Positions 1 through 64,000 of a stretch of 64,000 nt of DNA are shown one piece after another (the stretch's first letter is position 1; every line of letters starts with the position of its first letter). The stretch is from Chromatiales bacterium (ex Bugula neritina AB1) (lineage in GTDB: Bacteria > Pseudomonadota > Gammaproteobacteria > Granulosicoccales > Granulosicoccaceae), in contig MDLA01000142.1 in assembly GCA_001730015.1 (NCBI GenBank), positions 1 through 64,000 of the forward strand, written 5' to 3'. Position numbers and translations under genes: made by a program. Under the pieces are notes generated by a model. The model did no database searches. It saw nothing but the letters and a program-made list of their open reading frames with translations, and had not been told where the DNA came from.

Positions 1-149
1 TGCAGCAAAATAATCCGGGAACAGTTTGCGAAATAAAGTTGGTTACAACACGAACAATAAAACCATTCGCTTATTGAATCACAGACGAAAAATGTGATTT
101 ACTCGAAAATATCGAGGTTTTTGAACACAAGTTTATGAGCAGTATCAGC

Positions 150-268
150 CCCCTACGTCAAGATAGTTGCACGAAATTTCCGGAATCACCCAAAAGGGCG
201 GAGAGAGCAACTAAATGCCACGATATTCAGAAGAACGAAAGAGCGCAGTATTGAAGCCAGTAATTTGA
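150..268 (+). mobile_element. Truncated left end of an insertion sequence with a transposase OrfA 5' fragment
   Basis: A 22-bp sequence at 150-171 recurs exactly at 32111-32132. About 45 bp inside it there is a strong Shine-Dalgarno (GGAGAGAG, 200-207), then an ATG at 215 that opens a 17-codon frame, MPRYSEERKSAVLKPVI, stopped by TGA at 266-268. The first 14 residues look like the N-terminus of IS3-type OrfA (HTH_Tnp_1) transposases, which continue for about 90 residues in intact elements. Everything after codon 14 or so is lost, so this is a dead fragment. Family assignment rests on recognising the N-terminal motif only. Confidence 0.6.
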
Positions 269-465
269 AAAGCGGGATTGTAGAGTTTGTATCACTTCAC
301 CGGCACCCAGTCAGCCCCCCTGCGATGAGGGTGAATAACGTCTCAATTAAGATTATTCCTCTTCTTGTCAATAGCAGAAAGTTGTAACGGTTTCACCGAA
401 TGCTACTGGTATATATACGTATAGATGCGTAGGCTGCGCCATCGGTTTTTCGGGCACCTCCCACT
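269..465. other. Leader region of the first EPS gene
   Basis: Non-coding stretch between the insertion-sequence remnant and the sugar transferase. It holds an AT-rich segment around 409-424 (tatatatacgtatag) that could be part of a promoter, but no convincing -35/-10 pair or strong ribosome binding site was seen. Confidence 0.3.
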
Positions 466-1872
466 ATGGTTGACAATACGTTTTCAACTACAGATACATT
501 GCACACGGATCAGTTGGCTACTAATTCCTCTACCAGGAATATTACTCTATCCAGCATTGGGCCGTGGTCATGGTTTGTTTGTGACTACTCTATAGCGTAT
601 GTTTCTTCCGCAGTTGCTTTTGCTATCACCCCCTATAGTTATGATATTCAGCAGGAGTTGGTAAAAGGTGAACACGTCGGACAAACTGTCTTTTCATTTG
701 GGTTCGGGCTTCTTGTTGCTCTCATAGCACACATAGCTGGATTACATGAGTCGAATCAGGGACGGACATCGCTGAAAATGTTGGGCCGGTGTGCATTTGT
801 AACCGTACTTTCTCTGTTAGTCCTGAATATTGAATTGCTGCTTGGGCACTACCTCGTTGTTGGGCGACTCATTACCTTTTCATCGTTTGTTGGCTGTACT
901 GTAGGTCTGTTCATTGTTCGCGCACTGATTGTTGGTCTGGTAGCACGAATGGATTACATTGTGGGTTTTGTTGGATCGAGCGAATTTACAAATAATTCAC
1001 CAGTAATAAATGAACTGGAGTCGATGCAGGGTATGAGAGCGGTTACGCTCACGGTGTCTAATACAGATTCCGTTGATCTGCTCAAATGGGCTTTAGAGAA
1101 TAATATCAATGAAGTAGTAGTGGATCCAACTGACAAGCTAGCGCCTTCGCACTCTGAATTGCTTGCATTGATGAATGTCAGTCTTAATGTGTCGAGCTAC
1201 AGTAGTTTTATAGAGAAATTGTACCAGCGGGTTCCCAGTGAACATATTGATGCCCAGTGGGTGATAGAGTGCCAGTCAGATCATGCTGTTCTATATAAAA
1301 CAGGTGTAAAGCGTGCTCTGGATATTGTTTTAGCATCAGTAGCCTTGGTATTACTTTTTCCACTTGCTCTTATTGCGGCATTATTTGTTAAGCTTGACAG
1401 TCCTGGGCCGGTTATTTTCCGGCAGACACGTGTAGGCCAGTTTGGTAAACCATTTACCATGTTTAAGCTCAGAACCATGGTTCGTGAAGCGGAACAGGGC
1501 GGGGCTCGGTGGGCAAGTGCATCGGATGATCGTATTACTGCGGTAGGCCGGTTTTTGCGAAAAAGTCGGCTTGATGAAGTTCCGCAACTGGTTAATGTTC
1601 TTGCGGGTCACATGTCACTCGTTGGCCCCCGACCCGAACGGCCTGAGTTTACTTCAACGCTCGAATCCAGGATTCCGTTCTTTGTACATCGTGTTCTGGT
1701 AAAACCGGGGATAACGGGCTGGGCGCAAGTTAACGCCGGATATGCAGCAAGTGAAGCTGAAGCGGTAACGAAATTATCATTTGACCTGTACTATGTAAAG
1801 AATCTTTCTCTCGGTATGGATCTGCGTGTTTTACTGAGAACCGTTTCAAGCTTTGCAAGCGGGTCTCGATAA
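466..1872 (+). CDS. Undecaprenyl-phosphate sugar phosphotransferase, PEP-CTERM/EPS type (EpsB/WcaJ-like)
   Basis: This 468-residue membrane enzyme probably starts EPS repeat-unit synthesis by transferring a sugar-1-phosphate to undecaprenyl phosphate. The N-terminal half has about four hydrophobic segments (roughly 33-155) and a soluble CoA-binding-like linker. The C-terminal bacterial sugar transferase domain starts near residue 281 with KRALDIVLASVALVLLFPLA, followed by SPGPVIFRQTRVG, FKLRTM, DEVPQLVNVL, SLVGPRPERPEF and PGITGWAQVNAGY, the usual catalytic-domain blocks. Length fits the exosortase-associated EpsB_2 group. It is convergent with the barrel protein gene (22-bp gap). No good ribosome binding site precedes the ATG, so the start is the least certain part. 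Confidence 0.9.
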   Translation: MVDNTFSTTDTLHTDQLATNSSTRNITLSSIGPWSWFVCDYSIAYVSSAVAFAITPYSYDIQQELVKGEHVGQTVFSFGFGLLVALIAHIAGLHESNQGRTSLKMLGRCAFVTVLSLLVLNIELLLGHYLVVGRLITFSSFVGCTVGLFIVRALIVGLVARMDYIVGFVGSSEFTNNSPVINELESMQGMRAVTLTVSNTDSVDLLKWALENNINEVVVDPTDKLAPSHSELLALMNVSLNVSSYSSFIEKLYQRVPSEHIDAQWVIECQSDHAVLYKTGVKRALDIVLASVALVLLFPLALIAALFVKLDSPGPVIFRQTRVGQFGKPFTMFKLRTMVREAEQGGARWASASDDRITAVGRFLRKSRLDEVPQLVNVLAGHMSLVGPRPERPEFTSTLESRIPFFVHRVLVKPGITGWAQVNAGYAASEAEAVTKLSFDLYYVKNLSLGMDLRVLLRTVSSFASGSR

Positions 1873-1894
1873 AAAGTGTTAGATAAGGGTGAGT

Positions 1895-3259
1895 TTATTC
1901 GAATTCATCCTCATCTGTACGATCTATTCCATCGAAATTGTATAAAAGCTTTATAGCAAACCGGTTCTCTTTGTAGTTCAGGTCAGGACGGATATCGGCA
2001 TCGCTCTTCTGGTAGTCGTATTGTAGTCTCAGAGATAGCCGTTCACTAAGCCTGCGATCGAACACCAATCTGGCCAGAAAACTTTTTATCGTATCGGATC
2101 CGGTAATTCGTTCCTGGTCTGAATAGACCGCATCGATTATCACATCACTTCGGCGTCCTGCAAGTTTGTAAGCCAAACGAAACCTATTGTCTATGTAGGG
2201 TTCTTCCAGTGGAGTAACAACCGTAGCGTTGTCAATTGTAACGGTATCAGTGTTAACAATTGCCGGGTTCAGGGCGGGGTTATTTGATAAAGAGGATATA
2301 GTATCAAGTGATGCTGCTTGTCGAGTTACATCACGGGTGTACGATGCTAGAATTCTTGAATTCCTGATTCGATGCCTGAACTGCATATTCGGTCCTGCGC
2401 CAAAGAATCTCTCTCCGTATCCGACGGTGAGTTTAGTCAACTCGCTTGGAGACCAGTTCACTTCAGCTCTCCATAGAGACGACGAATTGTCCTCGCTTAT
2501 TATCGGGTTCGGTGTATTGATACCTGTCGTTAGTTTTCGATCCTCTTCACCATGTGTGAATTCAATGAGGACAGTGTTAGTGATGGAGGCACCGAGACTG
2601 GCGGAGATCACGCTGTTTTCGAATTCATTCTGTGAAGATTCATCACGACTGTAAAATCCCCCGAGACCCCAGATAAACCGGCTGTATCGTGGGTCACGTC
2701 CCAGATCGAATTCGACTGAATTCTGGTCCGAGTCAAATTCATCACCTGATGAGTCGACTAACGTGGAATAACGGTAGGCAGCAAAGAGATCTGCTGTTCT
2801 GCCAAAGCTGGTGTCCAGGAAGAGTTTTGACTTGAATATTGCTGCTGTACTGTCGTCGTCTGTGATTCGAACAAAGTTTCGATCGGGTGATAGCTTTGAT
2901 ACTACTAGCGATGTATCAAGGTAGAGCAGATTGTCTACCAGGGTACCCTTGATTCGGGAAATTAAACGTGGGTCGATGACATCGTCATTTGCCTCGTTGT
3001 AGCGAAAGTACTCGAGCTCTCCTATTGCCACCGCGCCAAAGCGATTACCGGAGAATTTAAGCTGTACAGACGGTTTGACAGAAAAAACCAATTCGCTCTG
3101 GTTATCAGTGTTGGCTAATGTGGCGTTATCAGTCACAGTGGAGCCAAACTCCAGATATCTGGATAGCTCGAAATTCGCAGCTGATGTGACGCCGGTCAGC
3201 GAGAAAGCCACCAATGCACAGCTTACAGCATATCGGATGGGGTAGTTGTGCAACGTCAT
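1895..3259 (-). CDS. Outer-membrane beta-barrel protein, PEP-CTERM/EPS-locus associated
   Basis: This 454-residue secreted protein has a signal peptide (VSCALVAFSLTGVTSAANF) followed by many alternating beta-strands (for example SVQLKFSGNRFGAVAIGELE and LSLRLQYDYQKSDADIRP), typical of an outer-membrane barrel. Size, strand pattern and position match the uncharacterised TIGR03016-type proteins found with the EPS tyrosine kinase and chain-length genes. A role in secretion of the polymer across the outer membrane is inferred from context. AAGGAG lies 11 nt upstream of the ATG. It is separated from the kinase gene by 439 bp. Confidence 0.8.
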   Translation of the reverse strand: MTLHNYPIRYAVSCALVAFSLTGVTSAANFELSRYLEFGSTVTDNATLANTDNQSELVFSVKPSVQLKFSGNRFGAVAIGELEYFRYNEANDDVIDPRLISRIKGTLVDNLLYLDTSLVVSKLSPDRNFVRITDDDSTAAIFKSKLFLDTSFGRTADLFAAYRYSTLVDSSGDEFDSDQNSVEFDLGRDPRYSRFIWGLGGFYSRDESSQNEFENSVISASLGASITNTVLIEFTHGEEDRKLTTGINTPNPIISEDNSSSLWRAEVNWSPSELTKLTVGYGERFFGAGPNMQFRHRIRNSRILASYTRDVTRQAASLDTISSLSNNPALNPAIVNTDTVTIDNATVVTPLEEPYIDNRFRLAYKLAGRRSDVIIDAVYSDQERITGSDTIKSFLARLVFDRRLSERLSLRLQYDYQKSDADIRPDLNYKENRFAIKLLYNFDGIDRTDEDEFE

Positions 3260-3698
3260 ATTGCGGCATTCTCCTTGGGAGGTGCTGTAGGAGGTGTATG
3301 AATTTGAAAATTAATCAGGTGAATACTGAATAGAATAGCTATGCGAACTCCATGCCTTAGTGGATGTCGCATTGTGCTGGTAAAGTTTGAGTCTCAGCAC
3401 GGTGAGCAATGAGTCCGCTACGTAAAATAGCTGGATCTGTGAGTGTGGTTGTAGGAGGGGTTACTCAATCAGGTATATTAATTGAATGTTGCGCAGCCTT
3501 TCGCTGAATTTTGCGATCAGATGGTGTCAATTAATGTGCTCATCTGTGCATAAAGCAACACAAGTACAGTGGCTCTGAGGATGCACCTGGTGTTCGGAAA
3601 AGTGACAGCTCACCCACCGCATGCGATTTATTCAATGATAAATACAGCAAGCGGTCGATGGAAGTCTCCAACAGGGGTTATCCGGGCGAATCTGCTAC
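3260..3698. other. Gap between the EPS barrel gene and the kinase gene
   Basis: A 439-bp stretch with no convincing gene; a short plus-strand frame at 3569-3793 overlaps the kinase 3' end and lacks family features. It probably carries the promoter of the minus-strand barrel gene. No clear operator or terminator was seen. Confidence 0.4.
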
Positions 3699-4580
3699 TC
3701 AGCCGTAGCCGTATCCATAGCCGTAACCATAAATATTACTTTGCTTTTTACGGATTTTATTTAGAACAAAGCCAATTCGATTATGGTCATTAATCATCTT
3801 TAATGCGTCGGACACCATGCCTCTGGTTGTTGATTCTGCACCGACGACAAACACAATCTGACCCGCCAGATCGGCCACTACGCTCGCCTCGCTTGTCATT
3901 AGCATAGGAGCGCTGTCAAAAACGATAACCTGATCTTTGTAGCTGGTCGATAGATTTTGTAGCAGAAACTGCATATCCCGACTCGAAAGCAGTTCCGTGA
4001 CGTGATGAGCTGATCCGCCTGCTGGCAGGAATCTTAGATTAGGGATATCCGACTGGCAGATGACATCGTTAATATTCATAGCGGTATCGAGCAAAACGTC
4101 TGTCAGCCCGGGATGACTTGGTGAAAAACCGAGTCTCTGTCCTGTACTTGGATTGGTGACATCTCCGTCGACCAGCAGAACGGTGCGATCCCTCTCCATT
4201 GCAATACTAATTGCCAGGTTGATCGCTGTGAAAGTTTTCCCTTCACCGGATACGCTGCTGGTTACCATAACAATATTGCCATGCTCCAGACCGCTATGGT
4301 TAGCGTTATCAATGGCAGAAAGAATCGGGCGTTTGATGGCTCGATATTCCTCCGATAATTGATTACGTTTGCCAGCTGGTTCAACCATCCCCTCCGCCTC
4401 CAGCTCTTTATAGGGCAGCGCGAAAGCTGTACCTCTACTTTGAACCAGAGAACTATTAGCAGCGCGCAGGGTATTAGGCTGATCGGTAACGCGTAGTCGT
4501 TCATGACGTGGAAAACCACTCGTTACGTTGGAGTCTTGTTGCTCTTTTATCTGTGCAACGGCTTTTTCTATCGCGCCCAT
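3699..4580 (-). CDS. Polysaccharide-associated BY-kinase (tyrosine autokinase), PEP-CTERM/EPS type
   Basis: A 293-residue cytoplasmic P-loop tyrosine kinase that controls EPS polymerisation with the neighbouring chain-length protein. It has Walker A TSSVSGEGKT (about 107-116), Walker A' VLLVDGDV (about 134-141) and a Walker B-like VIVFDSAPM (about 218-226). The C-terminus is the tail YGYGYGYGYG (284-293), the expected autophosphorylation cluster. Like the TIGR03018 group it is a free kinase, separate from its Wzz partner encoded 49 bp upstream. The order chain-length protein then kinase fits one minus-strand operon. Confidence 0.9.
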   Translation of the reverse strand: MGAIEKAVAQIKEQQDSNVTSGFPRHERLRVTDQPNTLRAANSSLVQSRGTAFALPYKELEAEGMVEPAGKRNQLSEEYRAIKRPILSAIDNANHSGLEHGNIVMVTSSVSGEGKTFTAINLAISIAMERDRTVLLVDGDVTNPSTGQRLGFSPSHPGLTDVLLDTAMNINDVICQSDIPNLRFLPAGGSAHHVTELLSSRDMQFLLQNLSTSYKDQVIVFDSAPMLMTSEASVVADLAGQIVFVVGAESTTRGMVSDALKMINDHNRIGFVLNKIRKKQSNIYGYGYGYGYG

Positions 4581-4629
4581 GTACTGACTCTTATTCTATT
4601 ATTCAGGTGTAACGGAGTACCAGAGGACA

Positions 4630-6219
4630 TTATTCCAGTTCGTTAATAGCAAGCACTTCCGGCTCGTTAGCTGATACGAATTTCAGGCTTTCGTAAAGGT
4701 TATCGTTCTTTATCTGAACGTAGAGCACCGCCACACAGACGATAGGCAGCAATACCGTCAGCAGTGAAAAGTTCAGATGCTTCATTACGGCTGCAAAGCG
4801 CTCGGTGGGTTTTCTTGAAAGGCTTACGGAGCCGAGTACCGGTATTTGGGTTAGATGCTCCAGAGCTCTCTGGTTGTAGAATACCGGGTGCAGAACCGCC
4901 AGGAAAAAAGCGACCATTACACCAGCACCTACACTGCCGATCAGTGTTAGCACGTTCAGCAGCAGACGGTCAGGGTCAGTTGGACGTGACGGCACAAAGG
5001 GCGGATCGAGTGGGCGGATCTTGACATCATTGGAGTCCTTTTCAATATTGCCTGTCAGGCGTGCGGCCTCCCTTTTATTCAAAAGCGTCTCGTGCTGGCT
5101 TCTCACCGTTTCGTAGTCACGATCCAGTTGTTTAAGTTCTGCTTCCACCTCAGGAATACTATCTACAGTGCCGCGCAGTGTGCTCAAGCGCGTTTGATAG
5201 TTTGAATCTCTAGCGCGTAATTGGGAGACTTTCGCCTCGGCTTCTGCGAGGAGTGTACTTAACTTCTGATAGACAACACTTTTTTGAAGCAGAGCGGTTG
5301 AGTTTGAAGAGCTGCCCCCGACACCGCTGAGTTTCTTCTGTCGCAAGTCATCAATTGATTGCTTCAGTATAGATACTTGCGGGTGTCGATCAGTGAAGCG
5401 AACAAGCAGTTCATCCAGTTGTGCCTGTAATTCAGCAATTCGAGCATCGTAAGGGGTTTTGTTTGCGGAGCTGCTTACAATTTTACGTTCTTCCTGTGCA
5501 AGGTTGCGCCGAAGTGTATTTCTTCGATTGACGGCTTCCTGTAGCTCAAGCTGAGCTGTTCGTTGCAAACCGACCAGGTTTTCCATCCGCTTATAGTAAC
5601 CACCGGCTTCGCCGGGGAGGGAACCTGCGTGCTTTCGTTTGAACTCCGCAAGCCGCTGCTCAGCTGCTGTCAAACGACTCTCGTAGTCGGAAATTTGCTT
5701 GTCCAAAAACTGCTGTGTCGTGCGATTGTCAGTGCGCTCTTCATCGAGGGAGCTAGTAATGAAAATATCGATAATAGACTGAACCACCGCTTTGGCGGTT
5801 TCCGGATCCTGATGAGAATAGCTAAGCGAGTATATCGACTGGCTATTATTCGTGTCCTCAATAGTGATCTCTTCACTCAGCGTTTCAATCAAACTCTCGC
5901 GGTTGACAGGTCCTTTTGGCGTTTGATCGAGGCTATGTTTATCAATCAGAAGTTCGAGATTCGGGCGGCTCAACAACGTTTTGCTCATCAGAGCAACCCG
6001 TTGCTTGACGTTCGGCTGTACCGCGATTCCGTCAAGTAGCGGCTCAAGAATTCTATTGGTATCTACAAATAGACGCGCTGTCGCCGGGTAGCGAGCATCT
6101 ATCTGAGCGACCATGATCCAACCGAGCAATGCACAAGCCCATGCGGTGATCAAGGCAGTCCAGCGGTAACGCCAGACACCCCAGATAAATTCAGTTACTT
6201 TGTCGAAAATTTCATGCAT
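4630..6219 (-). CDS. Wzz/GumC-type chain-length determinant, PEP-CTERM/EPS type
   Basis: This 529-residue inner-membrane protein should set polymer length and activate the adjacent kinase. It has a Wzz N-terminal domain with a transmembrane segment (about 18-36), a long coiled-coil periplasmic region (roughly 150-400, rich in Q/E/L/R heptads), a GNVR-like domain and C-terminal hydrophobic segments near 429-449 and 487-505. PLDPPFVPSRPTDPDR just before the membrane segment is the proline-rich signature of this class. It lies between the kinase and export genes in the same direction, as in other exosortase-type EPS loci (TIGR03007-like). Confidence 0.9.
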   Translation of the reverse strand: MHEIFDKVTEFIWGVWRYRWTALITAWACALLGWIMVAQIDARYPATARLFVDTNRILEPLLDGIAVQPNVKQRVALMSKTLLSRPNLELLIDKHSLDQTPKGPVNRESLIETLSEEITIEDTNNSQSIYSLSYSHQDPETAKAVVQSIIDIFITSSLDEERTDNRTTQQFLDKQISDYESRLTAAEQRLAEFKRKHAGSLPGEAGGYYKRMENLVGLQRTAQLELQEAVNRRNTLRRNLAQEERKIVSSSANKTPYDARIAELQAQLDELLVRFTDRHPQVSILKQSIDDLRQKKLSGVGGSSSNSTALLQKSVVYQKLSTLLAEAEAKVSQLRARDSNYQTRLSTLRGTVDSIPEVEAELKQLDRDYETVRSQHETLLNKREAARLTGNIEKDSNDVKIRPLDPPFVPSRPTDPDRLLLNVLTLIGSVGAGVMVAFFLAVLHPVFYNQRALEHLTQIPVLGSVSLSRKPTERFAAVMKHLNFSLLTVLLPIVCVAVLYVQIKNDNLYESLKFVSANEPEVLAINELE

Positions 6220-6276
6220 GTTTTAATCGTCGTAAATTTGTAGATTCAGAATTGCCTGTGCGATCTCTGCAAATTT

Positions 6277-6942
6277 TTAGAACCAGGATTCTGGTATAAT
6301 CAGGATGTCACCTGGTTTTACATTTCGATTAGCGCCAATATCCCCTTTTTTCAGCAGATCGTGCAAGCGGATCCGGTAGCTTTTACGAGTGCCGCTGACG
6401 GTTCGAACCAGCACGGATTTATTGCCGCTGGAAAATTTCTTTAACCCACCCACTTCTATCATTACATCTAAAACGGTCATCCCGTTTACGTAAGGGACTG
6501 TTCTTGGCTTAGCACCGCCGCCGACAACTTTAATCTGCTGTGAAGGGGCACCGATAAATTTGTTTACCGTAACCGTGACCGTCGGGTTTTTTACGTATAC
6601 CTGATATCTGCCTTCCAGTTCGCGTGCAAGCGCGGTGGGTGTCTTACCACTTGCGATCATGTCTTCAACCAAACGGGTGGTTATTTTTCCGTCTGGACGG
6701 ACCGGAACAGTTACTGAAAGATCCTTGTAACCCCAGACAAAAACATCCAGAGTATCGCCCGGTCCGATCACATATTGGTAGCTTCGGTTATCGGCTGCAC
6801 CCGATAAGGCAGTTCTGGTAACTGCTGTAGAGGATTGCGCAGTGGTTTTATCAAGGACTTCGCCCCGTCGCTGGGGTTTTGTTGAACAACTTGCCAGAAA
6901 AGTAGTTGCCAGAAATATGATAAATAGATGCTTATAGTTCAT
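6277..6942 (-). CDS. Polysaccharide export lipoprotein (Wza-like), PEP-CTERM/EPS type
   Basis: A 221-residue outer-membrane export protein. The signal MNYKHLFIIFLATTFLASC ends in a lipobox with lipidated Cys at 19. A Poly_export domain follows (YVIGPGDTLDVFVWG near 58-72, PVRPDGKITTRLVEDM) and then SLBB-type sequence (VNGMTVLDVMIEVGGL; PGDILIIPESWF at the end). It is short compared with Escherichia coli Wza (about 380), matching the TIGR03027-type family that needs a separate barrel partner, possibly the protein encoded at 1895-3259. It is in operon order with the chain-length gene (57-bp gap). Confidence 0.9.
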   Translation of the reverse strand: MNYKHLFIIFLATTFLASCSTKPQRRGEVLDKTTAQSSTAVTRTALSGAADNRSYQYVIGPGDTLDVFVWGYKDLSVTVPVRPDGKITTRLVEDMIASGKTPTALARELEGRYQVYVKNPTVTVTVNKFIGAPSQQIKVVGGGAKPRTVPYVNGMTVLDVMIEVGGLKKFSSGNKSVLVRTVSGTRKSYRIRLHDLLKKGDIGANRNVKPGDILIIPESWF

Positions 6943-6959
6943 TCGTCTAGTTCTTCTGT

Positions 6960-7829
6960 TCAGGCGACTTTGAGTTTTGCGTCTTTCAGGTTTGCGCGAC
7001 GGACAGTCTCTGGTAGTAGATCTTCGTTGAGTAACTCGCGAAGCACTTCGCAGGTATCGGGCAGACCGATCTTTTCCTTTTCATTGATCATTCCCTGTAA
7101 AAGTAATCGGCTGCCGATCAGGTTTATCCATCGTGGCATGCCCATACTGGTCTGGTGAATGATAGAAAAAACGTTGGGACAGATTTCCGGTGTTCCTTGC
7201 CAGCCACACGCTGTGAGATTATGAATGATGTATTCACGTGTTTCCTCAGCAGTAAATCTATCAAGATTGCAGGTCGCGACTAGTCTCTGATGTAAGGCCT
7301 CGTATTCGGGTTGTAGTAACGTTTGGCGCAGTGCTGGTTGTCCGACCATAAATATTTGCAGCAACGGTGACCCATCAACCTTAAGATTTGCCAGTAGTAC
7401 CAGTTTTCGTAAAGCATCTTCACTGAGTTCGTGAGCCTGGTCCAGAACAAGCAGGCATTTTTTTCCTTCAGATACGGCTTGAATCAAGCCGTAGGTTATA
7501 GCATTCAGTGCTTCAGATATCTCTGGCTTTATCTCACTATCAACCAGCACTCTGCCGTAGTGCCTAAGTAGTTCCATTCCTGAGTAGTCAGTGCATTCAA
7601 CGACCACAGTGTCAAGGGACATTCCAGGGGTTTCAGCTAAGGATCTACTAACGAGAGTTGACTTACCGGACCCGGAAGGTCCTGTTACCAGCACGATGCC
7701 GTCATCCATTTGCAATCCATAGTGCAAATAGGAGCGGGCTTTGCTCAAGGAGCTATTAGAATACCAATTGCGATTGTCCGCTGTGAGGCGGAATGGATCG
7801 GCATTAAATCCGTAGTATTCCTTGTACAT
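6960..7829 (-). CDS. ExeA-like AAA ATPase, PEP-CTERM/EPS-locus associated
   Basis: A 289-residue ATPase of the ExeA/GspA-like AAA group found in exosortase-type EPS loci (TIGR03015-like). The family-typical start MYKEYYGFNADPFRL (ATG at 7829) was chosen over a TTG five codons upstream. Walker A is GPSGSGKST (about 50-58), Walker B is CLLVLDQAHEL, and a sensor-like MVGQPALR follows. It lies 17 bp upstream of the export gene, so it is almost certainly cotranscribed. The role in polymer secretion or envelope remodelling is inferred from context; there is no biochemical motif for a substrate. Confidence 0.88.
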   Translation of the reverse strand: MYKEYYGFNADPFRLTADNRNWYSNSSLSKARSYLHYGLQMDDGIVLVTGPSGSGKSTLVSRSLAETPGMSLDTVVVECTDYSGMELLRHYGRVLVDSEIKPEISEALNAITYGLIQAVSEGKKCLLVLDQAHELSEDALRKLVLLANLKVDGSPLLQIFMVGQPALRQTLLQPEYEALHQRLVATCNLDRFTAEETREYIIHNLTACGWQGTPEICPNVFSIIHQTSMGMPRWINLIGSRLLLQGMINEKEKIGLPDTCEVLRELLNEDLLPETVRRANLKDAKLKVA

Positions 7830-8067
7830 GTGGTTCGCACTCAAGTTTTTATTGTAGCGAGGCTAATGGTGGCCGTATTGTGTTTCGGTCAATTCAGCTA
7901 GGAAAATCTGCCAGAGATCTTTCTGTCCCACCAGGTTGGACAGTCATGCCGGATACCCGGCAAGTCAGTGGCAAACACCATTGGTTAACTCTGGTTGGCG
8001 GCATTCCCATGAATATCTGTTGTGACATTACCGGATCTTTTTCACAGTGAGGGGTTGCTCACTCGAT

Positions 8068-8937
8068 TCAGTTTTGCGTAACATTAGCGAGGTCGTTTGA
8101 GAAAACCTCTGGAATTGTGCGCCATTTATAATCATCCAGTAGTCGTGCTATTTTTCCTTCCATACTGGCTAGATTCTGATAGTGGCGGAATCTGGTGGTA
8201 AGATTCAGGCCGGAAACACGGGGTTGCTCCGGATCAATCTCCCATGGGTGGAAATAAAATATTACGGACTCGTTATCCCGGGCATTAACACGGTTGATTG
8301 CCCACTTGCTCACAGCGTAAGGATACAAACGAAACCAGCCACCACCCCCGCAAGGATAGTTTTTGTTATGCAGGCGAGTGGTTGTTATAGGGAGTTCGAG
8401 AATTCCTCCGTTTGCACATATATGAGCAAACCTCGGTGCGTCCGGTATACCGTAGAGATCATGCTTTATCGGGGCGATACTGGAGCTGTAGTGATAGCCC
8501 TGTTCAAGTAGTACGTCGTGTGCCCAGTCGTTTTGCAATGTAAATGAATAACTGGGGGCCCGATATCCCGTAATCGGTGTGGAAGATACATCCTCAAGAG
8601 TGACTTTTGCTTTTGCTATATCTTCAGAAAATTCTTTGCGACTCAGTGTGGTAACCCGGCGGTGATCCCAGCCGTGGCTGGCAAGGTCATGTCCCTGATC
8701 AACAATACGCTTAACCATTGCCGGGTATTTCTGCGCAACCCAGCCAAGTGTGAAAAATGTCGCCTGAACATCGAATTGGTCAAACAATTGAAGTATACGA
8801 TCAGTGTTTGACTCAACCCTTCCTTCATAGTTTTTCCAGCTTTGCCTTGAGATATACGGGTCGAATGCCGAAACCTGAAAATAGTCCTCTACATCGACAG
8901 TCATCGCATTAGCTCTGCCTGCTTTTTTCTGATTCAT
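8068..8937 (-). CDS. Polysaccharide deacetylase, PEP-CTERM/EPS type
   Basis: A 289-residue NodB-fold (CE4) deacetylase probably acting on the EPS. Motif 1 AMTVDVEDYF (11-20), metal-binding HGWDH (88-92), motif GYRAPSYSF and the late FYFHPWEID are all present, so the active site looks intact. The shortened motif 1 with DVED and the C-terminal HPWEID are hallmarks of the exosortase-associated group (TIGR03006-like). There is no signal peptide. A 238-bp gap separates it from the ATPase start, and the gene upstream is divergent, so it may head the minus-strand operon. Confidence 0.9.
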   Translation of the reverse strand: MNQKKAGRANAMTVDVEDYFQVSAFDPYISRQSWKNYEGRVESNTDRILQLFDQFDVQATFFTLGWVAQKYPAMVKRIVDQGHDLASHGWDHRRVTTLSRKEFSEDIAKAKVTLEDVSSTPITGYRAPSYSFTLQNDWAHDVLLEQGYHYSSSIAPIKHDLYGIPDAPRFAHICANGGILELPITTTRLHNKNYPCGGGGWFRLYPYAVSKWAINRVNARDNESVIFYFHPWEIDPEQPRVSGLNLTTRFRHYQNLASMEGKIARLLDDYKWRTIPEVFSNDLANVTQN

Positions 8938-9144
8938 CGCTTATTCATTGTTCACAGGTGGCTGAATCTGGTCGGTATACCGGGACAGACTGATCGTCTG
9001 TTAGCGGACAATTGGCTGCAAACTGTACCGGCAGAAGGTTGCTGCCGGGCCTGATGCAGAAAACAGATGATTAGTGAAATTAGGTGAACCGTTGAACGTA
9101 GAGTTCGTAAAATTGAATGTTAACAACGTGGGTGTAGCAACTGA

Positions 9145-11031
9145 ATGTGTGGCATAGCAGGCTTTACGCAGTACCGGAAAGACGTTGCCGATGTGCCTGG
9201 ATTGCTGAAGAAAATGGGTTCGGCTATTCGTCACCGGGGACCTGATGCAGCCGGTGTGTTTTTCGATGAGCAGGTGGCACTTTGTCATCAGCGTTTAAGT
9301 ATTATTGATCTCAGCGAGTCAGGTGCGCAGCCGATGCGATCACCTTCGGGTCGATACATAACGGTATACAATGGCGAAATATATAACTTTCAAGTCCTTA
9401 AAATGGCCTTGGTGGAGGAGGGTGTTAATTTCAAGGGAAGCTCCGATACCGAGGTATTGATTGCACTGTATGAAAAACACGGTGCAGACTGTCTGGGTTT
9501 GTTGAATGGTATGTTTTCCCTGGCTATCTGGGATACACAGGAGCAAGAGCTTTTTCTGGCAAGAGATCGCCTTGGGAAAAAGCCGTTGTATTTTTATCAG
9601 AAAGGAAAACGGTTTCTGTTTGCGTCGGAGATTAAGTCAATTTTATGCGCAGAAGATATTGACCGGTCAATTCGCAATGATGCAGTACAGGACTACTTTT
9701 TCTACCAGTATGTGCCTGATCCGAAAACTATATTCAAATGTATACATAAGCTGCCACCTGGTCACTGGATGCGTGTCGACCGTGACGGTTCCCGTCAGCA
9801 TCAATACTGGGATGTTTCTTTTTCTAAAAGCCATACCGGTACACGCAAGCAGGTTGAAAACGAATTATTTGAACTACTGGACGATAGTGTCCGATCACGG
9901 ATGATCAGTGATGTACCGCTAGGGGCATTTCTGAGTGGCGGGGTAGATTCCAGTGCGGTAGTGGGACTGATGGCTGCCAACAGTACAGCTCCGGTAACCA
10001 CATGTGCGATCGGATTCAACAGTAAAAAATTTGACGAGGTAGCTTATGCTGCGAAAGTCGCCGATCAGTTCAAGACACAGCATCATGAGCTTACGGTTCA
10101 GGAAAATGTTGAGGAGAACCTGGTATCAATAGCGTCTTTTTTTGATGAACCATTTGCCGATCCCTCTTTTGTACCTACCTATTATGTTTCTAAACTCGCC
10201 AGATCAATGGTGACCGTTGCATTGGCTGGAGACGGTGGCGATGAAAATTTTGCAGGATACAGTAAATACTTGAACGATCAGCGCGAGAACAGTCTCAGAC
10301 GCTGGGTGCCGCCAGGTGCGTTATCCAGCGGGGTGTTAAGCAGCCTATCGTGTTTGCTTGCTGATAACCCGGTTAGCGCGTTGCGACGAAGCAGTTCTCT
10401 CATGAACACTCTCTCGGGAGATCCTGCGAGAGGCTTTTTCCTTTCGAATTCGTTTTTTAGAGGGCATTTGTGGGAACGAATAGTCGATGGGAAATTTGCA
10501 GCGAGTGTGTCGGGATATGATTCCGCACAGTTGACCAGAGACTATTACGAATGCGCCGATACGGATGATCATCTATCCAGAATTCTCTATACCGATATTA
10601 AAAGCTACTTACCCGGTGGCATTCTGGTTAAAGTAGACAGAATGAGTATGGCAAACTCTCTGGAGACGCGAGCCCCGATTCTTGACTATCGGGTTGTTGA
10701 GTTTGCAGCTACTCTACCGTCATCGCTCAAGATACACCAGGGTGAAGGGAAGAGAATTTTAAAGACCTCGCTGGAAGGTTTTCTGACAAACGATACACTG
10801 TATAGAAAGAAGATGGGTTTTTCCGTACCGCTTGCCAGCTGGCTGAGGAAAGAAATTTCCGGGGTTGCCGAGCGCTACCTGTTTGCAGAAGGGAATGGAT
10901 TGTCAAACTTCTTCAGTGTTGCAGCAATTCGTGAGTTGTGGATGGAGCACAAGGCTGGCAGCAGGGACTACTCCCAGGAGCTCTGGAGCCTTTTAGTGTT
11001 CGAGATATGGTGGCAGCAATATATGCAATAG
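9145..11031 (+). CDS. Asparagine synthase-like glutamine amidotransferase of the EPS locus
   Basis: This 628-residue enzyme has the class II glutaminase domain with catalytic Cys2 (MCGIAGF) and RHRGPDAAG, then an asparagine-synthase ATP-pyrophosphatase domain with PP-loop SGGVDS (264-269). In exosortase-type EPS loci such proteins (TIGR03108-like, amidotransferase 1) are thought to amidate a sugar acid or other EPS component rather than make free asparagine; that is inference from context. It is divergent from the deacetylase gene, opening a plus-strand transcript. A short hairpin (TGGCC-GAAA-GGCCA, 11062-11075) follows the stop. Confidence 0.9.
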   Translation: MCGIAGFTQYRKDVADVPGLLKKMGSAIRHRGPDAAGVFFDEQVALCHQRLSIIDLSESGAQPMRSPSGRYITVYNGEIYNFQVLKMALVEEGVNFKGSSDTEVLIALYEKHGADCLGLLNGMFSLAIWDTQEQELFLARDRLGKKPLYFYQKGKRFLFASEIKSILCAEDIDRSIRNDAVQDYFFYQYVPDPKTIFKCIHKLPPGHWMRVDRDGSRQHQYWDVSFSKSHTGTRKQVENELFELLDDSVRSRMISDVPLGAFLSGGVDSSAVVGLMAANSTAPVTTCAIGFNSKKFDEVAYAAKVADQFKTQHHELTVQENVEENLVSIASFFDEPFADPSFVPTYYVSKLARSMVTVALAGDGGDENFAGYSKYLNDQRENSLRRWVPPGALSSGVLSSLSCLLADNPVSALRRSSSLMNTLSGDPARGFFLSNSFFRGHLWERIVDGKFAASVSGYDSAQLTRDYYECADTDDHLSRILYTDIKSYLPGGILVKVDRMSMANSLETRAPILDYRVVEFAATLPSSLKIHQGEGKRILKTSLEGFLTNDTLYRKKMGFSVPLASWLRKEISGVAERYLFAEGNGLSNFFSVAAIRELWMEHKAGSRDYSQELWSLLVFEIWWQQYMQ

Positions 11032-11092
11032 AATTTACGTTATCTTTCGGTGTTGTCTAACTGGCCGAAAGGCCACACTTGCTGTAGATCAT

Positions 11093-11767
11093 TTATTCTC
11101 GAACTGCCACCTGGACGGGGTGTACGGAATTGTATTGTTGTGTCAGACGCGAATTTACGAATGAGGTCAGGTCGAAGTCTGATTCCTGCATTTTTGACAA
11201 CATAGCTTGGAGTAGTACGGGAGTATGCCTGTTGTTATCATGCATTAGCAGAATATCGCATGGCTGGATTTCACCAGCTGCCTCCAGGCCTCTGTTGTGA
11301 GCTGAGTGATCATCTCTCATTCGCCAGTCATTGGTGTCGAGGGACCACTTGCACAATTCAAAGTTAAGTCTGCGAGCCGCAAGTATGGCGGCTACAGTAA
11401 TTGCGCCGAGAGGCGGCCGGTACAGAGTCGGGGTGTAGCCGCATACGTCATAAATACGACTTTGACACTGTTTCAGGTCGGCCAGATACTCAGTCAGCCC
11501 CGGGGGTTTATCAAGCCAGTGACAGTGCGAATGATTGCCGATAATGTGGCCCCTCTGGAGCACCTCCGTTAGCATGTATGGGGCTTTTCCGATCCGATCC
11601 CCTACGACAAAAAATACTGCTTTTGCGTTGTATTCATCCAGCAAATTCAGAACTTTACCCGTAACTATCGGATCCGGGCCGTCGTCAAATGTCAGGAGTA
11701 CCGGGTTACCTGCGACTGGTTCAAGTTGCTTGCGAATTCCAAGTGCTCTTTGCATCATGTTTATCAT
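11093..11767 (-). CDS. Second polysaccharide deacetylase (NodB/CE4 fold)
   Basis: A 224-residue single-domain CE4 deacetylase with VLLTFDDGPD (catalytic Asp28, metal Asp29), metal-binding HSHCH near 78-82, RPPLGAI and DILLMHD, so all five motifs are present. It resembles chitin-oligosaccharide or peptidoglycan-type deacetylases more than the EPS-specific one at 8068-8937, and carries no signal peptide. It is convergent with the amidotransferase gene and divergent from the glycosyltransferase at 11977. A role in trimming the EPS is inferred from location. Confidence 0.85.
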   Translation of the reverse strand: MINMMQRALGIRKQLEPVAGNPVLLTFDDGPDPIVTGKVLNLLDEYNAKAVFFVVGDRIGKAPYMLTEVLQRGHIIGNHSHCHWLDKPPGLTEYLADLKQCQSRIYDVCGYTPTLYRPPLGAITVAAILAARRLNFELCKWSLDTNDWRMRDDHSAHNRGLEAAGEIQPCDILLMHDNNRHTPVLLQAMLSKMQESDFDLTSFVNSRLTQQYNSVHPVQVAVRE

Positions 11768-11976
11768 ATATATAGCTCATTATAGAAGGAAAAATCGGGA
11801 TTGATATGAAAATCCATAGATTTACTTCCGGGTGTATATGGTAGCGTGGATGCTGTAAATCTCTGATTGAGGCACTGTAAAAACTCCAACATTGTTATCG
11901 GGCGCCGATAACTGAGACTTGATGTTCGATTTTTAAATCTTTCAACCAGTGTGTATATCGTAGCGGGAATAAGCGG

Positions 11977-13107
11977 TTGGCAATTGTGTCGCAGAAACCA
12001 CGTATCCTACACCTTACCCATGATATGGGTGTGGGTGGAACTGAACAGGTCATCAGCCAGTTGCTGAGTAATCTTGATCAGGATAAATTTACATGTGAAG
12101 TCGGTTGCATTGACGGTTTCGTCGGTTTGCTGGGTGAAAAGTTGAAGTCAGCCGGTACAGAGTTTCACGTTTTCAATCGTCGCCCCGGTTTTGATCTGGC
12201 GTTGGTGAAGGCAATTAGAAAAACGCTGCAGGAAGGTCACTTTGACGCGGTGCACTGTCACCAATATACGCCGTGGGTTTACGGCAATCTAGCCGCATTG
12301 TTCACAGGGGTAAAAGTGGTGTTCACCGAGCATGGTCGGTTCCACCCTGATACCTGGTCGTGGAAACGCCGAATGGTAAACCCGGTATTGGGTTGGTTTA
12401 CCCATTCTATTGTTGCAATCTCGGCGGCAACGGCTCGAGCACTGGCTCAATACGAGTGGTTTTCTAAAAAGCAGATTGAAGTTATCTACAACGGCCTGGA
12501 GCCATCCGGAATTGCGGGTAGTCAACGGGAGACCCGTCACCGCTTAGGGATTCCGGAGGGGGCCAGGGTGTTTGGCACCATCGCCCGTTTCGATCCGATT
12601 AAAAATATACCGATGATGATAAATGCGTTTCGCAAGGTCAATGAAATAAATCCGGAGACGCGGCTGTTACTGGTAGGAGACGGCTCTGAGAGAAATATGC
12701 TTGAAACGATGGTGAGCGATGCCGGCTTGCAGGAAAAAGTGATTTTTACAGGGTATCAGCGTGATACTGCGCAGTTTATGTCTCTGATAGATATTTATCT
12801 TTTAACATCCTACAGTGAGGGCACATCAATGACCTTACTTGAAGCGATGTCCAGTGGTACAAGTTGTATTGTTACGCGAGTGGGTGGTAATGTTGAGATT
12901 ATCGAACATAACTTCAATGGACTGGTTGTAGATTCAGATGACACAGAAAATCTGACGCATTGGATGTTGGAACTGATTAGTAACCCGCATCTTGGGAGCA
13001 AGCTGGGAAAAGAAGCAGTTAACGTATTTAACCAGCGCTTCTCGGTTGATACGATGGCCGAAAATTATTCAAATACCTACAACCGAGTGTTGGGAATTAC
13101 CTCCTGA
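11977..13107 (+). CDS. Family 4 glycosyltransferase
   Basis: A 376-residue GT-B fold enzyme. It begins with PRILHLTHDMGVGGTEQVI, the N-terminal acceptor-domain glycine loop, followed by a Glyco_transf_4 domain and a GT4 C-domain with GTIARFDPIKN, LLLVGDGSE, VIFTGYQRD and the EX7E nucleotide-sugar motif YSEGTSMTLLEAMSSG. It probably adds one residue of the EPS repeat unit; sugar specificity cannot be read. The start is either TTG 11977 or GTG 11986 (VSQKPRILH); neither has a strong ribosome binding site. Its 3' end overlaps the convergent ligase gene by 11 bp. Confidence 0.9.
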   Translation: MAIVSQKPRILHLTHDMGVGGTEQVISQLLSNLDQDKFTCEVGCIDGFVGLLGEKLKSAGTEFHVFNRRPGFDLALVKAIRKTLQEGHFDAVHCHQYTPWVYGNLAALFTGVKVVFTEHGRFHPDTWSWKRRMVNPVLGWFTHSIVAISAATARALAQYEWFSKKQIEVIYNGLEPSGIAGSQRETRHRLGIPEGARVFGTIARFDPIKNIPMMINAFRKVNEINPETRLLLVGDGSERNMLETMVSDAGLQEKVIFTGYQRDTAQFMSLIDIYLLTSYSEGTSMTLLEAMSSGTSCIVTRVGGNVEIIEHNFNGLVVDSDDTENLTHWMLELISNPHLGSKLGKEAVNVFNQRFSVDTMAENYSNTYNRVLGITS

Positions 13108-14512
13108 GATTGTCATTGGTTGTGGCTTTCCGAGAGAACCGGTAAATAGAATTGACGGGGCCGTTAATTTCCGGGATTTCCTTAGTTGAAGATGTGCCGT
13201 TAACCCGAGCCTCAGTACGATCAAGGGTATACTTGCAGAATCCCAGCAGTATCAGAAAGTACAGTAGTTCGTAAATCATTAGATCCAGAAATACAGCTAC
13301 CACAAAAAACCCAAGAAACATGCTGTTGAGCAGATCGTCGAGGTAGTCTCGCTTAAAGCCGCTTGGAAATTCAGTCGATCCTTCAATGGCTGCTGACTTT
13401 CGAAATGTTGGTATACGAATAGCAAAAAACCACAGGTAGATTAATCCGGCAATAATCCCGCAGTTGGCAGAAAACTGGAAGTAGGTGTTGTGAGCAACAT
13501 GCAGTTCCGTATTGCTGAATTTTGGGAATGCGTTTATAAAGTTCCCTACACCAACTCCAAACAGTGGGTACTCGGCCATAATCTCGGTGGCAACACCCCA
13601 GGAAATGAGGCGAGGGTCTAGTTTCTCCTCGGCGTGTATCTCGCTGGAAGATTCTATTGTATCGTCAATTCTCGTCAGTAGGTTGCCGCTCTGGAATATA
13701 ATCGCGAGTACCAGCGTTACTGTTATTCCGATAGAGGCAGTACGATTGAAGCTTCGAAAGAACAGGTAGATACAAGTGACCGCGAGAGCCAGGATACCGC
13801 CTCGGGATCCAGTCAGAAACAACGCATGCCAGGAAAGCGGAATAGTTAGCCAGATGGCGTATTTGACTATCGGGTTGGAACGCACCACGCCAATGTAGTA
13901 AAGCAGGGGGGTCGCAACTACAAACAGCATACCAAGGTAGTTTTCGTCGAAATACACACTATTGATTGGTCCGTTTAGTCTTCCGTTATCACCGAAGCGC
14001 CAGAATTCTCCGGTCAGGTAAATTTTATTCGCCCAGAAAGTATAATAAAGAACAACTACTGCCAGCGCATAGAGACAGTATTCAAGTTTTACTCTGTTAT
14101 CGATGAGCAAGCTGGCTATAATGTAGAACACCATTATTTTGTTGAATGTCTCGATAACCTGTGCCTGAGTAAGTATGCCCGCAATGTCTTTTGCGCTCGC
14201 TGCATCAGCGTAGAAAACGAAACCGCTAAAGTGCACAGAGAGGTTGACCATCACAATCAGTAGCATCACTAACAGGCTGTAAGGAGTGAATAGAATACGC
14301 CAGTTGACCTGCTTCATCACTGTAGCAAGACAAAGCCCTAACAGAGTTGATGCTGTAATTATCAGTGAAACCCGGCCATCACCGAAATGCTCTGGCCACA
14401 GGTGGTGTGCCTGCATAATTGCAAACGTGTAGTACGCCAGTACGCCAACCCATGGAAGTATTATTGCCAGGACACCGGCAGAGGCAACAAGTATTAATGC
14501 TAGAATGGACAT
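13097..14512 (-). CDS. O-antigen ligase/Wzy-like polymerase, exosortase-locus type
   Basis: This 471-residue protein is a polytopic membrane protein with roughly 12 hydrophobic segments. The large periplasmic loop carries LTGSRGGILAL and FGVGVGNFINAFP with HNTYFQFSANCGI, the Wzy_C/O-ligase signature. It opens with MSILALILVASAGVLAIILP as in the exosortase A-associated ligase family (TIGR03097-like). It probably polymerises the EPS repeat unit or ligates glycan to an acceptor. The hydrophilic C-terminal tail of about 50 residues is probably cytoplasmic. Confidence 0.85.
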   Translation of the reverse strand: MSILALILVASAGVLAIILPWVGVLAYYTFAIMQAHHLWPEHFGDGRVSLIITASTLLGLCLATVMKQVNWRILFTPYSLLVMLLIVMVNLSVHFSGFVFYADAASAKDIAGILTQAQVIETFNKIMVFYIIASLLIDNRVKLEYCLYALAVVVLYYTFWANKIYLTGEFWRFGDNGRLNGPINSVYFDENYLGMLFVVATPLLYYIGVVRSNPIVKYAIWLTIPLSWHALFLTGSRGGILALAVTCIYLFFRSFNRTASIGITVTLVLAIIFQSGNLLTRIDDTIESSSEIHAEEKLDPRLISWGVATEIMAEYPLFGVGVGNFINAFPKFSNTELHVAHNTYFQFSANCGIIAGLIYLWFFAIRIPTFRKSAAIEGSTEFPSGFKRDYLDDLLNSMFLGFFVVAVFLDLMIYELLYFLILLGFCKYTLDRTEARVNGTSSTKEIPEINGPVNSIYRFSRKATTNDNLRR

Positions 14513-14583
14513 TTAGGCCATTACCCGGTTCGTCTGTGCCAGTGTTTGATATCTGTAACAGTGTGCAGAGTGGTAAGTGCCCA

Positions 14584-15531
14584 TCAGGGCCGCAGGAACA
14601 GGCCGGAAAGGTAAAGGGAGAACGGATTTTTATCAGAGGAAAAAAACTGAATTTCAGTTATATTATTCATATCTAGGTGGCCTCTAGCCGTGTCTCCGGA
14701 TCGTGAGTACTTTATTTGTTCTAGTGGGATTGAGAATTCATTAATTCCCGGCTCGACGACCAGAGTACGGTCAAATCTGTCGTTGTATTTGTTGTTGTGA
14801 TACTTATCGTGAATTCTTAGCTCGACTACTCTACGCAATCCACCCCGGTTGAATAGTTGAATTCCAAGTGTTCCTTCGTCATTCCACGCAGCAGAAGTAT
14901 CGTGTAAAACCACGCCGCTGTAGATTTGATTTGCAAAGTCCATGCGCAACATCCGGATTGACCTCTCATGGTTATCCGGTTTAATGTTGACTACAGTAGC
15001 AGATGCATTCCCGATACCCTTGATGGTCGATAGAACAAATGGATCGGCAAACGACACAATGGATGGGGGCCCGGATTTCAGGATATGGTAAGCGCTAATT
15101 GCTAAAACAGGCTGAAGTGTTTTGATTCCGATAGCGAGACAGGTGACGGCCAGGGCGGCTCTGGTGCTATTGGATATCTGATTAAAACGATGGAAAAAAG
15201 TAAAAATCAAATAGCCTGTTGCTATGCCCATGGTATCAAGGAGCATATCGTCCCAGGATGCATCGCGCCCGGGTATAACACCCTGAATTAGCTCGATTAA
15301 ACTGGCTAAAGCCAGCAGGGCTGCACATATCAGCAACTGATGTAACGGTGCGGTATGGAAACGTGTGGGTCGAAGAATACGGAAGGTAAAGCAGGATAAA
15401 AGAGTGAAAATAACGAAGTGTCCGCTATTTTGCACAGCTGACCAGAGCAGGGAGTTGTCTGGCAGATTTACCGCAAGCATTAATGACATGCTTAAGATTG
15501 ATGCAATTGTGGCTGTTAGCAGTGGTTGCAT
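14584..15531 (-). CDS. VanZ-family membrane protein with a C-terminal beta-sandwich-like extension
   Basis: About 315 residues from the first ATG (15531); a TTG at 15606 would add 25 residues but has no ribosome binding site. The N-terminal half is VanZ-like with four or five membrane helices and the conserved SLIELIQGVIPGRDASWDDM, plus DTMGIATG. The C-terminal half (about 185-315) is soluble, strand-rich and resembles a carbohydrate-binding sandwich (ELRIHDKYHNNKYNDRFDRT). VanZ genes often sit in EPS loci, function unknown. It lies 72 bp downstream of the ligase start on the same strand. Confidence 0.75.
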   Translation of the reverse strand: MQPLLTATIASILSMSLMLAVNLPDNSLLWSAVQNSGHFVIFTLLSCFTFRILRPTRFHTAPLHQLLICAALLALASLIELIQGVIPGRDASWDDMLLDTMGIATGYLIFTFFHRFNQISNSTRAALAVTCLAIGIKTLQPVLAISAYHILKSGPPSIVSFADPFVLSTIKGIGNASATVVNIKPDNHERSIRMLRMDFANQIYSGVVLHDTSAAWNDEGTLGIQLFNRGGLRRVVELRIHDKYHNNKYNDRFDRTLVVEPGINEFSIPLEQIKYSRSGDTARGHLDMNNITEIQFFSSDKNPFSLYLSGLFLRP

Positions 15532-15759
15532 CGAGCTGTTCGGCGGGTGTTGAGGTACAAAAATCGTCGATCGGTTGGCTCTGGTTAAAAGAAACCAGCG
15601 CCACAATACAGGGAGCAGAGCTTGGAAGTTATCGCAAGTGTCATGCCGCTGTCGCCTGGGTGTCAGTTAATAATATCGCTTGCTTGCCGACATATAGGCA
15701 GCCCTGTGGATTAGATATCAATCCCTGATCAATTCTCTGTATACGGTTCGCATTCCAGG

Positions 15760-18372
15760 ATGTTGAATAATAAAAAAATAATATCAATACCGCTGCAGTT
15801 TTCAACTCCCGCTGGCGTGCCGGTTTGCCGACAGCCGTTTAGTCTTGCGGTGCCATTTCCCGTCGGTGCTGTTGAAAAGAGTGAGCAGTTTTCGGTGACG
15901 GCTTTAACGGGCAAAGCATCGAACAGTTCATTTCAGCCGATCAGCCTTTGGTCAGATGGAAGTGTAAAATGGGGGCTTGTAAAAAGCCGTGTCGAGGTGT
16001 CGGATGGCTGTTATGCGAAATTACAGCTGGAAAATACTTCGAGTGTGGAATCACCTGAGGCTGCGCTATTGCGGATGTCTGAATCGTCGGAGGTGATTGA
16101 GGTTCACGATGGCGGCACACGATATGAGTTTCAGAAAGCAGGGCAACAGATATTCCCGGATGTGTTCACTGATGGTAACCGGATCTGGCACGGCAGTGAA
16201 ATATTTCTTGAAGTTAGCGATAAAAATCGAAATCTGGAGTTTGCGAAAAACACTTGCACCATAGAGTCGAGCAACACAGCTTCGGTAAAGATAAACGTGT
16301 GTGGCAGCATCGGTGTGCTGCCGGACAAACGCATAGACGTAACGTTTCTTTTTGAAATCATTGGAGGTAGCTGGCTTTCGGTTTCCGTTGCAGTACACAA
16401 CCCTCATCGTGCCCGGCATCCGGATGGAATATGGGATCTCGGCGATTCCGGATCGATTAAATTTAACGAGTTTACTTTACGATTTAAAAAGAACGATTCC
16501 GATCAGATCAGCTTACGCCGGGAGCCGGATAGCGACTGGATTGAGCTTGATGGGAATAGTGAAACAACGTTGTTTCAGGCGTCGAGCGGTGGCGCTAATT
16601 GGGATAGTCCGAACCACATTGATGCAAACGGAAATAACACCAATCAGTTTTGCGGCTATCGAGTAACTGTCGATGAGGTCCAGTTGCATCGAGGGGAACG
16701 TGCAAGCCCTGCCGTGCGGGTGCATCAGCAAAGTGGTGCGAGCTATAGTTTCAGTATCAGACAATACTGGCAGAATTTCCCAAAGAGCCTGGGATTCAAA
16801 AACTCTGCGATCACACTGGGCCTATTCCCAATAGAACATGGTAGCGACTATGAACTGCAAGGTGGCGAGCGTAAGAAGCATACTGTTGTATTCTCTTTCT
16901 CAGACGAAAACACTGCTCTCGATTGGGTAGATCAACCCGCTGTTGTCACCGTATCGCCCGATACCGTCGTGGAATCCGGTGTATTACGTTATACGAATGG
17001 TTCAGTGTCCGATGAATACGATCGATTGTTTGGCGAGTCACTCAGCTCTGTGAACGGTTTTTTTGCGAAGCGCGAGATCATTGATGAATATGGCTGGCGT
17101 AACTTTGGTGATATCTTCGCAGATCATGAGACACTGTATCATGAGTCAGATGAACTATTTATCTCTCACTATAATAATCAGTATGATCCCATCTACGGAT
17201 TTGCCCGCCAGTTCCTGCTAACCGCAGATGGGCGCTGGTATCAGTTAATGGTGGATCTCGCGCGGCATGTACTGGATATCGATATCTATCGGACTAACGA
17301 GGACAGAGCCGAGTACAATCACGGACTATTATGGCATACAGACCACTATAAAAAAGCGCATACTTGCACACACCGCACTTACTCTCGTGAACATTATGCT
17401 GCTGACTGTACAGGCCCTAAGGGTGGCGGTCCGGGATCAGAGCACTGCTACACCAGTGGCCTTTTACTCTATTACCAGCTAACCGGAGATCCCGATGCGC
17501 GTGAAGCGGTACTCAGGTTAACTTCGTGGATACGTCATTTCTATGAGGGCACCGGTTCACTGATAGAGGCTGCCAAAAGATTTCTCTCGGAAGATCTTAG
17601 TGATTTCTCTGATGTATGCAAAGGAAATAGCGTATTTCGGTACCGATATGGAATTGACCGAGGAGTTGGAAACTACATACGCGCACTCCTCGACAGCCAT
17701 GAGCTGACTGCTGATCCTCAGTATGTGAAAGAGGCGGAGAACATTATTCAATCAACGTTCGCTGCGAACGACGAATTGCGTCAGAGAAATTTCGATGATA
17801 TAGAAGGAACCTGGTTTTACACAATATTTCTACAGGAAGTCATTCGCTATCTTGATCTAAAACGAAGTCAGGGAATGCTTGACCCGGCCTTTAATCTTGC
17901 CAGAAACGGGCTACTACACTATGCACGCTGGATGGCCGCGGAAGAGTCTCCGTACCTGAATCACCCCGATCGCCTGGAGTATCCGAACGATACATGGATT
18001 GCTCAGGATATAAGAAAGGCTAATGTACTGTATGCAGCCTATCGCTACGCCACCACTGACCGCGAAGAATTACTTGAACGTGCCCGTTATTTCAGAGACT
18101 ACGTTTTGAAGGGCTTGTCTGAGTCACAGACATTGCATTATTCAAGAATTCAGATCGTAATGCTGCAAAATCACGGGCCTTCAGGCCTGATGGATAAAAA
18201 AGCTGAACCATACGAAGGACTGGCCGGGCTACCCGTTCGGGAGCCAATAAAGCTATCGTGTTTTTACTCGGTACCCGGTTTTCTGAAAAGCCAGCTGGGC
18301 GAGCTCTGTCGTTGTCTGGCAAGGTTTAGTATCCGTCGCGAAGTCAGTTGGGTAAGGGCACGAATTGGCTAA
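15760..18372 (+). CDS. PcRGLX/YetA-like (exo-rhamnogalacturonan lyase family) protein
   Basis: An 870-residue protein beginning IISIPLQFSTPAGVPVCRQP and ISLWSDGSVKWGLV, the N-terminal RIFT-barrel pattern of the PcRGLX/YetA family (polysaccharide lyase family 26 relatives). A beta-rich middle is followed by an alpha/alpha-toroid-like C-terminal part with HGLLWHTDHYKKAHTCTHRT, PGSEHCYTSGLLLYYQLTGD and YNDTWIAQDIRKANVLY-like helices. No signal peptide is evident, so it may be cytoplasmic or exported by another route. In this locus it could cleave or edit the EPS; that is inference. It overlaps the next gene by 8 bp, implying coupling. Confidence 0.7.
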   Translation: MLNNKKIISIPLQFSTPAGVPVCRQPFSLAVPFPVGAVEKSEQFSVTALTGKASNSSFQPISLWSDGSVKWGLVKSRVEVSDGCYAKLQLENTSSVESPEAALLRMSESSEVIEVHDGGTRYEFQKAGQQIFPDVFTDGNRIWHGSEIFLEVSDKNRNLEFAKNTCTIESSNTASVKINVCGSIGVLPDKRIDVTFLFEIIGGSWLSVSVAVHNPHRARHPDGIWDLGDSGSIKFNEFTLRFKKNDSDQISLRREPDSDWIELDGNSETTLFQASSGGANWDSPNHIDANGNNTNQFCGYRVTVDEVQLHRGERASPAVRVHQQSGASYSFSIRQYWQNFPKSLGFKNSAITLGLFPIEHGSDYELQGGERKKHTVVFSFSDENTALDWVDQPAVVTVSPDTVVESGVLRYTNGSVSDEYDRLFGESLSSVNGFFAKREIIDEYGWRNFGDIFADHETLYHESDELFISHYNNQYDPIYGFARQFLLTADGRWYQLMVDLARHVLDIDIYRTNEDRAEYNHGLLWHTDHYKKAHTCTHRTYSREHYAADCTGPKGGGPGSEHCYTSGLLLYYQLTGDPDAREAVLRLTSWIRHFYEGTGSLIEAAKRFLSEDLSDFSDVCKGNSVFRYRYGIDRGVGNYIRALLDSHELTADPQYVKEAENIIQSTFAANDELRQRNFDDIEGTWFYTIFLQEVIRYLDLKRSQGMLDPAFNLARNGLLHYARWMAAEESPYLNHPDRLEYPNDTWIAQDIRKANVLYAAYRYATTDREELLERARYFRDYVLKGLSESQTLHYSRIQIVMLQNHGPSGLMDKKAEPYEGLAGLPVREPIKLSCFYSVPGFLKSQLGELCRCLARFSIRREVSWVRARIG

Positions 18373-19369
18373 GCAACAAGATAAGACACCGCTGGTGAGT
18401 TTCATACTTCCTCACCATCAGCGGGATGATATGTTAATTGAGACCGTGCACTCTATTGCACTGCAGGAATGCCGTGCCGATATACAAGTGATAATCGTGT
18501 CGAAAACTGACCGTGCCGGTTGCGACAAGCTGCAAAGGGAACTCGATACCTGTGGTTTGCCGCGTACACCGGTAATATTGAATATAGGTCATGAAAAAAC
18601 TATATCCCATGCCAGAAATATAGGAGCGGCAGCGGCGAACGGAAAGTATCTGGCGTTCGTTGATTCAGATATTCGATTATCGACGAACTGGATCGAAACC
18701 ATGCTCGAAAAGCTTGCTGATCCAGCCACTGTGTTAGCGAGCGCGGTACAGCTACCTGATAGGGAGCACACTAATAATCATGTTATTCGAAGCGCTCTCA
18801 GTATGGCTAATGTTGGTAGTGTTGAAGCATTGCCTGGCGCAAACCTGTTTATGGAGCGCGCTTTGTTTAACCGTACAGATAAATTCCCGGAGCATCTGCA
18901 AACCTGCGAGGACTCGGTATTTACCAACTCGTTGCTTTCAAGTGGCAAACTCGTACTGACTGACGATTCGGGTTTTGTACATCTTGGTGAAGACGCGACG
19001 TTGCAGTCTATGTTTACAAAAGAAATCTGGCGCGGTAAATCAAATCTCGCGTCAATGCAGGATCGTAAGATTGCTTTATCAGAGATACCGAGCCTTGTTT
19101 TTCCGCCTGTCGTGTTGATGTGCTTTTTGTTAGCGCTGATCATGCTGGTTGCCGGTGCCATGAAACTGGCGCTTGTATTCGCTGTGCTTATGGCGATTCC
19201 TCCCGCGCTTTATGCGTCTCGTCTAAAGCTGCGTTCCTCGATAAAGTTGGGTAGTCCGCACATTTTTGTCTTTTTCCTGGTCTATTTTCTTGCTCGTGGT
19301 GTCGGGGTGATCAAGTTATTAATTGAACCGGAAAAAAATCTTCCCCTGGATAGCCTGACTCATGACTGA
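18365..19369 (+). CDS. Family 2 glycosyltransferase with C-terminal membrane helices
   Basis: A 334-residue GT-A enzyme: PLVSFILPHHQRDDMLIETV at the N-terminus, nucleotide-sugar FVDSDIRLS (DxD-type) near residue 97, LPGANLFMERALF and a C-terminal pair of membrane helices (about 237-290). The TTG start at 18365 lies inside the preceding gene's end (8-bp overlap) and is needed to keep the first strand; the next ATG (18430) would delete it. It is probably translationally coupled. It also overlaps the next glycosyltransferase by 8 bp, so the three genes form one transcript. Confidence 0.85.
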   Translation: MAKQQDKTPLVSFILPHHQRDDMLIETVHSIALQECRADIQVIIVSKTDRAGCDKLQRELDTCGLPRTPVILNIGHEKTISHARNIGAAAANGKYLAFVDSDIRLSTNWIETMLEKLADPATVLASAVQLPDREHTNNHVIRSALSMANVGSVEALPGANLFMERALFNRTDKFPEHLQTCEDSVFTNSLLSSGKLVLTDDSGFVHLGEDATLQSMFTKEIWRGKSNLASMQDRKIALSEIPSLVFPPVVLMCFLLALIMLVAGAMKLALVFAVLMAIPPALYASRLKLRSSIKLGSPHIFVFFLVYFLARGVGVIKLLIEPEKNLPLDSLTHD

Positions 19370-20522
19370 CAATCGACCGCGTATATTGCATTTTATTTGC
19401 TCCACTGGCTTTTACGGTGCGGAGAAATGGATTCTGGCATTGGCCAACAACATTGATCGGGATAAAATCGAGTCGGAACTGGTTGTAACCAGAGAGCCAG
19501 AAAATCAGGATCTGGTATTGACGTCGGCGTTCAAATCGTTGCAGCTGCCAGCCTTCGAGTTGCCGATGAAAGGTCGTTTTGATTTTAGAGTTATCCGGTC
19601 TCTGGTTAAACTCATAAAGGAACGCAATATTGACGTATTGCACACACATGGATACAAGTCTGACATAGTAGGAGTGATTGCTGCAAAATTAGCAGGTATA
19701 AAGTGCTTATCAACGCCACACGGTTTCGAAAAAACAGACGACTGGAAGCTTCACCAGTTTATACGTCTAGGTTGCCAGACATTCCGTTTCTTTGACCTTA
19801 TTGTTCCGCTCTCAGTCGAACTATGCAATGATGTCCGGCAGTATGGCGTCGCAGAAGAAAAAATTGCTTATGTAAGGAACGGGGTAGATCTCACATCAAT
19901 TGATTTTCGCCTGCCTTCAAGTAATCACGACGGTTCGGGTCGATCAGAAAATATGCGCACTATCGGATTCATAGGTCAGTTAATCGGTCGAAAGAATGTT
20001 GCAGATCTTCTGGATGTATTCGAACTGGTAGCTGCAGAGAATCCTGATATAAAGCTGGTACTGCTTGGAGACGGTGACGCCAGAGAACAGTATGAAAAGC
20101 ATGCCTCGCAATTATCAGTGCACAAACAGGTTTACTTTGAAGGCTTCCAGAATGATCCGCTTTCTTATCTGGCCGGTTTCGATTTATTCGTTATGACATC
20201 AACGCTCGAGGGTATACCCCGTTGTTTAATGGAATCCATGGCCATGGGAGTGCCGGTGGCAGCCTACGATATTCCCGGTGTTGATCAGTTAATAAATCAT
20301 GGCGATACCGGTTTGCTGGCGCAATTAGGAGATAAACCGGCACTGGCGGAACATTGGAAAAAACTATTGTGGGATAGTGAAACTGCCGACAAAATAGCTA
20401 AGAATGCTGCGGATCATATTAATGAAAAGTTCTCGGCAAGGCGCATGGCTTTGGAGTACACCGAACTATACCGCCAGCTTTCTGCGGGAGAAATATATAT
20501 GGCTAAAGAGGCTATTTCGTAG
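19362..20522 (+). CDS. Family 4 glycosyltransferase
   Basis: A 386-residue GT-B enzyme beginning PRILHFICSTGFYGAEKWIL, with DVLHTHGYKSD and STPHGF in the N-domain, and a GT4 C-domain with TIGFIGQLIGRKN, LVLLGDGDA, VYFEGF and STLEGIPRCLMESMAMG (EX7E). It is probably an EPS repeat-unit transferase. Its ATG is within the previous gene's last codons (8-bp overlap). It ends before a stem-loop with a short T run (20555-20585) and is convergent with the FemAB-like gene. Confidence 0.9.
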   Translation: MTDNRPRILHFICSTGFYGAEKWILALANNIDRDKIESELVVTREPENQDLVLTSAFKSLQLPAFELPMKGRFDFRVIRSLVKLIKERNIDVLHTHGYKSDIVGVIAAKLAGIKCLSTPHGFEKTDDWKLHQFIRLGCQTFRFFDLIVPLSVELCNDVRQYGVAEEKIAYVRNGVDLTSIDFRLPSSNHDGSGRSENMRTIGFIGQLIGRKNVADLLDVFELVAAENPDIKLVLLGDGDAREQYEKHASQLSVHKQVYFEGFQNDPLSYLAGFDLFVMTSTLEGIPRCLMESMAMGVPVAAYDIPGVDQLINHGDTGLLAQLGDKPALAEHWKKLLWDSETADKIAKNAADHINEKFSARRMALEYTELYRQLSAGEIYMAKEAIS

Positions 20523-20554
20523 CTGTCATTTCAGGGCGGCGGTAGTGTTGGAAC

Positions 20555-20585
20555 CACACCAGATATAGTGCGGTGTGCCGTTTTT
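20555..20585 (+). terminator. Candidate Rho-independent terminator
   Basis: CACACC (20555-20560) pairs with GGTGTG (20572-20577) around an 11-nt loop and is followed by CCGTTTTT. It sits 33 bp after the glycosyltransferase stop, between convergent genes. The stem is only 6 bp, so this is tentative. Confidence 0.4.
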
Positions 20586-20599
20586 CCGAATCCGGAATG

Positions 20600-22081
20600 T
20601 TAAGGGAGATTTCGGGCCACCGGTGGACCAATCATGCGGGTGATTGCAACCGGCATACATTGCCATAGTTTTATTGCAAGCTTGAATTTCGGGTTATCCG
20701 GGTTTAGTTCAGGTAGCGCGTAACCGTCATGTGTCCAGTAATGCCAATGCAGATCGTGTTCTTTGGCGCCCCATTGCTTTTTAAAACGATGTGTTGCAGC
20801 TTCTCTGGTCGAACGTCCGAAATCGAAAAACTCATAGCCGCGATTGATTGCTTCATCGAGAATAGCGCGGTACATAAGCATGTTTGCCCCTAGATGGTTC
20901 GTTCGCCTTATCGACGACGCCCAGGGTATTTCCAGTTTATCTTTATGCCCGAGTAAGAACCCCGCAGCAAGCGGGGTACCGTTCAGGCTGGCGACAGCGA
21001 TAAATGCTTCGTCGGGAAAGCTCTCGAGGATGTCCCTGAACCACTTCTTACCGTAAACCGGCGTTCCCAGGTCGCGCATATTGTGACTGAACACCTTATA
21101 GAACTCATTGAGTTTTTCAATACCGCCAAATTGGACCCTCAAGCCGTTTTTCCGGGCTTTGTTAACTTGCGCTCTGAGCTTAGAGCCGAGGCTGGCATCT
21201 AAGGTACTATCATCATCGGGTAGTGGGAGAATCATACTTATTTTGCGTTGGCTGGATTGCCATCCGGTGCGACCTCGGGTTTCTCTGATCTCCATATGTG
21301 AGCAGCCGAGTTTCTTTGATAGCTCAGCGGCCTGTTGCATCAGAGATTCTTCAGTCGCGAGATCAGTTGCCAGTGGGCCCCCATAGTTGAACCAGGGCAT
21401 TGATGTGGTAAACGATCCGAACAATCGGCTATTTAGATGAACCAGTGGCATTAAGCCAGCAATTTTCTTGTCAGAATCACTGCAAGTGAGAAAGTACAGT
21501 TGGTGTTTGAAATTACCTTCGATAATCTCTTTCCAGCGTGCATCGTGATAAATCGTGGAGTGATCCGTCGAGCGGACAAAGCTCTGCCACATAGTCAAAT
21601 CAATTGTCGTGTCGTGACAACTGGTCAGTTCTCCATGATTGCCTGTAAAGGCTGTAGCTGAATCAGTCTCGGTGTACGGGCGTAGATGCATTGGTAAGAG
21701 CGGTTGCGGGGAATCGGCATAGTTCTCTGCATTTTTCGCGATCTCAGATTCTATGATAGCAACGCAATCTGTAATCTCCTGTTTTATATCATTGATTTCT
21801 GCACTGATGGTTGAAACCCTTGTAATCAGATGAGTACTATCCTCGTTTGCTTTTTTTGCTGCTCCTATCTGTCTGGAAAGAATTTTCCTTTGTTCAAGTT
21901 TTTCAGATTCAATTGCCAGCTTCTCGGATATTGTGTTCAGCTGTGATTTGACAACGAATTGGCCTTCTGTCTGTTGAATTTTACTTGTTAGAGTGTTGAG
22001 TAAAATCTGCGGATTTTTCCGTAATTCTTTTCTAATAACGCTGTTCATAGTGTCGAGGGTATGATGTTGGAACCTGAACAT
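20600..22081 (-). CDS. FemAB/GNAT-type acyltransferase of the EPS locus with an N-terminal coiled-coil extension
   Basis: A 493-residue protein. Residues from about 130 onward match the exosortase-associated FemAB family (TIGR03019-like): YHDARWKEIIEGNF, HMEIRETRGRTGW, LDASLGSKLRAQVNKARKNG, GTPVYGKKWF, AAGFLLGHKDKLEIPW and FDFGRSTREAATHRFKKQWG. Such proteins are usually about 340-365 residues. The first 129 residues here are an added region rich in K/E/Q/I (LNTISEKLAIESEKLEQRK; STISAEINDIKQEI), strongly coiled-coil-like. An internal Met at residue 131 (MHLRPYTETD) could give the normal-length form. Acyl or aminoacyl transfer onto the EPS is inferred. Confidence 0.85.
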   Translation of the reverse strand: MFRFQHHTLDTMNSVIRKELRKNPQILLNTLTSKIQQTEGQFVVKSQLNTISEKLAIESEKLEQRKILSRQIGAAKKANEDSTHLITRVSTISAEINDIKQEITDCVAIIESEIAKNAENYADSPQPLLPMHLRPYTETDSATAFTGNHGELTSCHDTTIDLTMWQSFVRSTDHSTIYHDARWKEIIEGNFKHQLYFLTCSDSDKKIAGLMPLVHLNSRLFGSFTTSMPWFNYGGPLATDLATEESLMQQAAELSKKLGCSHMEIRETRGRTGWQSSQRKISMILPLPDDDSTLDASLGSKLRAQVNKARKNGLRVQFGGIEKLNEFYKVFSHNMRDLGTPVYGKKWFRDILESFPDEAFIAVASLNGTPLAAGFLLGHKDKLEIPWASSIRRTNHLGANMLMYRAILDEAINRGYEFFDFGRSTREAATHRFKKQWGAKEHDLHWHYWTHDGYALPELNPDNPKFKLAIKLWQCMPVAITRMIGPPVARNLP

Positions 22082-22432
22082 GCAGCAATGTTTGAGCTCT
22101 GGCTGAAGGAATCGATTGCAAAGGGTGATTCTGGTTCTGGCACAGTTTTTTCTGCAGTTATTGAGAGGCGTTTATTAAGGTTACGACGCAGATATCCGGC
22201 CAATTAACTGGCTGCGATTGTCGATAGTTTCCAGCTTTTACGAAGTTGCGTGCTGGAGTAAGTAGATATTGGCCCCAAGTGTGCTCAATCCCAAAGGTGC
22301 TTAAGTAATGAGTCTTGCCTGTGTGTTGCGCGGTGTCTGATTAAAAGGTAGCCGCATTGAGTGGTGACAGCACTGTGTCCAGCACGCGATTCAGGCTATC
22401 TATTTTCTTTTTCAACGCTCGGATACCCGCTA

Positions 22433-23653
22433 GTGAATATTGTGGTTTTAAGCCATCGGCTACCGTTTCCACCAAATAAGGGAGAAAAGATTCGAACGTA
22501 CAACCAATTGGAACACCTCAGAAAGCAGGGGTGCACTGTTACGATCTTTTGTACGATTGATTCCGAAGAAGAGCTGGCGCTCGCCAGACAATATGAAAAT
22601 GAATCGGGCTTTAAGGTTGAAACAGTCAGTTCCGGACTAAAGAAACCGGCAATGTTAATTGGCTTGTTGAGCGGGCGTGCGTTAACGGTTTCCAATTTCT
22701 ATAATCGAACCCTGCAAACACGATTTAATGCGTTTATTCAACACAATGAGGTTGATGCAATATACTGTACCAGCTCTGCAATGGCAGAGTACTTGTTCAA
22801 GGGTGATTCAACAGTCACTCAAAAAGTTGCGGATCGTCGTGATCTAATTGATTTCATGGATCTCGACTCAGACAAGTGGCGCCAGTACCGCGAGGTCAGT
22901 AGCTTTCCAATGTCACTGGTTTATCGCTATGAAGAAAGCACGTTAACGCAGTATGAATCCAGAATTCAGCAGCGATTCGACGAGTGCATTTTTATTTCAT
23001 CTAATGAAGTTGAATTATTTAACATGAAGCTTAACGATCAGCCCGCTAATTTGAAGGTAATCGGTAATGGCGTAGATGTTAAAGCCTTTCATCCTCCCGA
23101 CAGACCGCGTAAGAAAGATCAATTGAGCCTGCTTTTTTCGGGTGTGATGGATTATCTGCCCAATGAAAATGCGATGCGATGGTTTGTTGATAACGTGTGG
23201 CCTGAACTCACCGAAACCTACCCTCAGGTAAAGCTGGTAATTGCTGGAATGAATCCGAGCCAGTCAATCATCAATATGGCAGATGATGAGCGCATTACCG
23301 TAACTGGTTATGTCGATGACATGCTGGCTTGCTACCACGAAGCCACGGTTTTTATTGCACCGTTTCAGATTGCAAGAGGCGTACAAAACAAAATTCTTCA
23401 GGCTTTTTCTTGCGGCCTTCCAGTTGTGACCACGGAAGTTGGCGCAGAAGGAATAGAGTGCTCCGATGGTACGCACTACTTGAAGGCGACTACGCAGCAA
23501 GAGTTTGTCAGACAAATAGGAAAATTACATGATGACCCCCGATGTTATAGTCGGATAGCCGCGAACGCGCTGGAACTGGTGAATGATAAATTCAGCTGGG
23601 AGGCCAGCAACGAAGAACTATATGAGCTGTTCAAGCAGCCATTGGCAGGGTAG
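22433..23653 (+). CDS. Sugar transferase, PEP-CTERM/EPS-locus type (GT4)
   Basis: About 406 residues. The family-typical N-terminus is NIVVLSHRLPFPPNKGEKIR, so GTG 22433 is preferred; an upstream GTG at 22361 would add 24 unrelated residues. DFMDLDSDKWRQYR, CIFISSNEVELF and VKVIGNGVDV-like linker segments lead into a GT4 C-domain with LLFSGVMDYLPNENAM, VTGYVDDM, FIAPFQIARGVQNKILQAFS and GLPVVTTEVGAEGI. This pattern is characteristic of the stp1 transferases (TIGR03087-like) of exosortase loci. The hexapeptide acyltransferase starts 3 bp after its stop. Confidence 0.85.
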   Translation: MNIVVLSHRLPFPPNKGEKIRTYNQLEHLRKQGCTVTIFCTIDSEEELALARQYENESGFKVETVSSGLKKPAMLIGLLSGRALTVSNFYNRTLQTRFNAFIQHNEVDAIYCTSSAMAEYLFKGDSTVTQKVADRRDLIDFMDLDSDKWRQYREVSSFPMSLVYRYEESTLTQYESRIQQRFDECIFISSNEVELFNMKLNDQPANLKVIGNGVDVKAFHPPDRPRKKDQLSLLFSGVMDYLPNENAMRWFVDNVWPELTETYPQVKLVIAGMNPSQSIINMADDERITVTGYVDDMLACYHEATVFIAPFQIARGVQNKILQAFSCGLPVVTTEVGAEGIECSDGTHYLKATTQQEFVRQIGKLHDDPRCYSRIAANALELVNDKFSWEASNEELYELFKQPLAG

Positions 23654-23655
23654 TT

Positions 23656-24237
23656 GTGCTTAAGTCGGTTCTGAAACAGCTGGCATCAATGATCAGTACA
23701 CTGGTGATACTACCGCTGTATTTAGTTTATTCTCTGTTTGGTTTGTTTTGTGACCGTAATGGTTTGTTTTCAGGTTTTTCCCAGTTTCTCAGTTTACTGC
23801 CGGGAAAATGCGGCAGTTATTTGAGAAACAGTTTTTATCAACGCACCATGACACGTTGCGACCCGGGAGTAGTTTTTTCATTCGGCGCGTTGTTTTCTCA
23901 GGTGGATACCGAAGTCAGTTCTGGAACCTACATCGGTCCACAATGCAATATAGGCAGCTGTAATATTGGCCGGGATTGTCTCGTGGGCAGTGGCGTACAT
24001 ATACTTAGTGGTAAGCAGCAACACGCCATCAATGATCTTGATACACCCATTCGGGATCAGGGCGGAGTCTTTACTAAAGTGTCAGTTGGTGATGATTGCT
24101 GGATAGGTAACGGTGCAATCATTATGGCAGATGTCGGTAGCAAGTGTGTGGTGGCTGCAGGTGCGGTAGTAGTCAACCCGGTATCAGATCGGATGATTGT
24201 AGCCGGGAATCCTGCAGTTGTTGTTAAAGAGAGATAG
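23656..24237 (+). CDS. Hexapeptide-repeat (LbH) O-acetyltransferase
   Basis: A 193-residue protein with an N-terminal membrane segment (about 10-35) and a left-handed beta-helix of hexapeptide repeats: YIGPQCNIGSCNIGRDCLVG, LSGKQQHAINDL, VGDDCWIGNGAIIMADVGSK, AAGAVVVNPVSDRMIVAGNP. The His in KQQHAI and the VAGNPA end match serine-acetyltransferase-like sugar O-acetyltransferases. It probably acetylates the EPS or a precursor. GTG start 3 bp after the previous stop; coupled translation is likely. Confidence 0.85.
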   Translation: MLKSVLKQLASMISTLVILPLYLVYSLFGLFCDRNGLFSGFSQFLSLLPGKCGSYLRNSFYQRTMTRCDPGVVFSFGALFSQVDTEVSSGTYIGPQCNIGSCNIGRDCLVGSGVHILSGKQQHAINDLDTPIRDQGGVFTKVSVGDDCWIGNGAIIMADVGSKCVVAAGAVVVNPVSDRMIVAGNPAVVVKER

Positions 24238-24244
24238 CCAAAAA

Positions 24245-25465
24245 ATGCATAGTAAAAAAGCGTGGTTAGTGCTTATTGCGTTTCTTTTCAGCGGTTGCAC
24301 GCACTCAACAACAAATTCTAAAGAAACTCTGTCAGAACTACCCTCCAGACTAGCCACTATTTCAGATTTCCTGTTTGAGGGAGCATTCGCTTTACCAGAC
24401 AGCGAGTATGGGCAATCCAGTGCTAACTGGGCTGAAGGCGTAATTGAAGTTAATGGCAGCTCGATGTTTTTTGTCGGGCATGATCATGACAACGCGATTG
24501 CCGAGTTTTCAATTCCAGCCCTGCGAAATACCACTCGACTGACGGAGCTCAATTACGCTGAAACCCCGCGCCAGGCGTTTACCAGACCGCTTGACAGAGC
24601 AATTGGTGGTAACCCGGAACAGCTTGATCAGATTGTCGGTTTGGAATTATATAAAGGCAGGCTAGTAGGTAATGCGATTGAATATTATGATGCACCGGGG
24701 GACAATCGACAAAGCACATTTGTTATTGATGATGCCGCTGCAATCAGTGCGTCGCCAGTATCGGGCTTTTATTCACTGCGTGGAAAGACAAGGGCGTCGG
24801 GTTGGTTGAGTAGTGTACCGCCCGAATGGCGACAAGCGCTGGGTTGCACACACATAACCGGCCATTCCAGTGGTGGACCGATCATCTCAAGACACAGTGT
24901 CGGGCCGTCGGCGTTTTGTATAAATCTGGATCAACTCACAACCGAGTCGCGTAAAAGAACGGTGAAAACCTCTGAGCTGCTAGGCTTTAGTTTAAGCAGA
25001 CCACTGGCAACAGACCTATTTAACGAGTTCCGTGAAAACCACCTTTGGACACATCTGAGTGAAGCAAGGTATGGATTTATAATTCCCGGCACTTCTACTT
25101 ATGCCACATTTGGCACCTCCGGAGGTCATAAATCCGGTGTGGGGTACAAAATCGAACACAGTGGCGAGCCGTGCGCGGGATACTGTCCTGCGGACCCCGC
25201 GGATAACTATAATTATTACTGGTTCTGGGATGCGCGGGATCTGCTCAAAGTAAAAGCCGGCAGAATGCCGGCAAGTAGTGTGCGACCTTATGCCTCAGGC
25301 AAGTTTGATATTCCGTTTCAATCAGCAGGTAAGCTCAATGCTATTGGCGGCGCATCTTATGATGAGCAATCCGGCTTGCTTTATATTAGCGTATTAAAGG
25401 CAAATAACTCTCTGGGGCAGTATTCCAACCCCCCGGTGATAGTTGCCTATCGGATTTCCAGATAG
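24245..25465 (+). CDS. Lipoprotein of unknown function
   Basis: About 406 residues from ATG 24245, 7 bp after the acyltransferase stop; a TTG at 24218 inside that gene is less likely. The signal MHSKKAWLVLIAFLFSGC ends in a lipobox (FSGC). The mature part is strand-rich, with FLFEGAFALPDSEYGQSSAN, FFVGHDHDNAIAEFSIP, GFIIPGTSTYATFGTSGGHK and CAGYCPADPADNYNYYWFWD; the overall look is propeller-like but no family is recognised. Paired cysteines near the end may form a disulfide. Position at the end of the EPS transcript suggests an envelope role. Confidence 0.6.
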   Translation: MHSKKAWLVLIAFLFSGCTHSTTNSKETLSELPSRLATISDFLFEGAFALPDSEYGQSSANWAEGVIEVNGSSMFFVGHDHDNAIAEFSIPALRNTTRLTELNYAETPRQAFTRPLDRAIGGNPEQLDQIVGLELYKGRLVGNAIEYYDAPGDNRQSTFVIDDAAAISASPVSGFYSLRGKTRASGWLSSVPPEWRQALGCTHITGHSSGGPIISRHSVGPSAFCINLDQLTTESRKRTVKTSELLGFSLSRPLATDLFNEFRENHLWTHLSEARYGFIIPGTSTYATFGTSGGHKSGVGYKIEHSGEPCAGYCPADPADNYNYYWFWDARDLLKVKAGRMPASSVRPYASGKFDIPFQSAGKLNAIGGASYDEQSGLLYISVLKANNSLGQYSNPPVIVAYRISR

Positions 25466-25485
25466 CGCTCATGATCCGGACCTGA

Positions 25486-27309
25486 TTAGCAGCTAACGAC
25501 TAAACGGGTTCCACTGCCCGTGTGAATCCGAACGGAAGGAATAGTAACCCGGTTATCCTCTTGTGCTGCAACACTGCCACCGCCGGCGGTTTGACCGTCG
25601 TCTATGCGGACGGCTAACCACGTGCACTGTTGGCCTGCGGATGGCTTGAACATTCGAGTGCGCCGCGGTGTGATATCTGCAGTTTGTGCGGAGTCCAGAG
25701 AGCGAAGCGAAATTTCATAGCGATCGCTTGAATCTATAATCGGGCGATCGAAATTATTTTCGGGTGTTGACCACTCTATATTCGTATTGTAACTGGCGTC
25801 GCCGATGGTGCCCTGGCTTATTGCCGATGAACCGCTGGCATTACTGATTGCCGGGTAGCTCAAAGGTAGCGGGTATCGCCATGGAGCCTGATCATCAAAC
25901 CCTAGTCCGAACATACTACTCACCACCGCGCCAAATGCGAGCCAACTATGGCCGATACCTTCAAAGGCATTTGCGGAAAAGCCGGCACGGGCGTCAGTGA
26001 GTGCTGCTATTAGTGGTTGCCCCTGCGTTTGCCAGTCAATAGTTGTGTCGGCCTTGCCGTGATCGATCATCAGGTAGGCGAAGTCGTCAGCGTTGCGTCG
26101 CCGGATTTGCTGCAGGTGATTCATCCAGTCCCATACACCGGTTGCTTCGGGACCATTTTTTCCGTAACGCTGAATTGATTCGCTGTCCGGACCGCTATTA
26201 ACAATGGGCAGGTTATCGGATTGATTTCCCCAAAGCTGTACAAAGTGATTTTGAAAGGTGGGGCTTGTCGAATAGTTTATCATCGGCTCACTGGCGTAGA
26301 TTCCTGAGAAAACACCGGGATAGCGAAGAGCCAGAGATACTGCACCGGATGCGCCCATAGAATTACCGACAATATGTACCAGATCACTATCAGTTGCTAT
26401 GGTAGGGTCATTTAAAATGCTGCGAACCGCGGCAAGTACTCGTTGCTCGGTAAAATTTCTGATAGTACCGGAGAACGGTGTATCGCCGCCGGTCTGATAG
26501 TTGTGATCTGCCGAGTAGCCATACCACCAGGAATGTATCGAATTCTGATCTTCACCCGGGTCGGTAGGGGTTAATTGAATTGTTTCCCAACCGAAAGGCG
26601 TTTCGGCTAGATAATCGTAACTCTGGCCAAACGCATGTAAGTTAAGTTGCAGTGGATAGGATTGCGCCGGGGTGTAGTTGAACGGCAGGGTCACGCCGAA
26701 ATCATAGGCATAGCCGTTAAAAGTCGGGTTCCAGTTGAGGTAATCCATATACTGGATATAGACTCTGCCTTTGCCGTTATTTTGAGAAGCCACGAGAACT
26801 GGTTGTGGTGTAGCCACAGATTCAGATACTGGTGCAGCAAGACTGTAGCCGTCTGTCAGCATATCGGTGCGTTCCACAGAATTTTCAACGGTGGTTACTG
26901 CGTAATACGACGGGCCTTCCTCACCATCTTGAATGGTGTAGACAAAAAAACCTGTGCTGTTGGACAGGGGGCTCCCCAGTTCATCTACAACAAAATTTGC
27001 CGGAACATTTTTGCTGCCATGGTGATTGACAGAGGAATCTGCGGACAGACTGCCCCACCGTTCAGTCAGGCGGGTAGCGTCAGATAAATTGGCACTGTCT
27101 ATGGGGAAGCTATGTCGGTACACGTGATAGCGCGCATTTGGGTCTGACTCCGGCCATCGCAGAAAAGTTTGTCCACTGCGATGCATTGCGAACAGTTCGG
27201 CCGGAGTTGTTCCGGAGTTATCATCTTCGGTGGAGGCTATGTTATTTGAACTTCCGCCACAGCCACTGAGCAGCAACACAGCAAGTGGGATCATGCTCTT
27301 GAAATTCAT
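25486..27309 (-). CDS. Lipoprotein alpha/beta hydrolase (esterase/depolymerase-like)
   Basis: About 607 residues from ATG 27309, chosen because MNFKSMIPLAVLLLSGC is a clean lipoprotein signal; an upstream start would add 26 residues of no known type. The N-terminal part (about 40-150) is fibronectin-like. The hydrolase domain has the nucleophile elbow GNSMG (Ser near 317), a downstream MIDHGKADTTIDW that may give the acid, and GIGHSW as likely catalytic His, resembling PHB-depolymerase/feruloyl-esterase-like enzymes. A beta-rich C-terminal region with Cys pair (QQCTW, VVSC) follows. The substrate is unknown. It is convergent with the unknown lipoprotein. Confidence 0.7.
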   Translation of the reverse strand: MNFKSMIPLAVLLLSGCGGSSNNIASTEDDNSGTTPAELFAMHRSGQTFLRWPESDPNARYHVYRHSFPIDSANLSDATRLTERWGSLSADSSVNHHGSKNVPANFVVDELGSPLSNSTGFFVYTIQDGEEGPSYYAVTTVENSVERTDMLTDGYSLAAPVSESVATPQPVLVASQNNGKGRVYIQYMDYLNWNPTFNGYAYDFGVTLPFNYTPAQSYPLQLNLHAFGQSYDYLAETPFGWETIQLTPTDPGEDQNSIHSWWYGYSADHNYQTGGDTPFSGTIRNFTEQRVLAAVRSILNDPTIATDSDLVHIVGNSMGASGAVSLALRYPGVFSGIYASEPMINYSTSPTFQNHFVQLWGNQSDNLPIVNSGPDSESIQRYGKNGPEATGVWDWMNHLQQIRRRNADDFAYLMIDHGKADTTIDWQTQGQPLIAALTDARAGFSANAFEGIGHSWLAFGAVVSSMFGLGFDDQAPWRYPLPLSYPAISNASGSSAISQGTIGDASYNTNIEWSTPENNFDRPIIDSSDRYEISLRSLDSAQTADITPRRTRMFKPSAGQQCTWLAVRIDDGQTAGGGSVAAQEDNRVTIPSVRIHTGSGTRLVVSC

Positions 27310-27620
27310 GCTGGTGTCACTCTTGTTTTTTAATAAAAAAGGAGGGAAGTAGGCGCGCTTGTTCCTGAGTGGTTGGCAGCCGTGCATACCGGTTAAACGG
27401 CTTGAAAAATGCGATACTGACTAGCAGTTTTATGGCCGCACTAGATGGTAAAACCATCGCGCTCACTCTTGATTACAAACGGGCAGTAATCTGGCATCGA
27501 TGCAATTCACTCGCCAGTTGTTATATTGCCTGCGACAGTCATTGCTGTATCGGCCGGCGGCCTGATAAACTCCTGTTTCCGCTCGATTCAGTGCGCATAC
27601 ACTGCAATTGCTATAATTAG
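27310..27620. other. Gap upstream of the hydrolase gene
   Basis: Between the hydrolase start and the MITE-like element. Nothing convincing is encoded; a plus-strand frame at 27369-27620 has Cys/His-rich, low-quality sequence and no ribosome binding site. Confidence 0.35.
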
Positions 27621-27794
27621 CCCACATTATTCACGGGATTGACGGGATCTCACTTGATCTTTGATTACACAGAGAATTTTTTCTATTGCAAATATCTGTA
27701 AGTATTCGACGGAAAAGAAAATCCACTGTGAAAACCCTTGCCGTGAACAAATACGGTCTAAGTGGTATCCTCGCCACCCCATGAATAATGCGGG
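27621..27794 (-). mobile_element. MITE-like element, family 2, copy A
   Basis: A 174-bp non-coding block whose reverse complement matches 34284-34458 at roughly 80% by eye, including blocks such as CACGGCAAGGGTTTTCACAG. The ends form an inverted repeat (CCCRCATTATTCA on one side, CCCGCATTATTCATGGGG on the other strand). Flanks TTAG and TTAA could be a partial target duplication. No transposase is encoded, so it looks like a non-autonomous element. Confidence 0.7.
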
Positions 27795-27971
27795 TTAAGT
27801 AAAATTCAATTCATATGGCAGCTACAACCTTTTGATTAATGTTAATTGCTTGCCGGTTGTAGTCAGGCGGGCGCATCAGAGAACTGGGCAATTGCGTATT
27901 ATTCGTGGAGCACGCTATTTATTAGCCACCGGCAGACCGGAAGAAAGAATTCCTGCAGGACTGAAAACTAC

Positions 27972-28883
27972 GTGAAATACCTGCGACCGGGAGAATGGAC
28001 CGGTTTGAATACCGCTATTGTGCTTATAATTGCCGCAATTTTTCTGTTTGACCTGCAAGGTGCGTTTATCAAGCATATGGGGTCACGTTACCCGGTAGAG
28101 CAAATTGCGTTTTTCCGTAACTTATTTGGTATTTTACCTAATCTTGTGGTTTTGTTGTTATCTGCAGAGTGGCATGCTCGTGGCCGGCACTGGAAAATAA
28201 AACACTGGAGGCTGGGTTTTGGTCGCGGGTTCTTGCTGATAATTGCACAAATGTGCTTTTATTCGTCGCTTTTGCATATGCAATTAGCTACCGCAACTAC
28301 ATTGGCTTTTTCCGGCCCGTTGTTCATAACATTGCTATCAATTCCCTTGCTGGGTCACACAGTGGGTTGGTGGCGCGGAAGTGCGGTAGCTGCAGGTTTT
28401 GCAGGAGTAGTCTTGGTGCTTCAACCGGGCCGCGATGCCTTCAGCGCGTTTGCACTGTTGCCAATTGCGGCGGCATTTTTCTATGCGGTAGCCAGTTTAT
28501 CTTCGCGTTTTTTTGATAAGGAAACCCCAACCTCCCTGATCAGTATCTACGCTTCGGCAGCAGCGATGCTTGCGGCACTGGTGCTAGTCTGGTTCAGCGG
28601 TGAATGGGTTGAGCTGGTTGCTGTTACGGATTGGCTGTGGTTTATAGCGATGGGTACCACCGGTGGTTGCGCTGTGTTCCTGATGATTACCGCATACCGT
28701 ATGGCTGATCCGAGTAGCCTCTCTCCGTTTGAGTATTTTGGTATTCCATTTTCGTTTTGTCTTGGCTGGTTTTTTTTCGATGAAGCGCCGTTTGATTCTC
28801 TATTCCCTGGCGTTCTGTTAATTGTGGGTGGTGGTTTGCTGGTGCTATGGCGCGAGCGCGCGCTGGCCAGATCCAGGCCATGA
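27972..28883 (+). CDS. DMT-superfamily (EamA) transporter
   Basis: About 303 residues from GTG 27972, giving the normal EamA length; longer TTG-started versions add 42 residues without family features. Ten predicted membrane helices form two EamA repeats, with FDLQGAFIKHMGSRYPVEQI at the first repeat, ATTLAFSGPLFITLLSIPLL, and SLSPFEYFGIPFSFCLGWFF in the second repeat. Inner-membrane drug/metabolite exporter; the substrate cannot be inferred. It lies 178 bp after MITE copy A. Confidence 0.85.
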   Translation: MKYLRPGEWTGLNTAIVLIIAAIFLFDLQGAFIKHMGSRYPVEQIAFFRNLFGILPNLVVLLLSAEWHARGRHWKIKHWRLGFGRGFLLIIAQMCFYSSLLHMQLATATTLAFSGPLFITLLSIPLLGHTVGWWRGSAVAAGFAGVVLVLQPGRDAFSAFALLPIAAAFFYAVASLSSRFFDKETPTSLISIYASAAAMLAALVLVWFSGEWVELVAVTDWLWFIAMGTTGGCAVFLMITAYRMADPSSLSPFEYFGIPFSFCLGWFFFDEAPFDSLFPGVLLIVGGGLLVLWRERALARSRP

Positions 28884-28898
28884 TTAGAAGCGAGGTTG

Positions 28899-30065
28899 AT
28901 GAAGCGTTCCGCACTATATAGACAACAAACAGTATCGGATAGATTAGGGCTGACGCTGGTTGCCGCATTGTTGTGTCTTACAGCAGCATTGCCGGGAGCA
29001 ATCACATTTGCTATTGCTGATACGAGTACCGACATGAAGGACAAGCTGGTAACATTTTATAGTAGTTATGGTTACAAGAACAATGACCAATGGCACATAC
29101 CACTGCGGATCTGGGGGCGCGAAGCTCCGGGCAGAACCCGCAGGATTGCAGGTAAAGGAGCCAGAAAAATAATCAGAAAAATTGTCGGACTCGACAAGCT
29201 GAACGATGCTCGCAACCAGCGTGTCAATGAAGTTGCGGTGGATTTTCTAGCCGACAGTGAATCACGGGAACGAGTTGAATTCGGGTTTGACAACGATTCC
29301 ACAGCTGAGCATTTCAGTCTGGCTGGTAAAAATGGAAAGTTAAAGACTGACCGCAATGGTCTGGTTGAAGGAACAATTACGTTTTCGGTGAAGAAAGTTG
29401 AAAGACTATTACGTGAGCAGGAATCGAAAGATGGCTGGCTGAGTTTTCGGGCAGTCTCTAAAGAGCATAGCGGAATCGGCCGAGTCAGAATGATACAGCC
29501 CGATGGCTTGTCTGTGATTTCCGATGTCGATGATACAATCAAAATAACAGGGATACCATCCGGTGAACGGGTGGTGCTGGAAAATACGTTTTTTCGCGAA
29601 TACGAGGTTGTGCCTTGCATGGCGCAATTGTATCAGTCGTTCTCAGTTGAAACTGCCTTTCACTATGTGTCCGGCGGCCCATGGCAAATGTATACACCTC
29701 TGGTGGAATTTTTATTCAGTGAAACCGGGGGTTTTCCAGGCGGCAGCTTTCACATGAAAAACGTAAGAACTAATCCGTTCGAATCAGACTCCTATCATGA
29801 TTTATGGAAGCTCGTTGGCGGTGCCTCGAAATCGGCTACTTACTATCAGAAGATTGAACAGATTCAACTGATATTGGAACATTTTCCTTCGCGTCAGTTT
29901 ATATTGATTGGTGATTCCGGAGAGCATGATCCAGAAATATTCAGGGAAATCAGGCAGCGCCACTCTGGACAGATACAGGAAATACGTATTCGCGGCATTA
30001 TCAATGCCAGTCAGGACGCCCCCGAACGACTACAGGACATGATCGTTGTTCCGACTGAGTGTTGA
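28899..30065 (+). CDS. App1-family phosphatase (DUF2183), secreted
   Basis: 388 residues from ATG 28899, with AGCGAGG just upstream. An N-terminal signal (about 10-35) precedes a beta-rich region and the C-terminal App1/DUF2183 catalytic domain: SVISDVDDTIKITGI (HAD-type DxDxT, near residue 208), YVSGGPWQMYTPL and FILIGDSGEHDPEIF. Members such as yeast App1 dephosphorylate phosphatidate; the bacterial substrate is not established. The gene begins 15 bp after the EamA stop, so the two may be cotranscribed. Confidence 0.85.
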   Translation: MKRSALYRQQTVSDRLGLTLVAALLCLTAALPGAITFAIADTSTDMKDKLVTFYSSYGYKNNDQWHIPLRIWGREAPGRTRRIAGKGARKIIRKIVGLDKLNDARNQRVNEVAVDFLADSESRERVEFGFDNDSTAEHFSLAGKNGKLKTDRNGLVEGTITFSVKKVERLLREQESKDGWLSFRAVSKEHSGIGRVRMIQPDGLSVISDVDDTIKITGIPSGERVVLENTFFREYEVVPCMAQLYQSFSVETAFHYVSGGPWQMYTPLVEFLFSETGGFPGGSFHMKNVRTNPFESDSYHDLWKLVGGASKSATYYQKIEQIQLILEHFPSRQFILIGDSGEHDPEIFREIRQRHSGQIQEIRIRGIINASQDAPERLQDMIVVPTEC

Positions 30066-30136
30066 AATTAATATGCAGATATATAATTTCGAAGCGGGTG
30101 CCCGGCTGAGATACAAAGTACAACAGAGATAACACT

Positions 30137-31345
30137 ATGCATCTGGAGAAAATTGAAACCTTTGTTGTAGCGAATCCTCCTCCTCGACAGGGAGGGAGAT
30201 ATTTTATTTTCGTTCGACTGACCACCGCGTGTGGCGTCACTGGTGTTGGTGAAATCTACAACGCAACCTTCGGACCGGAGCTTTGTGCGGCAATGGCGTG
30301 CGATGCGTTTGAACGACATTTTGCCGGTAGTGATCCGCATTCAATTGAGACACTCTGGCGAAAGACATATGGGGCTGGTTACACCATGCGCCCGGATGTC
30401 ACGGTTATGGGTGTGCTAAGCGGTTTGGAAATGGCCTGCTGGGATATTATCGGAAAAGCGGCAGGTCAGCCGGTGTATCAACTGCTTGGTGGAAAGGTTC
30501 ATCACAGGCTGCGCAGTTACACTTACCTTTATCCGGCAAAGGGCGATGTTTACCCTGATCCCGGACAACCTAATGTCTATAATGATCCCGACATCGCTGC
30601 GGTAGCTGCAGTGGCAGCGGTAGAGCAGGGATTCACTGCAGTAAAGTTTGACCCGGCAGGCCCGTATAGTATCTATGACGGGCATCAGCCGCGCCTGGAA
30701 GATCTTGATCGTAGCGAGCAATTCTGCAAGCGTATCCGTGAGGCTGTTGGCAACCAGGCTGATTTGCTCCTCGGAACGCATGGGCAGTTTACTGTGTCTG
30801 GTGCCAGGCGTATGGCCCGGCGGCTGGAATGCTACGATCCGCTCTGGTTTGAGGAGCCTGTCCCGCCAGAAAACCCCACAGATATGGCAAGTGTAGCACG
30901 CTATACATCAATTCCTGTCGCGACAGGAGAAAGGCTCTGTACCAAGCATGAGTTCGCACGTGTTCTAGAGGCAGGAGCTGCATCTATATTGCAGATGAAC
31001 CTTGGTCGGGTTGGCGGGATTCTCGAAGCGAAAAAAATCGCCTCGATGGCCGAGACTCGATCAGCACAGATAGCACCACACCTGTACTGCGGCCCGGTTG
31101 TGGCTGCAGCCAATATTCAAATAGCCACCTGCAGCCCTAATTTTCTAATACTTGAGTCTATCGGCCGTTTTGACGGGCCGTTTATGGATTTCTTGAAAAC
31201 CGATATCAGCTGGGAAGGTGGCTATGTGATCCCGCCTGTAGAGCCGGGTCTGGGTGTCGAACTCAACGACAAAGCTATCGCTGCAAACCCTTATACCGGT
31301 AGCGAATTGCATCTTACTCTTGTGCCTGAACCAGTACTACCCTGA
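30137..31345 (+). CDS. Enolase-superfamily mandelate racemase/muconate lactonizing-type sugar-acid dehydratase
   Basis: A 402-residue TIM-barrel enzyme with the enolase N-terminal cap (MHLEKIETFVVANPPPRQGG) and barrel segments AVKFDPAGPYS, LLLGTHGQFT, WFEEPVPPEN (metal ligand Glu), PVATGERL (second Glu) and QIAPHLYCGPVVAAANIQ (catalytic His region). This pattern is that of sugar-acid (galactonate/mannonate-like) dehydratases; exact substrate unknown. It starts 71 bp after the App1 gene and is followed by a MITE-like element. Confidence 0.85.
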   Translation: MHLEKIETFVVANPPPRQGGRYFIFVRLTTACGVTGVGEIYNATFGPELCAAMACDAFERHFAGSDPHSIETLWRKTYGAGYTMRPDVTVMGVLSGLEMACWDIIGKAAGQPVYQLLGGKVHHRLRSYTYLYPAKGDVYPDPGQPNVYNDPDIAAVAAVAAVEQGFTAVKFDPAGPYSIYDGHQPRLEDLDRSEQFCKRIREAVGNQADLLLGTHGQFTVSGARRMARRLECYDPLWFEEPVPPENPTDMASVARYTSIPVATGERLCTKHEFARVLEAGAASILQMNLGRVGGILEAKKIASMAETRSAQIAPHLYCGPVVAAANIQIATCSPNFLILESIGRFDGPFMDFLKTDISWEGGYVIPPVEPGLGVELNDKAIAANPYTGSELHLTLVPEPVLP

Positions 31346-31407
31346 TTACTCGTCGCAGGGTTATTCTCCAGGCAGGTAACAGAACGAATAATCAGATAAT
31401 AGCTAAA

Positions 31408-31594
31408 CCCTGGTGTTGCATAAAATTCCAGCTCAGAACCCCTGCGCTGCTTCTATCGCAGCATCTAAGGCGCTGTACTCATTTTTCCTGAATATCACTT
31501 AGAATGACCGGGCTCAACCTGGCAAAAATTCCGTGCAGCGCCTTTTATACCGCTCTATAAGTTTCTGAATTTGAAATTTTATGCAAAACCAGGG
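31408..31594 (+). mobile_element. MITE-like element, family 1, copy A
   Basis: A 187-bp non-coding block repeated at 57286-57471 with roughly 85% identity by eye. The ends are inverted repeats beginning CCCTGGTGTTGCATAAAAT (one mismatch to the other end) and are flanked by TAAA on both sides (31404-31407 and 31595-31598), a possible 4-bp target duplication. Interior GGCGCTG and CAGCGCC arms could form a long stem. No ORF. Confidence 0.75.
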
Positions 31595-31597
31595 TAA

Positions 31598-32711
31598 ATG
31601 CAATTTCATCTAAATGGTTTTAATGCTGGTGATCCATCAGTGGAACACCCTGGTGCACCCATTTCCGTCACAGAATTAGACTGGCAGCTGCCAGCAGAAG
31701 TTGATAATTTGATCGTTGGCTGTGGGCCAGCCGGTTTGACTCTAGCGGCCCGAATGGCGGTATATCCTTCTATTAATACCTGTATCGTCGACTCTAAATT
31801 CGACACGTGGCGTATTGCCCAGGCAGACGGCATTGCTTGTCGCACGGTGGATATATTCGAAGCCTTGGGTTTTTCAGAGCGGGTGTTAAAAGAGGCGTAT
31901 TGAAATGACCTTCTGGAAGCCAGATACCCGCAATTCGGACACCATAATTTGCACTGAGCTGATACAAGCTACAGAAGATGAGCTGTCGGAGTTTCACCAT
32001 GTCATTCTAAGTCAGCCCCGGGTTCATGATTTCTATCTCGAGGCTATGCGTAACTCGAATTCCGCTCTTGTGTCCCACTATTCGTGGGGTCTTATCGACT
32101 TAGCCATTGTCCCCTACGTCAAGATAGTTGCATCACTCAAATTCAGCCGCTCAGCGCATCCTTTGAATATACCAATCCGAATGGTGACCGACACATTAAA
32201 ATTATAGATATACCCTTTGCCGCTGGTTGTGGCGGCACCCTTGGTACGACTTGCAGATGCCAGGCTAATGCATCTTGGCCACACTACAAAGGCGGACGGG
32301 AGGTGGAGTGTTTTCGTGTTTTCTGGCAGAAGTTTTCATGAAAATCTAACCCGAATATTCAATTTTCCAGCTCATGATAGCAATTCACTCATAGTACGTT
32401 CTACACGGGCCGTAACAGCTCCGGACGAGATAACAGAATTCCGCTATATATTTCAGAACTAACATCGTGAATTATCACCAGACTCATTGCCGCAATTGTT
32501 GTTTCTGACTAAGGGATCACCTGGACTACGCGACTACGAAAAAGTGTATTGCGCTGATTGCAGAGAGGGTCGGGATATCTTTGGCATGCGTGCGGTCGAC
32601 AGAGCCAGCGGCTGCCTGATGGTTGTGCGCTCTGATCAATACGTCAACCAGGTAATGCCGTTTAATGCGCATAAAGACCTGTGTGGTTTGTTCAGTGTCT
32701 TTGTGACCTGA
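31598..32711 (+). pseudogene. Broken FAD-dependent aromatic monooxygenase (phenol 2-/3-hydroxybenzoate 4-monooxygenase type)
   Basis: The first frame (31598-31903) begins MQFHLNGFNAGDPSVEHPG and has the FAD dinucleotide motif VGCGPAGLTLAARM, then stops at KEAY. The next frame (31905-32207) continues the family as MTFWKPDTRN..., TEDELSEFHHVILSQPRVHDF. A third (about 32140-32260) has SASFEYTNPNGD, and later frames carry RLADARLMHLGHTTKADGRW and GLRDYEKVYCADCREG...RDIFGMRAVDRA, the C-terminal thioredoxin-like domain. An internal segment of roughly 200 residues is missing. Intact relatives are about 600 residues. The MITE end lies directly at the first codon, removing the natural promoter. Confidence 0.85.
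32111..32132 (+). repeat. Second copy of a 22-bp insertion-sequence end
   Basis: Identical over 22 bp to 150-171, beginning CCCCTACGTCAAG. It falls within the monooxygenase pseudogene just where one reading frame is lost, so it may be the scar of an excised or deleted insertion sequence. Confidence 0.6.
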
Positions 32712-33018
32712 TGACTGTGCATGTGGTGTCAAAGGTAAACACTGCAATGAGCTCGATCTTAATCGCTACAAGTAACCCGGATGGGGGATGACGGTTGTTG
32801 TGCGAACCGTGATAATGTTGAGGTAACAGTATATAGATAGGAAAGTTAACCGATATTTCAGCCGCGTTTATATTTAAATTGCGTCTCTGTTAGATCTGTT
32901 AGATTTGTTATATCGGGATTAATCCAGTAAATTGCAGGGCTGGCATAGGATGTTGGTCTGTAGCTACGGTTTAAACTCGGACGAAGTACGGATAGCTTGA
33001 AATTTTTTAAGGAAAACA
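32712..33018. other. Leader region of the MarR gene
   Basis: Non-coding stretch between the pseudogene and the MarR-type regulator. It contains the 9-bp triple repeat (32888-32914) and ends with a ribosome binding site AAGGAAAAC before the ATG. Confidence 0.45.
32888..32914 (+). repeat. Three tandem 9-bp repeats upstream of a MarR-type regulator gene
   Basis: TGTTAGATC, TGTTAGATT and TGTTATATC follow one another without spacing, about 105 bp before the MarR start. Possible regulator-binding site; MarR proteins usually bind inverted repeats, so this is tentative. Confidence 0.45.
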
Positions 33019-33513
33019 ATGAATTATTCTTCCAATATTGAGTCGGTAGGTTTGCCTGGTGATTTTGAAGAGGCAGAGCTCGATCTGGATTTTCTCGTCA
33101 GCTATAACCTGAAACGTGTTTATTCAATTTTTCTAAATGATTTTCGATATACCCTGTCTCAAGACTCAGTGTCGGCACGTGGGTTTGCTGCGCTGTCGTT
33201 GGTGGTGCAGGTGTCTCATATCACTCAAAGCGAGTTGGCGAGAAAGTTAGGAATCGAACGCTCGGGAATAGTCGCAATCATTGATGAACTGGAAAACGAA
33301 GGCTTCCTCAAGCGGACACTTGTCAGAAACGATAAACGAATCTATGCACTGCTGCCGACTCCCGCTGGCGCTCGTGCGTATAAAAAGGCGCTTGGCGCAG
33401 TAAAAAAAAGCGAAAGCTGCCTGTTGTCAGTGTTGACTCCCACTGAGAAAAAACAGCTGGTCCCCATATTAAGGAAAATTCGCGCAAATCATACCGGGAA
33501 TCCTCCGGCTTGA
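33019..33513 (+). CDS. MarR-family transcriptional regulator
   Basis: A 164-residue winged-helix regulator: FAALSLVVQVSHITQSELARKLGIERSGIVAIIDELENEGFL forms the recognition helix region and KRTLVRNDKRIYALLPTPAG the beta-wing, with the usual long dimerisation helices at each end. A clear ribosome binding site (AAGGAAAAC) precedes the ATG. MarR regulators often control aromatic-ring monooxygenases, and the neighbouring monooxygenase is a pseudogene, so this may be an orphaned regulator. A hairpin (TCCGGC/GCCGGA, 33518-33542) follows the stop. Confidence 0.9.
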   Translation: MNYSSNIESVGLPGDFEEAELDLDFLVSYNLKRVYSIFLNDFRYTLSQDSVSARGFAALSLVVQVSHITQSELARKLGIERSGIVAIIDELENEGFLKRTLVRNDKRIYALLPTPAGARAYKKALGAVKKSESCLLSVLTPTEKKQLVPILRKIRANHTGNPPA

Positions 33514-33569
33514 ATAATCCGGCCTGAATCCCCGAAGCCGGACCAATCGTACCGGGTGCTACTTAAAAG

Positions 33570-34280
33570 CCTTGATATCAACGCCAATAGGTTTGCTATA
33601 TCCCCGACAAACAATTTGTACTCATGAGGGTTGTTGTCGTACCGGTGCTGCATGGGATCTTCCCGGGGTTCGGGCGTCATTGCTGAGCAATTCAAGCCAG
33701 CGAATGGATTGCCATTGCACGGGGTAACGCTTAAAGAGTGGAAGTGAAACACCGGCTGTGGCAATGAACAAATTCCGCCTTATTGGCAGATTCTGTTGCA
33801 GCGCTGACAGGTTTCTTATTGATCCATGCGGCTGGTGTGGTGCCTCGGGGAATCTGTGAGTCTCGCATACGCTCATTTGCGTACTCCGCGAGATGCGCTG
33901 CGTAGTCATGCCAGTGAAGTAAGACGGATTGTGTTGCTACAACACACTTAATTTTCTCAGTGTATACAGGCGAAGCCACTTCGCATAAGGGTTCTTCCAG
34001 CCAGATGTCTGCGTGGAAAAAGGGTATCCGCCAGAGTAACTACATGGCAGAGCTCATGAATCAGATGCAACACGTATTGAGACCAGTGGTTCCGGCCGGT
34101 ATTCAGATGAATGAATGTTTCGCCATCTGGGCCTCGTTGGTATAAGGTGAGCGGCCCATCGTTCGTATGCACGATATTCGGTTCTGCCTTCGGTTGCTGT
34201 GGGTTAGTCGTTAGCCCGGAATGCGACAGTGGTGGAGTCCAGAACGCGTTTAACTGTGTCCCGATCTGCGTCCTATCCAT
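33570..34280 (-). pseudogene. Broken HExxH metallopeptidase-like gene
   Basis: Read on the minus strand, the first frame (from 34280) has QYVLHLIHELCHVVTLADTL, a zinc-binding HELCH motif. It then shifts frame to DIWLEEPLCEVAS, which continues as WHDYAAHLAEYANERMRD...IPRGTTPAAWI, and then shifts again to QQNLPIRRNLFIATAGVSLP and KRYPVQWQSIRWL. These blocks together resemble an uncharacterised secreted protein family with a HELCH...WLEExLCE pattern. At least two frameshifts are needed. The exact ends are approximate; the 3' end may run into the MarR stop. Confidence 0.65.
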
Positions 34281-34283
34281 CCA

Positions 34284-34458
34284 CCCGCATTATTAATGGG
34301 GAAGCGAGGATATCGCGTAGACCTTATTTATTCACGGCAAGGGTTTTCACAGTGGATTTTCTTCTCGCGTCGATTGCTCACTGATATTTGCAGGAGTAAA
34401 AATTCTCTGTGGAATAAAAGGCCAGGTGAAATGCCGTCAATCCAGGGAATAATGCGGG
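34284..34458 (+). mobile_element. MITE-like element, family 2, copy B
   Basis: A 175-bp block matching the reverse complement of 27621-27794. Ends are CCCGCATTATTAATGGGG and, inverted, CCCGCATTATTCCCTGG. It abuts the metallopeptidase pseudogene and lies 250 bp before rarD. A 61-codon frame across it (34296-34481) is not conserved coding sequence. Confidence 0.7.
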
Positions 34459-34708
34459 CTATGGCAGGGCAGGTACTATGACACCGTGATTTGCTGCATG
34501 TGCGGGTATGAGCGTTACGATCAGCTTTAGTAACAGCAGAGGTAACGCGCGTTGTAGCGACTCCCTGTTGTTGTCAGCTGACTTTGAAATCCCGGGTTTT
34601 GTTTCTGTCATCAGGAAATCACGAAGCGATGAGTCTGTGAATATAATTGAATTAGTTGAACTCAGGTTAATAACTTAGTGTTTGTTTTCCCAGAGGTATG
34701 GTGCTGCA

Positions 34709-35590
34709 ATGTCAAGTTTTAGAATCGGCATTCTGAGTGCCGTCAGTGCCCAGATAATGTGGGGTCTTTTTCCTGTTTACTGGAATTTGCTTGCATCGGT
34801 GTCGCCGCTGGAAGTGCTGGGCCACAGGAATATCTGGTGCGCGATCTTTTTAAGTTTATTGGTCATCAGTTCAACACAGAGACGCAGTGTTGTACGCAGT
34901 GTCTTTGCGCAGCCTAAGGAAATTCTACACCATCTGTTCTCATCAATTCTGATTGCTGGCAATTGGCTGGTGTATATCTGGGCGGTAGTTAGTGATCACG
35001 TGATCGATGCGAGCCTGGGGTATTTTCTTTCGCCGTTGGTCAGTGTTGTTCTGGGTTATGTAGTTTTTGCCGAGAGACCGAAGTTCAGTCAGTGGTGCGC
35101 AGTGGCACTGGCAACCGCGGGTGTCGTTGTGATGATTATTTCCTCAGGCGTCGTGCCATGGATCGGCCTGGCACTGGCTGCCACGTTCGGGGTATACGGC
35201 ATGACCCGTAAAAAAGCCACCACGGGCCCTGTAAACGGCTTGTTCATTGAGACTCTGCTGCTGGTCCCCGCGTCAGCAGCGTTATTGGCCTGGCTGGCAG
35301 CGGAGAACTTACTTTCGTATGAGTCCCAGTTCGGGCAAACCGAAATATTGCTGGCATTAGGTGGGCTTATTACAGCGATTCCGCTGGTTCTATATGCTCA
35401 GGGCGCAAGAGCGTTGCCATTGAGTCTCAGCGGTTTGCTGGTCTATATAACGCCAAGTATTCAGTTTCTTATCGGCTGGCTTTTCTACCGGGAGCCAATC
35501 AGCGTTTCGGGCTGGGTGGGTTTTTCGTGCATCTGGGCTGCGCTGGTTATTTACAGTTTCTCGATCGGCAGAGTAAAAACCAGATTGTAG
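34709..35590 (+). CDS. rarD: RarD (EamA-family) permease
   Basis: 293 residues from ATG 34709, where the typical start MSSFRIGILSAVSAQIMWGLFPVYW lies; a TTG at 34682 is less likely. Ten membrane helices; ISSTQRRSVVRSVF, NWLVYIWAVVSDHVIDASLGYFLSPL and LLVYITPSIQFLIGWLFYREP are characteristic of RarD. The family transports unknown metabolites; the name comes from a chloramphenicol-sensitivity phenotype. It is convergent with the repeat-protein gene. Confidence 0.9.
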   Translation: MSSFRIGILSAVSAQIMWGLFPVYWNLLASVSPLEVLGHRNIWCAIFLSLLVISSTQRRSVVRSVFAQPKEILHHLFSSILIAGNWLVYIWAVVSDHVIDASLGYFLSPLVSVVLGYVVFAERPKFSQWCAVALATAGVVVMIISSGVVPWIGLALAATFGVYGMTRKKATTGPVNGLFIETLLLVPASAALLAWLAAENLLSYESQFGQTEILLALGGLITAIPLVLYAQGARALPLSLSGLLVYITPSIQFLIGWLFYREPISVSGWVGFSCIWAALVIYSFSIGRVKTRL

Positions 35591-35708
35591 TGCCTGGTGG
35601 TGGCAATAGTGGTTCGATCATGAGTCTTTCCGGATCAACCAGAAAAACTATTGTGGTTGCTGCAAAGGTGAATAAACCGGAGCAGCAACCAGAGTTAAAG
35701 AGCCACAG

Positions 35709-37193
35709 TTAATTGCTGTTTGACGCACCGTGTGTATAGATTGATGCCCCGGTTTTCGGGTCTGTCGGGTATCGACCGTTTGCCATAATAGCACTTGAAT
35801 TGCCGGTGCCGGTTTCCATTGAGGTAGAGGCTGTTGCAACGGTATAGATGGTAGCCCCTGTTACCGGATCATAGGGAAGTCGGCCTTCATTATTGTTGCT
35901 CGTTACGGCATCACTGTTGCTCGCGATAGTATTTGATGCAACAGCCGGAGAATTTTCTTTAGCTTCTGACGGGTATATAGATGCTCCAGTCACCGGGTCT
36001 GTTGGAAACCGGAATGCAGCAGGGTCTGGTGAACTACTGTCTGCACTGGATAATTCGGCGGCTGCGATGGTGTATAAAGTTGCACCTGTTACCGGGTCAA
36101 ATGGATATTGAACCGGTTTGATATAAGACGATTCGGGTTCCATATCTGCAATGGCTGAATTCACCGTGTTGTCAGATACCGCCACATTTTCAATCGTTGC
36201 AGTCGGATAAATGGTCGCGCCCGTCTTCGGATCGGTTGGTAGGGTGTTCGAACGTGTAGTCGATGTTCTATTCCCGGTACTGGTTGTATATTTCGGTTCA
36301 GCTGGTACAACTGTCCGACCTTCGTTGTACAAGGTTAAACCGGTTACCGGGTCTGTTGGAAAGCGCAGCAGCGCTGGTTCCGGTGAGGCTTCAACGGCCA
36401 CCTCGGTTGCCGTCTGGGTAGCGGTTTCTTCTTGTATTGCTTCTACTGCATTTTCTGCCTCGGCAGTATCAGTGGTGACCGTGTTATCCGGTTCCGGTGC
36501 TTTTGCTGGAATCACCGTCCGGCCTGCGTCGAAGAGAGTTGCGCCGGTTAATGGGTCGGTCGGGTATCTCAGTGAAACGGCATCGTCGCTTGCTTCGGTA
36601 GCGTCTGCACTGTCAACCGCGTTTGATTCTGATTCCTGCGACACCATAGATGTTTCTGCAGTCGCTTCAGTATTGGCAGCATTGGAACTTGCGTCTGTGA
36701 CATCTGTACTGGTCGCGGACCCGGAAACTGCAACAGTCTGTTCCGAGTTGTTTGTATCAGAGCCGCCAGCATCAGTGGTGTCTGAATTTTCACTGGCGGA
36801 GTCTGATGTGTCAGTGTCAGAAGGTTCAGTGATTTCCGCGCCGGTTGAGTCAGTTGCATCAGGCCCGGTTGTTTCGACGATAGCTGCGTCAGGCGTCCCA
36901 GTGGTTCCGGATTCGACAGCTTCAGTGCTGGCGGAGTCGGCTACAACCGTGGTAGTGGTTTCAGCCGAGTCCGTGGCGGCGCTTGTATCGGCTTCTTTGG
37001 TTTCTGCAGCTTCGCTTACGGTAATATCTGTGGCTTTCGGTGCTGATACGGCTGCCTGTTGCTCTGAGGATGAAGTCACAGCGGGAGCTACGGCGGCAGT
37101 ATCTTGTGAATTGTCGTCGTTAAACTGGTTCAGTCCAAACCAGCCCAGTACCACCGCGGCACCGGCTGTGAGAACCTTGTTTCTGTTTTGCAT
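35709..37193 (-). CDS. Membrane-anchored or secreted protein with seven P-x-D-P-x-T-G repeats
   Basis: 494 residues, not recognised. An N-terminal hydrophobic stretch (KVLTAGAAVVLGWFGLNQF) acts as signal or anchor. Residues 40-210 are Ser/Thr/Asp/Glu/Ala-rich, low complexity. Seven copies of [YFL]P[TFY]DP[VLK]TG[AL][TS][ILY] follow, for example YPTDPLTGATLFDAGRTVIP, FPTDPVTGLTLYNEGRTVVP, LPTDPKTGATIYP, YPFDPVTGATLYT and the last YPTDPKTGASIYTHGAS. Units are spaced about 35-60 residues apart. The DPxTG pattern could be a calcium or ligand site; this is speculation. A long plus-strand frame over it (36211-37224) is a shadow of the repeats. Confidence 0.75.
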   Translation of the reverse strand: MQNRNKVLTAGAAVVLGWFGLNQFNDDNSQDTAAVAPAVTSSSEQQAAVSAPKATDITVSEAAETKEADTSAATDSAETTTTVVADSASTEAVESGTTGTPDAAIVETTGPDATDSTGAEITEPSDTDTSDSASENSDTTDAGGSDTNNSEQTVAVSGSATSTDVTDASSNAANTEATAETSMVSQESESNAVDSADATEASDDAVSLRYPTDPLTGATLFDAGRTVIPAKAPEPDNTVTTDTAEAENAVEAIQEETATQTATEVAVEASPEPALLRFPTDPVTGLTLYNEGRTVVPAEPKYTTSTGNRTSTTRSNTLPTDPKTGATIYPTATIENVAVSDNTVNSAIADMEPESSYIKPVQYPFDPVTGATLYTIAAAELSSADSSSPDPAAFRFPTDPVTGASIYPSEAKENSPAVASNTIASNSDAVTSNNNEGRLPYDPVTGATIYTVATASTSMETGTGNSSAIMANGRYPTDPKTGASIYTHGASNSN

Positions 37194-37560
37194 GTGCTTC
37201 TTTCTCCCTCCGAGAATAAACTGAAAACTAAATAAGCGTCAAAATAACAGGAATACCGGGTGGAAGGAACCCGTTCGCTGCCTGTTTCATCCAGAGCAAT
37301 TGAGTACAGGGCGTAGTGTTTGTGATCCGGGTCGCAGCGGGTAGGATGCTGTAGCGGTGCTTGATGCTATTGGCGGCCGTTAATCTATCTTTTCCAGCAT
37401 CAACCTTGATAAACGAGGGGGGGGGGCGAGTACGTTGTACTCAACGGCCGACTTGCAGTGGCGAGATGATTATGTGCCTTTAATAATTGTCGCAGTCTTG
37501 CATGGCCGTGGTAACAGGCTTTATCCTGAATAGAGCAACATCAGGTCCGGAATAGCACTT
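37194..37560. other. Divergent intergenic region with a G tract
   Basis: Separates the repeat-protein gene (minus) from the DUF2380 gene (plus). It contains a run of about ten G near 37417. No gene or clear promoter was recognised. Confidence 0.4.
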
Positions 37561-38094
37561 ATGCAAATAAAAGCAATTTGTCCGCAGCGCGTAAGCGCAT
37601 GCAAGATACTGATATTTTTCAGTCTGTTGACGATATCAGCGCCCGCCTGGTCCGCTTCTGTTGCTATCCTTGATTTCGAACTGCATGACTTAACCTTGAA
37701 TCCGGATACAACGGCGGAAATAAAACGCACGGCTACCCTGCGACCATTATTGCTTGAGCAGCTGGTGTCTAACTATCAGCATAGCGTACCGGATAATCCA
37801 GCCAGTGCAAAAACCGAGTCGGCCAAGGGTCAAGGCTATGTCTTTGATAGACCGGAAGTAGCAGCACGCATTGCTGCAGAAGCTGGCGCTGACTGGGTTG
37901 TGTCCGGGCGTCTGCACAAAGCCAGTTTTCTTTTTGTGTATTTGAAAGCTCAACTCATTCAGGCTGACAGCGGGAAAATCGTCGCCGATTTTGTCGTGGA
38001 AATAAAAGGGCCGCAGAAAAAGCTAACAGCTAAAGGGGTCGAAACCCTGGCGCTCCAGGTGCATGAGGTGCTGACCGAACTCGGTGTCGATTAA
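37561..38094 (+). CDS. DUF2380-like secreted protein
   Basis: A 177-residue periplasmic protein: signal ILIFFSLLTISAPAWSASVA, then SVAILDFELHDLTLNPDTTAE, RPEVAARIAAEAGADWVVSGRLHKASFLFVYLKAQL and GKIVADFVVEIKGP. This is the pattern of DUF2380 proteins, which often lie with PQQ-dependent alcohol dehydrogenase genes; function unknown. It opens the methanol island together with the Sel1 protein gene 36 bp downstream. Confidence 0.7.
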   Translation: MQIKAICPQRVSACKILIFFSLLTISAPAWSASVAILDFELHDLTLNPDTTAEIKRTATLRPLLLEQLVSNYQHSVPDNPASAKTESAKGQGYVFDRPEVAARIAAEAGADWVVSGRLHKASFLFVYLKAQLIQADSGKIVADFVVEIKGPQKKLTAKGVETLALQVHEVLTELGVD

Positions 38095-38130
38095 TGCTCC
38101 ATCCAGTTATTACTCACTGATCAGACGAAA

Positions 38131-38625
38131 ATGACCAGACGAAAGTGTGTGCTCGCTGTGGTTCTGGCTGTTGCCTCAGTCGCTGTACTGTCTCCGTTCT
38201 ATAAAGCGCCGGAATCAATCGCTTCAGCGATGGCAAACGGGCAGTACGACCAGGCTGTTTCGTTGCTGAAGAATCCTGCACTTGATTCCCATAGCGGGGC
38301 GCAGGCGACACTGGGCAATATGTATTATCTTGGCCTTGGCGTTGCGCAGAGCTTCCAGCAATCGGCGCAATACTATAGTCGGGCGGCCTTTGCAGGTTCT
38401 ACCGCCGCACAGGTAAATCTGGGCCATCTGTACAGTAGCGGTTTCGGAGTTGAGCAGGATACCCCGTTAGCCTATGCATGGTTTAATCTGGCGAAAAGTA
38501 ATGGCAGCCGTATTGCGCCACTCTATATGGCTGAGATGTTGTCAGAGCACCGCCTGAATTTCAGGGTGGTAGAGCAATTGCAGATCGATTATGCCACCAT
38601 CAAGCAGTTCACCAAACTACATTGA
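38131..38625 (+). CDS. Sel1-repeat secreted protein
   Basis: A 164-residue protein with an N-terminal signal/anchor (CVLAVVLAVASVAVLSPFY) and at least two Sel1-like repeats: ATLGNMYYLGLGVAQSFQQSAQYYSRAA and AQVNLGHLYSSGFGVEQDTPLAYAWFNLA. Sel1 repeats mediate protein-protein contacts. It is 36 bp after the DUF2380 gene, so they are probably cotranscribed; the partner is unknown. Confidence 0.8.
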   Translation: MTRRKCVLAVVLAVASVAVLSPFYKAPESIASAMANGQYDQAVSLLKNPALDSHSGAQATLGNMYYLGLGVAQSFQQSAQYYSRAAFAGSTAAQVNLGHLYSSGFGVEQDTPLAYAWFNLAKSNGSRIAPLYMAEMLSEHRLNFRVVEQLQIDYATIKQFTKLH

Positions 38626-38704
38626 ATTTGCGTTTGACCATAATATACCAATAGCTTTTGTATCAACCGGGTTGTAAATCGGTATTGCCGGGAGTTTGTG
38701 CTGA

Positions 38705-39688
38705 TTAGTCCGTTTGACTTGTTATAAAATTCCCGTAGGCGCGGGGACTGTCACCGGTATCTATCGTGTCGGTTATCTCACCCGTTCTGGCGTTAAATAC
38801 CGTCACTGTATTGCTAAACCAGTTAGCCACATAGACATGCAGGTCGTCACAGTGGGTATTAATACCTTCCGGATATTCTTCTACATCAATCAGACCGATC
38901 GGTTTCAGCGTGGTAGTGTCAATAATACTGACGGTATCGTCGTACTGGTTTGTGACAAAAGCGCGTGAATCGTTCAGAGCCAGGCTGACTGCATACGGTC
39001 GCTCTCCAACACTGACATGCGCCTTGAGCTGCATAGCCTGAGTATCGATGACAGAAATGGAGTTACTCATAACATTGGCTACATAGAGAGTCCGGCCGTC
39101 TGTGCTGAGCTTCATTCCAAACGGTCGCTCTCCGGTTTCGACTTTGGCCGTGAGTTTCAATGTACGGGTGTCGATTGCAACAACGAGGTTGTCGTCGCGT
39201 ATGCTGACATAGAGAGTATGTTTGTCAGGGCTGATCACCAGCCCGGAAGGGGAGCGACCTACCGCGACATTCGCTTCTGTTTCCCAGCTACGGGTATCAA
39301 TAATGCTGACGTAATCATCATACCAGTCGGCAACAAAAAGCCTGTCGCCTACAGCTAACAGGGCCAATGGGCCGGGTCCGGTGTTCAGGTTTCTGACTAC
39401 TTTGAGCTCTGAAATATCAATGACAGACACACTGCCATCACCCGGGTTCGAGACAAACGCGTATTTCCCTATGTTGTCTACTGAAACACCGGCTGGTTCT
39501 TTGCCAACCGGAATTGTCGCTTCGACGGCGTTGTTGCTTGTATTAATAACGGTGACATTGCCGGATTGCTGGTTTGTGATAAATGCCAGCGGAGCGGCTC
39601 CGACCGTGTACGCAAAGCAGCAGGTGCTCAAACAGATGCCTAACAGAAGAGGTTTAAATAGCAAGCAGCCTCTGGTAGTAATAATCAT
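38705..39688 (-). CDS. Secreted YVTN-type beta-propeller protein
   Basis: A 327-residue periplasmic propeller: signal GICLSTCCFAYTVGAAPLA and about seven blades of the YVTN type, each with the pattern VSIIDTxTxxxxAxVxVGxxPxG, such as VSIIDTRSWETEANVAVGRSP and ISVIDTQAMQLKAHVSVGER. Such propellers accompany quinoprotein dehydrogenases in many methylotrophs; the job is unknown. It lies downstream of the mxaD-like gene on the same strand, with a 7 x 12-bp tandem repeat between them. Confidence 0.85.
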   Translation of the reverse strand: MIITTRGCLLFKPLLLGICLSTCCFAYTVGAAPLAFITNQQSGNVTVINTSNNAVEATIPVGKEPAGVSVDNIGKYAFVSNPGDGSVSVIDISELKVVRNLNTGPGPLALLAVGDRLFVADWYDDYVSIIDTRSWETEANVAVGRSPSGLVISPDKHTLYVSIRDDNLVVAIDTRTLKLTAKVETGERPFGMKLSTDGRTLYVANVMSNSISVIDTQAMQLKAHVSVGERPYAVSLALNDSRAFVTNQYDDTVSIIDTTTLKPIGLIDVEEYPEGINTHCDDLHVYVANWFSNTVTVFNARTGEITDTIDTGDSPRAYGNFITSQTD

Positions 39689-39764
39689 CCCTGGATATAA
39701 AAACTACAAAAATAAATCTCTGAATATTCCATCGAGTGCCAGTTCACTGTTGGTTCCCTCGATT

Positions 39765-39848
39765 ACTCAGGTAACTACTCAGGTAACTACTTAGGCAATT
39801 ACTCTGGTTGTTATTCAAGCTAGTATTCCAGATATTATTCCGGTGCTT
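39765..39848. repeat. Seven degenerate 12-bp tandem repeats
   Basis: Units from 39765: ACTCAGGTAACT (twice exactly), ACTTAGGCAATT, ACTCTGGTTGTT, ATTCAAGCTAGT, ATTCCAGATATT and ATTCCGGTGCTT, each 12 bp. The last two overlap the stop region of the mxaD-like gene and the rest lie in the leader of the propeller gene. In the mxaD frame each unit carries a stop codon. Confidence 0.8.
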
Positions 39849-40392
39849 CAATAATTTTCTTCAGGTGAGCGAGTCCAGCCTGATACAAACCTGTCACGGC
39901 AGCTACAGCAGCTTCGTCGTTTAGTTCCGGTGGAGGATCATTGTTGGGATAGCCGCGATAAAACGCCCCTTTCCAGGTAACCACGCTGGTATCGCCGTTT
40001 GCTTTAACCGATACGGTGGATGAGTAGTTGTTAACCGGCAGGATAGCGACATCGTGCGTCTCGTTTGGAATTCGATACGTGTAGCGCATTTTTTCCTCGC
40101 TGTACTTCTTTAGTGTTTCATAGACCTTAATTCCTGGTCCTAAAGTGAGTACTCGCATTGCCCCGGGCTCATTGCCGCCTTCTATTTCAGTGCTCTCAAC
40201 CATGGGTAGCCAGGTATGGGCATTGCCGAAATCTTTTATCATTGCCCAGACTTCGGCGGCGGGTGCGTTTATCGCCACTGTTTCTGTTACTTTCTGGCGT
40301 GTAGGTCCGTGCGCCCAGGACGCAGTTGAATAGAAAAAACACAGTGCAAGCAGCAGCGAAGATTTGTGCCATTGATATAGACGTGAGGTCAT
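39835..40392 (-). CDS. mxaD: MxaD-like SRPBCC-family periplasmic protein
   Basis: About 185 residues from ATG 40392 (MTSRLYQWHKSSLLLALCFF); a longer version from 40440 adds 16 residues. Signal peptide then HGPTRQKVTETVAINAPAAEVWAMIKDFGNAHTWLPMV, the polyketide-cyclase/SRPBCC fold. MxaD proteins are periplasmic and affect methanol oxidation and the MDH-cytochrome contact. Assignment as MxaD rather than another SRPBCC protein rests on the island context and the NAPAAEVW...WLPMV pattern. Confidence 0.75.
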   Translation of the reverse strand: MTSRLYQWHKSSLLLALCFFYSTASWAHGPTRQKVTETVAINAPAAEVWAMIKDFGNAHTWLPMVESTEIEGGNEPGAMRVLTLGPGIKVYETLKKYSEEKMRYTYRIPNETHDVAILPVNNYSSTVSVKANGDTSVVTWKGAFYRGYPNNDPPPELNDEAAVAAVTGLYQAGLAHLKKIIEAPE

Positions 40393-40488
40393 AAGTTTTC
40401 CAGATATATTGATTTGTTGTAGAGCTTCCCGCACTCTCAAACTTAAAATAACAGAGGTTCGAGTCGTGTTGCAATTGAATAATCCGGC

Positions 40489-41013
40489 TTAGTTTTTACC
40501 CGGAATCAACGCTTGCGGTGCATCGATGAAAGTTATGCTGAGGTTATGAACCTGAGTTTGCTCAAAGCGTGATAGATCAGATGTACTGCCTGGAGCAGAA
40601 TTGACCAGACCGATCATCGGCAGGCCTTTTTTCAGTTTTCGATTGGCTTTGTCTACGCTGTCGTGCAATTTCGCGGAATAGGGAAGGGCAAAGGAGCGAG
40701 GTGTAGTTCTACCTAACCCGGTGCTGATGTCGGCAGCCCATAAATAGATGCGGTGCGGTTCGTCAACATTGATCGCATGCAAATAGAATTTTTCGGGTAA
40801 ATCACGTTCGGTTGGCCAGCCCAGAATTTTCGGCCACGAGTGATAGGTTATTAAAAAAAATACCATTACAAAGATATTCATACCGAGTTTGACAACCCAG
40901 TTCCACGGTGTAAACAGATTGAGTGCCAGCAACAGCACTACAACCACCAGATAAGCTACCGTGAGTGCAGTGATATCAGCCATTGGTATGGTCGATTCCA
41001 GAAGATCAGTCAT
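40489..41013 (-). CDS. Membrane protein of unknown function, third gene of a TolQ-like module
   Basis: 174 residues, not recognised. Two N-terminal membrane helices (ALTVAYLVVVVLLLALNLFT and KLGMNIFVMVFFLITYHSW) precede a periplasmic domain with ERDLPEKFYLHAINVDEPHRIYLW and SFALPYSAKLHDSVDKANRK. The start codon overlaps the stop of the preceding gene (TAATG), so it is translationally coupled to it. Together with its two upstream neighbours it forms a small membrane module. Confidence 0.75.
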   Translation of the reverse strand: MTDLLESTIPMADITALTVAYLVVVVLLLALNLFTPWNWVVKLGMNIFVMVFFLITYHSWPKILGWPTERDLPEKFYLHAINVDEPHRIYLWAADISTGLGRTTPRSFALPYSAKLHDSVDKANRKLKKGLPMIGLVNSAPGSTSDLSRFEQTQVHNLSITFIDAPQALIPGKN

Positions 41014-41624
41014 TATCGGGGGACGAGCTGTTTGGGTAATTGGTTAATGTTACTGATGCTGCCATCCGCACCCAGTGTGAAGCGCACTGCTGTTTTTTCT
41101 TCGCCTTTGGTATTCAGTTTGGTTTCCCCGTAGTAGGCGACGGTATACACTGGGTTTATCCTCGATACCTTCACGGTGACAGGCACCGGTTGCCGGGTTT
41201 CTGAATCGTAGTAGTGAACATTAACAATGTATTCACCAGCAACAATGCCGCGGATCGCTGCAATTTCCTGATTCAGCGGATTGTCAATCTGCTTTCCCTC
41301 GACAGTGATAGTGTCATTAAGCATTCCCCGGTCATCTCTGTCAAGGTGAACAAGGCCACTGCTGCGATTGCGAAACCAGACTATATTGCCGTTTGGATCT
41401 TCGACCCAGGTATCTATATCGTCAGGACTGTTGTCCGCCCAGGTAACGCTGATTACGTATTCGGCGTTTATATTTATTTTCCCGCTATCTTTGGTCGGGC
41501 TCAAAAATAAAATGGCAATAAAAAAGAGCAGAATGAAGCCAAGCAGAATATTAAACAGCAGATCGGTAAACGGATCTGAACCTGCAGCAGTGCCGCGGTA
41601 CCCTGATCGCAGTTTTACCGCCAA
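41013..41624 (-). CDS. Membrane-anchored protein with a DUF2135-like domain, second gene of a TolQ-like module
   Basis: 203 residues: one N-terminal membrane helix (LLFNILLGFILLFFIAILFL), as in TolR/ExbD-type partners, followed by a periplasmic domain with ISVTWADNSPDDIDTWVEDP and NGNIVWFRNRSSGLVHLDRD, resembling DUF2135/YfaP-type sequence. Its start is 2 bp after the TolQ-like stop and its end overlaps the next start. An ExbD-like partner role is inferred from topology and order, not from ExbD sequence motifs. Confidence 0.75.
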   Translation of the reverse strand: MAVKLRSGYRGTAAGSDPFTDLLFNILLGFILLFFIAILFLSPTKDSGKININAEYVISVTWADNSPDDIDTWVEDPNGNIVWFRNRSSGLVHLDRDDRGMLNDTITVEGKQIDNPLNQEIAAIRGIVAGEYIVNVHYYDSETRQPVPVTVKVSRINPVYTVAYYGETKLNTKGEEKTAVRFTLGADGSISNINQLPKQLVPR

Positions 41625-41626
41625 GG

Positions 41627-42367
41627 TTAATAACTAAATTGGTGATGATTGCGGTGTCTGAGCCTGAGTATTAAACCGACGAGGTGTTCAGATTGCCGGC
41701 CCAGAACCATAAACTGTACGCTGAGTAGCGTAGCACCTACCAGGCCGCTCAAAGTAGTAAACAGTGCGGTGCCCATTCCACCACTCATTGTAACCAGCAG
41801 TTCTTTCAATCCCTCTGGGCCCTGTAATGAGGGTCCGACTAACGATGTTCCGGTTATCGACGATCCGGAGAGGGATGTGAAAATGAGAATGAAACCGATT
41901 ATTGTTCCGACCAGCCCTAGCCGGATGGCAAGATCAACCAGAAACCAGCCAAGTTCCACCGGGCTGCGGAGTTTGTCGGCGTAAATTTCGACAATTGCAT
42001 CATACGACTCATGCGTCTCCCGGGAGTTTGCTGCAGTGTTAACGCCCGACTCATCAAGAAAGTTTTCGATTAATCCGGTTTTTTCTTGTATTGCAGAGTT
42101 ATTGCCAAGCAAATGCAGTTTAGCGGTTTCGATTTGCTGTGAGTAACTGATGATATGCCAGGCAGCATACGCGGTAGAAAATACGATAAGTGCGGCAATA
42201 GCCGAAGTCAGGTAGCTGCGGTCTGCCTGGTAGATAGTTGAAACGATGTTCAAGTCCCAGCTGATGTAGAGAGCAATTGTCGCTATAGATAGATACAGAA
42301 ACCAGATCAGCGCGTGATGGTGGGGAGGCAAAAAATGTTGCTGTTGAGATATTGCTGTTGGATCCAA
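41627..42367 (-). CDS. MotA/TolQ/ExbB-family proton channel protein
   Basis: 246 residues with three membrane helices and the MotA/TolQ/ExbB signature: LAIRLGLVGTIIGFILIFTS and GLKELLVTMSGGMGTALFTTLSGLVGATLL. It probably couples proton flow to a periplasmic partner through the two following genes. The TTG at 42367 is used, as no ATG is closer to the first helix. A 232-bp gap to the divergent SoxYZ-like gene probably holds two promoters. What it energises here is unknown. Confidence 0.8.
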   Translation of the reverse strand: MDPTAISQQQHFLPPHHHALIWFLYLSIATIALYISWDLNIVSTIYQADRSYLTSAIAALIVFSTAYAAWHIISYSQQIETAKLHLLGNNSAIQEKTGLIENFLDESGVNTAANSRETHESYDAIVEIYADKLRSPVELGWFLVDLAIRLGLVGTIIGFILIFTSLSGSSITGTSLVGPSLQGPEGLKELLVTMSGGMGTALFTTLSGLVGATLLSVQFMVLGRQSEHLVGLILRLRHRNHHQFSY

Positions 42368-42599
42368 TTGCCGTAGTCCGGTTTAAGCGGGGTACCGGGT
42401 GAGGGTATACGTTAGCACATTTTGTCTCAAATAAAATAAGGATCTCTGGAGTATGGAGGTCAGGCACTTTGCGGCGACTGTGCGAGGTGGACAGTTGCCG
42501 GACACTACAGTTTGTGCCATCCTTATCCGTTAATTCAGGCCATAACATGCGTTATTGCCCGTGATTCAACACGGATAACCACCATGGAGAACATAATAC

Positions 42600-43457
42600 A
42601 TGTTTCGTAGAGTTTTATCTTCGTGGGAATCGGAGCCCGCGTATAGAGGGTGCCGCTGGGTCGCTATTTTTCTTCTGGTGCTGGCGGGTGGTGGTTTTGC
42701 TCACGCTGCAGATTCCAGATCCGCAGAGGGAGATCGCTGGGAAATACTTCGCGCACAGCTCTTTGAAGACAGAGTGGTAAACGAGGGTGAAGCCATAATT
42801 AGAGTAACGGCTCCCGGTCGTGCCTTTGATGCGGCAAGAGTGCCTGTAACAGTGCATGCGACCCGGTCTTTGCCTGAAGATCGCTATATCCACAAGCTCT
42901 ACATTGTCGTCGACAACAATCCTCTGCCTGTCGCGGGAACGTTTACTTTTGAGCCGAATAATGGCTGGGATACTGTGAACACGGAGCTCAGAATCAACGA
43001 ATACTCCCACCTGCGCGTTATTGCCGAACTGGACGACGGAACTTTGCATATGACGAAATCATTTGTTAAAGCGGTTGGCGGATGTTCGGCACCGCCGAGT
43101 AGCTACGATAGATCAGATGCAACCCTGTTGGGCAGTTTCAAGGGCGGGATCAATGAATTCCTAAATCCTGCAGCGCCGGCAGTCGCAACAGTCAGGGTAG
43201 TACATCCTAACGCCAGTGGTATGCAATTTGATCAATATACGCGTACTTACATCCAGCCGCATTACATACATACGATGGGTGCGGAATTTAACGGGCGTAC
43301 GTTATTTACGCTGGAAACGAATTTTTCTCTTAGTCAGGATCCGGTGCTTGGGTTTAACTTCAGTCCGGAAGAGGATGGTCAGCTGACAATCTACGCGCTA
43401 GATTCCAAAGACAGCCGATTCGAGCAATCGTGGGATTTGAAATCGAGTAATTTATAA
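42600..43457 (+). CDS. SoxYZ-like carrier protein, quinoprotein-associated (copy 1)
   Basis: 285 residues: signal sequence (VAIFLLVLAGGGFAHAADS), a SoxY-like domain ending with GGCSAPPS and carrier Cys162, then a SoxZ-like domain with VRVVHPNASGMQFDQYTRTY and NFSLSQDPVLGFNFSPEEDG. Fused SoxYZ-like carriers (TIGR04557-like) occur with PQQ alcohol dehydrogenases. In sulfur oxidisers SoxYZ carries intermediates on the terminal Cys; here the cargo is unknown. The ATG at 42600 follows a clear AT-rich leader. A paralogue starts 51 bp downstream. Confidence 0.85.
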   Translation: MFRRVLSSWESEPAYRGCRWVAIFLLVLAGGGFAHAADSRSAEGDRWEILRAQLFEDRVVNEGEAIIRVTAPGRAFDAARVPVTVHATRSLPEDRYIHKLYIVVDNNPLPVAGTFTFEPNNGWDTVNTELRINEYSHLRVIAELDDGTLHMTKSFVKAVGGCSAPPSSYDRSDATLLGSFKGGINEFLNPAAPAVATVRVVHPNASGMQFDQYTRTYIQPHYIHTMGAEFNGRTLFTLETNFSLSQDPVLGFNFSPEEDGQLTIYALDSKDSRFEQSWDLKSSNL

Positions 43458-43508
43458 AATTGAACCACTTATAGCAATTCTGACTGCTATACCAACCGCG
43501 AAACATAC

Positions 43509-44333
43509 TTGATGAAAACACTACCGTCAAACCCTTTGAAGGCAACAGCGGCTCTGTTAGGGAGCTTTTTACTGTTAATTTCAATGTTATCGCTACCTGC
43601 CGGCGCTGCTGAGGATCCACGCTGGACACAATTGCGCACGTCGTATTTTGGTGACCGTGAGATCACCAGCGGTGACACTATTATCACGATGGAAGCACCG
43701 AAACGCGCGCACGATGCAGCGACTGTACCTATTGTGTTGGAAGTCTTTGATACCTCAGTAAAAATCAAACAGGTGCATCTATTCGTTGATCAGAATCCGT
43801 TACCACTGGCGGGCATATTTAAGTTTCGTGATGAAGCAGATGGCTGGCACTCGTTTGAAACCCGAATCAGAATTAATGAATACACGAATGTGCGCGCTGT
43901 TGCCGAGCTTGAAAACGGTGACTTGCACATGACTGAACGATTCGTGAAAGCCGCTGGCGGGTGCTCGGCACCATCAATGGCAGACATGGATGCTGCAATG
44001 GCACGTGCGGGAAAAATGAAAATACTGCTCGATGAAATAAACGATGAGGGTCTGGCGAGCGCATCGGCGGTGATTAAAATCAGTCACCCCAACAATTCTG
44101 GCATGCAGTTCGACCAGATATCGAGGAACTACATACCCGCATTTTTTGTACACACTATTGTGGCTGAGCTCGATGGCAAGCCACTGCTTGATATAGAAAC
44201 GAATTTTTCACTCAGTGAAAACCCTGTTATCCGGTTGAACTTTTCACCGGAAACTACTCAGAAAAATCTACTGGTGTACGCGGTTGACTCCAAAGGCAAC
44301 CGGTATCAAAAGGCCCTTCACGAGCCAAATTGA
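43509..44333 (+). CDS. SoxYZ-like carrier protein, quinoprotein-associated (copy 2)
   Basis: 274 residues with the same architecture as copy 1: signal LLGSFLLLISMLSLPAGAAED, SoxY-like domain ending GGCSAPSMADMD (Cys151), and SoxZ-like VIKISHPNNSGMQFDQISRN and NFSLSENPVIRLNFSPETTQ. Shared segments such as GWxSFETRIRINEYTN and ELENGDLHMTERFVKAAGGC show a tandem duplication. The two copies differ in the loop after the Cys and in the N-terminus. They may carry different groups or form a heterodimer. Confidence 0.85.
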   Translation: MMKTLPSNPLKATAALLGSFLLLISMLSLPAGAAEDPRWTQLRTSYFGDREITSGDTIITMEAPKRAHDAATVPIVLEVFDTSVKIKQVHLFVDQNPLPLAGIFKFRDEADGWHSFETRIRINEYTNVRAVAELENGDLHMTERFVKAAGGCSAPSMADMDAAMARAGKMKILLDEINDEGLASASAVIKISHPNNSGMQFDQISRNYIPAFFVHTIVAELDGKPLLDIETNFSLSENPVIRLNFSPETTQKNLLVYAVDSKGNRYQKALHEPN

Positions 44334-44365
44334 GGAACTTTTGCTCTTTATTTATGCTTGCTTCT

Positions 44366-44725
44366 TCAAAAGCAGAGCAGAGTGGATTCGGCCTGGTATT
44401 TCTGCAGAGTCTTGACGCGCTCTTTTGCCCAGTGTGAGTCACGGAAAAAGATACCGCGTTGTCCTCGATCAAGTTGAACCTGCATGATAGTCTGGGCTTC
44501 CTCAAATTCTGCATAGCTCATCTTTGACTTGATAAAATCAACGCTGCATGAGCACTGATGCAGCGATTCCACTGAATTCCCGTTTGCCGCCATGCAGCCA
44601 AGTACGTAGTCTGCGATAGCTACCGTGGGAAAATCGTCCGTTTTGCAGTCGCACGAGTCTGTGGCCATTGCATAGGTGGTGAAAGTCAGAAAGACCGCTG
44701 ATAAAATAATTTTGATTCGAAGCAT
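44366..44725 (-). CDS. Small cysteine-rich secreted protein of unknown function
   Basis: 119 residues: signal MLRIKIILSAVFLTFTTYAMA followed by TDSCDCKTDDFPTVAIADYV, GCMAANGNS, HQCSCSVDFI and a helical C-terminal part ending STLLCF. Six or so cysteines suggest disulfides or a metal site. Not recognised. It is convergent with the SoxYZ-like genes and 34 bp after the next gene upstream on the same strand. Confidence 0.6.
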   Translation of the reverse strand: MLRIKIILSAVFLTFTTYAMATDSCDCKTDDFPTVAIADYVLGCMAANGNSVESLHQCSCSVDFIKSKMSYAEFEEAQTIMQVQLDRGQRGIFFRDSHWAKERVKTLQKYQAESTLLCF

Positions 44726-44759
44726 TAGTTAATTTACCTGGGAAAGTTATAGAGTCTGG

Positions 44760-45491
44760 CTATGTGCCTGGTGCATTCAGCTTAATATCGTGTCTAAAGT
44801 AGAATATGCCGTCATTCCGCGAATCGACAGAAATCCCGACCACATCGCCTGGTACCTCTTCACTGAGGTTGATCGATATTTTTGCATGCCGGTACTCAGG
44901 ACGTTCTGCCAGATAGGTGTCTTGAATAAACGGCGAGAACGCCAGGAGCGTTGCTTTTATCTGTTTGTCATTCCACGTGATCTCTTCGTCAGTTACCTGT
45001 ACTGCTTCAGCCGCCAGTGCGTCCCGTATACGGTTTCGAAAGTACAGAACACCACCGCCAGTCTCCCGGCCGATTTTCTGAGCGACATGTTCCATCATCG
45101 CAATAATCACCGGGTTGCCGCGAAACTGCTTGAAGTCGGGAAAAGCCATTTTATGCTCGCCCGTTAGAAAATCCAGTACAACATCCCGTTTATCATCAGC
45201 GTGCACCTGGTTAATCCGAAGGAGAACCTCGTCAATTTTTTCCGGTTCTGCCTGAGATTTGCTGGAATACCGGTAAACCAGATTCTCGCCTTGTTCGGTA
45301 TTGGCAAGATGAGACCTATCGTAAATAAGTTTCTGAGCGAGGGTCAGTTCTGTAAACGCGTGGGAAGTCACAGGCAACGCAGCAAACGTAATCAGTGTCA
45401 CTGCGAATGCTGTTGCAACAGACGGTGATTTGCAGCTAAACAATTCGCGTATCCGGCTGAGCAGAGCGGTACCGGCATTATAGACGGGCAT
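44760..45491 (-). CDS. Secreted protein of unknown function in the quinoprotein island
   Basis: 243 residues: signal-like segment VATAFAVTLITFAALPVTSHAF, then FTELTLAQKLIYDRSHLANT, QGENLVYRYSSKSQAEPEKI, KMAFPDFKQFRGNPVIIAMMEH, GGGVLYFRNRIRDAL and PGDVVGISVDSRN. The blocks look well structured but no family is recognised. The ATG at 45491 is 153 bp from the divergent metallohydrolase gene. Coexpression with the downstream small Cys-rich protein is likely. Confidence 0.6.
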   Translation of the reverse strand: MPVYNAGTALLSRIRELFSCKSPSVATAFAVTLITFAALPVTSHAFTELTLAQKLIYDRSHLANTEQGENLVYRYSSKSQAEPEKIDEVLLRINQVHADDKRDVVLDFLTGEHKMAFPDFKQFRGNPVIIAMMEHVAQKIGRETGGGVLYFRNRIRDALAAEAVQVTDEEITWNDKQIKATLLAFSPFIQDTYLAERPEYRHAKISINLSEEVPGDVVGISVDSRNDGIFYFRHDIKLNAPGT

Positions 45492-45644
45492 AGGTTTTAC
45501 TCGGTGAAGGTGTCAAACATCGTTCTGATACTGTATTGGTGGGCGTAAGATTAAGTCAAGTGATCCGTTCCCGGTTGTTATTATCGGAACCTTCATCCGG
45601 TGTGTTAATTCTATCTGACGTTTACAGTATGAGGAGAATATCAA

Positions 45645-46577
45645 GTGAAACAACGATTCCGTCGATGTAGCTTGTGTCTAGCCTCGATCGTTTTGTCGTG
45701 GCTATTTACGGATGTAGTATTTGCAAAAGATCTGCAGCTTGAGTTCCAGGAAATCAGTGCCGGAATTTACGTGCATTTCGGCAGGCAGGAAACCATGACT
45801 GTAGAAAACTATGGTGATATCGCTAACATAGGGTTTATTGTCGGGGAGAAATCTATAGCAGTCATTGACCCGGGTGGCAGCCCGGCTATCGGCACCCTGA
45901 TGCGAAAAAACATCGAATCAATCAGTCCGTTACCGATATCTCACGTGATACTAACGCACTTTCATCCGGACCATGTGTTTGGCGGATCTGCCTTTACAGA
46001 TGTACCGGTCGTTGTAGCGCACCGGAATTACACTCGAGCATCAACACAGCGGGCGCAGTTTTACCGTGAAGCATTTAGCGAACTATTTATCAGGTCCGGG
46101 CAAATCACCACCCTGATTCCCACAGATGATCAATTTGACACAATGCGAATTGAGCTTGGCGGGCGGACGATCGAGGTGCGACAGCACGAGACAGGACACA
46201 CTGATAACGACCTCAGTGTCTGGGATGTCGGCACAGCTACGCTCTGGGCGTCGGATCTGCTATTTGTTGAACGGCTGCCGTCTCTCGATGGCAGCGTGGC
46301 GGGTTGGATAGCCAGTATGAATAAATTAGCGGGTTTGTCAGCAAAGACAGTGATACCTGGGCACGGTGTACACGGTAGCTGGGATCAACTAGCCGCGCCC
46401 CAATTTCGTTATTTAAACAAGCTGCTTGCGCAGACACGGGCCGCAGTGGCTGATAACCGAAGATTATCTGATGCAGTAAATACAGTCGCTGCTGATGAGT
46501 CTGAACACTGGCTGTTATTTGAGAGCAGGCATCCGGGTAACGTCACCAAGGCATTTACAGAACTGGAATGGGAGTAA
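45645..46577 (+). CDS. SoxH-like zinc metallohydrolase, quinoprotein relay type
   Basis: 310 residues: signal LCLASIVLSWLFTDVVFAKD and a metallo-beta-lactamase fold with HFHPDHVFGG (near 105-114; metal-binding HxHxDH), TGHTDNDLSVWD and VIPGHGVHGSW. This is the pattern of the quinoprotein relay zinc metallohydrolases (TIGR04558/04559-like), related to SoxH. A thioester- or glutathione-like hydrolase step in alcohol oxidation is plausible but unproven. It is transcribed toward xoxF, 494 bp away. Confidence 0.85.
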   Translation: MKQRFRRCSLCLASIVLSWLFTDVVFAKDLQLEFQEISAGIYVHFGRQETMTVENYGDIANIGFIVGEKSIAVIDPGGSPAIGTLMRKNIESISPLPISHVILTHFHPDHVFGGSAFTDVPVVVAHRNYTRASTQRAQFYREAFSELFIRSGQITTLIPTDDQFDTMRIELGGRTIEVRQHETGHTDNDLSVWDVGTATLWASDLLFVERLPSLDGSVAGWIASMNKLAGLSAKTVIPGHGVHGSWDQLAAPQFRYLNKLLAQTRAAVADNRRLSDAVNTVAADESEHWLLFESRHPGNVTKAFTELEWE

Positions 46578-47071
46578 TTTATATCTGTTTGAGGTCAATT
46601 TGCAGGTTGTTACATAACTTAACGGTATGCTATTGTCGGTTAGCGGGTTTGTAGCCAGTAGCGATTGCATTTGCAAATCGCGGCAAATGCATTTTTGCAA
46701 ACGGCGCAAAGGGGGAAATTTCGGTCAGATTCAATAAGGTAAGCATCAATTTTCTGAGCTATCGGCCAACCGCTGATAGTTATTTTAAAGCGACTACGCA
46801 GCCTTACTCTGGGCGCACTGCGTGAGCTTCCTTGTCGGTGGACCCTATATCCTTAAAATGTCATTCCATAGTTCTACATTTATTCGTGTTCTAATCAAAT
46901 TCAAAACCTGCGTTGTTACACCCTGCATTGCCACTCCGAATTCCTGGCTGCCCGGCAGTCTGCTTTAATCGGAAATTGGAATTAAATCGGGTTGGAACAA
47001 CGTGTTACAGAATGGTTGAACAGATGGTGTACATTGGCTCTGACACAAGACAATTGAACGGAGATTAATAA
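46578..47071. other. Intergenic region upstream of xoxF
   Basis: 494 bp with no gene. It holds the inverted repeat at 46667-46690, and a good ribosome binding site (CGGAG, about 47057) ahead of the xoxF start. The promoter was not pinpointed. Confidence 0.5.
46667..46690. promoter_or_regulatory. Inverted repeat upstream of xoxF
   Basis: GCATTTGC (46667-46674) and GCAAATGC (46683-46690) flank an 8-nt spacer; ATTTGCAAAT and AAATGCATTT within and beside it are themselves palindromes. A short run of T (ATTTTT) follows. It may be an operator for xoxF or a weak terminator of the metallohydrolase gene (90 bp downstream of its stop). Confidence 0.45.
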
Positions 47072-48880
47072 ATGAGACTTCGCAATACCTCGGGCTATGT
47101 TGCAGCCGTACTAGCGGCATCAACACTGGTCTGGTCGGGCGTACAGGCAAACGATGAGGTCACCGAACTGGCCGCCAATCCAGCCAACTGGGTGATGCCG
47201 ACAGGCGATTATGCAAATACTCGCTACAGTAAACTCAGTGAGATAAACTCAGATAATGTAGGCGATTTGAATGTCGCCTGGACCTTTTCCACCGGTGTTT
47301 TACGCGGTCATGAGGGGGGGCCGCTGATTATCGGCGATACCATGTATTTACATACACCTTTCCCAAATCGCGTCTACTCGATGGATCTCAATGAGGAAGG
47401 CCGAATTCTCTGGATGTATGAGCCTAAGCAGGATCCATCAGTCATTCCTGTTATGTGCTGTGACACAGTAAACCGTGGCCTTTCGTATGCAGATGGAAAG
47501 ATATTTCTGTATCAGGCTGACGCAACACTGGTAGCACTTGATGAGTCGAACGGCGAAGTTGTCTGGTCTACGTCAAACGGTGATGCGGGTAAAGGCGAAA
47601 CCGGTACCTCCGCGCCAATGGTATTCAAAGACAAAGTCATTGTCGGTATCTCCGGTGGTGAATTTGGTGTTCAGGGCCACCTGACCGCGTACAACATCGC
47701 TGATGGTTCAATGGCATGGCGTGGTTATTCCACCGGTCCTGATGATCAGACACTCATGGATCCGGAAGCGACCACCCATCTCGGTCAGCCTGTTGGAAAA
47801 GATTCAGGTACAGCTACCTGGGAAGGCGATCAGTGGAAAATTGGCGGCGGTACTACCTGGGGCTGGTACTCGTATGATCCCGAGCTAAACCTTGTTTACT
47901 ATGGTACGGGTAACCCCAGTACCTGGAACCCGGTTCAGCGTCCAGGTGATAATCGCTGGTCAATGACTATTTTCGCTCGTGATGTGGATACCGGGATGGC
48001 CAAATGGGTTTACCAGATGACCCCACACGATGAGTGGGATTATGATGGTATAAATGAAATGATTCTGGTAGACCAGGAAATTGATGGGGCCATGCGCAAG
48101 ACTCTGGTTCACTTTGACCGCAATGGTTTCGGTTACACGCTGGATCGAGAAAGTGGTGAGCTGTTAGTTGCCGAAAAGTTTGATCCCGCAGTTAACTGGG
48201 CGACTCACGTTGATATGAAAACCGGTCGGCCACAGGTGGTTGCAGAGTACAGTACGCACCAGAATGGTGAAGACGTAAACTCAACTAACATTTGCCCTGC
48301 GGCACTGGGCTCTAAAGATCAGCAGCCAGCAGCTTATTCTCCTGACACGAAGCTGTTCTATGTCCCAACTAATCACGTGTGCATGGACTACGAGCCCTTT
48401 GAAGTAGAGTACACATCAGGGCAGCCCTATGTTGGTGCAACATTGTCTATGTTCCCGGCTGGAAGAGTCACTGAAGATGGTACAGATAATCTGGGTAACT
48501 TCATTGCGTGGGATGCGACCAAAGGTGAAATCAAATGGTCAAACTCTGAAGCATTTTCTGTTTGGAGCGGAGCGCTCGCGACAGCAGGAAATGTAGTGTT
48601 CTATGGTACACTCGAAGGTTATCTTAAAGCCGTCAACGCTGAAACCGGTGAAGAGCTGTATCGCTTTAAGACACCATCAGGCATCATCGGCAACGTAACT
48701 ACCTGGGAGCATGGTGGTAAGCAATACGTTGGCGTACTTTCCGGTCTTGGTGGCTGGGCAGGTATTGGTTTTGCTGCCGGTCTCACCAATGATACAGATG
48801 GTCTGGGTGCGGTTGGTGCTTACAAGTCCTTGTCAAGCTATACCTCACTGGGTGGGGTACTGACAGTATTCTCACTTTGA
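47072..48880 (+). CDS. xoxF: PQQ-dependent methanol/alcohol dehydrogenase, lanthanide-type (XoxF-like)
   Basis: 602 residues with a signal peptide ([16 protein letters not shown]). It has the vicinal disulfide Cys129-Cys130 (VMCCDTV), metal ligands Glu197 (GGEFGV) and Asn281 (GNPSTWNP), and the catalytic motif [12 protein letters not shown] with Asp323 plus Asp325. The second Asp, two residues after the catalytic Asp, is the mark of lanthanide-dependent XoxF enzymes; calcium-type MxaF has Ala there. It oxidises methanol (possibly other primary alcohols) in the periplasm. The family identity is clear; the metal preference is inferred from the sequence. Confidence 0.95.
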
Positions 48881-48924
48881 TTTGTGAGTTACCTGAGTAC
48901 ATTTAAGTAAAAAGAAGTTAAAGT

Positions 48925-48948
48925 AACCGGGCGGGAATCCGCCCGGTT
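48925..48948 (+). terminator. Strong hairpin between xoxF and the cytochrome gene
   Basis: A perfect 10-bp stem, AACCGGGCGG (48925-48934) with CCGCCCGGTT (48939-48948), around loop GAAT. No T run follows, so it is more likely a partial attenuator or mRNA-stabilising hairpin protecting xoxF mRNA than a full terminator. Confidence 0.65.
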
Positions 48949-49016
48949 CACTTGTTCCGCTGCGGTTCAGTAGTAAAATAATAACCTATAGTTATAAAAT
49001 AAGAGAATTTGCCTAG

Positions 49017-49457
49017 ATGACCAAAGCCCGATTTATACCCTCAGTTCTGGTTGCCATGGTGTTCGGCGCAAGCCTTGCAGGTGCGTCGAATGTGGCAGCG
49101 TCAGATGCACCGAAATATGTCGTTGAAGGTGGCAAGGTAGATAAAGCCACATTTAATGGTTATCGCCGCTTTCACGGTACTTGCCATGCCTGTCACGGGC
49201 AGGATGCAATGGGCGGTAGTTTTGCGCCATCGCTTGTAGAGTCCCTGAAAACACTGGACTACGATACTTTTACCAAAACAGTTCTGGAAGGACGGCAGGC
49301 TCAAGGCTCTGGTGGTTCGGTTAGTGCCATGCCAGCGTTCTCTAATGACCCCAACGTCACCAAGCATCTCGATGATATTTACCGTTATCTACTGGCTCGA
49401 GCAGACGGTGAGCTTGGGACCGGACGCCCGAAAAAATTGCCGAAACCGAAAAAGTAA
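49017..49457 (+). CDS. xoxG: Periplasmic cytochrome c, XoxG-like
   Basis: 146 residues: signal VLVAMVFGASLAGASNVAAS, one heme site CHACH (56-60) in GTCHACHGQDAMGGSFAPS and Met ligand around 105 (SAMPAFS). It is a class I cytochrome suited to take electrons from the dehydrogenase. Its position 137 bp after xoxF behind a strong hairpin is the usual xoxFG arrangement. The C-terminal RPKKLPKPKK is basic and may aid docking. Confidence 0.85.
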   Translation: MTKARFIPSVLVAMVFGASLAGASNVAASDAPKYVVEGGKVDKATFNGYRRFHGTCHACHGQDAMGGSFAPSLVESLKTLDYDTFTKTVLEGRQAQGSGGSVSAMPAFSNDPNVTKHLDDIYRYLLARADGELGTGRPKKLPKPKK

Positions 49458-49504
49458 TAGTTGGCAATAAAGATCGGGAACCTGACAGAAAATACGTCAA
49501 ACAG

Positions 49505-50341
49505 ATGATAATAAACACAACGGCAATTAAGTGCGGCATTGTTGCAAGTTGTGTGTTTGCTTCCGGCGTCCTCTATGCGGCCGGGTTTAGCGGTCGACAG
49601 GCGCTGACAACGTCAGTGCTTAAGGTGTGTGCTGACCCCGGCAACCTGCCATTCTCGAACGATAAACTCGAGGGATTTGAAAATCGCATAGTCAGTTTGC
49701 TTGCTGAGCGTATGCAGCTGGAAGTTCGCTATACCTGGTTTCCGCAAACGGTAGGGTTTGTCCGGAACACACTTCGCCTGCGAGAGTGTGATCTGATATC
49801 CGGTATAACTACGACCAGCGAACGGGTACAGAATACCAACCCCTATTACCGCTCCGTCTACACCATGGTGTATCGCAAAGACTCCGGAATTACCGCGAGC
49901 AGCATGGATGACCCGGCGTTGAAAACCCTGAAGCTGGGGGTAGTCGCAGGTACTCCGCCGGCAACAGTCATAGCCCGGCTGGGGTTGCTAGGCCATGTTA
50001 AACCTTATCATCTGGTTGCCGACACTCGGCGCTACAGCCCGGCCCGTCAGGCCATTGCTGATGTCGGATCCGGGGTCACTGATGTCGCGTTCATCTGGGG
50101 GCCTATCGCAGCGCATTTTGCCGGGCTGTCAGAAGAGGAACTGACGCTGGTACCGCTAGTTAATGAAGATAAATCGGTGCGTCTGGATTTCCGCGTTTCG
50201 ATGGCAGTACGCTACAACGAAACAGACTGGAAGCATCAGGTTAACGCTGTGCTGAAAGAGCTTCAACCACAGATAAATTCTATTCTGCATGAGTTCAGTG
50301 TACCGTTGCTTTCAGATCGCGGGCAACTGATTTCGAAATAG
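49505..50341 (+). CDS. xoxJ: XoxJ/MxaJ-like periplasmic binding protein
   Basis: 278 residues: signal GIVASCVFASGVLYAAG, then solute-binding fold with LKVCADPGNLPFSNDKLEGF, YTWFPQTVGFVRNTL, LKLGVVAGTPPATV and DVAFIWGPIAAHF. This matches the quinoprotein dehydrogenase-associated ABC-binding protein group (TIGR03871-like, XoxJ/MxaJ). XoxJ is thought to help assemble or activate XoxF. It is 47 bp after the cytochrome gene and 1 bp before the next gene. Confidence 0.85.
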   Translation: MIINTTAIKCGIVASCVFASGVLYAAGFSGRQALTTSVLKVCADPGNLPFSNDKLEGFENRIVSLLAERMQLEVRYTWFPQTVGFVRNTLRLRECDLISGITTTSERVQNTNPYYRSVYTMVYRKDSGITASSMDDPALKTLKLGVVAGTPPATVIARLGLLGHVKPYHLVADTRRYSPARQAIADVGSGVTDVAFIWGPIAAHFAGLSEEELTLVPLVNEDKSVRLDFRVSMAVRYNETDWKHQVNAVLKELQPQINSILHEFSVPLLSDRGQLISK

Positions 50342-50342
50342 C

Positions 50343-50954
50343 ATGGGCACGTCGGGTCTCTCCAATCAATCACTGCGGCTCAAGTACCGGTTGAATATTC
50401 TTCTTGTACTTGTTTTTCTAGTCATCTCCTCACGGGTGCATACGGAAGTGTTGCAGCCGGAGGGTTACCGTATGGAACACTACGACGATCTGGTACCGCT
50501 GGGGCTTGATGGTGCAAAAACTATTACCGCAGCTGAGCTGAAGGAGCTCCAGCAAATCAGTGATGTTGTGGTGGTCGATGTTATTCCAGAGCATCGAAGG
50601 CCCGACTTTCTCCCGGAGAATCAGATCTGGATTCCCGTTGCTCATAAAGGTGTGCCGGGCGCTATATGGTTACCGGATACCGGGTTTGGCGTATTATCTG
50701 AAATAACTGAAACCTATTTCAAAAATCATCTGAAGCGGGCAACCAACGGTGACAAAACCCGAGCTCTTGTATTTTATTGCCGGTCAGATTGCTGGATGTC
50801 CTGGAACGCAGCTAAACGTGCGTTAACTTATGGCTATTCGGATGTATACTGGTTTTTTGATGGAATCGATGACTGGTTTTTTGAAGGTTTCGACTTCGCT
50901 GTACTAACGCCTGCCGAAGGACAGAGGCAGGCCGGAGACAAAGCCGATCAATGA
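50343..50954 (+). CDS. PQQ-linked CxxxCW-motif protein (rhodanese-like)
   Basis: 203 residues: hydrophobic signal (LNILLVLVFLVISSRVHTEVL), then a rhodanese-like fold with VVVDVIPEHRRPDFLPEN and the motif FYCRSDCWMSWNAAKRA. The Cys-3-Cys-Trp and WMSWNAAKRA are the signature of the PQQ-dependent catabolism CXXCW family (TIGR03865-like). Probable periplasmic protein of unknown redox or sulfur-transfer role. It follows xoxJ immediately and is probably coupled to it. Confidence 0.85.
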   Translation: MGTSGLSNQSLRLKYRLNILLVLVFLVISSRVHTEVLQPEGYRMEHYDDLVPLGLDGAKTITAAELKELQQISDVVVVDVIPEHRRPDFLPENQIWIPVAHKGVPGAIWLPDTGFGVLSEITETYFKNHLKRATNGDKTRALVFYCRSDCWMSWNAAKRALTYGYSDVYWFFDGIDDWFFEGFDFAVLTPAEGQRQAGDKADQ

Positions 50955-51001
50955 TGTCGTATTCTGATAATCCATTTTTATTCGCACATAGAGAACTACC
51001 G

Positions 51002-51448
51002 ATGAAACAACTACCGGCCAAGAGACGATCGATCACTGTTAAGCTAGTGATTTTTTGCGCCCTGATGACAGGGTGGGTGAATTTGCATGCTGCTGCCGGA
51101 CTCTTAACCGGGGGAGCCAAAGCCCTGGCGCCGCTTAAATTATCGGTGATGGAGCCACTGGCCTCAAAACCCTATGATCTTGAGTCCGGAAAATATTATA
51201 AAATCGATATCATTTGCGACGGCTCAAGTGAGCTGGCTCTATCCGGTGCAGAGTTTTTTAGAAATATCTGGGTGGATGAGATTATTATCAATGATATAGA
51301 AATCCGACCGCTGGGTATGCATAGCCTTGAATTTGACGACGAAGGAACGGCGACTATCAAATTTATCGCAATACGCCCGGGTACATTCAGCCTGCGCATT
51401 CCGGGATCCTCCGGTGAGTCACAGCAGGCAATTTTTAATATCCGCTAG
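51002..51448 (+). CDS. Small secreted protein of unknown function
   Basis: 148 residues from ATG 51002 (MKQLPAKRRSITVKLVIFCALM), giving a normal signal; an ATG at 50951 overlapping the previous stop would add 17 residues. The mature part has LKLSVMEPLASKPYDLESGK, YYKIDIICDGSSELALSGAE, FFRNIWVDEIIINDIEIRP and ATIKFIAIRPGTFSLRIPGS, strand-rich like a cupredoxin-like or Ig-like fold. Not recognised. Gaps of 47 and 6 bp place it in the xox operon. Confidence 0.6.
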   Translation: MKQLPAKRRSITVKLVIFCALMTGWVNLHAAAGLLTGGAKALAPLKLSVMEPLASKPYDLESGKYYKIDIICDGSSELALSGAEFFRNIWVDEIIINDIEIRPLGMHSLEFDDEGTATIKFIAIRPGTFSLRIPGSSGESQQAIFNIR

Positions 51449-51454
51449 TTTGCC

Positions 51455-52669
51455 GTGACTGGAATAAAAACAATCAGGAGGTCAGGTTTTCTTTCCCGGG
51501 CATGCACTTTCGTATTGCTGTTGCTTACAGGAACAGCAATTGCAGCAGATGCACTTGAAATAGAAATAACCTACCTCGGGCGGGCCGGGGAGCCAATTAT
51601 TCCGCTGTCTCTACTGGATATGCCGGTTGAAGACAATGGCATTCCCGGAAGTGTGCTGGGCTTGAAAGACAGCCAGACAACCGGCAATTTTTTAAATCAT
51701 ATTTATAAGCTCGATCATGTCATCCTTGAACCGGAAGAAAACCTTGCAGAGCGTTTTAAAAAGCTGACAAACAACGGCGCAAAGCTTTTCATCGCTGATC
51801 TGGGGGCCGCTGATCTGCAGAGTTTGAAAAATCTAAGTGCTGATGCGCTTATACTGAACGTCCAGTCTATGGACGATTCACTTCGAAATCAGAATTGTGA
51901 TGCCCGGGTGTTGCATCTTCCACCGAGCCGGGCAATGGTCGCTGATGCGCTGGCGCAGTATCTGGCGTGGAAGCGCTGGAGAGAAGTAGTGCTGGTTACC
52001 GGCCGGCATGCACAAGACAAGCTATACGCAAATTCTTTGCATCGGGCTATAGAGCGCTATGGGTTGAAGCTGGTTCAGGAAAAAAACTGGACAGCAGAAC
52101 CGGGTGCCCGCCGTACCGATTCCGGTCATCACACGCTTCAGCAGGAGGTGCCGGTTTTCACTCGCTTCAAAGAACACGATGTCGTATTGGTTGCTGATGA
52201 GCGCGATGAATTCGGCGAGTACCTGACCTACCGTTCTACCTCACCCAGACCGGTCGCCGGCACTCAGGGCTTAATACCCACTGCCTGGCATCGAACCCAG
52301 GAACAGTGGGGGGCAACACAAATACAGCGTCGCTTTACCAAACTGGCTGGACGCACCATGACTGAACGTGACTATGCAGCGTGGCTGGCTATGCGTGCAT
52401 TCAGTGATGCGGTAACGAATACATCCAGCGCAGACCCCTCAGTCGTCAGAGAATTTCTTCTTTCCGACAAACTAAAGCTTGCCGGATTCAAAGGTGCACC
52501 ACTCAGCTTCAGGCAGTGGAACGGACAGCTTCGACAACCGGTTTTACTGGCCGGGCCTAGAATGCTGGTGTCTGTATCGCCTCAGAAGGGCTTTTTACAC
52601 GAAGTATCGGAGCTTGATACCCTCGGGTACGACAAGCCGGAGTCCGCTTGCACAGACTTTCAGGAATGA
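51455..52669 (+). CDS. ABC-type periplasmic binding protein, PQQ-alcohol dehydrogenase type
   Basis: 404 residues: signal TFVLLLLTGTAIAADALEIE, then a branched-chain amino-acid-binding-like fold with LEIEITYLGRAGEPIIPL, SDALILNVQSMDD-like and WHRTQEQWGATQIQRRFTKL plus TMTERDYAAWLAMRAFSDAV, as in the TIGR03863-type proteins of PQQ-dehydrogenase loci. Starts at GTG 51455, 6 bp after the previous stop. Transport is unlikely here because no ABC permease or ATPase is encoded nearby. Confidence 0.8.
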   Translation: MTGIKTIRRSGFLSRACTFVLLLLTGTAIAADALEIEITYLGRAGEPIIPLSLLDMPVEDNGIPGSVLGLKDSQTTGNFLNHIYKLDHVILEPEENLAERFKKLTNNGAKLFIADLGAADLQSLKNLSADALILNVQSMDDSLRNQNCDARVLHLPPSRAMVADALAQYLAWKRWREVVLVTGRHAQDKLYANSLHRAIERYGLKLVQEKNWTAEPGARRTDSGHHTLQQEVPVFTRFKEHDVVLVADERDEFGEYLTYRSTSPRPVAGTQGLIPTAWHRTQEQWGATQIQRRFTKLAGRTMTERDYAAWLAMRAFSDAVTNTSSADPSVVREFLLSDKLKLAGFKGAPLSFRQWNGQLRQPVLLAGPRMLVSVSPQKGFLHEVSELDTLGYDKPESACTDFQE

Positions 52670-53691
52670 GCCACATGTACAAAGATAACTTGCAACAGAA
52701 CAAATCCATAGCCGGTGGCCGGTTGTCGAAATACACTTTGACAGGAATTGCCGTACTGTTGTGTTGTATCAGCCAGGTATCACATGGGTATAGCTTGTAT
52801 GTATCAAATGAAAAAGACAACACCATATCAGTAATCGATGGTAATTCGCTCGATGTAATAGATACCATTAGCGTAGGTCAGAGGCCCCGTGGAATCGTAT
52901 TGAGTGCCGATAACAATTTTCTTTATATGTGCACCAGTGATGACGACCACATAGAAGTGCTCGATCTGCAAACAAGAAAAGTAGTGCATACCTTGCCATC
53001 AGGACCGGATCCCGAATTAATGGCGCTGGACGCGGCAGGGCGGCTGTATATAGCCAATGAAGACGACAACATGGTAACTGTGGTCGATGTTGAAAATCGG
53101 CGCAAGCTGGAAGAGATCCCGGTGGGAATCGAGCCAGAGGGAATTGGTTTGAGCCCGGATGGTAAATGGCTTGCCAGCACATCTGAAACCACAAACATGA
53201 CTCATTTCATCAATACCGAAACGCTGAAGATCGAAGCCAATGTACTGGTCGATTCGCGTCCGAGAGTCGCACAGTTTACCGCAGACGGGAAAGAGGTATG
53301 GGTATCTTCAGAGATTGGCGGTACGGTCTCAATCATCGATACCGACACACATACGATAAAGCATAAAATCGAGTTTGATATACGCGGATTGCGAAAAGAG
53401 TCCATCCAGCCGGTTGGTGTAAAAATCGCTACCGATGGCACCGACAAAGTCTACGTGGCCCTGGGTCCGTCGGCCAGAGTAGCGGTGATCAATGCCAGGA
53501 CTTACGAGGTCGAGAAATATCTGTTAGTCGGTCCGCGGGTCTGGAATCTTGAATTTTCCCCTGACCAGACACGGTTGTATACAACAAACGGCGTCAGCGG
53601 AGATGTATCGGTGATTGATCTTAAAAAACAGCGGGTAATTAAATCAGTCAAGGTAGGGAGGTTGCCGTGGGGTATCGTCGCCCGACCCTGA
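52666..53691 (+). CDS. PQQ-dehydrogenase-associated secreted beta-propeller protein
   Basis: About 341 residues from ATG 52666, overlapping the previous stop (ATGA); an ATG at 52675 and a TTG at 52648 are alternatives. Signal/anchor LTGIAVLLCCISQVSHGYS, then YVTN-type blades: NTISVIDGNSLDVIDTISVG, SDDDHIEVLDLQTRKVV, NMVTVVDVENRRKLEEIPVG and SGDVSVIDLKKQRVIKSVKV. The family (TIGR03866-like) travels with PQQ alcohol dehydrogenase genes. The second propeller in the window (38705-39688) is only distantly similar. Confidence 0.85.
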   Translation: MSHMYKDNLQQNKSIAGGRLSKYTLTGIAVLLCCISQVSHGYSLYVSNEKDNTISVIDGNSLDVIDTISVGQRPRGIVLSADNNFLYMCTSDDDHIEVLDLQTRKVVHTLPSGPDPELMALDAAGRLYIANEDDNMVTVVDVENRRKLEEIPVGIEPEGIGLSPDGKWLASTSETTNMTHFINTETLKIEANVLVDSRPRVAQFTADGKEVWVSSEIGGTVSIIDTDTHTIKHKIEFDIRGLRKESIQPVGVKIATDGTDKVYVALGPSARVAVINARTYEVEKYLLVGPRVWNLEFSPDQTRLYTTNGVSGDVSVIDLKKQRVIKSVKVGRLPWGIVARP

Positions 53692-53781
53692 GAACATTGA
53701 ATTATACAGCTATGCTTGACGCAACCCCGTTTGATGTGGCTTATTAAATGTTTCAGCCGGAATAAATCAGGAATGGGCGCT

Positions 53782-54393
53782 ATGCGACAACTATCTATTG
53801 TTCTGCTGCTGTTCTTCAGCTCTCAGGCTGCCGCTCAGGCAACCGACCCGGAATGGCCTTGTATACAAGTATTGGTGCCTGAGATTGTGACCGCTGTAAT
53901 GTGGCCAGAGATAATTCCTGATGAACAGCTGGAGCTATGGAAGAGCGACCCTGAGCTTTCAGATTTAGTTGAGGAGCTGGCCAGTGTTGACGAGTTTACC
54001 GAAGAAGAGCAGCGGCGTATCGAGCAGTTTGCTGAGTCAATTCCCGAGTCGGCCCGGCTGGCGACACTCAATACTGTTGCCCAGGGTATTGTCACCACAG
54101 CTAATAAACGGCGGGATAAATATATTCGTGGGATCAAGCGGTATACACGCCAGCAGATAGCGATTGCAAATCAGATAGAAGCAACACTGAATGATCTTGC
54201 AGTACTGGATAACAACAATGCGCAGACAGACAAAAGCGAGACCGAACGTGCACAAATTGAAGAAACGCTGAACTGGCACCAGCGAGTGTATGATCAGCGG
54301 GAACATGCGATCACAGCCTTGTGTGACGTACCGGTTGAGCTAGAAATAAATTTAAGTTCAGTGGTGCGCGAACTTGCTCAATACCTTCCATAG
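53782..54393 (+). CDS. Secreted helical protein of unknown function
   Basis: About 203 residues from ATG 53782, which has AGGA at good spacing; earlier starts (53773 or TTG 53716) extend it by 3-22 residues. Signal QLSIVLLLFFSSQAAAQA, then acidic, helical sequence: PCIQVLVPEIVTAVMWPEII, LSDLVEELASVDEFTEEEQR, RQQIAIANQIEATLNDLAVL. Two Cys (PCIQ, ALCDVP) could pair. Not recognised. It follows the propeller by 90 bp and overlaps the hydrolase start by 20 bp, so it belongs to the xox operon. Confidence 0.65.
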   Translation: MRQLSIVLLLFFSSQAAAQATDPEWPCIQVLVPEIVTAVMWPEIIPDEQLELWKSDPELSDLVEELASVDEFTEEEQRRIEQFAESIPESARLATLNTVAQGIVTTANKRRDKYIRGIKRYTRQQIAIANQIEATLNDLAVLDNNNAQTDKSETERAQIEETLNWHQRVYDQREHAITALCDVPVELEINLSSVVRELAQYLP

Positions 54394-55366
54394 GAAACGC
54401 TCCCTTACAGTCATTGGAGGCAGCCAGAACAGCACCAGCTTCAGGGTCCTGTTTCTGCTCTTGCTCATCACCTTATCGCCAACTTGTGTGAATGCCGCCG
54501 ATACGGAATCTTTTGATTTCGGTTTTTTCAAAGACCGGCCGGGTCAATTGGTAGAACTTGAAAACCATCGCCTGCACGCCGACTGCCGCGGAAAGGGCCT
54601 GACCACTGTTTTGTTTGAGGCAGGGCTTGGTGGCAGTGCGCTGGAATGGGTTCCAATCAGGGATCAAATTGCCGGGAGAACGCGTGTTTGTATTTATGAT
54701 AGAGCGGGGTACGCGTGGAGCGATCCGTCGCCGTACCCAAGATACGCCCGGCAACTTGCCGCGGAAGCAAGTGCGATGCTGCATAAGCTGGGGCTTACCC
54801 AGTCGCTGATTCTGGTCGGGCATTCCTTTGGCGGCCTGGTTGTGCGTGAATTGGCCGGGTTGCCGGGTATTCAGGTTAAGGCAATGGTACTGATAGACTC
54901 ATCTCACGAAGATCAGTTCAAACACATGCGAGTTGAAGGCGGTAAGGCAATCGTGCCCACGGGGGAGCATTTTGTGTTTTCCCCGGGGGATGCCCCGGAA
55001 AATCTACCGCAGCAACTCAGGCGCAAGATTAAGGCTCTGTCGCGTATGCGAAAAACCTATGCAGCAACCCACGCAGAAATGGCGAAGTTTACTGATTCAG
55101 CAGATCAGGTGGCCAGCACTCGCTCGGTCGTGGAGTATCCGGTAACGGTTGTCAGCCGCGGGCTTGATCTATACCCTGTTGCTGCGACCGGTTTAGATAG
55201 AAATACAATTTGGCAGCAGTTGCAGTCAGATCTGGTGTCGTTGAGTAGTGATGGTCGTTTTGTTTTGGCACAGAACAGCGGGCATCATGTTCACGTCGAT
55301 GATCCGGCACTGATCGTTCGTATCATAGAGGAACTACTCGATGAAATTGACCAGCAACCGCACTAG
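54374..55366 (+). CDS. Secreted alpha/beta hydrolase
   Basis: 330 residues from TTG 54374, inside the previous gene's end. Signal VLFLLLLITLSPTCVNAAD, then hydrolase sequence: TVLFEAGLGGSALEWVPIRD, RVCIYDRAGYAWSDPSPYP, nucleophile elbow GHSFGG (Ser151) and QNSGHHVHVDDP (likely catalytic His). The YDRAGYGWS pattern resembles lipase/esterase-type proteins. The substrate is not evident; an ester or lactone formed from alcohol-oxidation products is one speculation. It overlaps soxC by 26 bp. Confidence 0.75.
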   Translation: MLNTFHRKRSLTVIGGSQNSTSFRVLFLLLLITLSPTCVNAADTESFDFGFFKDRPGQLVELENHRLHADCRGKGLTTVLFEAGLGGSALEWVPIRDQIAGRTRVCIYDRAGYAWSDPSPYPRYARQLAAEASAMLHKLGLTQSLILVGHSFGGLVVRELAGLPGIQVKAMVLIDSSHEDQFKHMRVEGGKAIVPTGEHFVFSPGDAPENLPQQLRRKIKALSRMRKTYAATHAEMAKFTDSADQVASTRSVVEYPVTVVSRGLDLYPVAATGLDRNTIWQQLQSDLVSLSSDGRFVLAQNSGHHVHVDDPALIVRIIEELLDEIDQQPH

Positions 55367-56678
55367 AGAGAACAGCGCCAATACTGAAGGGCGGAGCATC
55401 CATCCGGCAACCGATGAAGCGGCAGAAAGTAGCAACGTGCCAGTAGAATCTGCCGCTGATGATCGAAGGCACTTTATTAAGCGTGCTGCAAGGCTGGCTA
55501 CACTGGGAACAACCGTCGCAGCAGCACCTTTGGCGCGCGGTAATACTATCCCTGATAGCTGGCAGACGCCGGGTGCCGATTTCAGTAACTACGGTCAGCC
55601 TCGCAGTGCGATTGACAGCCCGATCCGCTGGGTGTCTGCTGATCGCTCGGTCCCCGGCGACGGAGTATCGTGGACACCGCTGCATGCGCTGGAAGGCACA
55701 ATCACTCCCAACGGTTTGCATTTTGAACGTCACCATAACGGGGTTCCGTTTGTTGATCCGGCAAGATGGCAACTCACCATACACGGTAAGGTTGACCGCG
55801 CACTGGCATTTAGTCTGGATACCCTGCATCGCTATCCAATGGTATCGCGAACAACATTTATAGAGTGTGGTGGCAACAGTAATTCACTGTGGCACCCGAA
55901 TCCATCGCAGGCACCTTCAGGCTATGTCCATGGTTTAGTGTCCTGTAGTGAGTGGACAGGTGTGCCGCTGTCTATTCTGCTGGATGAAGCCGGAATAGAC
56001 ATCAAAGCCGGCTGGTTAATTGCCGATGGTTATGATGCCTCCGGTGTTGCTGTCAGTCTTCCGATGAAAAAAATACTAGACGATACCCTGATCGCACTGT
56101 ATCAGAACGGTGAACCCGTGCGGCCGGAAAACGGTTACCCTGCCAGATTGCTGGTTCCTGGCTGGGAAGGTATTGTAAATATTAAATGGCTTCGGTCATT
56201 GCGGGTAAGTGATAAACCGCTGATGTCCCGATTCGACACCGTAAGCTATACCGACCTGCAAAAAGACGGCAGCTTTGAACGCTTCAGTTTTGAGATGGGA
56301 ATTAAGTCATTAATCACATCACCCACAGCTGGCGATAAATTGTCTCAACGCGGCTTCCACCAGATAAGCGGGCTGGCATGGACTGGCAACGGCAAGGTAT
56401 CGCGGGTAGAGGTCAGTGTAGACAATGGTGCCTCATGGACCGATGCACAGTTGCAGCAACCGGTACTGGACAAATCGCTAACGCGGTTCCGGCTACCCTG
56501 GAGCTGGGATGGCTCGCCGGTGAAATTGAAAAGCCGAGCATATGATTCCAGCGGTCAGTCGCAACCGGATAGAGACTCCCTGCTGACCGAGCGAGGAACC
56601 AATATGTATTACCACTATAATGCGGTGGTTATATTTTCTATAAATTCCGATGGCCTGGTACGACATGCGTATTCATAG
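55341..56678 (+). CDS. soxC: SoxC-like sulfite dehydrogenase molybdopterin subunit
   Basis: 445 residues: a Tat signal (DDRRHFIKRAARLATLG, 41-57), then the sulfite-oxidase fold with FIECGGNSNSLWHP (Mo-ligand Cys176) and RPENGYPARLLVPGWEGIVN, and a C-terminal Mo-co dimerisation domain (KVSRVEVSVDNGASWTDAQL). SoxC with SoxD forms a periplasmic enzyme acting on carrier-bound sulfur in thiosulfate oxidation. In this island no classical soxXAB are seen. The start overlaps the hydrolase end (26 bp), with GAGG just upstream. A SoxD-like gene overlaps its 3' end by 29 bp. Confidence 0.9.
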   Translation: MKLTSNRTRENSANTEGRSIHPATDEAAESSNVPVESAADDRRHFIKRAARLATLGTTVAAAPLARGNTIPDSWQTPGADFSNYGQPRSAIDSPIRWVSADRSVPGDGVSWTPLHALEGTITPNGLHFERHHNGVPFVDPARWQLTIHGKVDRALAFSLDTLHRYPMVSRTTFIECGGNSNSLWHPNPSQAPSGYVHGLVSCSEWTGVPLSILLDEAGIDIKAGWLIADGYDASGVAVSLPMKKILDDTLIALYQNGEPVRPENGYPARLLVPGWEGIVNIKWLRSLRVSDKPLMSRFDTVSYTDLQKDGSFERFSFEMGIKSLITSPTAGDKLSQRGFHQISGLAWTGNGKVSRVEVSVDNGASWTDAQLQQPVLDKSLTRFRLPWSWDGSPVKLKSRAYDSSGQSQPDRDSLLTERGTNMYYHYNAVVIFSINSDGLVRHAYS

Positions 56679-57219
56679 CGCTGTGCTGGCGCTGCCACTT
56701 ATTTTCGGCATTATAAGCGCCGCAGTGTTTGCCGCTGGTGAACCGGACAATCCACGGCCGGCACTCGGGATTGAACTCAGAGACACAGCGGTGGCAGAAC
56801 TGCCACCGGCGATTTTCGCCGATGGCACCGGCCTGCCGGAAGGGGAGGGTAATTCGGCACTCGGTGAAGAAGTGTTTGACCAGGAGTGTTCAATTTGCCA
56901 CGGACGCGAAGGAATAGGTGGCGCTGCCATGGAGCTGATCGGCGATCGATCGTTGCTGGCCACTGAGTATCCAGATAAAGGTATCGCGGTGTACTGGCCG
57001 TATGCACCGCCATTGTTTGATTACATTCGTCGCGCCATGCCACCGTCATCACCCTATTCCCTGAGTAACGAAGAAATCTATGCGGTTATCGCATACCTGC
57101 TGGAACGCAGTGATTTGCTCGAGGCGGGCGCCTATCTTGATGCCACCCGTCTTTCATCCATTGTAATGCCTAACCGAAACAATTTTATCAATATCTATAG
57201 TGATAAAGCAGGGGAATGA
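56650..57219 (+). CDS. soxD: SoxD-like cytochrome c subunit
   Basis: 189 residues: signal VLALPLIFGIISAAVFAAG, then a class I cytochrome domain with heme site CSICH (80-84) in CSICHGREGIGGAAMEL and a downstream Met ligand (RRAMPPSSP). Much shorter than full SoxD (about 380 residues, two hemes), so only one heme is present here. It overlaps soxC by 29 bp, so the pair should be cotranslated. Downstream is a MITE-like element. Confidence 0.8.
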   Translation: MAWYDMRIHSAVLALPLIFGIISAAVFAAGEPDNPRPALGIELRDTAVAELPPAIFADGTGLPEGEGNSALGEEVFDQECSICHGREGIGGAAMELIGDRSLLATEYPDKGIAVYWPYAPPLFDYIRRAMPPSSPYSLSNEEIYAVIAYLLERSDLLEAGAYLDATRLSSIVMPNRNNFINIYSDKAGE

Positions 57220-57285
57220 AGGTATCGATTCATTTTAACTGGTCAGTTAGTGTGCTGTAACCTTCATACTCCACTAATGAGTCGC

Positions 57286-57471
57286 CCTTGGTGTTGCATA
57301 AAATTCCGGCCTGGAACCGCTGCGCTGCTTTTATAGCAGCATCTAAGGCGCTGTACTCATTTTTCCTGAATATCACTTAAATGGCCAGGCTCAATCCAGT
57401 AAAAACTCCGTGCAGCGCCTTTTATAGAGCTCTATAAGCTTCTGGACTGGAAATTATATGCAACACCAGGG
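57286..57471 (+). mobile_element. MITE-like element, family 1, copy B
   Basis: A 186-bp block with the same internal sequence as 31408-31594 (for example GGCGCTGTACTCATTTTTCC) and terminal inverted repeats CCTTGGTGTTGCATAAAAT and its partner. The flanks are not an obvious target duplication. It lies between soxD and the mxa operon end. Confidence 0.75.
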
Positions 57472-57574
57472 GCAATCAACCAAAGAGCCCTGTTTTTACC
57501 TGAATTCATAGAGAGTCTGAGCTTGAGGTTATTATTTATCATAATCGAAGCGCTTTACTTGATCGCCACTTAGT

Positions 57575-57671
57575 GAGCTCGGCATTTGGTCTACAGCTGC
57601 GTTGTAGCACTTGAAAAGGGAGTTGCCATTGCCTGCGAGCTACGCCTTGCGGTAAACCAAATGACAAGCTC
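57575..57671. repeat. Long imperfect palindrome at the 3' end of the mxa operon
   Basis: A 97-bp region in which GAGCTCGGCATTTGGTCTAC (57575-57594) pairs with the reverse complement of the segment ending at 57671 (GAGCTTGTCATTTGGTTTAC) and further arms GTTGTAGC/GCTACGCC pair inside. It begins 20 bp after the last mxaL codon on the other strand. It may act as a bidirectional terminator or be another small mobile element. Confidence 0.65.
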
Positions 57672-57691
57672 TCATCCGTAGACTTTGAAGG

Positions 57692-58624
57692 TTACAGTAC
57701 ACCAGCACTGCGGCGGTGACGAGGATAAAACGCTGTTATGTCCGGCAGAAAACGCAGGCTCAGCAATAATAACGCTATTGAAGCGGGTATCCAGCGCAGA
57801 TCAACAGGAATGTCTTCGACATGTGCGAACGACTTATCAATGGCTGCTTCCGCCAGCTGTCCGGAAGAATGGAGCGGCAGATAGCTTAATTTAGCCAGGC
57901 GCCCGAGCTTGCCAAGATGAGCATCCTGGCGAGACGATAATTCCTCGTGGCTTTGTCCGGGGGCAGCATCGACTCGCTGAACCACTTCATCTGCCTGCCA
58001 GTAGGCCATAACCCGTCCGTCTTCATCGATTGCCTTGGGAATTCTAGCCGGAGTGCTGCCGCCAACGCCTACAATCAACCCGTTAACCTTGTATTTGTCA
58101 GTAGACGGCATGCCCCGGTGGCCGCTGCTTTGCGGCGGCGCTTCCTGCCCATCGGTAAAAAAAATAATTCGCGGGGCGCCGGTTTGTGTGTCGGCAGCGC
58201 GAATACTCTGATGCAAGCCCTTGCCTATACCGCTTGCGTTGGCCCATCGCATACGGTGATCTATAAATTCCAGTGAAGAGAGAAGCCCGTCATAGTGCTC
58301 GCAAACCTCTACTGGCGCGATCAGCGATACAACCCGCCTGCCGGTGAAAACGCTCCAGCCAATTTCAGAGCCGCAGGGCAGACGCTGTAACAGCTTGAAG
58401 GCTGCTTCCCTGGCAGCTGCGAGCCGGCTGATCACGGTATTGTCGCTTACCACATCGATAACATTCATACTTTGTGAAATATCGAAGGTGACCTGGAAAC
58501 TATAGACAGGTCGGGACATCACAACGGGCTTGAGCAACACACACGCCAAGAGAGCGGTAAAAGCAAATAAAATAAGGAAATTCCGTCTAAAAAGCTGCTT
58601 TGCAATAGAGCTGGCCTGTTTCAC
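57692..58624 (-). CDS. mxaL: VWA-domain protein, MxaL-like
   Basis: About 310 residues from GTG 58624, which has a GAGG ribosome binding site about 8 nt upstream; longer versions from 58735 add 37 residues. It has an N-terminal membrane helix (NFLILFAFTALLACVLL), a VWA domain with MIDAS start DISQSMNVID and later FFTDGQEAPP, and a C-terminal helix. MxaL and MxaC are VWA proteins of the methanol dehydrogenase maturation operon. It is the last gene of the minus-strand moxR-mxaSACKL run. Confidence 0.8.
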   Translation of the reverse strand: MKQASSIAKQLFRRNFLILFAFTALLACVLLKPVVMSRPVYSFQVTFDISQSMNVIDVVSDNTVISRLAAAREAAFKLLQRLPCGSEIGWSVFTGRRVVSLIAPVEVCEHYDGLLSSLEFIDHRMRWANASGIGKGLHQSIRAADTQTGAPRIIFFTDGQEAPPQSSGHRGMPSTDKYKVNGLIVGVGGSTPARIPKAIDEDGRVMAYWQADEVVQRVDAAPGQSHEELSSRQDAHLGKLGRLAKLSYLPLHSSGQLAEAAIDKSFAHVEDIPVDLRWIPASIALLLLSLRFLPDITAFYPRHRRSAGVL

Positions 58625-58649
58625 AGGGTATACCTCAGGACTATAGCGT

Positions 58650-59204
58650 TCACGGCAGATCTTTAAGCTTGAAGTCCGGAACAACGACGTCGACGCTTTT
58701 AATTGGCGGGCCTTTGTCGCGATCTTCGCTGGCAATCTCCGGAGCGTGGCGTAGCGCGTGTTCCAGATTTACCCGCGCATCCCAGTCATCGGGGTTGCTC
58801 TGCAACAGATCTCGATAACGCTGTTTCGCAATTTCAATCAGTGGTCGGGTTTGTGCACCGGGTAAGTCGGTACGGATACCCCGGCGCAGATAATGGTTTG
58901 CCAGATTAAATTGCGATGCCTGACCTAGCGGGGTGTGTTCCTGCTGGCCGACAAGTTTCACCAGCAATGTTTCGGCTGATTCAAACTGACCACCCATTGA
59001 TAGTGCACTCGCCGTTGCCAGAAGTACCCCTGCATTAGCTTCTGCTGCGGGCTGGTATTGCCGGTCATTGATTTGATCCGGTACAGCAGTAATAGCCTGA
59101 ATCGTCTCTTGATTGCTGTACAGCCTATATGCCTGCCACAGACTCAATACGGCTAGGCAGGCCGCGAACACCGAAAAAAACAAATGTATCGTACTGCGCT
59201 TCAA
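58650..59204 (-). CDS. mxaK: MxaK-like protein
   Basis: About 184 residues from TTG 59204, which overlaps the preceding stop (TTGA), so translational coupling is likely; an upstream start gives 16 more residues. One N-terminal membrane helix (LFFSVFAACLAVLSLWQAYR) and a TPR-like periplasmic region: GVLLATASALSMGGQFESAE, LGQASQFNLANHYLRRGIRT and NPDDWDARVNLEHALR. Assigned to MxaK by position between mxaC and mxaL and by its size and topology. Confidence 0.75.
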   Translation of the reverse strand: MKRSTIHLFFSVFAACLAVLSLWQAYRLYSNQETIQAITAVPDQINDRQYQPAAEANAGVLLATASALSMGGQFESAETLLVKLVGQQEHTPLGQASQFNLANHYLRRGIRTDLPGAQTRPLIEIAKQRYRDLLQSNPDDWDARVNLEHALRHAPEIASEDRDKGPPIKSVDVVVPDFKLKDLP

Positions 59205-60211
59205 TCGAGTGTCTCCAATCGCACCAGAGCAATGGCTGCCAGAACCGCACAACTGAGTAATGCGGCAAAATACATCCAGCGGCTGTAGTCGACCCCGGGA
59301 ATTTTTTCAAAGTACGTGAGGGGTTGGTTTTCCTGGCTGTCTATACTGGCGACGGCCTCGCCCATAGAATCCAGGTCATCTGCCTGAAACACCTGGTATC
59401 TGGTGCCAAGGTTTTTAAAAAATAGGTGCAATTCGACCTCTTCCGAGCGTGTCTTGACATCGGTACCAACCAGATCGAAATCGGGTGTATTGATCCCGCT
59501 TTGCACGTAGATAAAGTATAAACTGATCTGGTGCTGCTTCAAGCCTTCACTAACGCGCTTGCGGGTTAGCGCGTCAAGTTTTGCACCCCCGTCGGAAACC
59601 AGCAGCAGCGCCCGAGTGCCGGTGTAGGGTCGTTGTCTGAACGTATCTATAGCCGCAAGCAGGGCAACGCCCATATTGGTTTCCTTGGGGCCTCTGCCAA
59701 CACCGCTGGCATCAAGGCCTGCCTGCAGAATACCGGTATCGTCGGTGAACTCGGCAACGCGCATCGGTACTACGTTAAAAAGGGTAAGCGCATAGCGGTT
59801 CTCGGGGCGCTGTGCCAGTAGCCAGGTGAGCGATTCCCTGGCGATTCCGTTTTTCGTCTGTGTTGCCTGTTTGGGCTGGTAGTCCTTCGGCATTGCGCGC
59901 CTGATCTCTGAATCCATGCTGGCGCTGCGGTCCAGTAATATAGAAATCTCAGCTCCGCGGCCAATGCGCTCGATCACATTCTCTGAACTCATCGGCCCGG
60001 CGAGCGCAAACACCAGCAGTGCCATTGTCAGTGCGGCCACAGTTTGCCAGAGTCTATGTATCCGTTGCCCGGTGCGGTCTGCTGGCAACCAGTGAGTCCA
60101 GGGAAAATCAATGGCGTCACGCTGATTCGAAAGTAGCGGCAGCAGTGCCAGCGGCAGCAGAAGCAGCAGCAATGGATTCTGGAATTCGAGTCCTGCCATA
60201 TCAGTGCCCAT
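59201..60211 (-). CDS. mxaC: VWA-domain protein, MxaC-like
   Basis: 336 residues: two N-terminal membrane helices (PLLLLLLPLALLPLL; LWQTVAALTMALLVFALAG), VWA domain with MIDAS ISILLDRSASMDSE and GVGRGPKETNMGVALLAAID, and a C-terminal membrane helix. Batl-like arrangement shared with MxaC. ATG 60211 has GGTGGA at suitable spacing; ATG 60199 is an alternative. It ends within the start of mxaK and begins 17 bp after mxaA. Likely acts with MoxR in metal/cofactor loading of the dehydrogenase. Confidence 0.85.
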   Translation of the reverse strand: MGTDMAGLEFQNPLLLLLLPLALLPLLSNQRDAIDFPWTHWLPADRTGQRIHRLWQTVAALTMALLVFALAGPMSSENVIERIGRGAEISILLDRSASMDSEIRRAMPKDYQPKQATQTKNGIARESLTWLLAQRPENRYALTLFNVVPMRVAEFTDDTGILQAGLDASGVGRGPKETNMGVALLAAIDTFRQRPYTGTRALLLVSDGGAKLDALTRKRVSEGLKQHQISLYFIYVQSGINTPDFDLVGTDVKTRSEEVELHLFFKNLGTRYQVFQADDLDSMGEAVASIDSQENQPLTYFEKIPGVDYSRWMYFAALLSCAVLAAIALVRLETLD

Positions 60212-60228
60212 CTAGTGGTCCACCCCCA

Positions 60229-61104
60229 CTAGTGAGACGCCACTTTGGCCTGGCGTTTTTCCGCGCGGTACAATTGGCCACTGAGTTGGTCTATCGCAAC
60301 ATGCGGTGGTGACTCCGCCTGCTGAAAAAAACGTGCTGCAGAAGCTCTGTAAAAAGTTTCAACAGAATCTTTGTAGTCAACCAGCCACGGTACGGCAGCG
60401 TACAGATCATCGAGCGAGCTGGTATTTATGGTCTTTCCGGCCGCATAGTTGAATGCATGGTGCAGCGCGATAAAGGCTTGAGGTTCGGTATCGTGCTGTG
60501 TTCCGGGTAGTCGTCTGATAGCACGATTTGCTCTTGCAAATGGCAACGTGTGCGAATCGGTAAAGTGCCTGTAAACCCACCAAAGAAGCCATAGCGCCAA
60601 AGTGGTCAGCAGCGCTGCCACGCTAAGCTTTAAAGGTTTGTCATCAACTGCTTCTATAACATCGAGGGGCCGGCGATCCGGTAGTATAGACAGTGCCGCG
60701 CCGTTGCTGGAATCGAGCTTGCTGGTCAGCGGTGAAACAGTAAACGGCCATGGCTCCAGTGTCAGTTCGTTATCTGCTTCGCTTGTAAGCGTAACAGCGG
60801 GTAGAGTGATGGTTTCGGTGGCGGGCGGTGAGTTGATTATTTGATATTTAAGTTCGAGCCATACGTGCTCCTGCGCCAGTATTTCAGTAACAGCTAATCG
60901 ATACAGGTAGGTAGTAATGCGCTGTTCATCAAGCGGTTCCGGCGCAGTGAGACTGCCTGCCTCCGATGTCGTCAGCCTTACTCGCTGCACAAGCACATCA
61001 CCAATAAAATAACCGTGCGCTCGTGAAGGCTGCTGTACCTGTAGTTCCGCGCAGGCATTTGAGCAGAAAAAGATACACAACAACTGGAAGAGCCGGTTTA
61101 TCAT
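60229..61104 (-). CDS. mxaA: MxaA-like protein
   Basis: 291 residues from ATG 61104, overlapping the mxaS stop (ATGA). Signal LFQLLCIFFCSNACAELQV, a beta-rich periplasmic domain (DVLVQRVRLTTSEAGSLTAP, ETITLPAVTLTSEADN), a single helix (LSVAALLTTLALWLLWWVYR) and a cytoplasmic C-terminal part with AFIALHHAFNYAAGKTINTS. Matches MxaA in size and topology and in operon order between mxaS and mxaC. In methylotrophs MxaA is needed for calcium insertion into methanol dehydrogenase. Confidence 0.85.
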   Translation of the reverse strand: MINRLFQLLCIFFCSNACAELQVQQPSRAHGYFIGDVLVQRVRLTTSEAGSLTAPEPLDEQRITTYLYRLAVTEILAQEHVWLELKYQIINSPPATETITLPAVTLTSEADNELTLEPWPFTVSPLTSKLDSSNGAALSILPDRRPLDVIEAVDDKPLKLSVAALLTTLALWLLWWVYRHFTDSHTLPFARANRAIRRLPGTQHDTEPQAFIALHHAFNYAAGKTINTSSLDDLYAAVPWLVDYKDSVETFYRASAARFFQQAESPPHVAIDQLSGQLYRAEKRQAKVASH

Positions 61105-61970
61105 GTGGCCGCCTCCATAAAATAGCGGGACAAAGCCTCGGCATTGAAGCCTTCTGTCATCATGAACGGTGTTGCATCGCGGCTTGCAAATACCTCTGCG
61201 ATTTCCTCTTTGCGGCTTTGCACATTGGCCTGCCATTGTTCCCGCACAGCCGGTGTCAGCCATAGATGCCGACGAGTGCCTGCACCCATTTGTCTGGCCG
61301 ACAACAGGCGCTTGCCTTGCGGTGGGTGAACTTCGGTACGGTCCCAGATAACCAGCGGCACAACAAACGTGCCCGCGATCGGATCGAGCAGGCGGTCAAG
61401 CGGCTCCAGTGGCCAGTGAAAATCACTAACGATAAATACCAGCGGAGATTTACCCGCTACGGCATTAATACATTGCGCAAGAGCGTCTATACTCGCGCTA
61501 TCGCTGCTGGACGGGCTGGAATGGCGTATGAGTTCCGCCATAGGCTCGCCGATACCACGTCCGTAACGTGGCGGCATGCTGAGGTCTTCACGCAGAGTTG
61601 AATCAAATGCCTGCAGGCCAACTGCGTCACCGAGACCGCCCGCGCTGAATCCCAGCGCTTGTAGAAAATCTGCAGCAACCTGCAATTTGTTATGGCCGGC
61701 GCCAAAATGCATCGAGGCTGAAACATCTATGATTGCAGACACATTGATCGCTGCGCGCTGCTGATTGATACGTACCAGCCAGTCTTTCTGAATACTGCTG
61801 ATGCTGGCACGCAGATCAAGGCGCCGCGGATCGGGCTGATCGATCAGTTTCGCGTGAGAGACGAAATTCATTCCTGCTCCGCGACTGTTACTCCGGTGAG
61901 CCCCCGGCCGCGTACTGATTGATCTTCCCGGTAAGCGATAGACAAATTCGGTTGCAACCGGAACATTCAC
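61101..61970 (-). CDS. mxaS: DUF58 protein, MxaS-like
   Basis: 289 residues from GTG 61970, overlapping the moxR stop (GTGA). DUF58 signature: AINVSAIIDVSASMHFGAGH with MIDAS-type D-x-S-x-S, and VFIVSDFHWPLEPLDRLLD later. DUF58 proteins pair with MoxR ATPases. MxaS is the standard second gene of the moxR-mxaS operon. Cytoplasmic; its likely partners are MoxR and the membrane VWA proteins. Confidence 0.85.
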   Translation of the reverse strand: MNVPVATEFVYRLPGRSISTRPGAHRSNSRGAGMNFVSHAKLIDQPDPRRLDLRASISSIQKDWLVRINQQRAAINVSAIIDVSASMHFGAGHNKLQVAADFLQALGFSAGGLGDAVGLQAFDSTLREDLSMPPRYGRGIGEPMAELIRHSSPSSSDSASIDALAQCINAVAGKSPLVFIVSDFHWPLEPLDRLLDPIAGTFVVPLVIWDRTEVHPPQGKRLLSARQMGAGTRRHLWLTPAVREQWQANVQSRKEEIAEVFASRDATPFMMTEGFNAEALSRYFMEAAT

Positions 61971-62986
61971 GGAGAGGCCACTACATTCATGATTGACTTA
62001 ACCAGAACCGGTGCGATTTCGGAGCGGCGAAGTTCATAGACCGGGTTGAAAAACACGCGGTGACCGAGCGCCGATGGCAGCACGGTGTGCACGTCTTCAG
62101 GCAGTATATGGTCGCGATCATTGATCCATGCGACAACGCGTGCTGCTCTGACCATAGCGCTCATTCCACGAGGGCTCGCTCCGGCAAGTATTAGCCGATC
62201 CATATCGACGCCATCGACAGAGACACCGAATGCAGCGGGTGATTCACTGGCGCGCCATACCTCCAGGAGATACTTTTCAATGGCCGGGCTGGTTCGAACG
62301 GTTTGCTGGATAGTGCGGCTGATCCCGTTGAGCTGATCCCCTGGACACAATCCGGGCGGCACCTCTTCGATCAGTGCATCTGCATTGTGGTAAGCAGTGT
62401 CAATAATCAATGATCGCCGGATTTCTTCATCGACCGGAGTACCCATGTTGAGCTCGAACATGAAACGGTCACGCGCAGCAGAGGCAAGCTCGAAGGTTTC
62501 TTCTTTTTCTACCTTGTTGCGATCTGCGAAGACCGTCATGTGCGGGAAATTGTACTCGCGATTAAACGCCGATACCGAACGTTCGGCCATCGCTCGCAAC
62601 AGCAGCGACTGAACCTGCGGTCGGGCACGGTTTATCTCATTGAAGAAAAAGGTTGTCAGGCTTTCACCGTGACGAAGCAGCGGGCCGGGATCGATACGTG
62701 GCTGACCATCTGCGTCGACATAGGTGTGATAAACCAGATCGTTCGGCATCAGGTCTATCGTGCCTTCGGTGCGCTCGAAGTCACCGCCTGCGGCTCGGGC
62801 AAATGCACGCAGCACTGTGGTTTTGCCAACCCCGACGTCGCCTTCGAGCAGCACGTGACCACGCGCAAACAAGGCTATATTGATCAATCTGATTAAGTCT
62901 TGCTGACCAATGACAACGGCATTAATTGCCGCTTCAGTGCTCAACGCTTTGTGACGCCAGTCCGCCAGATTATTATCTGAAGTCAA
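61967..62986 (-). CDS. mxaR: MoxR-type AAA+ ATPase (MxaR)
   Basis: 339 residues from TTG 62986, which has GGAGGA a few bases upstream. AAA_3 domain with Walker A EGDVGVGKTT, Walker B TTFFFNEINRARPQ, sensor and GASPRGMSAMVRAARVVAWI. MoxR ATPases act as chaperones for metal/cofactor insertion into dehydrogenases; here the rest of the operon is mxaSACKL. It starts 148 bp from the divergent molybdoenzyme gene. Confidence 0.9.
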   Translation of the reverse strand: MTSDNNLADWRHKALSTEAAINAVVIGQQDLIRLINIALFARGHVLLEGDVGVGKTTVLRAFARAAGGDFERTEGTIDLMPNDLVYHTYVDADGQPRIDPGPLLRHGESLTTFFFNEINRARPQVQSLLLRAMAERSVSAFNREYNFPHMTVFADRNKVEKEETFELASAARDRFMFELNMGTPVDEEIRRSLIIDTAYHNADALIEEVPPGLCPGDQLNGISRTIQQTVRTSPAIEKYLLEVWRASESPAAFGVSVDGVDMDRLILAGASPRGMSAMVRAARVVAWINDRDHILPEDVHTVLPSALGHRVFFNPVYELRRSEIAPVLVKSIMNVVASP

Positions 62987-63134
62987 GCGGTTCCTCCATC
63001 GCGGCTTGTGGCGAATGAATATACAGGTTTTTATTAATTAATGCACAGTGATTAAGGCAGCGCAGCTTAATAGCAGTATAATTTCCTCAACCGGGTTGAC
63101 TATGAATTACCGGCAATTAACACAGCACTAACAC

Positions 63135-64000
63135 ATGAGCGAATCCGTGGCTAAACCAGGCAGATCGACGAATAGCAAAATCTACCCGACCAGCACGCAC
63201 TGGGGTAACTACCTGCTGGAAAAAAATGACGGTAGAATATCAGCCGTGCGCCCGGTTGATTCAGATACCAATCCGTCACCCATTGGTCGGTCTCTAATCG
63301 ATTCGCAACATCGTGGTTGCCGAATTGCGCGCCCCGCTATCAGGAAAGGGTATCTGCAGAAGCAGTGGCGCAGTGATGGTTCACAGCGAGGCATTGATCC
63401 CTTTATAGAAGTGCCTTGGGACGAAGCGCTGGATATCGCAGCACAGGCGCTTGAGCACGTGAAAAAAGAGCATGGCAACGAGTCAATTTACGGAGGTTCC
63501 TATGGCTGGGCCAGTGCGGGTCGCTTTCATCATTCGCAAAGTCAGCTGCATCGTTTTTTAAAGCAGTTTGGCGGCTATACCGGTTCGGTTCAGTCGTACT
63601 CTACTGGCGGAGCGTTTGTTATTTTGCCGCACGTGATGGGTCTGCCATCCGGTGAACTGATGAAGCAGGCACCTTCCGTAGAAGATGTAGCCCGGCATGC
63701 ACGTCTGGTCGTAAGCTTTGGCGGCATCAGCATGAAAAACATGCAGATAAATCAGGGGGGTATAGGTAATCACAGTGCCCGTGATCAACTGACCAGCCTC
63801 CGTCAGAGCGGCGTTGATGTAGTTTGTGTCAGCCCGGTGCGGGCAGATACGCCGGAATTTCTCAATGCAGACTGGTGGCCGCTGATTCCCAATACCGATG
63901 TCGCCCTGATGCTGGGTCTCGCGCATACGCTCTATAGCGAAGGCCTGCACGATTCTGCGTTCCTGCAGTCACATTGCACGGGCTTTGAAAAGTTCAGGGA
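63135..64000 (+). CDS. Molybdopterin oxidoreductase, TMAO/DMSO/biotin-sulfoxide reductase family (partial)
   Basis: The gene starts at ATG 63135 and runs off the window after about 288 residues. HWGNYLLEKNDGRISAVRPV and GSYGWASAGRFHHSQSQLHR open the bis-MGD domain, and SYSTGGAFVILPHVMG (Ser156 as likely Mo ligand) matches TorA/BisC/DMSO reductase enzymes. LVVSFGGISMKNMQINQGG continues the fold. There is no Tat signal at the N-terminus, favouring a cytoplasmic BisC-like enzyme, though the real start could lie upstream. Confidence 0.85.
   Translation, partial: MSESVAKPGRSTNSKIYPTSTHWGNYLLEKNDGRISAVRPVDSDTNPSPIGRSLIDSQHRGCRIARPAIRKGYLQKQWRSDGSQRGIDPFIEVPWDEALDIAAQALEHVKKEHGNESIYGGSYGWASAGRFHHSQSQLHRFLKQFGGYTGSVQSYSTGGAFVILPHVMGLPSGELMKQAPSVEDVARHARLVVSFGGISMKNMQINQGGIGNHSARDQLTSLRQSGVDVVCVSPVRADTPEFLNADWWPLIPNTDVALMLGLAHTLYSEGLHDSAFLQSHCTGFEKFR

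Follow-up and report, generated by a model that had tools for sequence, protein, structure and literature searches.

A SoxC-family molybdoenzyme with a one-haem cytochrome, encoded at the end of a XoxF operon, co-occurs with the fused SoxYZ carrier of the quinoprotein relay

In the genome of Chromatiales bacterium (ex Bugula neritina AB1), a XoxF operon ends with the genes of a SoxC-family molybdoenzyme, here called SoxC2, and of a one-haem cytochrome. By its ECGGNSN active-site motif and its position in the tree, SoxC2 is assigned to a lineage separate from the SoxC of sox operons, one that pairs with a fused SoxYZ carrier. Its coupling to the fused carrier/quinoprotein system is well supported. 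The adjacency of carrier, SoxH and PQQ dehydrogenase genes is already known (NCBIfam 'quinoprotein relay'; papers of 2024–2026); the SoxC2 finding is new here. We found no description in the literature of SoxC2 and a one-haem cytochrome paired with the quinoprotein relay, and no biochemistry on any SoxC2. We put the chances at about even that the quinoprotein-associated SoxYZ/SoxH relay has its oxidising arm in SoxC2 and this cytochrome.

Results

The window analysed is a stretch of 64,000 nucleotides of contig MDLA01000142.1, to which all positions refer; genes are on the forward strand except where stated. Two fused SoxYZ-like carriers, copy a (42600–43457) and copy b (43509–44333), both exceed the cut-off of 140 bits for TIGR04557 (225.4 and 239.5 bits), match Pfam SoxY and SoxZ and hold an internal GGCSAP arm, in agreement with an initial annotation of the sequence, which had listed two such carriers with a GGC motif. 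The carrier cysteines that it had named are also correct, Cys162 in copy a and Cys151 in copy b, the latter if numbering begins at the ATG that lies one codon downstream of the listed TTG; in copy b the arm Cys is the sole Cys of the protein. Against the true SoxY model the two reach 55.5 and 65.5 bits (cut-off 125), and neither has the form of a separate SoxY ending in GGCGG with a separate SoxZ. The best matches of carrier a, at 54–81%, are in four genomes (G007, G012, G013 and G019). The arm Cys is kept, as GGC or GAC, in all full-length SoxC2-linked carriers examined; an apparent loss in two of them (L182 and L187), where GGC is missing, was rejected since both read GACSAP.

A SoxH-like zinc metallohydrolase of quinoprotein relay type 2 (45645–46577, motif HFHPDH) had likewise been identified correctly, with 319.7 bits to TIGR04559 (cut-off 280). 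Between copy b and SoxH lies a conserved gene on the reverse strand (44760–45491), whose product has no match in Pfam or NCBIfam and has relatives, at 40–57%, in the same place at five loci (L077, L078, L080, L084 and L089).

The gene at 47072–48880 encodes a protein with 763.3 bits to TIGR03075 and adjacent Cys-Cys, whose closest solved chains are the lanthanide XoxF structures 6oc5 (977 bits) and 6dam (972.9 bits). An Asp stands two residues past the catalytic Asp (DYD), giving the Asp-x-Asp that we take to be the mark of lanthanide enzymes. From its sequence the protein is a XoxF-type lanthanide methanol dehydrogenase, and lanthanide-dependent methanol oxidation is predicted. It is followed by a XoxG-like one-haem cytochrome c (49017–49457; TIGR03874, 116.1 bits, under the cut-off of 161.75), a XoxJ-like periplasmic binding protein (49505–50341; TIGR03871, 277.4 bits) and a PQQ_CXXCW protein with a rhodanese domain (50343–50954; TIGR03865, 183.8 bits; Pfam Rhodanese; CRSDCW). 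Next come a small protein conserved in the operon (50951–51448; 54–68% in 7 relatives), the substrate-binding protein of the PQQ system (51455–52669; TIGR03863, 467.7 bits), a PQQ-associated beta-propeller (52648–53691; TIGR03866, 486.5 bits), a 225-residue protein (53716–54393; 39–70% in 5 relatives) and an alpha/beta hydrolase (54374–55366; Pfam Abhydrolase_6). The small protein, the 225-residue protein and the hydrolase have signal-like N-termini, and the first two have no family match in Pfam or NCBIfam. The 225-residue protein is not exclusive to SoxC2, as the XoxF cluster of genome G035 has it together with the alpha/beta hydrolase and no SoxC2 match was found in that genome.

SoxC2 (55341–56678) and its cytochrome (56650–57219), whose genes overlap by 29 bp, are the last two genes of this run, which has no gap above 136 bp from xoxF to the cytochrome and overlaps at its 3' end. 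The Sox module had been annotated as part of a methanol oxidation operon; this applies to SoxC2 and the cytochrome but not to the two carriers and SoxH, which are units apart from the xoxF run, with the reverse-strand gene between them. A promoter and terminator scan was uninformative, with 21 promoter-like sites (19.3 expected) and 20 terminator-like sites (14.3 expected).

The SoxC2 protein has a twin-arginine-like N-terminus, scores 502.1 bits against the SoxC family TIGR04555 (cut-off 420) and finds its best solved match in 2xts_A (317.7 bits). Its partner is closest to 2xts_B (78.2 bits), the cytochrome chain of the same entry. It carries one CXXCH and no second haem motif, as the initial annotation had read it, and so differs from a two-haem SoxD. 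Arg at Cys+5, presumably a sulfite-binding residue in sulfite-oxidase-type enzymes, is present in 9/9 rows of that type; it is replaced by Asn181 in SoxC2 and is also missing from sox-type SoxC. Together with scores of 144.1 bits against the SorA model (cut-off 600) and 128.5 bits against SorT (cut-off 570), this places the protein outside the SorA, SorT and SO types.

A tree was built from 110 of 128 rows, after removal of those that repeated a gene, were identical or were shorter than 250 residues. In this quick tree, with SH-aLRT support only and long outgroup branches, 11 sox-type and 6 third-type SoxC rows form a group with a support of 99 that contains no ECGGNSN row. Of the sox-type rows, seven lie within 5 kb of a SoxY match on the same contig (L013, L027, L030–L033 and L037), and the other four (L034, L035, L036 and L038) were assigned by motif alone. 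A single haem is not unique to the window: it is the rule for SoxC2, with 97/97 partners found in 99 loci (90/90 after removal of repeats; none was in reach in L101 and L138), and for the third SoxC type (8/8). Sox-type partners have two haems in 10/11 cases, including all 7 seen near SoxY. The title of Bardischewsky 2005 states that one haem suffices for SoxCD of Paracoccus pantotrophus. Among named strains, SoxC2 occurs for instance in Methylotuvimicrobium buryatense 5G and Methylophaga thiooxydans DMS010.

Co-occurrence was counted in 369 genomes of the class. SoxC2 was defined by at least 580 bits to A1 (all 21 then confirmed by motif), fused SoxYZ by at least 170 bits without an internal stop, SoxB by E ≤ 1e-120 (149 genomes, 148 over the cut-off) and PQQ-ADH by E ≤ 1e-100 (63 genomes, 60 over the cut-off); 56 genomes exceed the cut-off of the carrier family itself, in some cases only because SoxY and SoxZ are read through a stop. 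The 21 SoxC2 genomes, which span 13 families and are not independent phylogenetically, have fused SoxYZ in 21/21, PQQ-ADH in 20/21 (including G043, under the curated cut-off) and SoxB in 3/21. For the 30 genomes with another SoxC, the values are 3/30, 5/30 and 27/30, respectively. These 30 include G278, whose protein (540 bits) reads ECSGNSR; G255 (206 bits) was counted in neither group. The 63 PQQ-ADH genomes divide into 20 with SoxC2 and fused SoxYZ, 19 with the fused carrier only, 24 with neither and none with SoxC2 alone. Fused SoxYZ goes together with a PQQ-ADH match in 39/40 genomes; 19 of these 40 are without SoxC2, all 19 with PQQ dehydrogenase, which means that the relay core exists without SoxC2.

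A contig scan with two peptide patterns gave 572 confirmed matches. Contexts were taken from the best 80 of these, and the context shares are therefore not unbiased. In 50 genomes picked for SoxC2 from these best 80 loci, at least 5 of them also in the class sample with the same genes, fused SoxYZ and TIGR04559 SoxH were each present in 48/50, the same two genomes missing both, and SoxB in 18/50. Seven of the 19 SoxC2 loci fetched for the class sample repeat genes of the best 80 of 572, and over their last 250 residues the SoxC genes of G399 and G301 are alike. The position at the end of a XoxF operon is found in one Granulosicoccaceae-centred clade of 10 rows. Outside it, the best 80 of 572 include 12 loci with fused SoxYZ inside the 7 kb searched around SoxC2, all 12 at distances below 3 kb and 10 of these carriers sitting 0.7–1.4 kb upstream. 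In the whole tree, 61 of 83 SoxC2 rows lack a full-length carrier gene within 7 kb. Counting well-supported branches, the state of having a carrier next to SoxC2 has changed at least 6 times across the tree.

The absence of soxXAB had been noted earlier. It holds for the block, with no SoxXA or SoxB among the proteins encoded at 42600–57219, but not for the genome, in which contig C125 carries SoxX, SoxY, SoxZ, SoxA, SoxB, SoxC and a two-haem SoxD. The MAG has 5.1% contamination, but SoxC and SoxY matches no more than 5 kb apart recur in five further members of the genus (G001, G003, G007, G010 and G013). With a separate soxXYZABCD locus present, and SoxC2 tracking the fused carrier rather than SoxB, the window SoxCD was rejected as part of a thiosulfate Sox pathway.

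Discussion

The window has the parts of the quinoprotein relay (TIGR04557, TIGR04559; ped/xox clusters; SoxYZ-S2/S4, PMC11237559), namely fused SoxYZ, SoxH, PQQ_CXXCW, a XoxJ-like protein, the substrate-binding protein, the propeller and an adjoining PQQ dehydrogenase, all of them exceeding their curated cut-offs. It differs from that system in that its xoxF operon ends with two additional genes, for SoxC2 and a one-haem cytochrome. With the Sox system of Paracoccus pantotrophus it shares the SoxY and SoxZ families, the arm Cys, the SoxC family and a cytochrome related to 2xts chain B; in contrast, the block is without SoxXA and SoxB, the carriers are fused with an internal arm, the partner has one haem and the SoxC lineage is another. 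By its title and a citing sentence, the Advenella Sox/Xox tetrathionate pathway (Pyne 2018) is a further case of Sox and Xox homologues acting together. The Sox-like parts belong with the quinoprotein, as had been proposed, and SoxC2 with its partner goes with the fused carrier, not with the thiosulfate pathway.

SoxYZ carries sulfur on a Cys, and in Paracoccus SoxC is assigned the oxidation of carrier-bound sulfane. In the relay that we infer, the arm Cys of fused SoxYZ would receive sulfane sulfur from the periplasm, with the rhodanese-domain CXXCW protein as a possible loader in the place of SoxXA, and SoxC2 would oxidise the sulfur bound to the carrier. Electrons would pass from SoxC2 through its cytochrome into the pool of soluble cytochrome that XoxF uses as well, and SoxH, substituting for SoxB, would release the oxidised group from the carrier by hydrolysis. 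The role is probably to clear reactive sulfur near the PQQ enzyme, the likely benefit being removal of nucleophilic sulfur that would attack PQQ, plus a gain of electrons. Against this model, P. pantotrophus required all three of its Sox enzymes, among them SoxAX, even when SoxYZ was persulfurated (PMC5336275). The 61/83 SoxC2 rows without a nearby carrier gene and the 19/40 fused-carrier genomes without SoxC2 also speak against it.

Tentatively, a wider reading may be considered, although we regard it as rather doubtful: methylotrophs would run a second, SoxXAB-independent Sox-like cycle for C1 oxidation, and the 'truncated Sox' of methanotrophs would be that cycle and not a thiosulfate remnant. 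Sulfur or C1-sulfur species arising in the surroundings of the PQQ methanol dehydrogenase would then be bound covalently to the fused carrier, SoxC2 and its cytochrome would oxidise them in place, and SoxH would free the product, feeding the same cytochrome pool.

SoxC2 and its cytochrome could also act simply as a sulfite dehydrogenase and clear free sulfite, itself a possible attacker of PQQ, with fused SoxYZ not a substrate. SoxC belongs to the sulfite oxidase family, SoxCD is able to oxidise sulfite according to PMC5336275, TIGR04555 bears the name sulfite dehydrogenase, and most SoxC2 rows (61/83) have no carrier gene nearby. The Asn at Cys+5, the low SorA and SorT scores and the co-occurrence with the carrier in all 21 genomes nevertheless make this reading unlikely.

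Another reading, close to the bound intermediate linked to alcohol oxidation that had been suggested initially, is that the carrier holds a C1-sulfur species such as a methanethiol or formaldehyde adduct, which SoxC2 and SoxH oxidise and release. The near-constant company of fused SoxYZ and PQQ-ADH, the weak match of SoxH to hydroxyacylglutathione hydrolase (TIGR03413, 30.7 bits, cut-off 200.8) and the higher abundance of some Sox proteins on DMS in Methylophaga (PMC6548844) are in its favour. No adduct-forming enzyme was seen, however, and P. putida with disrupted carrier and hydrolase genes was only minimally affected on short-chain alcohols, in the absence of rare earths (PMC12997753). The alcohol-linked intermediate is weakened because SoxC chemistry assigned elsewhere acts on sulfur and because 19/40 fused-carrier genomes are without SoxC2. 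We consider it improbable, and sulfur clearing is a better fit to the data than a C1-thiol intermediate.

We attach equally little weight to a reading in which carrier and SoxH serve PQQ dehydrogenase maturation (disulfide formation, or insertion of PQQ or metal), with SoxC2 repairing or recycling the carrier. Carrier and SoxH at one locus (L200), and a carrier without SoxH at another (L201), stand beside MoxR/DUF58/VWA-type genes of the methanol dehydrogenase maturation type, which points to maturation as a role of the carrier itself; a similar MoxR/DUF58/VWA-like set lies downstream in the window, and disulfide formation or cofactor stabilisation was proposed in PMC12997753. Maturation does not by itself require a SoxC-family molybdenum enzyme, however, and SoxC2 is absent from almost half of the fused-carrier genomes. 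Finally, that SoxC2 and the carrier share methylotroph hosts without a functional link is very improbable: 36 of the 80 SoxC2 loci kept as the best of 572 matches are from hosts named Methyl-, making a common host range plausible, but within PQQ-ADH genomes SoxC2 is confined to those with the fused carrier (20 vs 0), and the two are close in two arrangements, with the repeated changes of the carrier-next-to-SoxC2 state given above.

For the relay with SoxC2 as its oxidising arm, the 'truncated Sox' of Methylococcus and Methylophaga is a further comparison. According to PMC8527097 and PMC6548844, SoxYZ and SoxCD likewise occur there without SoxA and SoxB, and their role is called unclear or assigned tentatively. 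The present case differs in that the window lineage has these genes within the xoxF operon itself and that the genome also has a full sox locus. Our finding suggests a possible job for these methanotroph genes. As SoxC2 is a separate lineage tied to the carrier system of PQQ dehydrogenases, an open annotation problem turns into a testable question; if the proposal is true, rare-earth methanol oxidation would be linked to sulfur stress.

Organization of the block

Within the window, bases 1-64000 of contig 142, the block at 42600-57219 (forward strand) holds two fused SoxYZ carriers and a PQQ-type SoxH, as well as SoxC with its one-heme partner and an alcohol dehydrogenase, all as listed in the initial annotation. 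A packed run on the same strand encodes XoxF, an XoxG-like and an XoxJ-like protein, a rhodanese with a CXXCW motif, a 165-aa protein, a substrate-binding protein and a beta-propeller, followed by a 225-aa protein, an alpha/beta hydrolase, SoxC and the one-heme cytochrome. Since the intergenic gaps in this run are at most 136 bp and its last three junctions are overlaps of 20-29 bp (with ORF starts called mechanically), soxC and the cytochrome gene very probably share a transcript with xoxF. The single operon proposed initially probably holds for the run that these two genes close, but the SoxYZ pair and SoxH form separate units, with an opposite-strand gene at 44760-45491 in between. Likewise, the reported lack of soxXAB is true of the block but not of the genome (assembly of 7.4 Mb, 98.6% complete, 5.1% contamination), in which contig C125 encodes SoxX, SoxY, SoxZ, SoxA, SoxB, SoxC and a two-heme SoxD. 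The Sox-like system of the window is therefore a second one, distinct from the classical sox locus. A third fused SoxYZ of this genome lies on the short contig C16 (L015:2962-3798, reverse strand).

Several neighboring genes lie on the reverse strand. VWA, TPR and VWA proteins, an unassigned protein in the MxaA position, a DUF58 protein and an AAA-type (MoxR-like) protein with weak NCBIfam matches only are encoded at 57692-62986; by analogy of names, we take this set next to xoxF to be mxaRSACKL-like. Relatives adjoin the cluster in genomes G013 and G035. Three conserved genes at 40489-42367 diverge from SoxYZ, one MotA/ExbB-like and two with no Pfam or NCBIfam match. The Polyketide_cyc2 protein at 39835-40440 is presumably MxaD-like, again by analogy, and its relatives lie between VWA genes and SoxYZ in loci L200 and L201. 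A second TIGR03866-like beta-propeller (38705-39688) reached 246.9 bits against a cut-off of 287.3.

Conservation of the XoxF operon ending in SoxC

The gene arrangement of the block is not due to chance. In G013, G001, G012 and the named record L097, a single contig carries XoxF and the same succession of genes through SoxC to the cytochrome; that of L101 does so as well but stops just past soxC, and in G008 and L096 the shared order extends back to XoxJ. In L098 the contig reaches no further than the 225-aa gene, the hydrolase, SoxC and the cytochrome, and in G007 the operon halves are on separate contigs, where linkage is not visible. Among the matches listed, the closest named relative of the window SoxC is from a Granulosicoccaceae MAG (77%, L095). 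The window and its relatives (10 rows) form a single clade in the SoxC tree (support 100), a topology that fits a one-time entry of SoxC into the XoxF operon. The same XoxF cluster lacks SoxC in G035, a genome with no SoxC2 match elsewhere, so that SoxC is, judged by gene content, a removable module of the cluster. Between the propeller and the 225-aa gene, G012 has two ABC transporter genes (TIGR03864, TIGR03861), G008 two ORFs and the window none. Between XoxF and XoxJ, no XoxG-like ORF of at least 80 aa was seen in G012 (L077:8795-9019) or G007 (L084:3362-3666); the window has one.

A separate SoxC lineage

The motif ECGGNSN, which defines the lineage termed SoxC2, occurs in the window SoxC and in 79 of the best 80 loci out of 572 matches (L106 has ECGGNSS). 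Sox-type SoxC has ECAAN-GMEW or a near variant, and a third type has ECSGN. Five residues after the active-site Cys, all nine sulfite-oxidase-type relatives have Arg, the sox-type rows Gly (10 of 11) or Ala (one), and the window SoxC Asn181. A SoxY match lies close to seven of these 11 rows; the other four were assigned from the motif. In a 110-row tree all 11 grouped with six third-type rows (support 99) with no ECGGNSN row inside; the tree was built by a quick method with long outgroup branches, and its deeper branching order is not settled. Each of the 97 SoxC2 partners located (90 when repeats are counted once) has one heme, and the sox-type partner two in 10 of 11 rows (exception L038). 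The second heme domain is reportedly dispensable in P. pantotrophus, according to a paper's title. The partner encoded in the block has its best solved match in the cytochrome chain of 2xts. Contig C136 of the same genome encodes a third-type SoxC (ECSGNG) with a one-heme partner (L014:3329-5336), near a benzoate-CoA-ligase-type gene and aromatic-degradation-like genes.

Co-occurrence with the fused carrier

SoxC2 was present in 21 of 369 tool-drawn genomes of the class, each time with its motif and partner. Fused SoxYZ accompanied it in 21/21 genomes, compared with 3/30 with another SoxC and 16/318 with neither; the corresponding counts were 3/21, 27/30 and 119/318 for SoxB and 20/21, 5/30 and 38/318 for the PQQ alcohol dehydrogenase. 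Fisher tests of SoxC2 versus other SoxC, uncorrected for kinship (13 families), gave p = 1.8e-11, 4.8e-8 and 1.3e-8 for fused SoxYZ, SoxB and the dehydrogenase, respectively. None of the 63 PQQ-dehydrogenase genomes in this sample had SoxC2 without the fused carrier. Two families of mixed content agree with the pairing. In f92, SoxC2 and carrier occur in G176 and G297 and neither in G397, a genome of the same genus as G176 that encodes SoxB and a different SoxC. In f3, both occur in G244 and neither in G037 or G446.

Among 50 genomes selected for SoxC2, of which at least five are shared with the class sample, fused SoxYZ and PQQ-type SoxH each exceeded their cut-off in 48, SoxB in 18. The same two genomes, G066 (1.0 Mb) and G085, lacked both carrier and SoxH. 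G085 (2.9 Mb, the genome of locus L131) has SoxC2, SoxB and unfused SoxY and SoxZ; it is a true exception unless the MAG is incomplete. Outside the XoxF clade, fused SoxYZ lay near SoxC2 in 12 of the 80 best loci (of 572 matches), 0.7-1.4 kb upstream in 10 of them; in L114 a cut-off copy stands at the contig end. The arm Cys was kept in all full-length SoxC2-linked carriers aligned.

Proposed role of SoxC2

Fused SoxYZ and SoxH beside quinoproteins are already known from NCBIfam names and from PMC11237559, PMC12997753 and PMC11582611. Other reports describe SoxYZ and SoxCD without SoxBAX in Methylococcus, with a role "not clear" (PMC8527097), SoxYZ and SoxCD without SoxAB in Methylophaga (PMC6548844), and SoxCD linked to one SoxB cluster in Methylobacter (PMC12810054). 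We found no description of a SoxC lineage tied to the relay in open-license literature, which is weak evidence of absence as subscription papers were mostly not covered.

PMC12997753 names shielding of PQQ against sulfur nucleophiles, with disulfide or cofactor maturation as the alternative. The fused carrier may have such a maturation role, and it adjoins maturation-type genes in L200 and L201. In the sulfur-clearing cycle that we propose, the fused carrier would be the substrate platform for SoxC2, the rhodanese-domain protein a candidate loader of the carrier, and SoxH would substitute for SoxB. PMC11237559 cites work in which SoxH compensated for absent SoxB in Sulfurimonas CVO, and judges this role improbable where SoxB is present. 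Against the cycle counts the in vitro requirement of Sox enzymes for SoxAX even with persulfurated carrier, as given in PMC5336275. We regard the cycle of SoxC2, fused carrier and SoxH, as stated, as evenly poised between right and wrong. The initial proposal of a sulfur- or thiol-bound intermediate linked to alcohol oxidation is borne out insofar as SoxC and its partner go with the fused carrier, but the tie of the intermediate to alcohol oxidation is weaker. We consider it likely that SoxC2 is a component of the quinoprotein relay, in which it would provide the oxidizing step that a sulfur guard needs.
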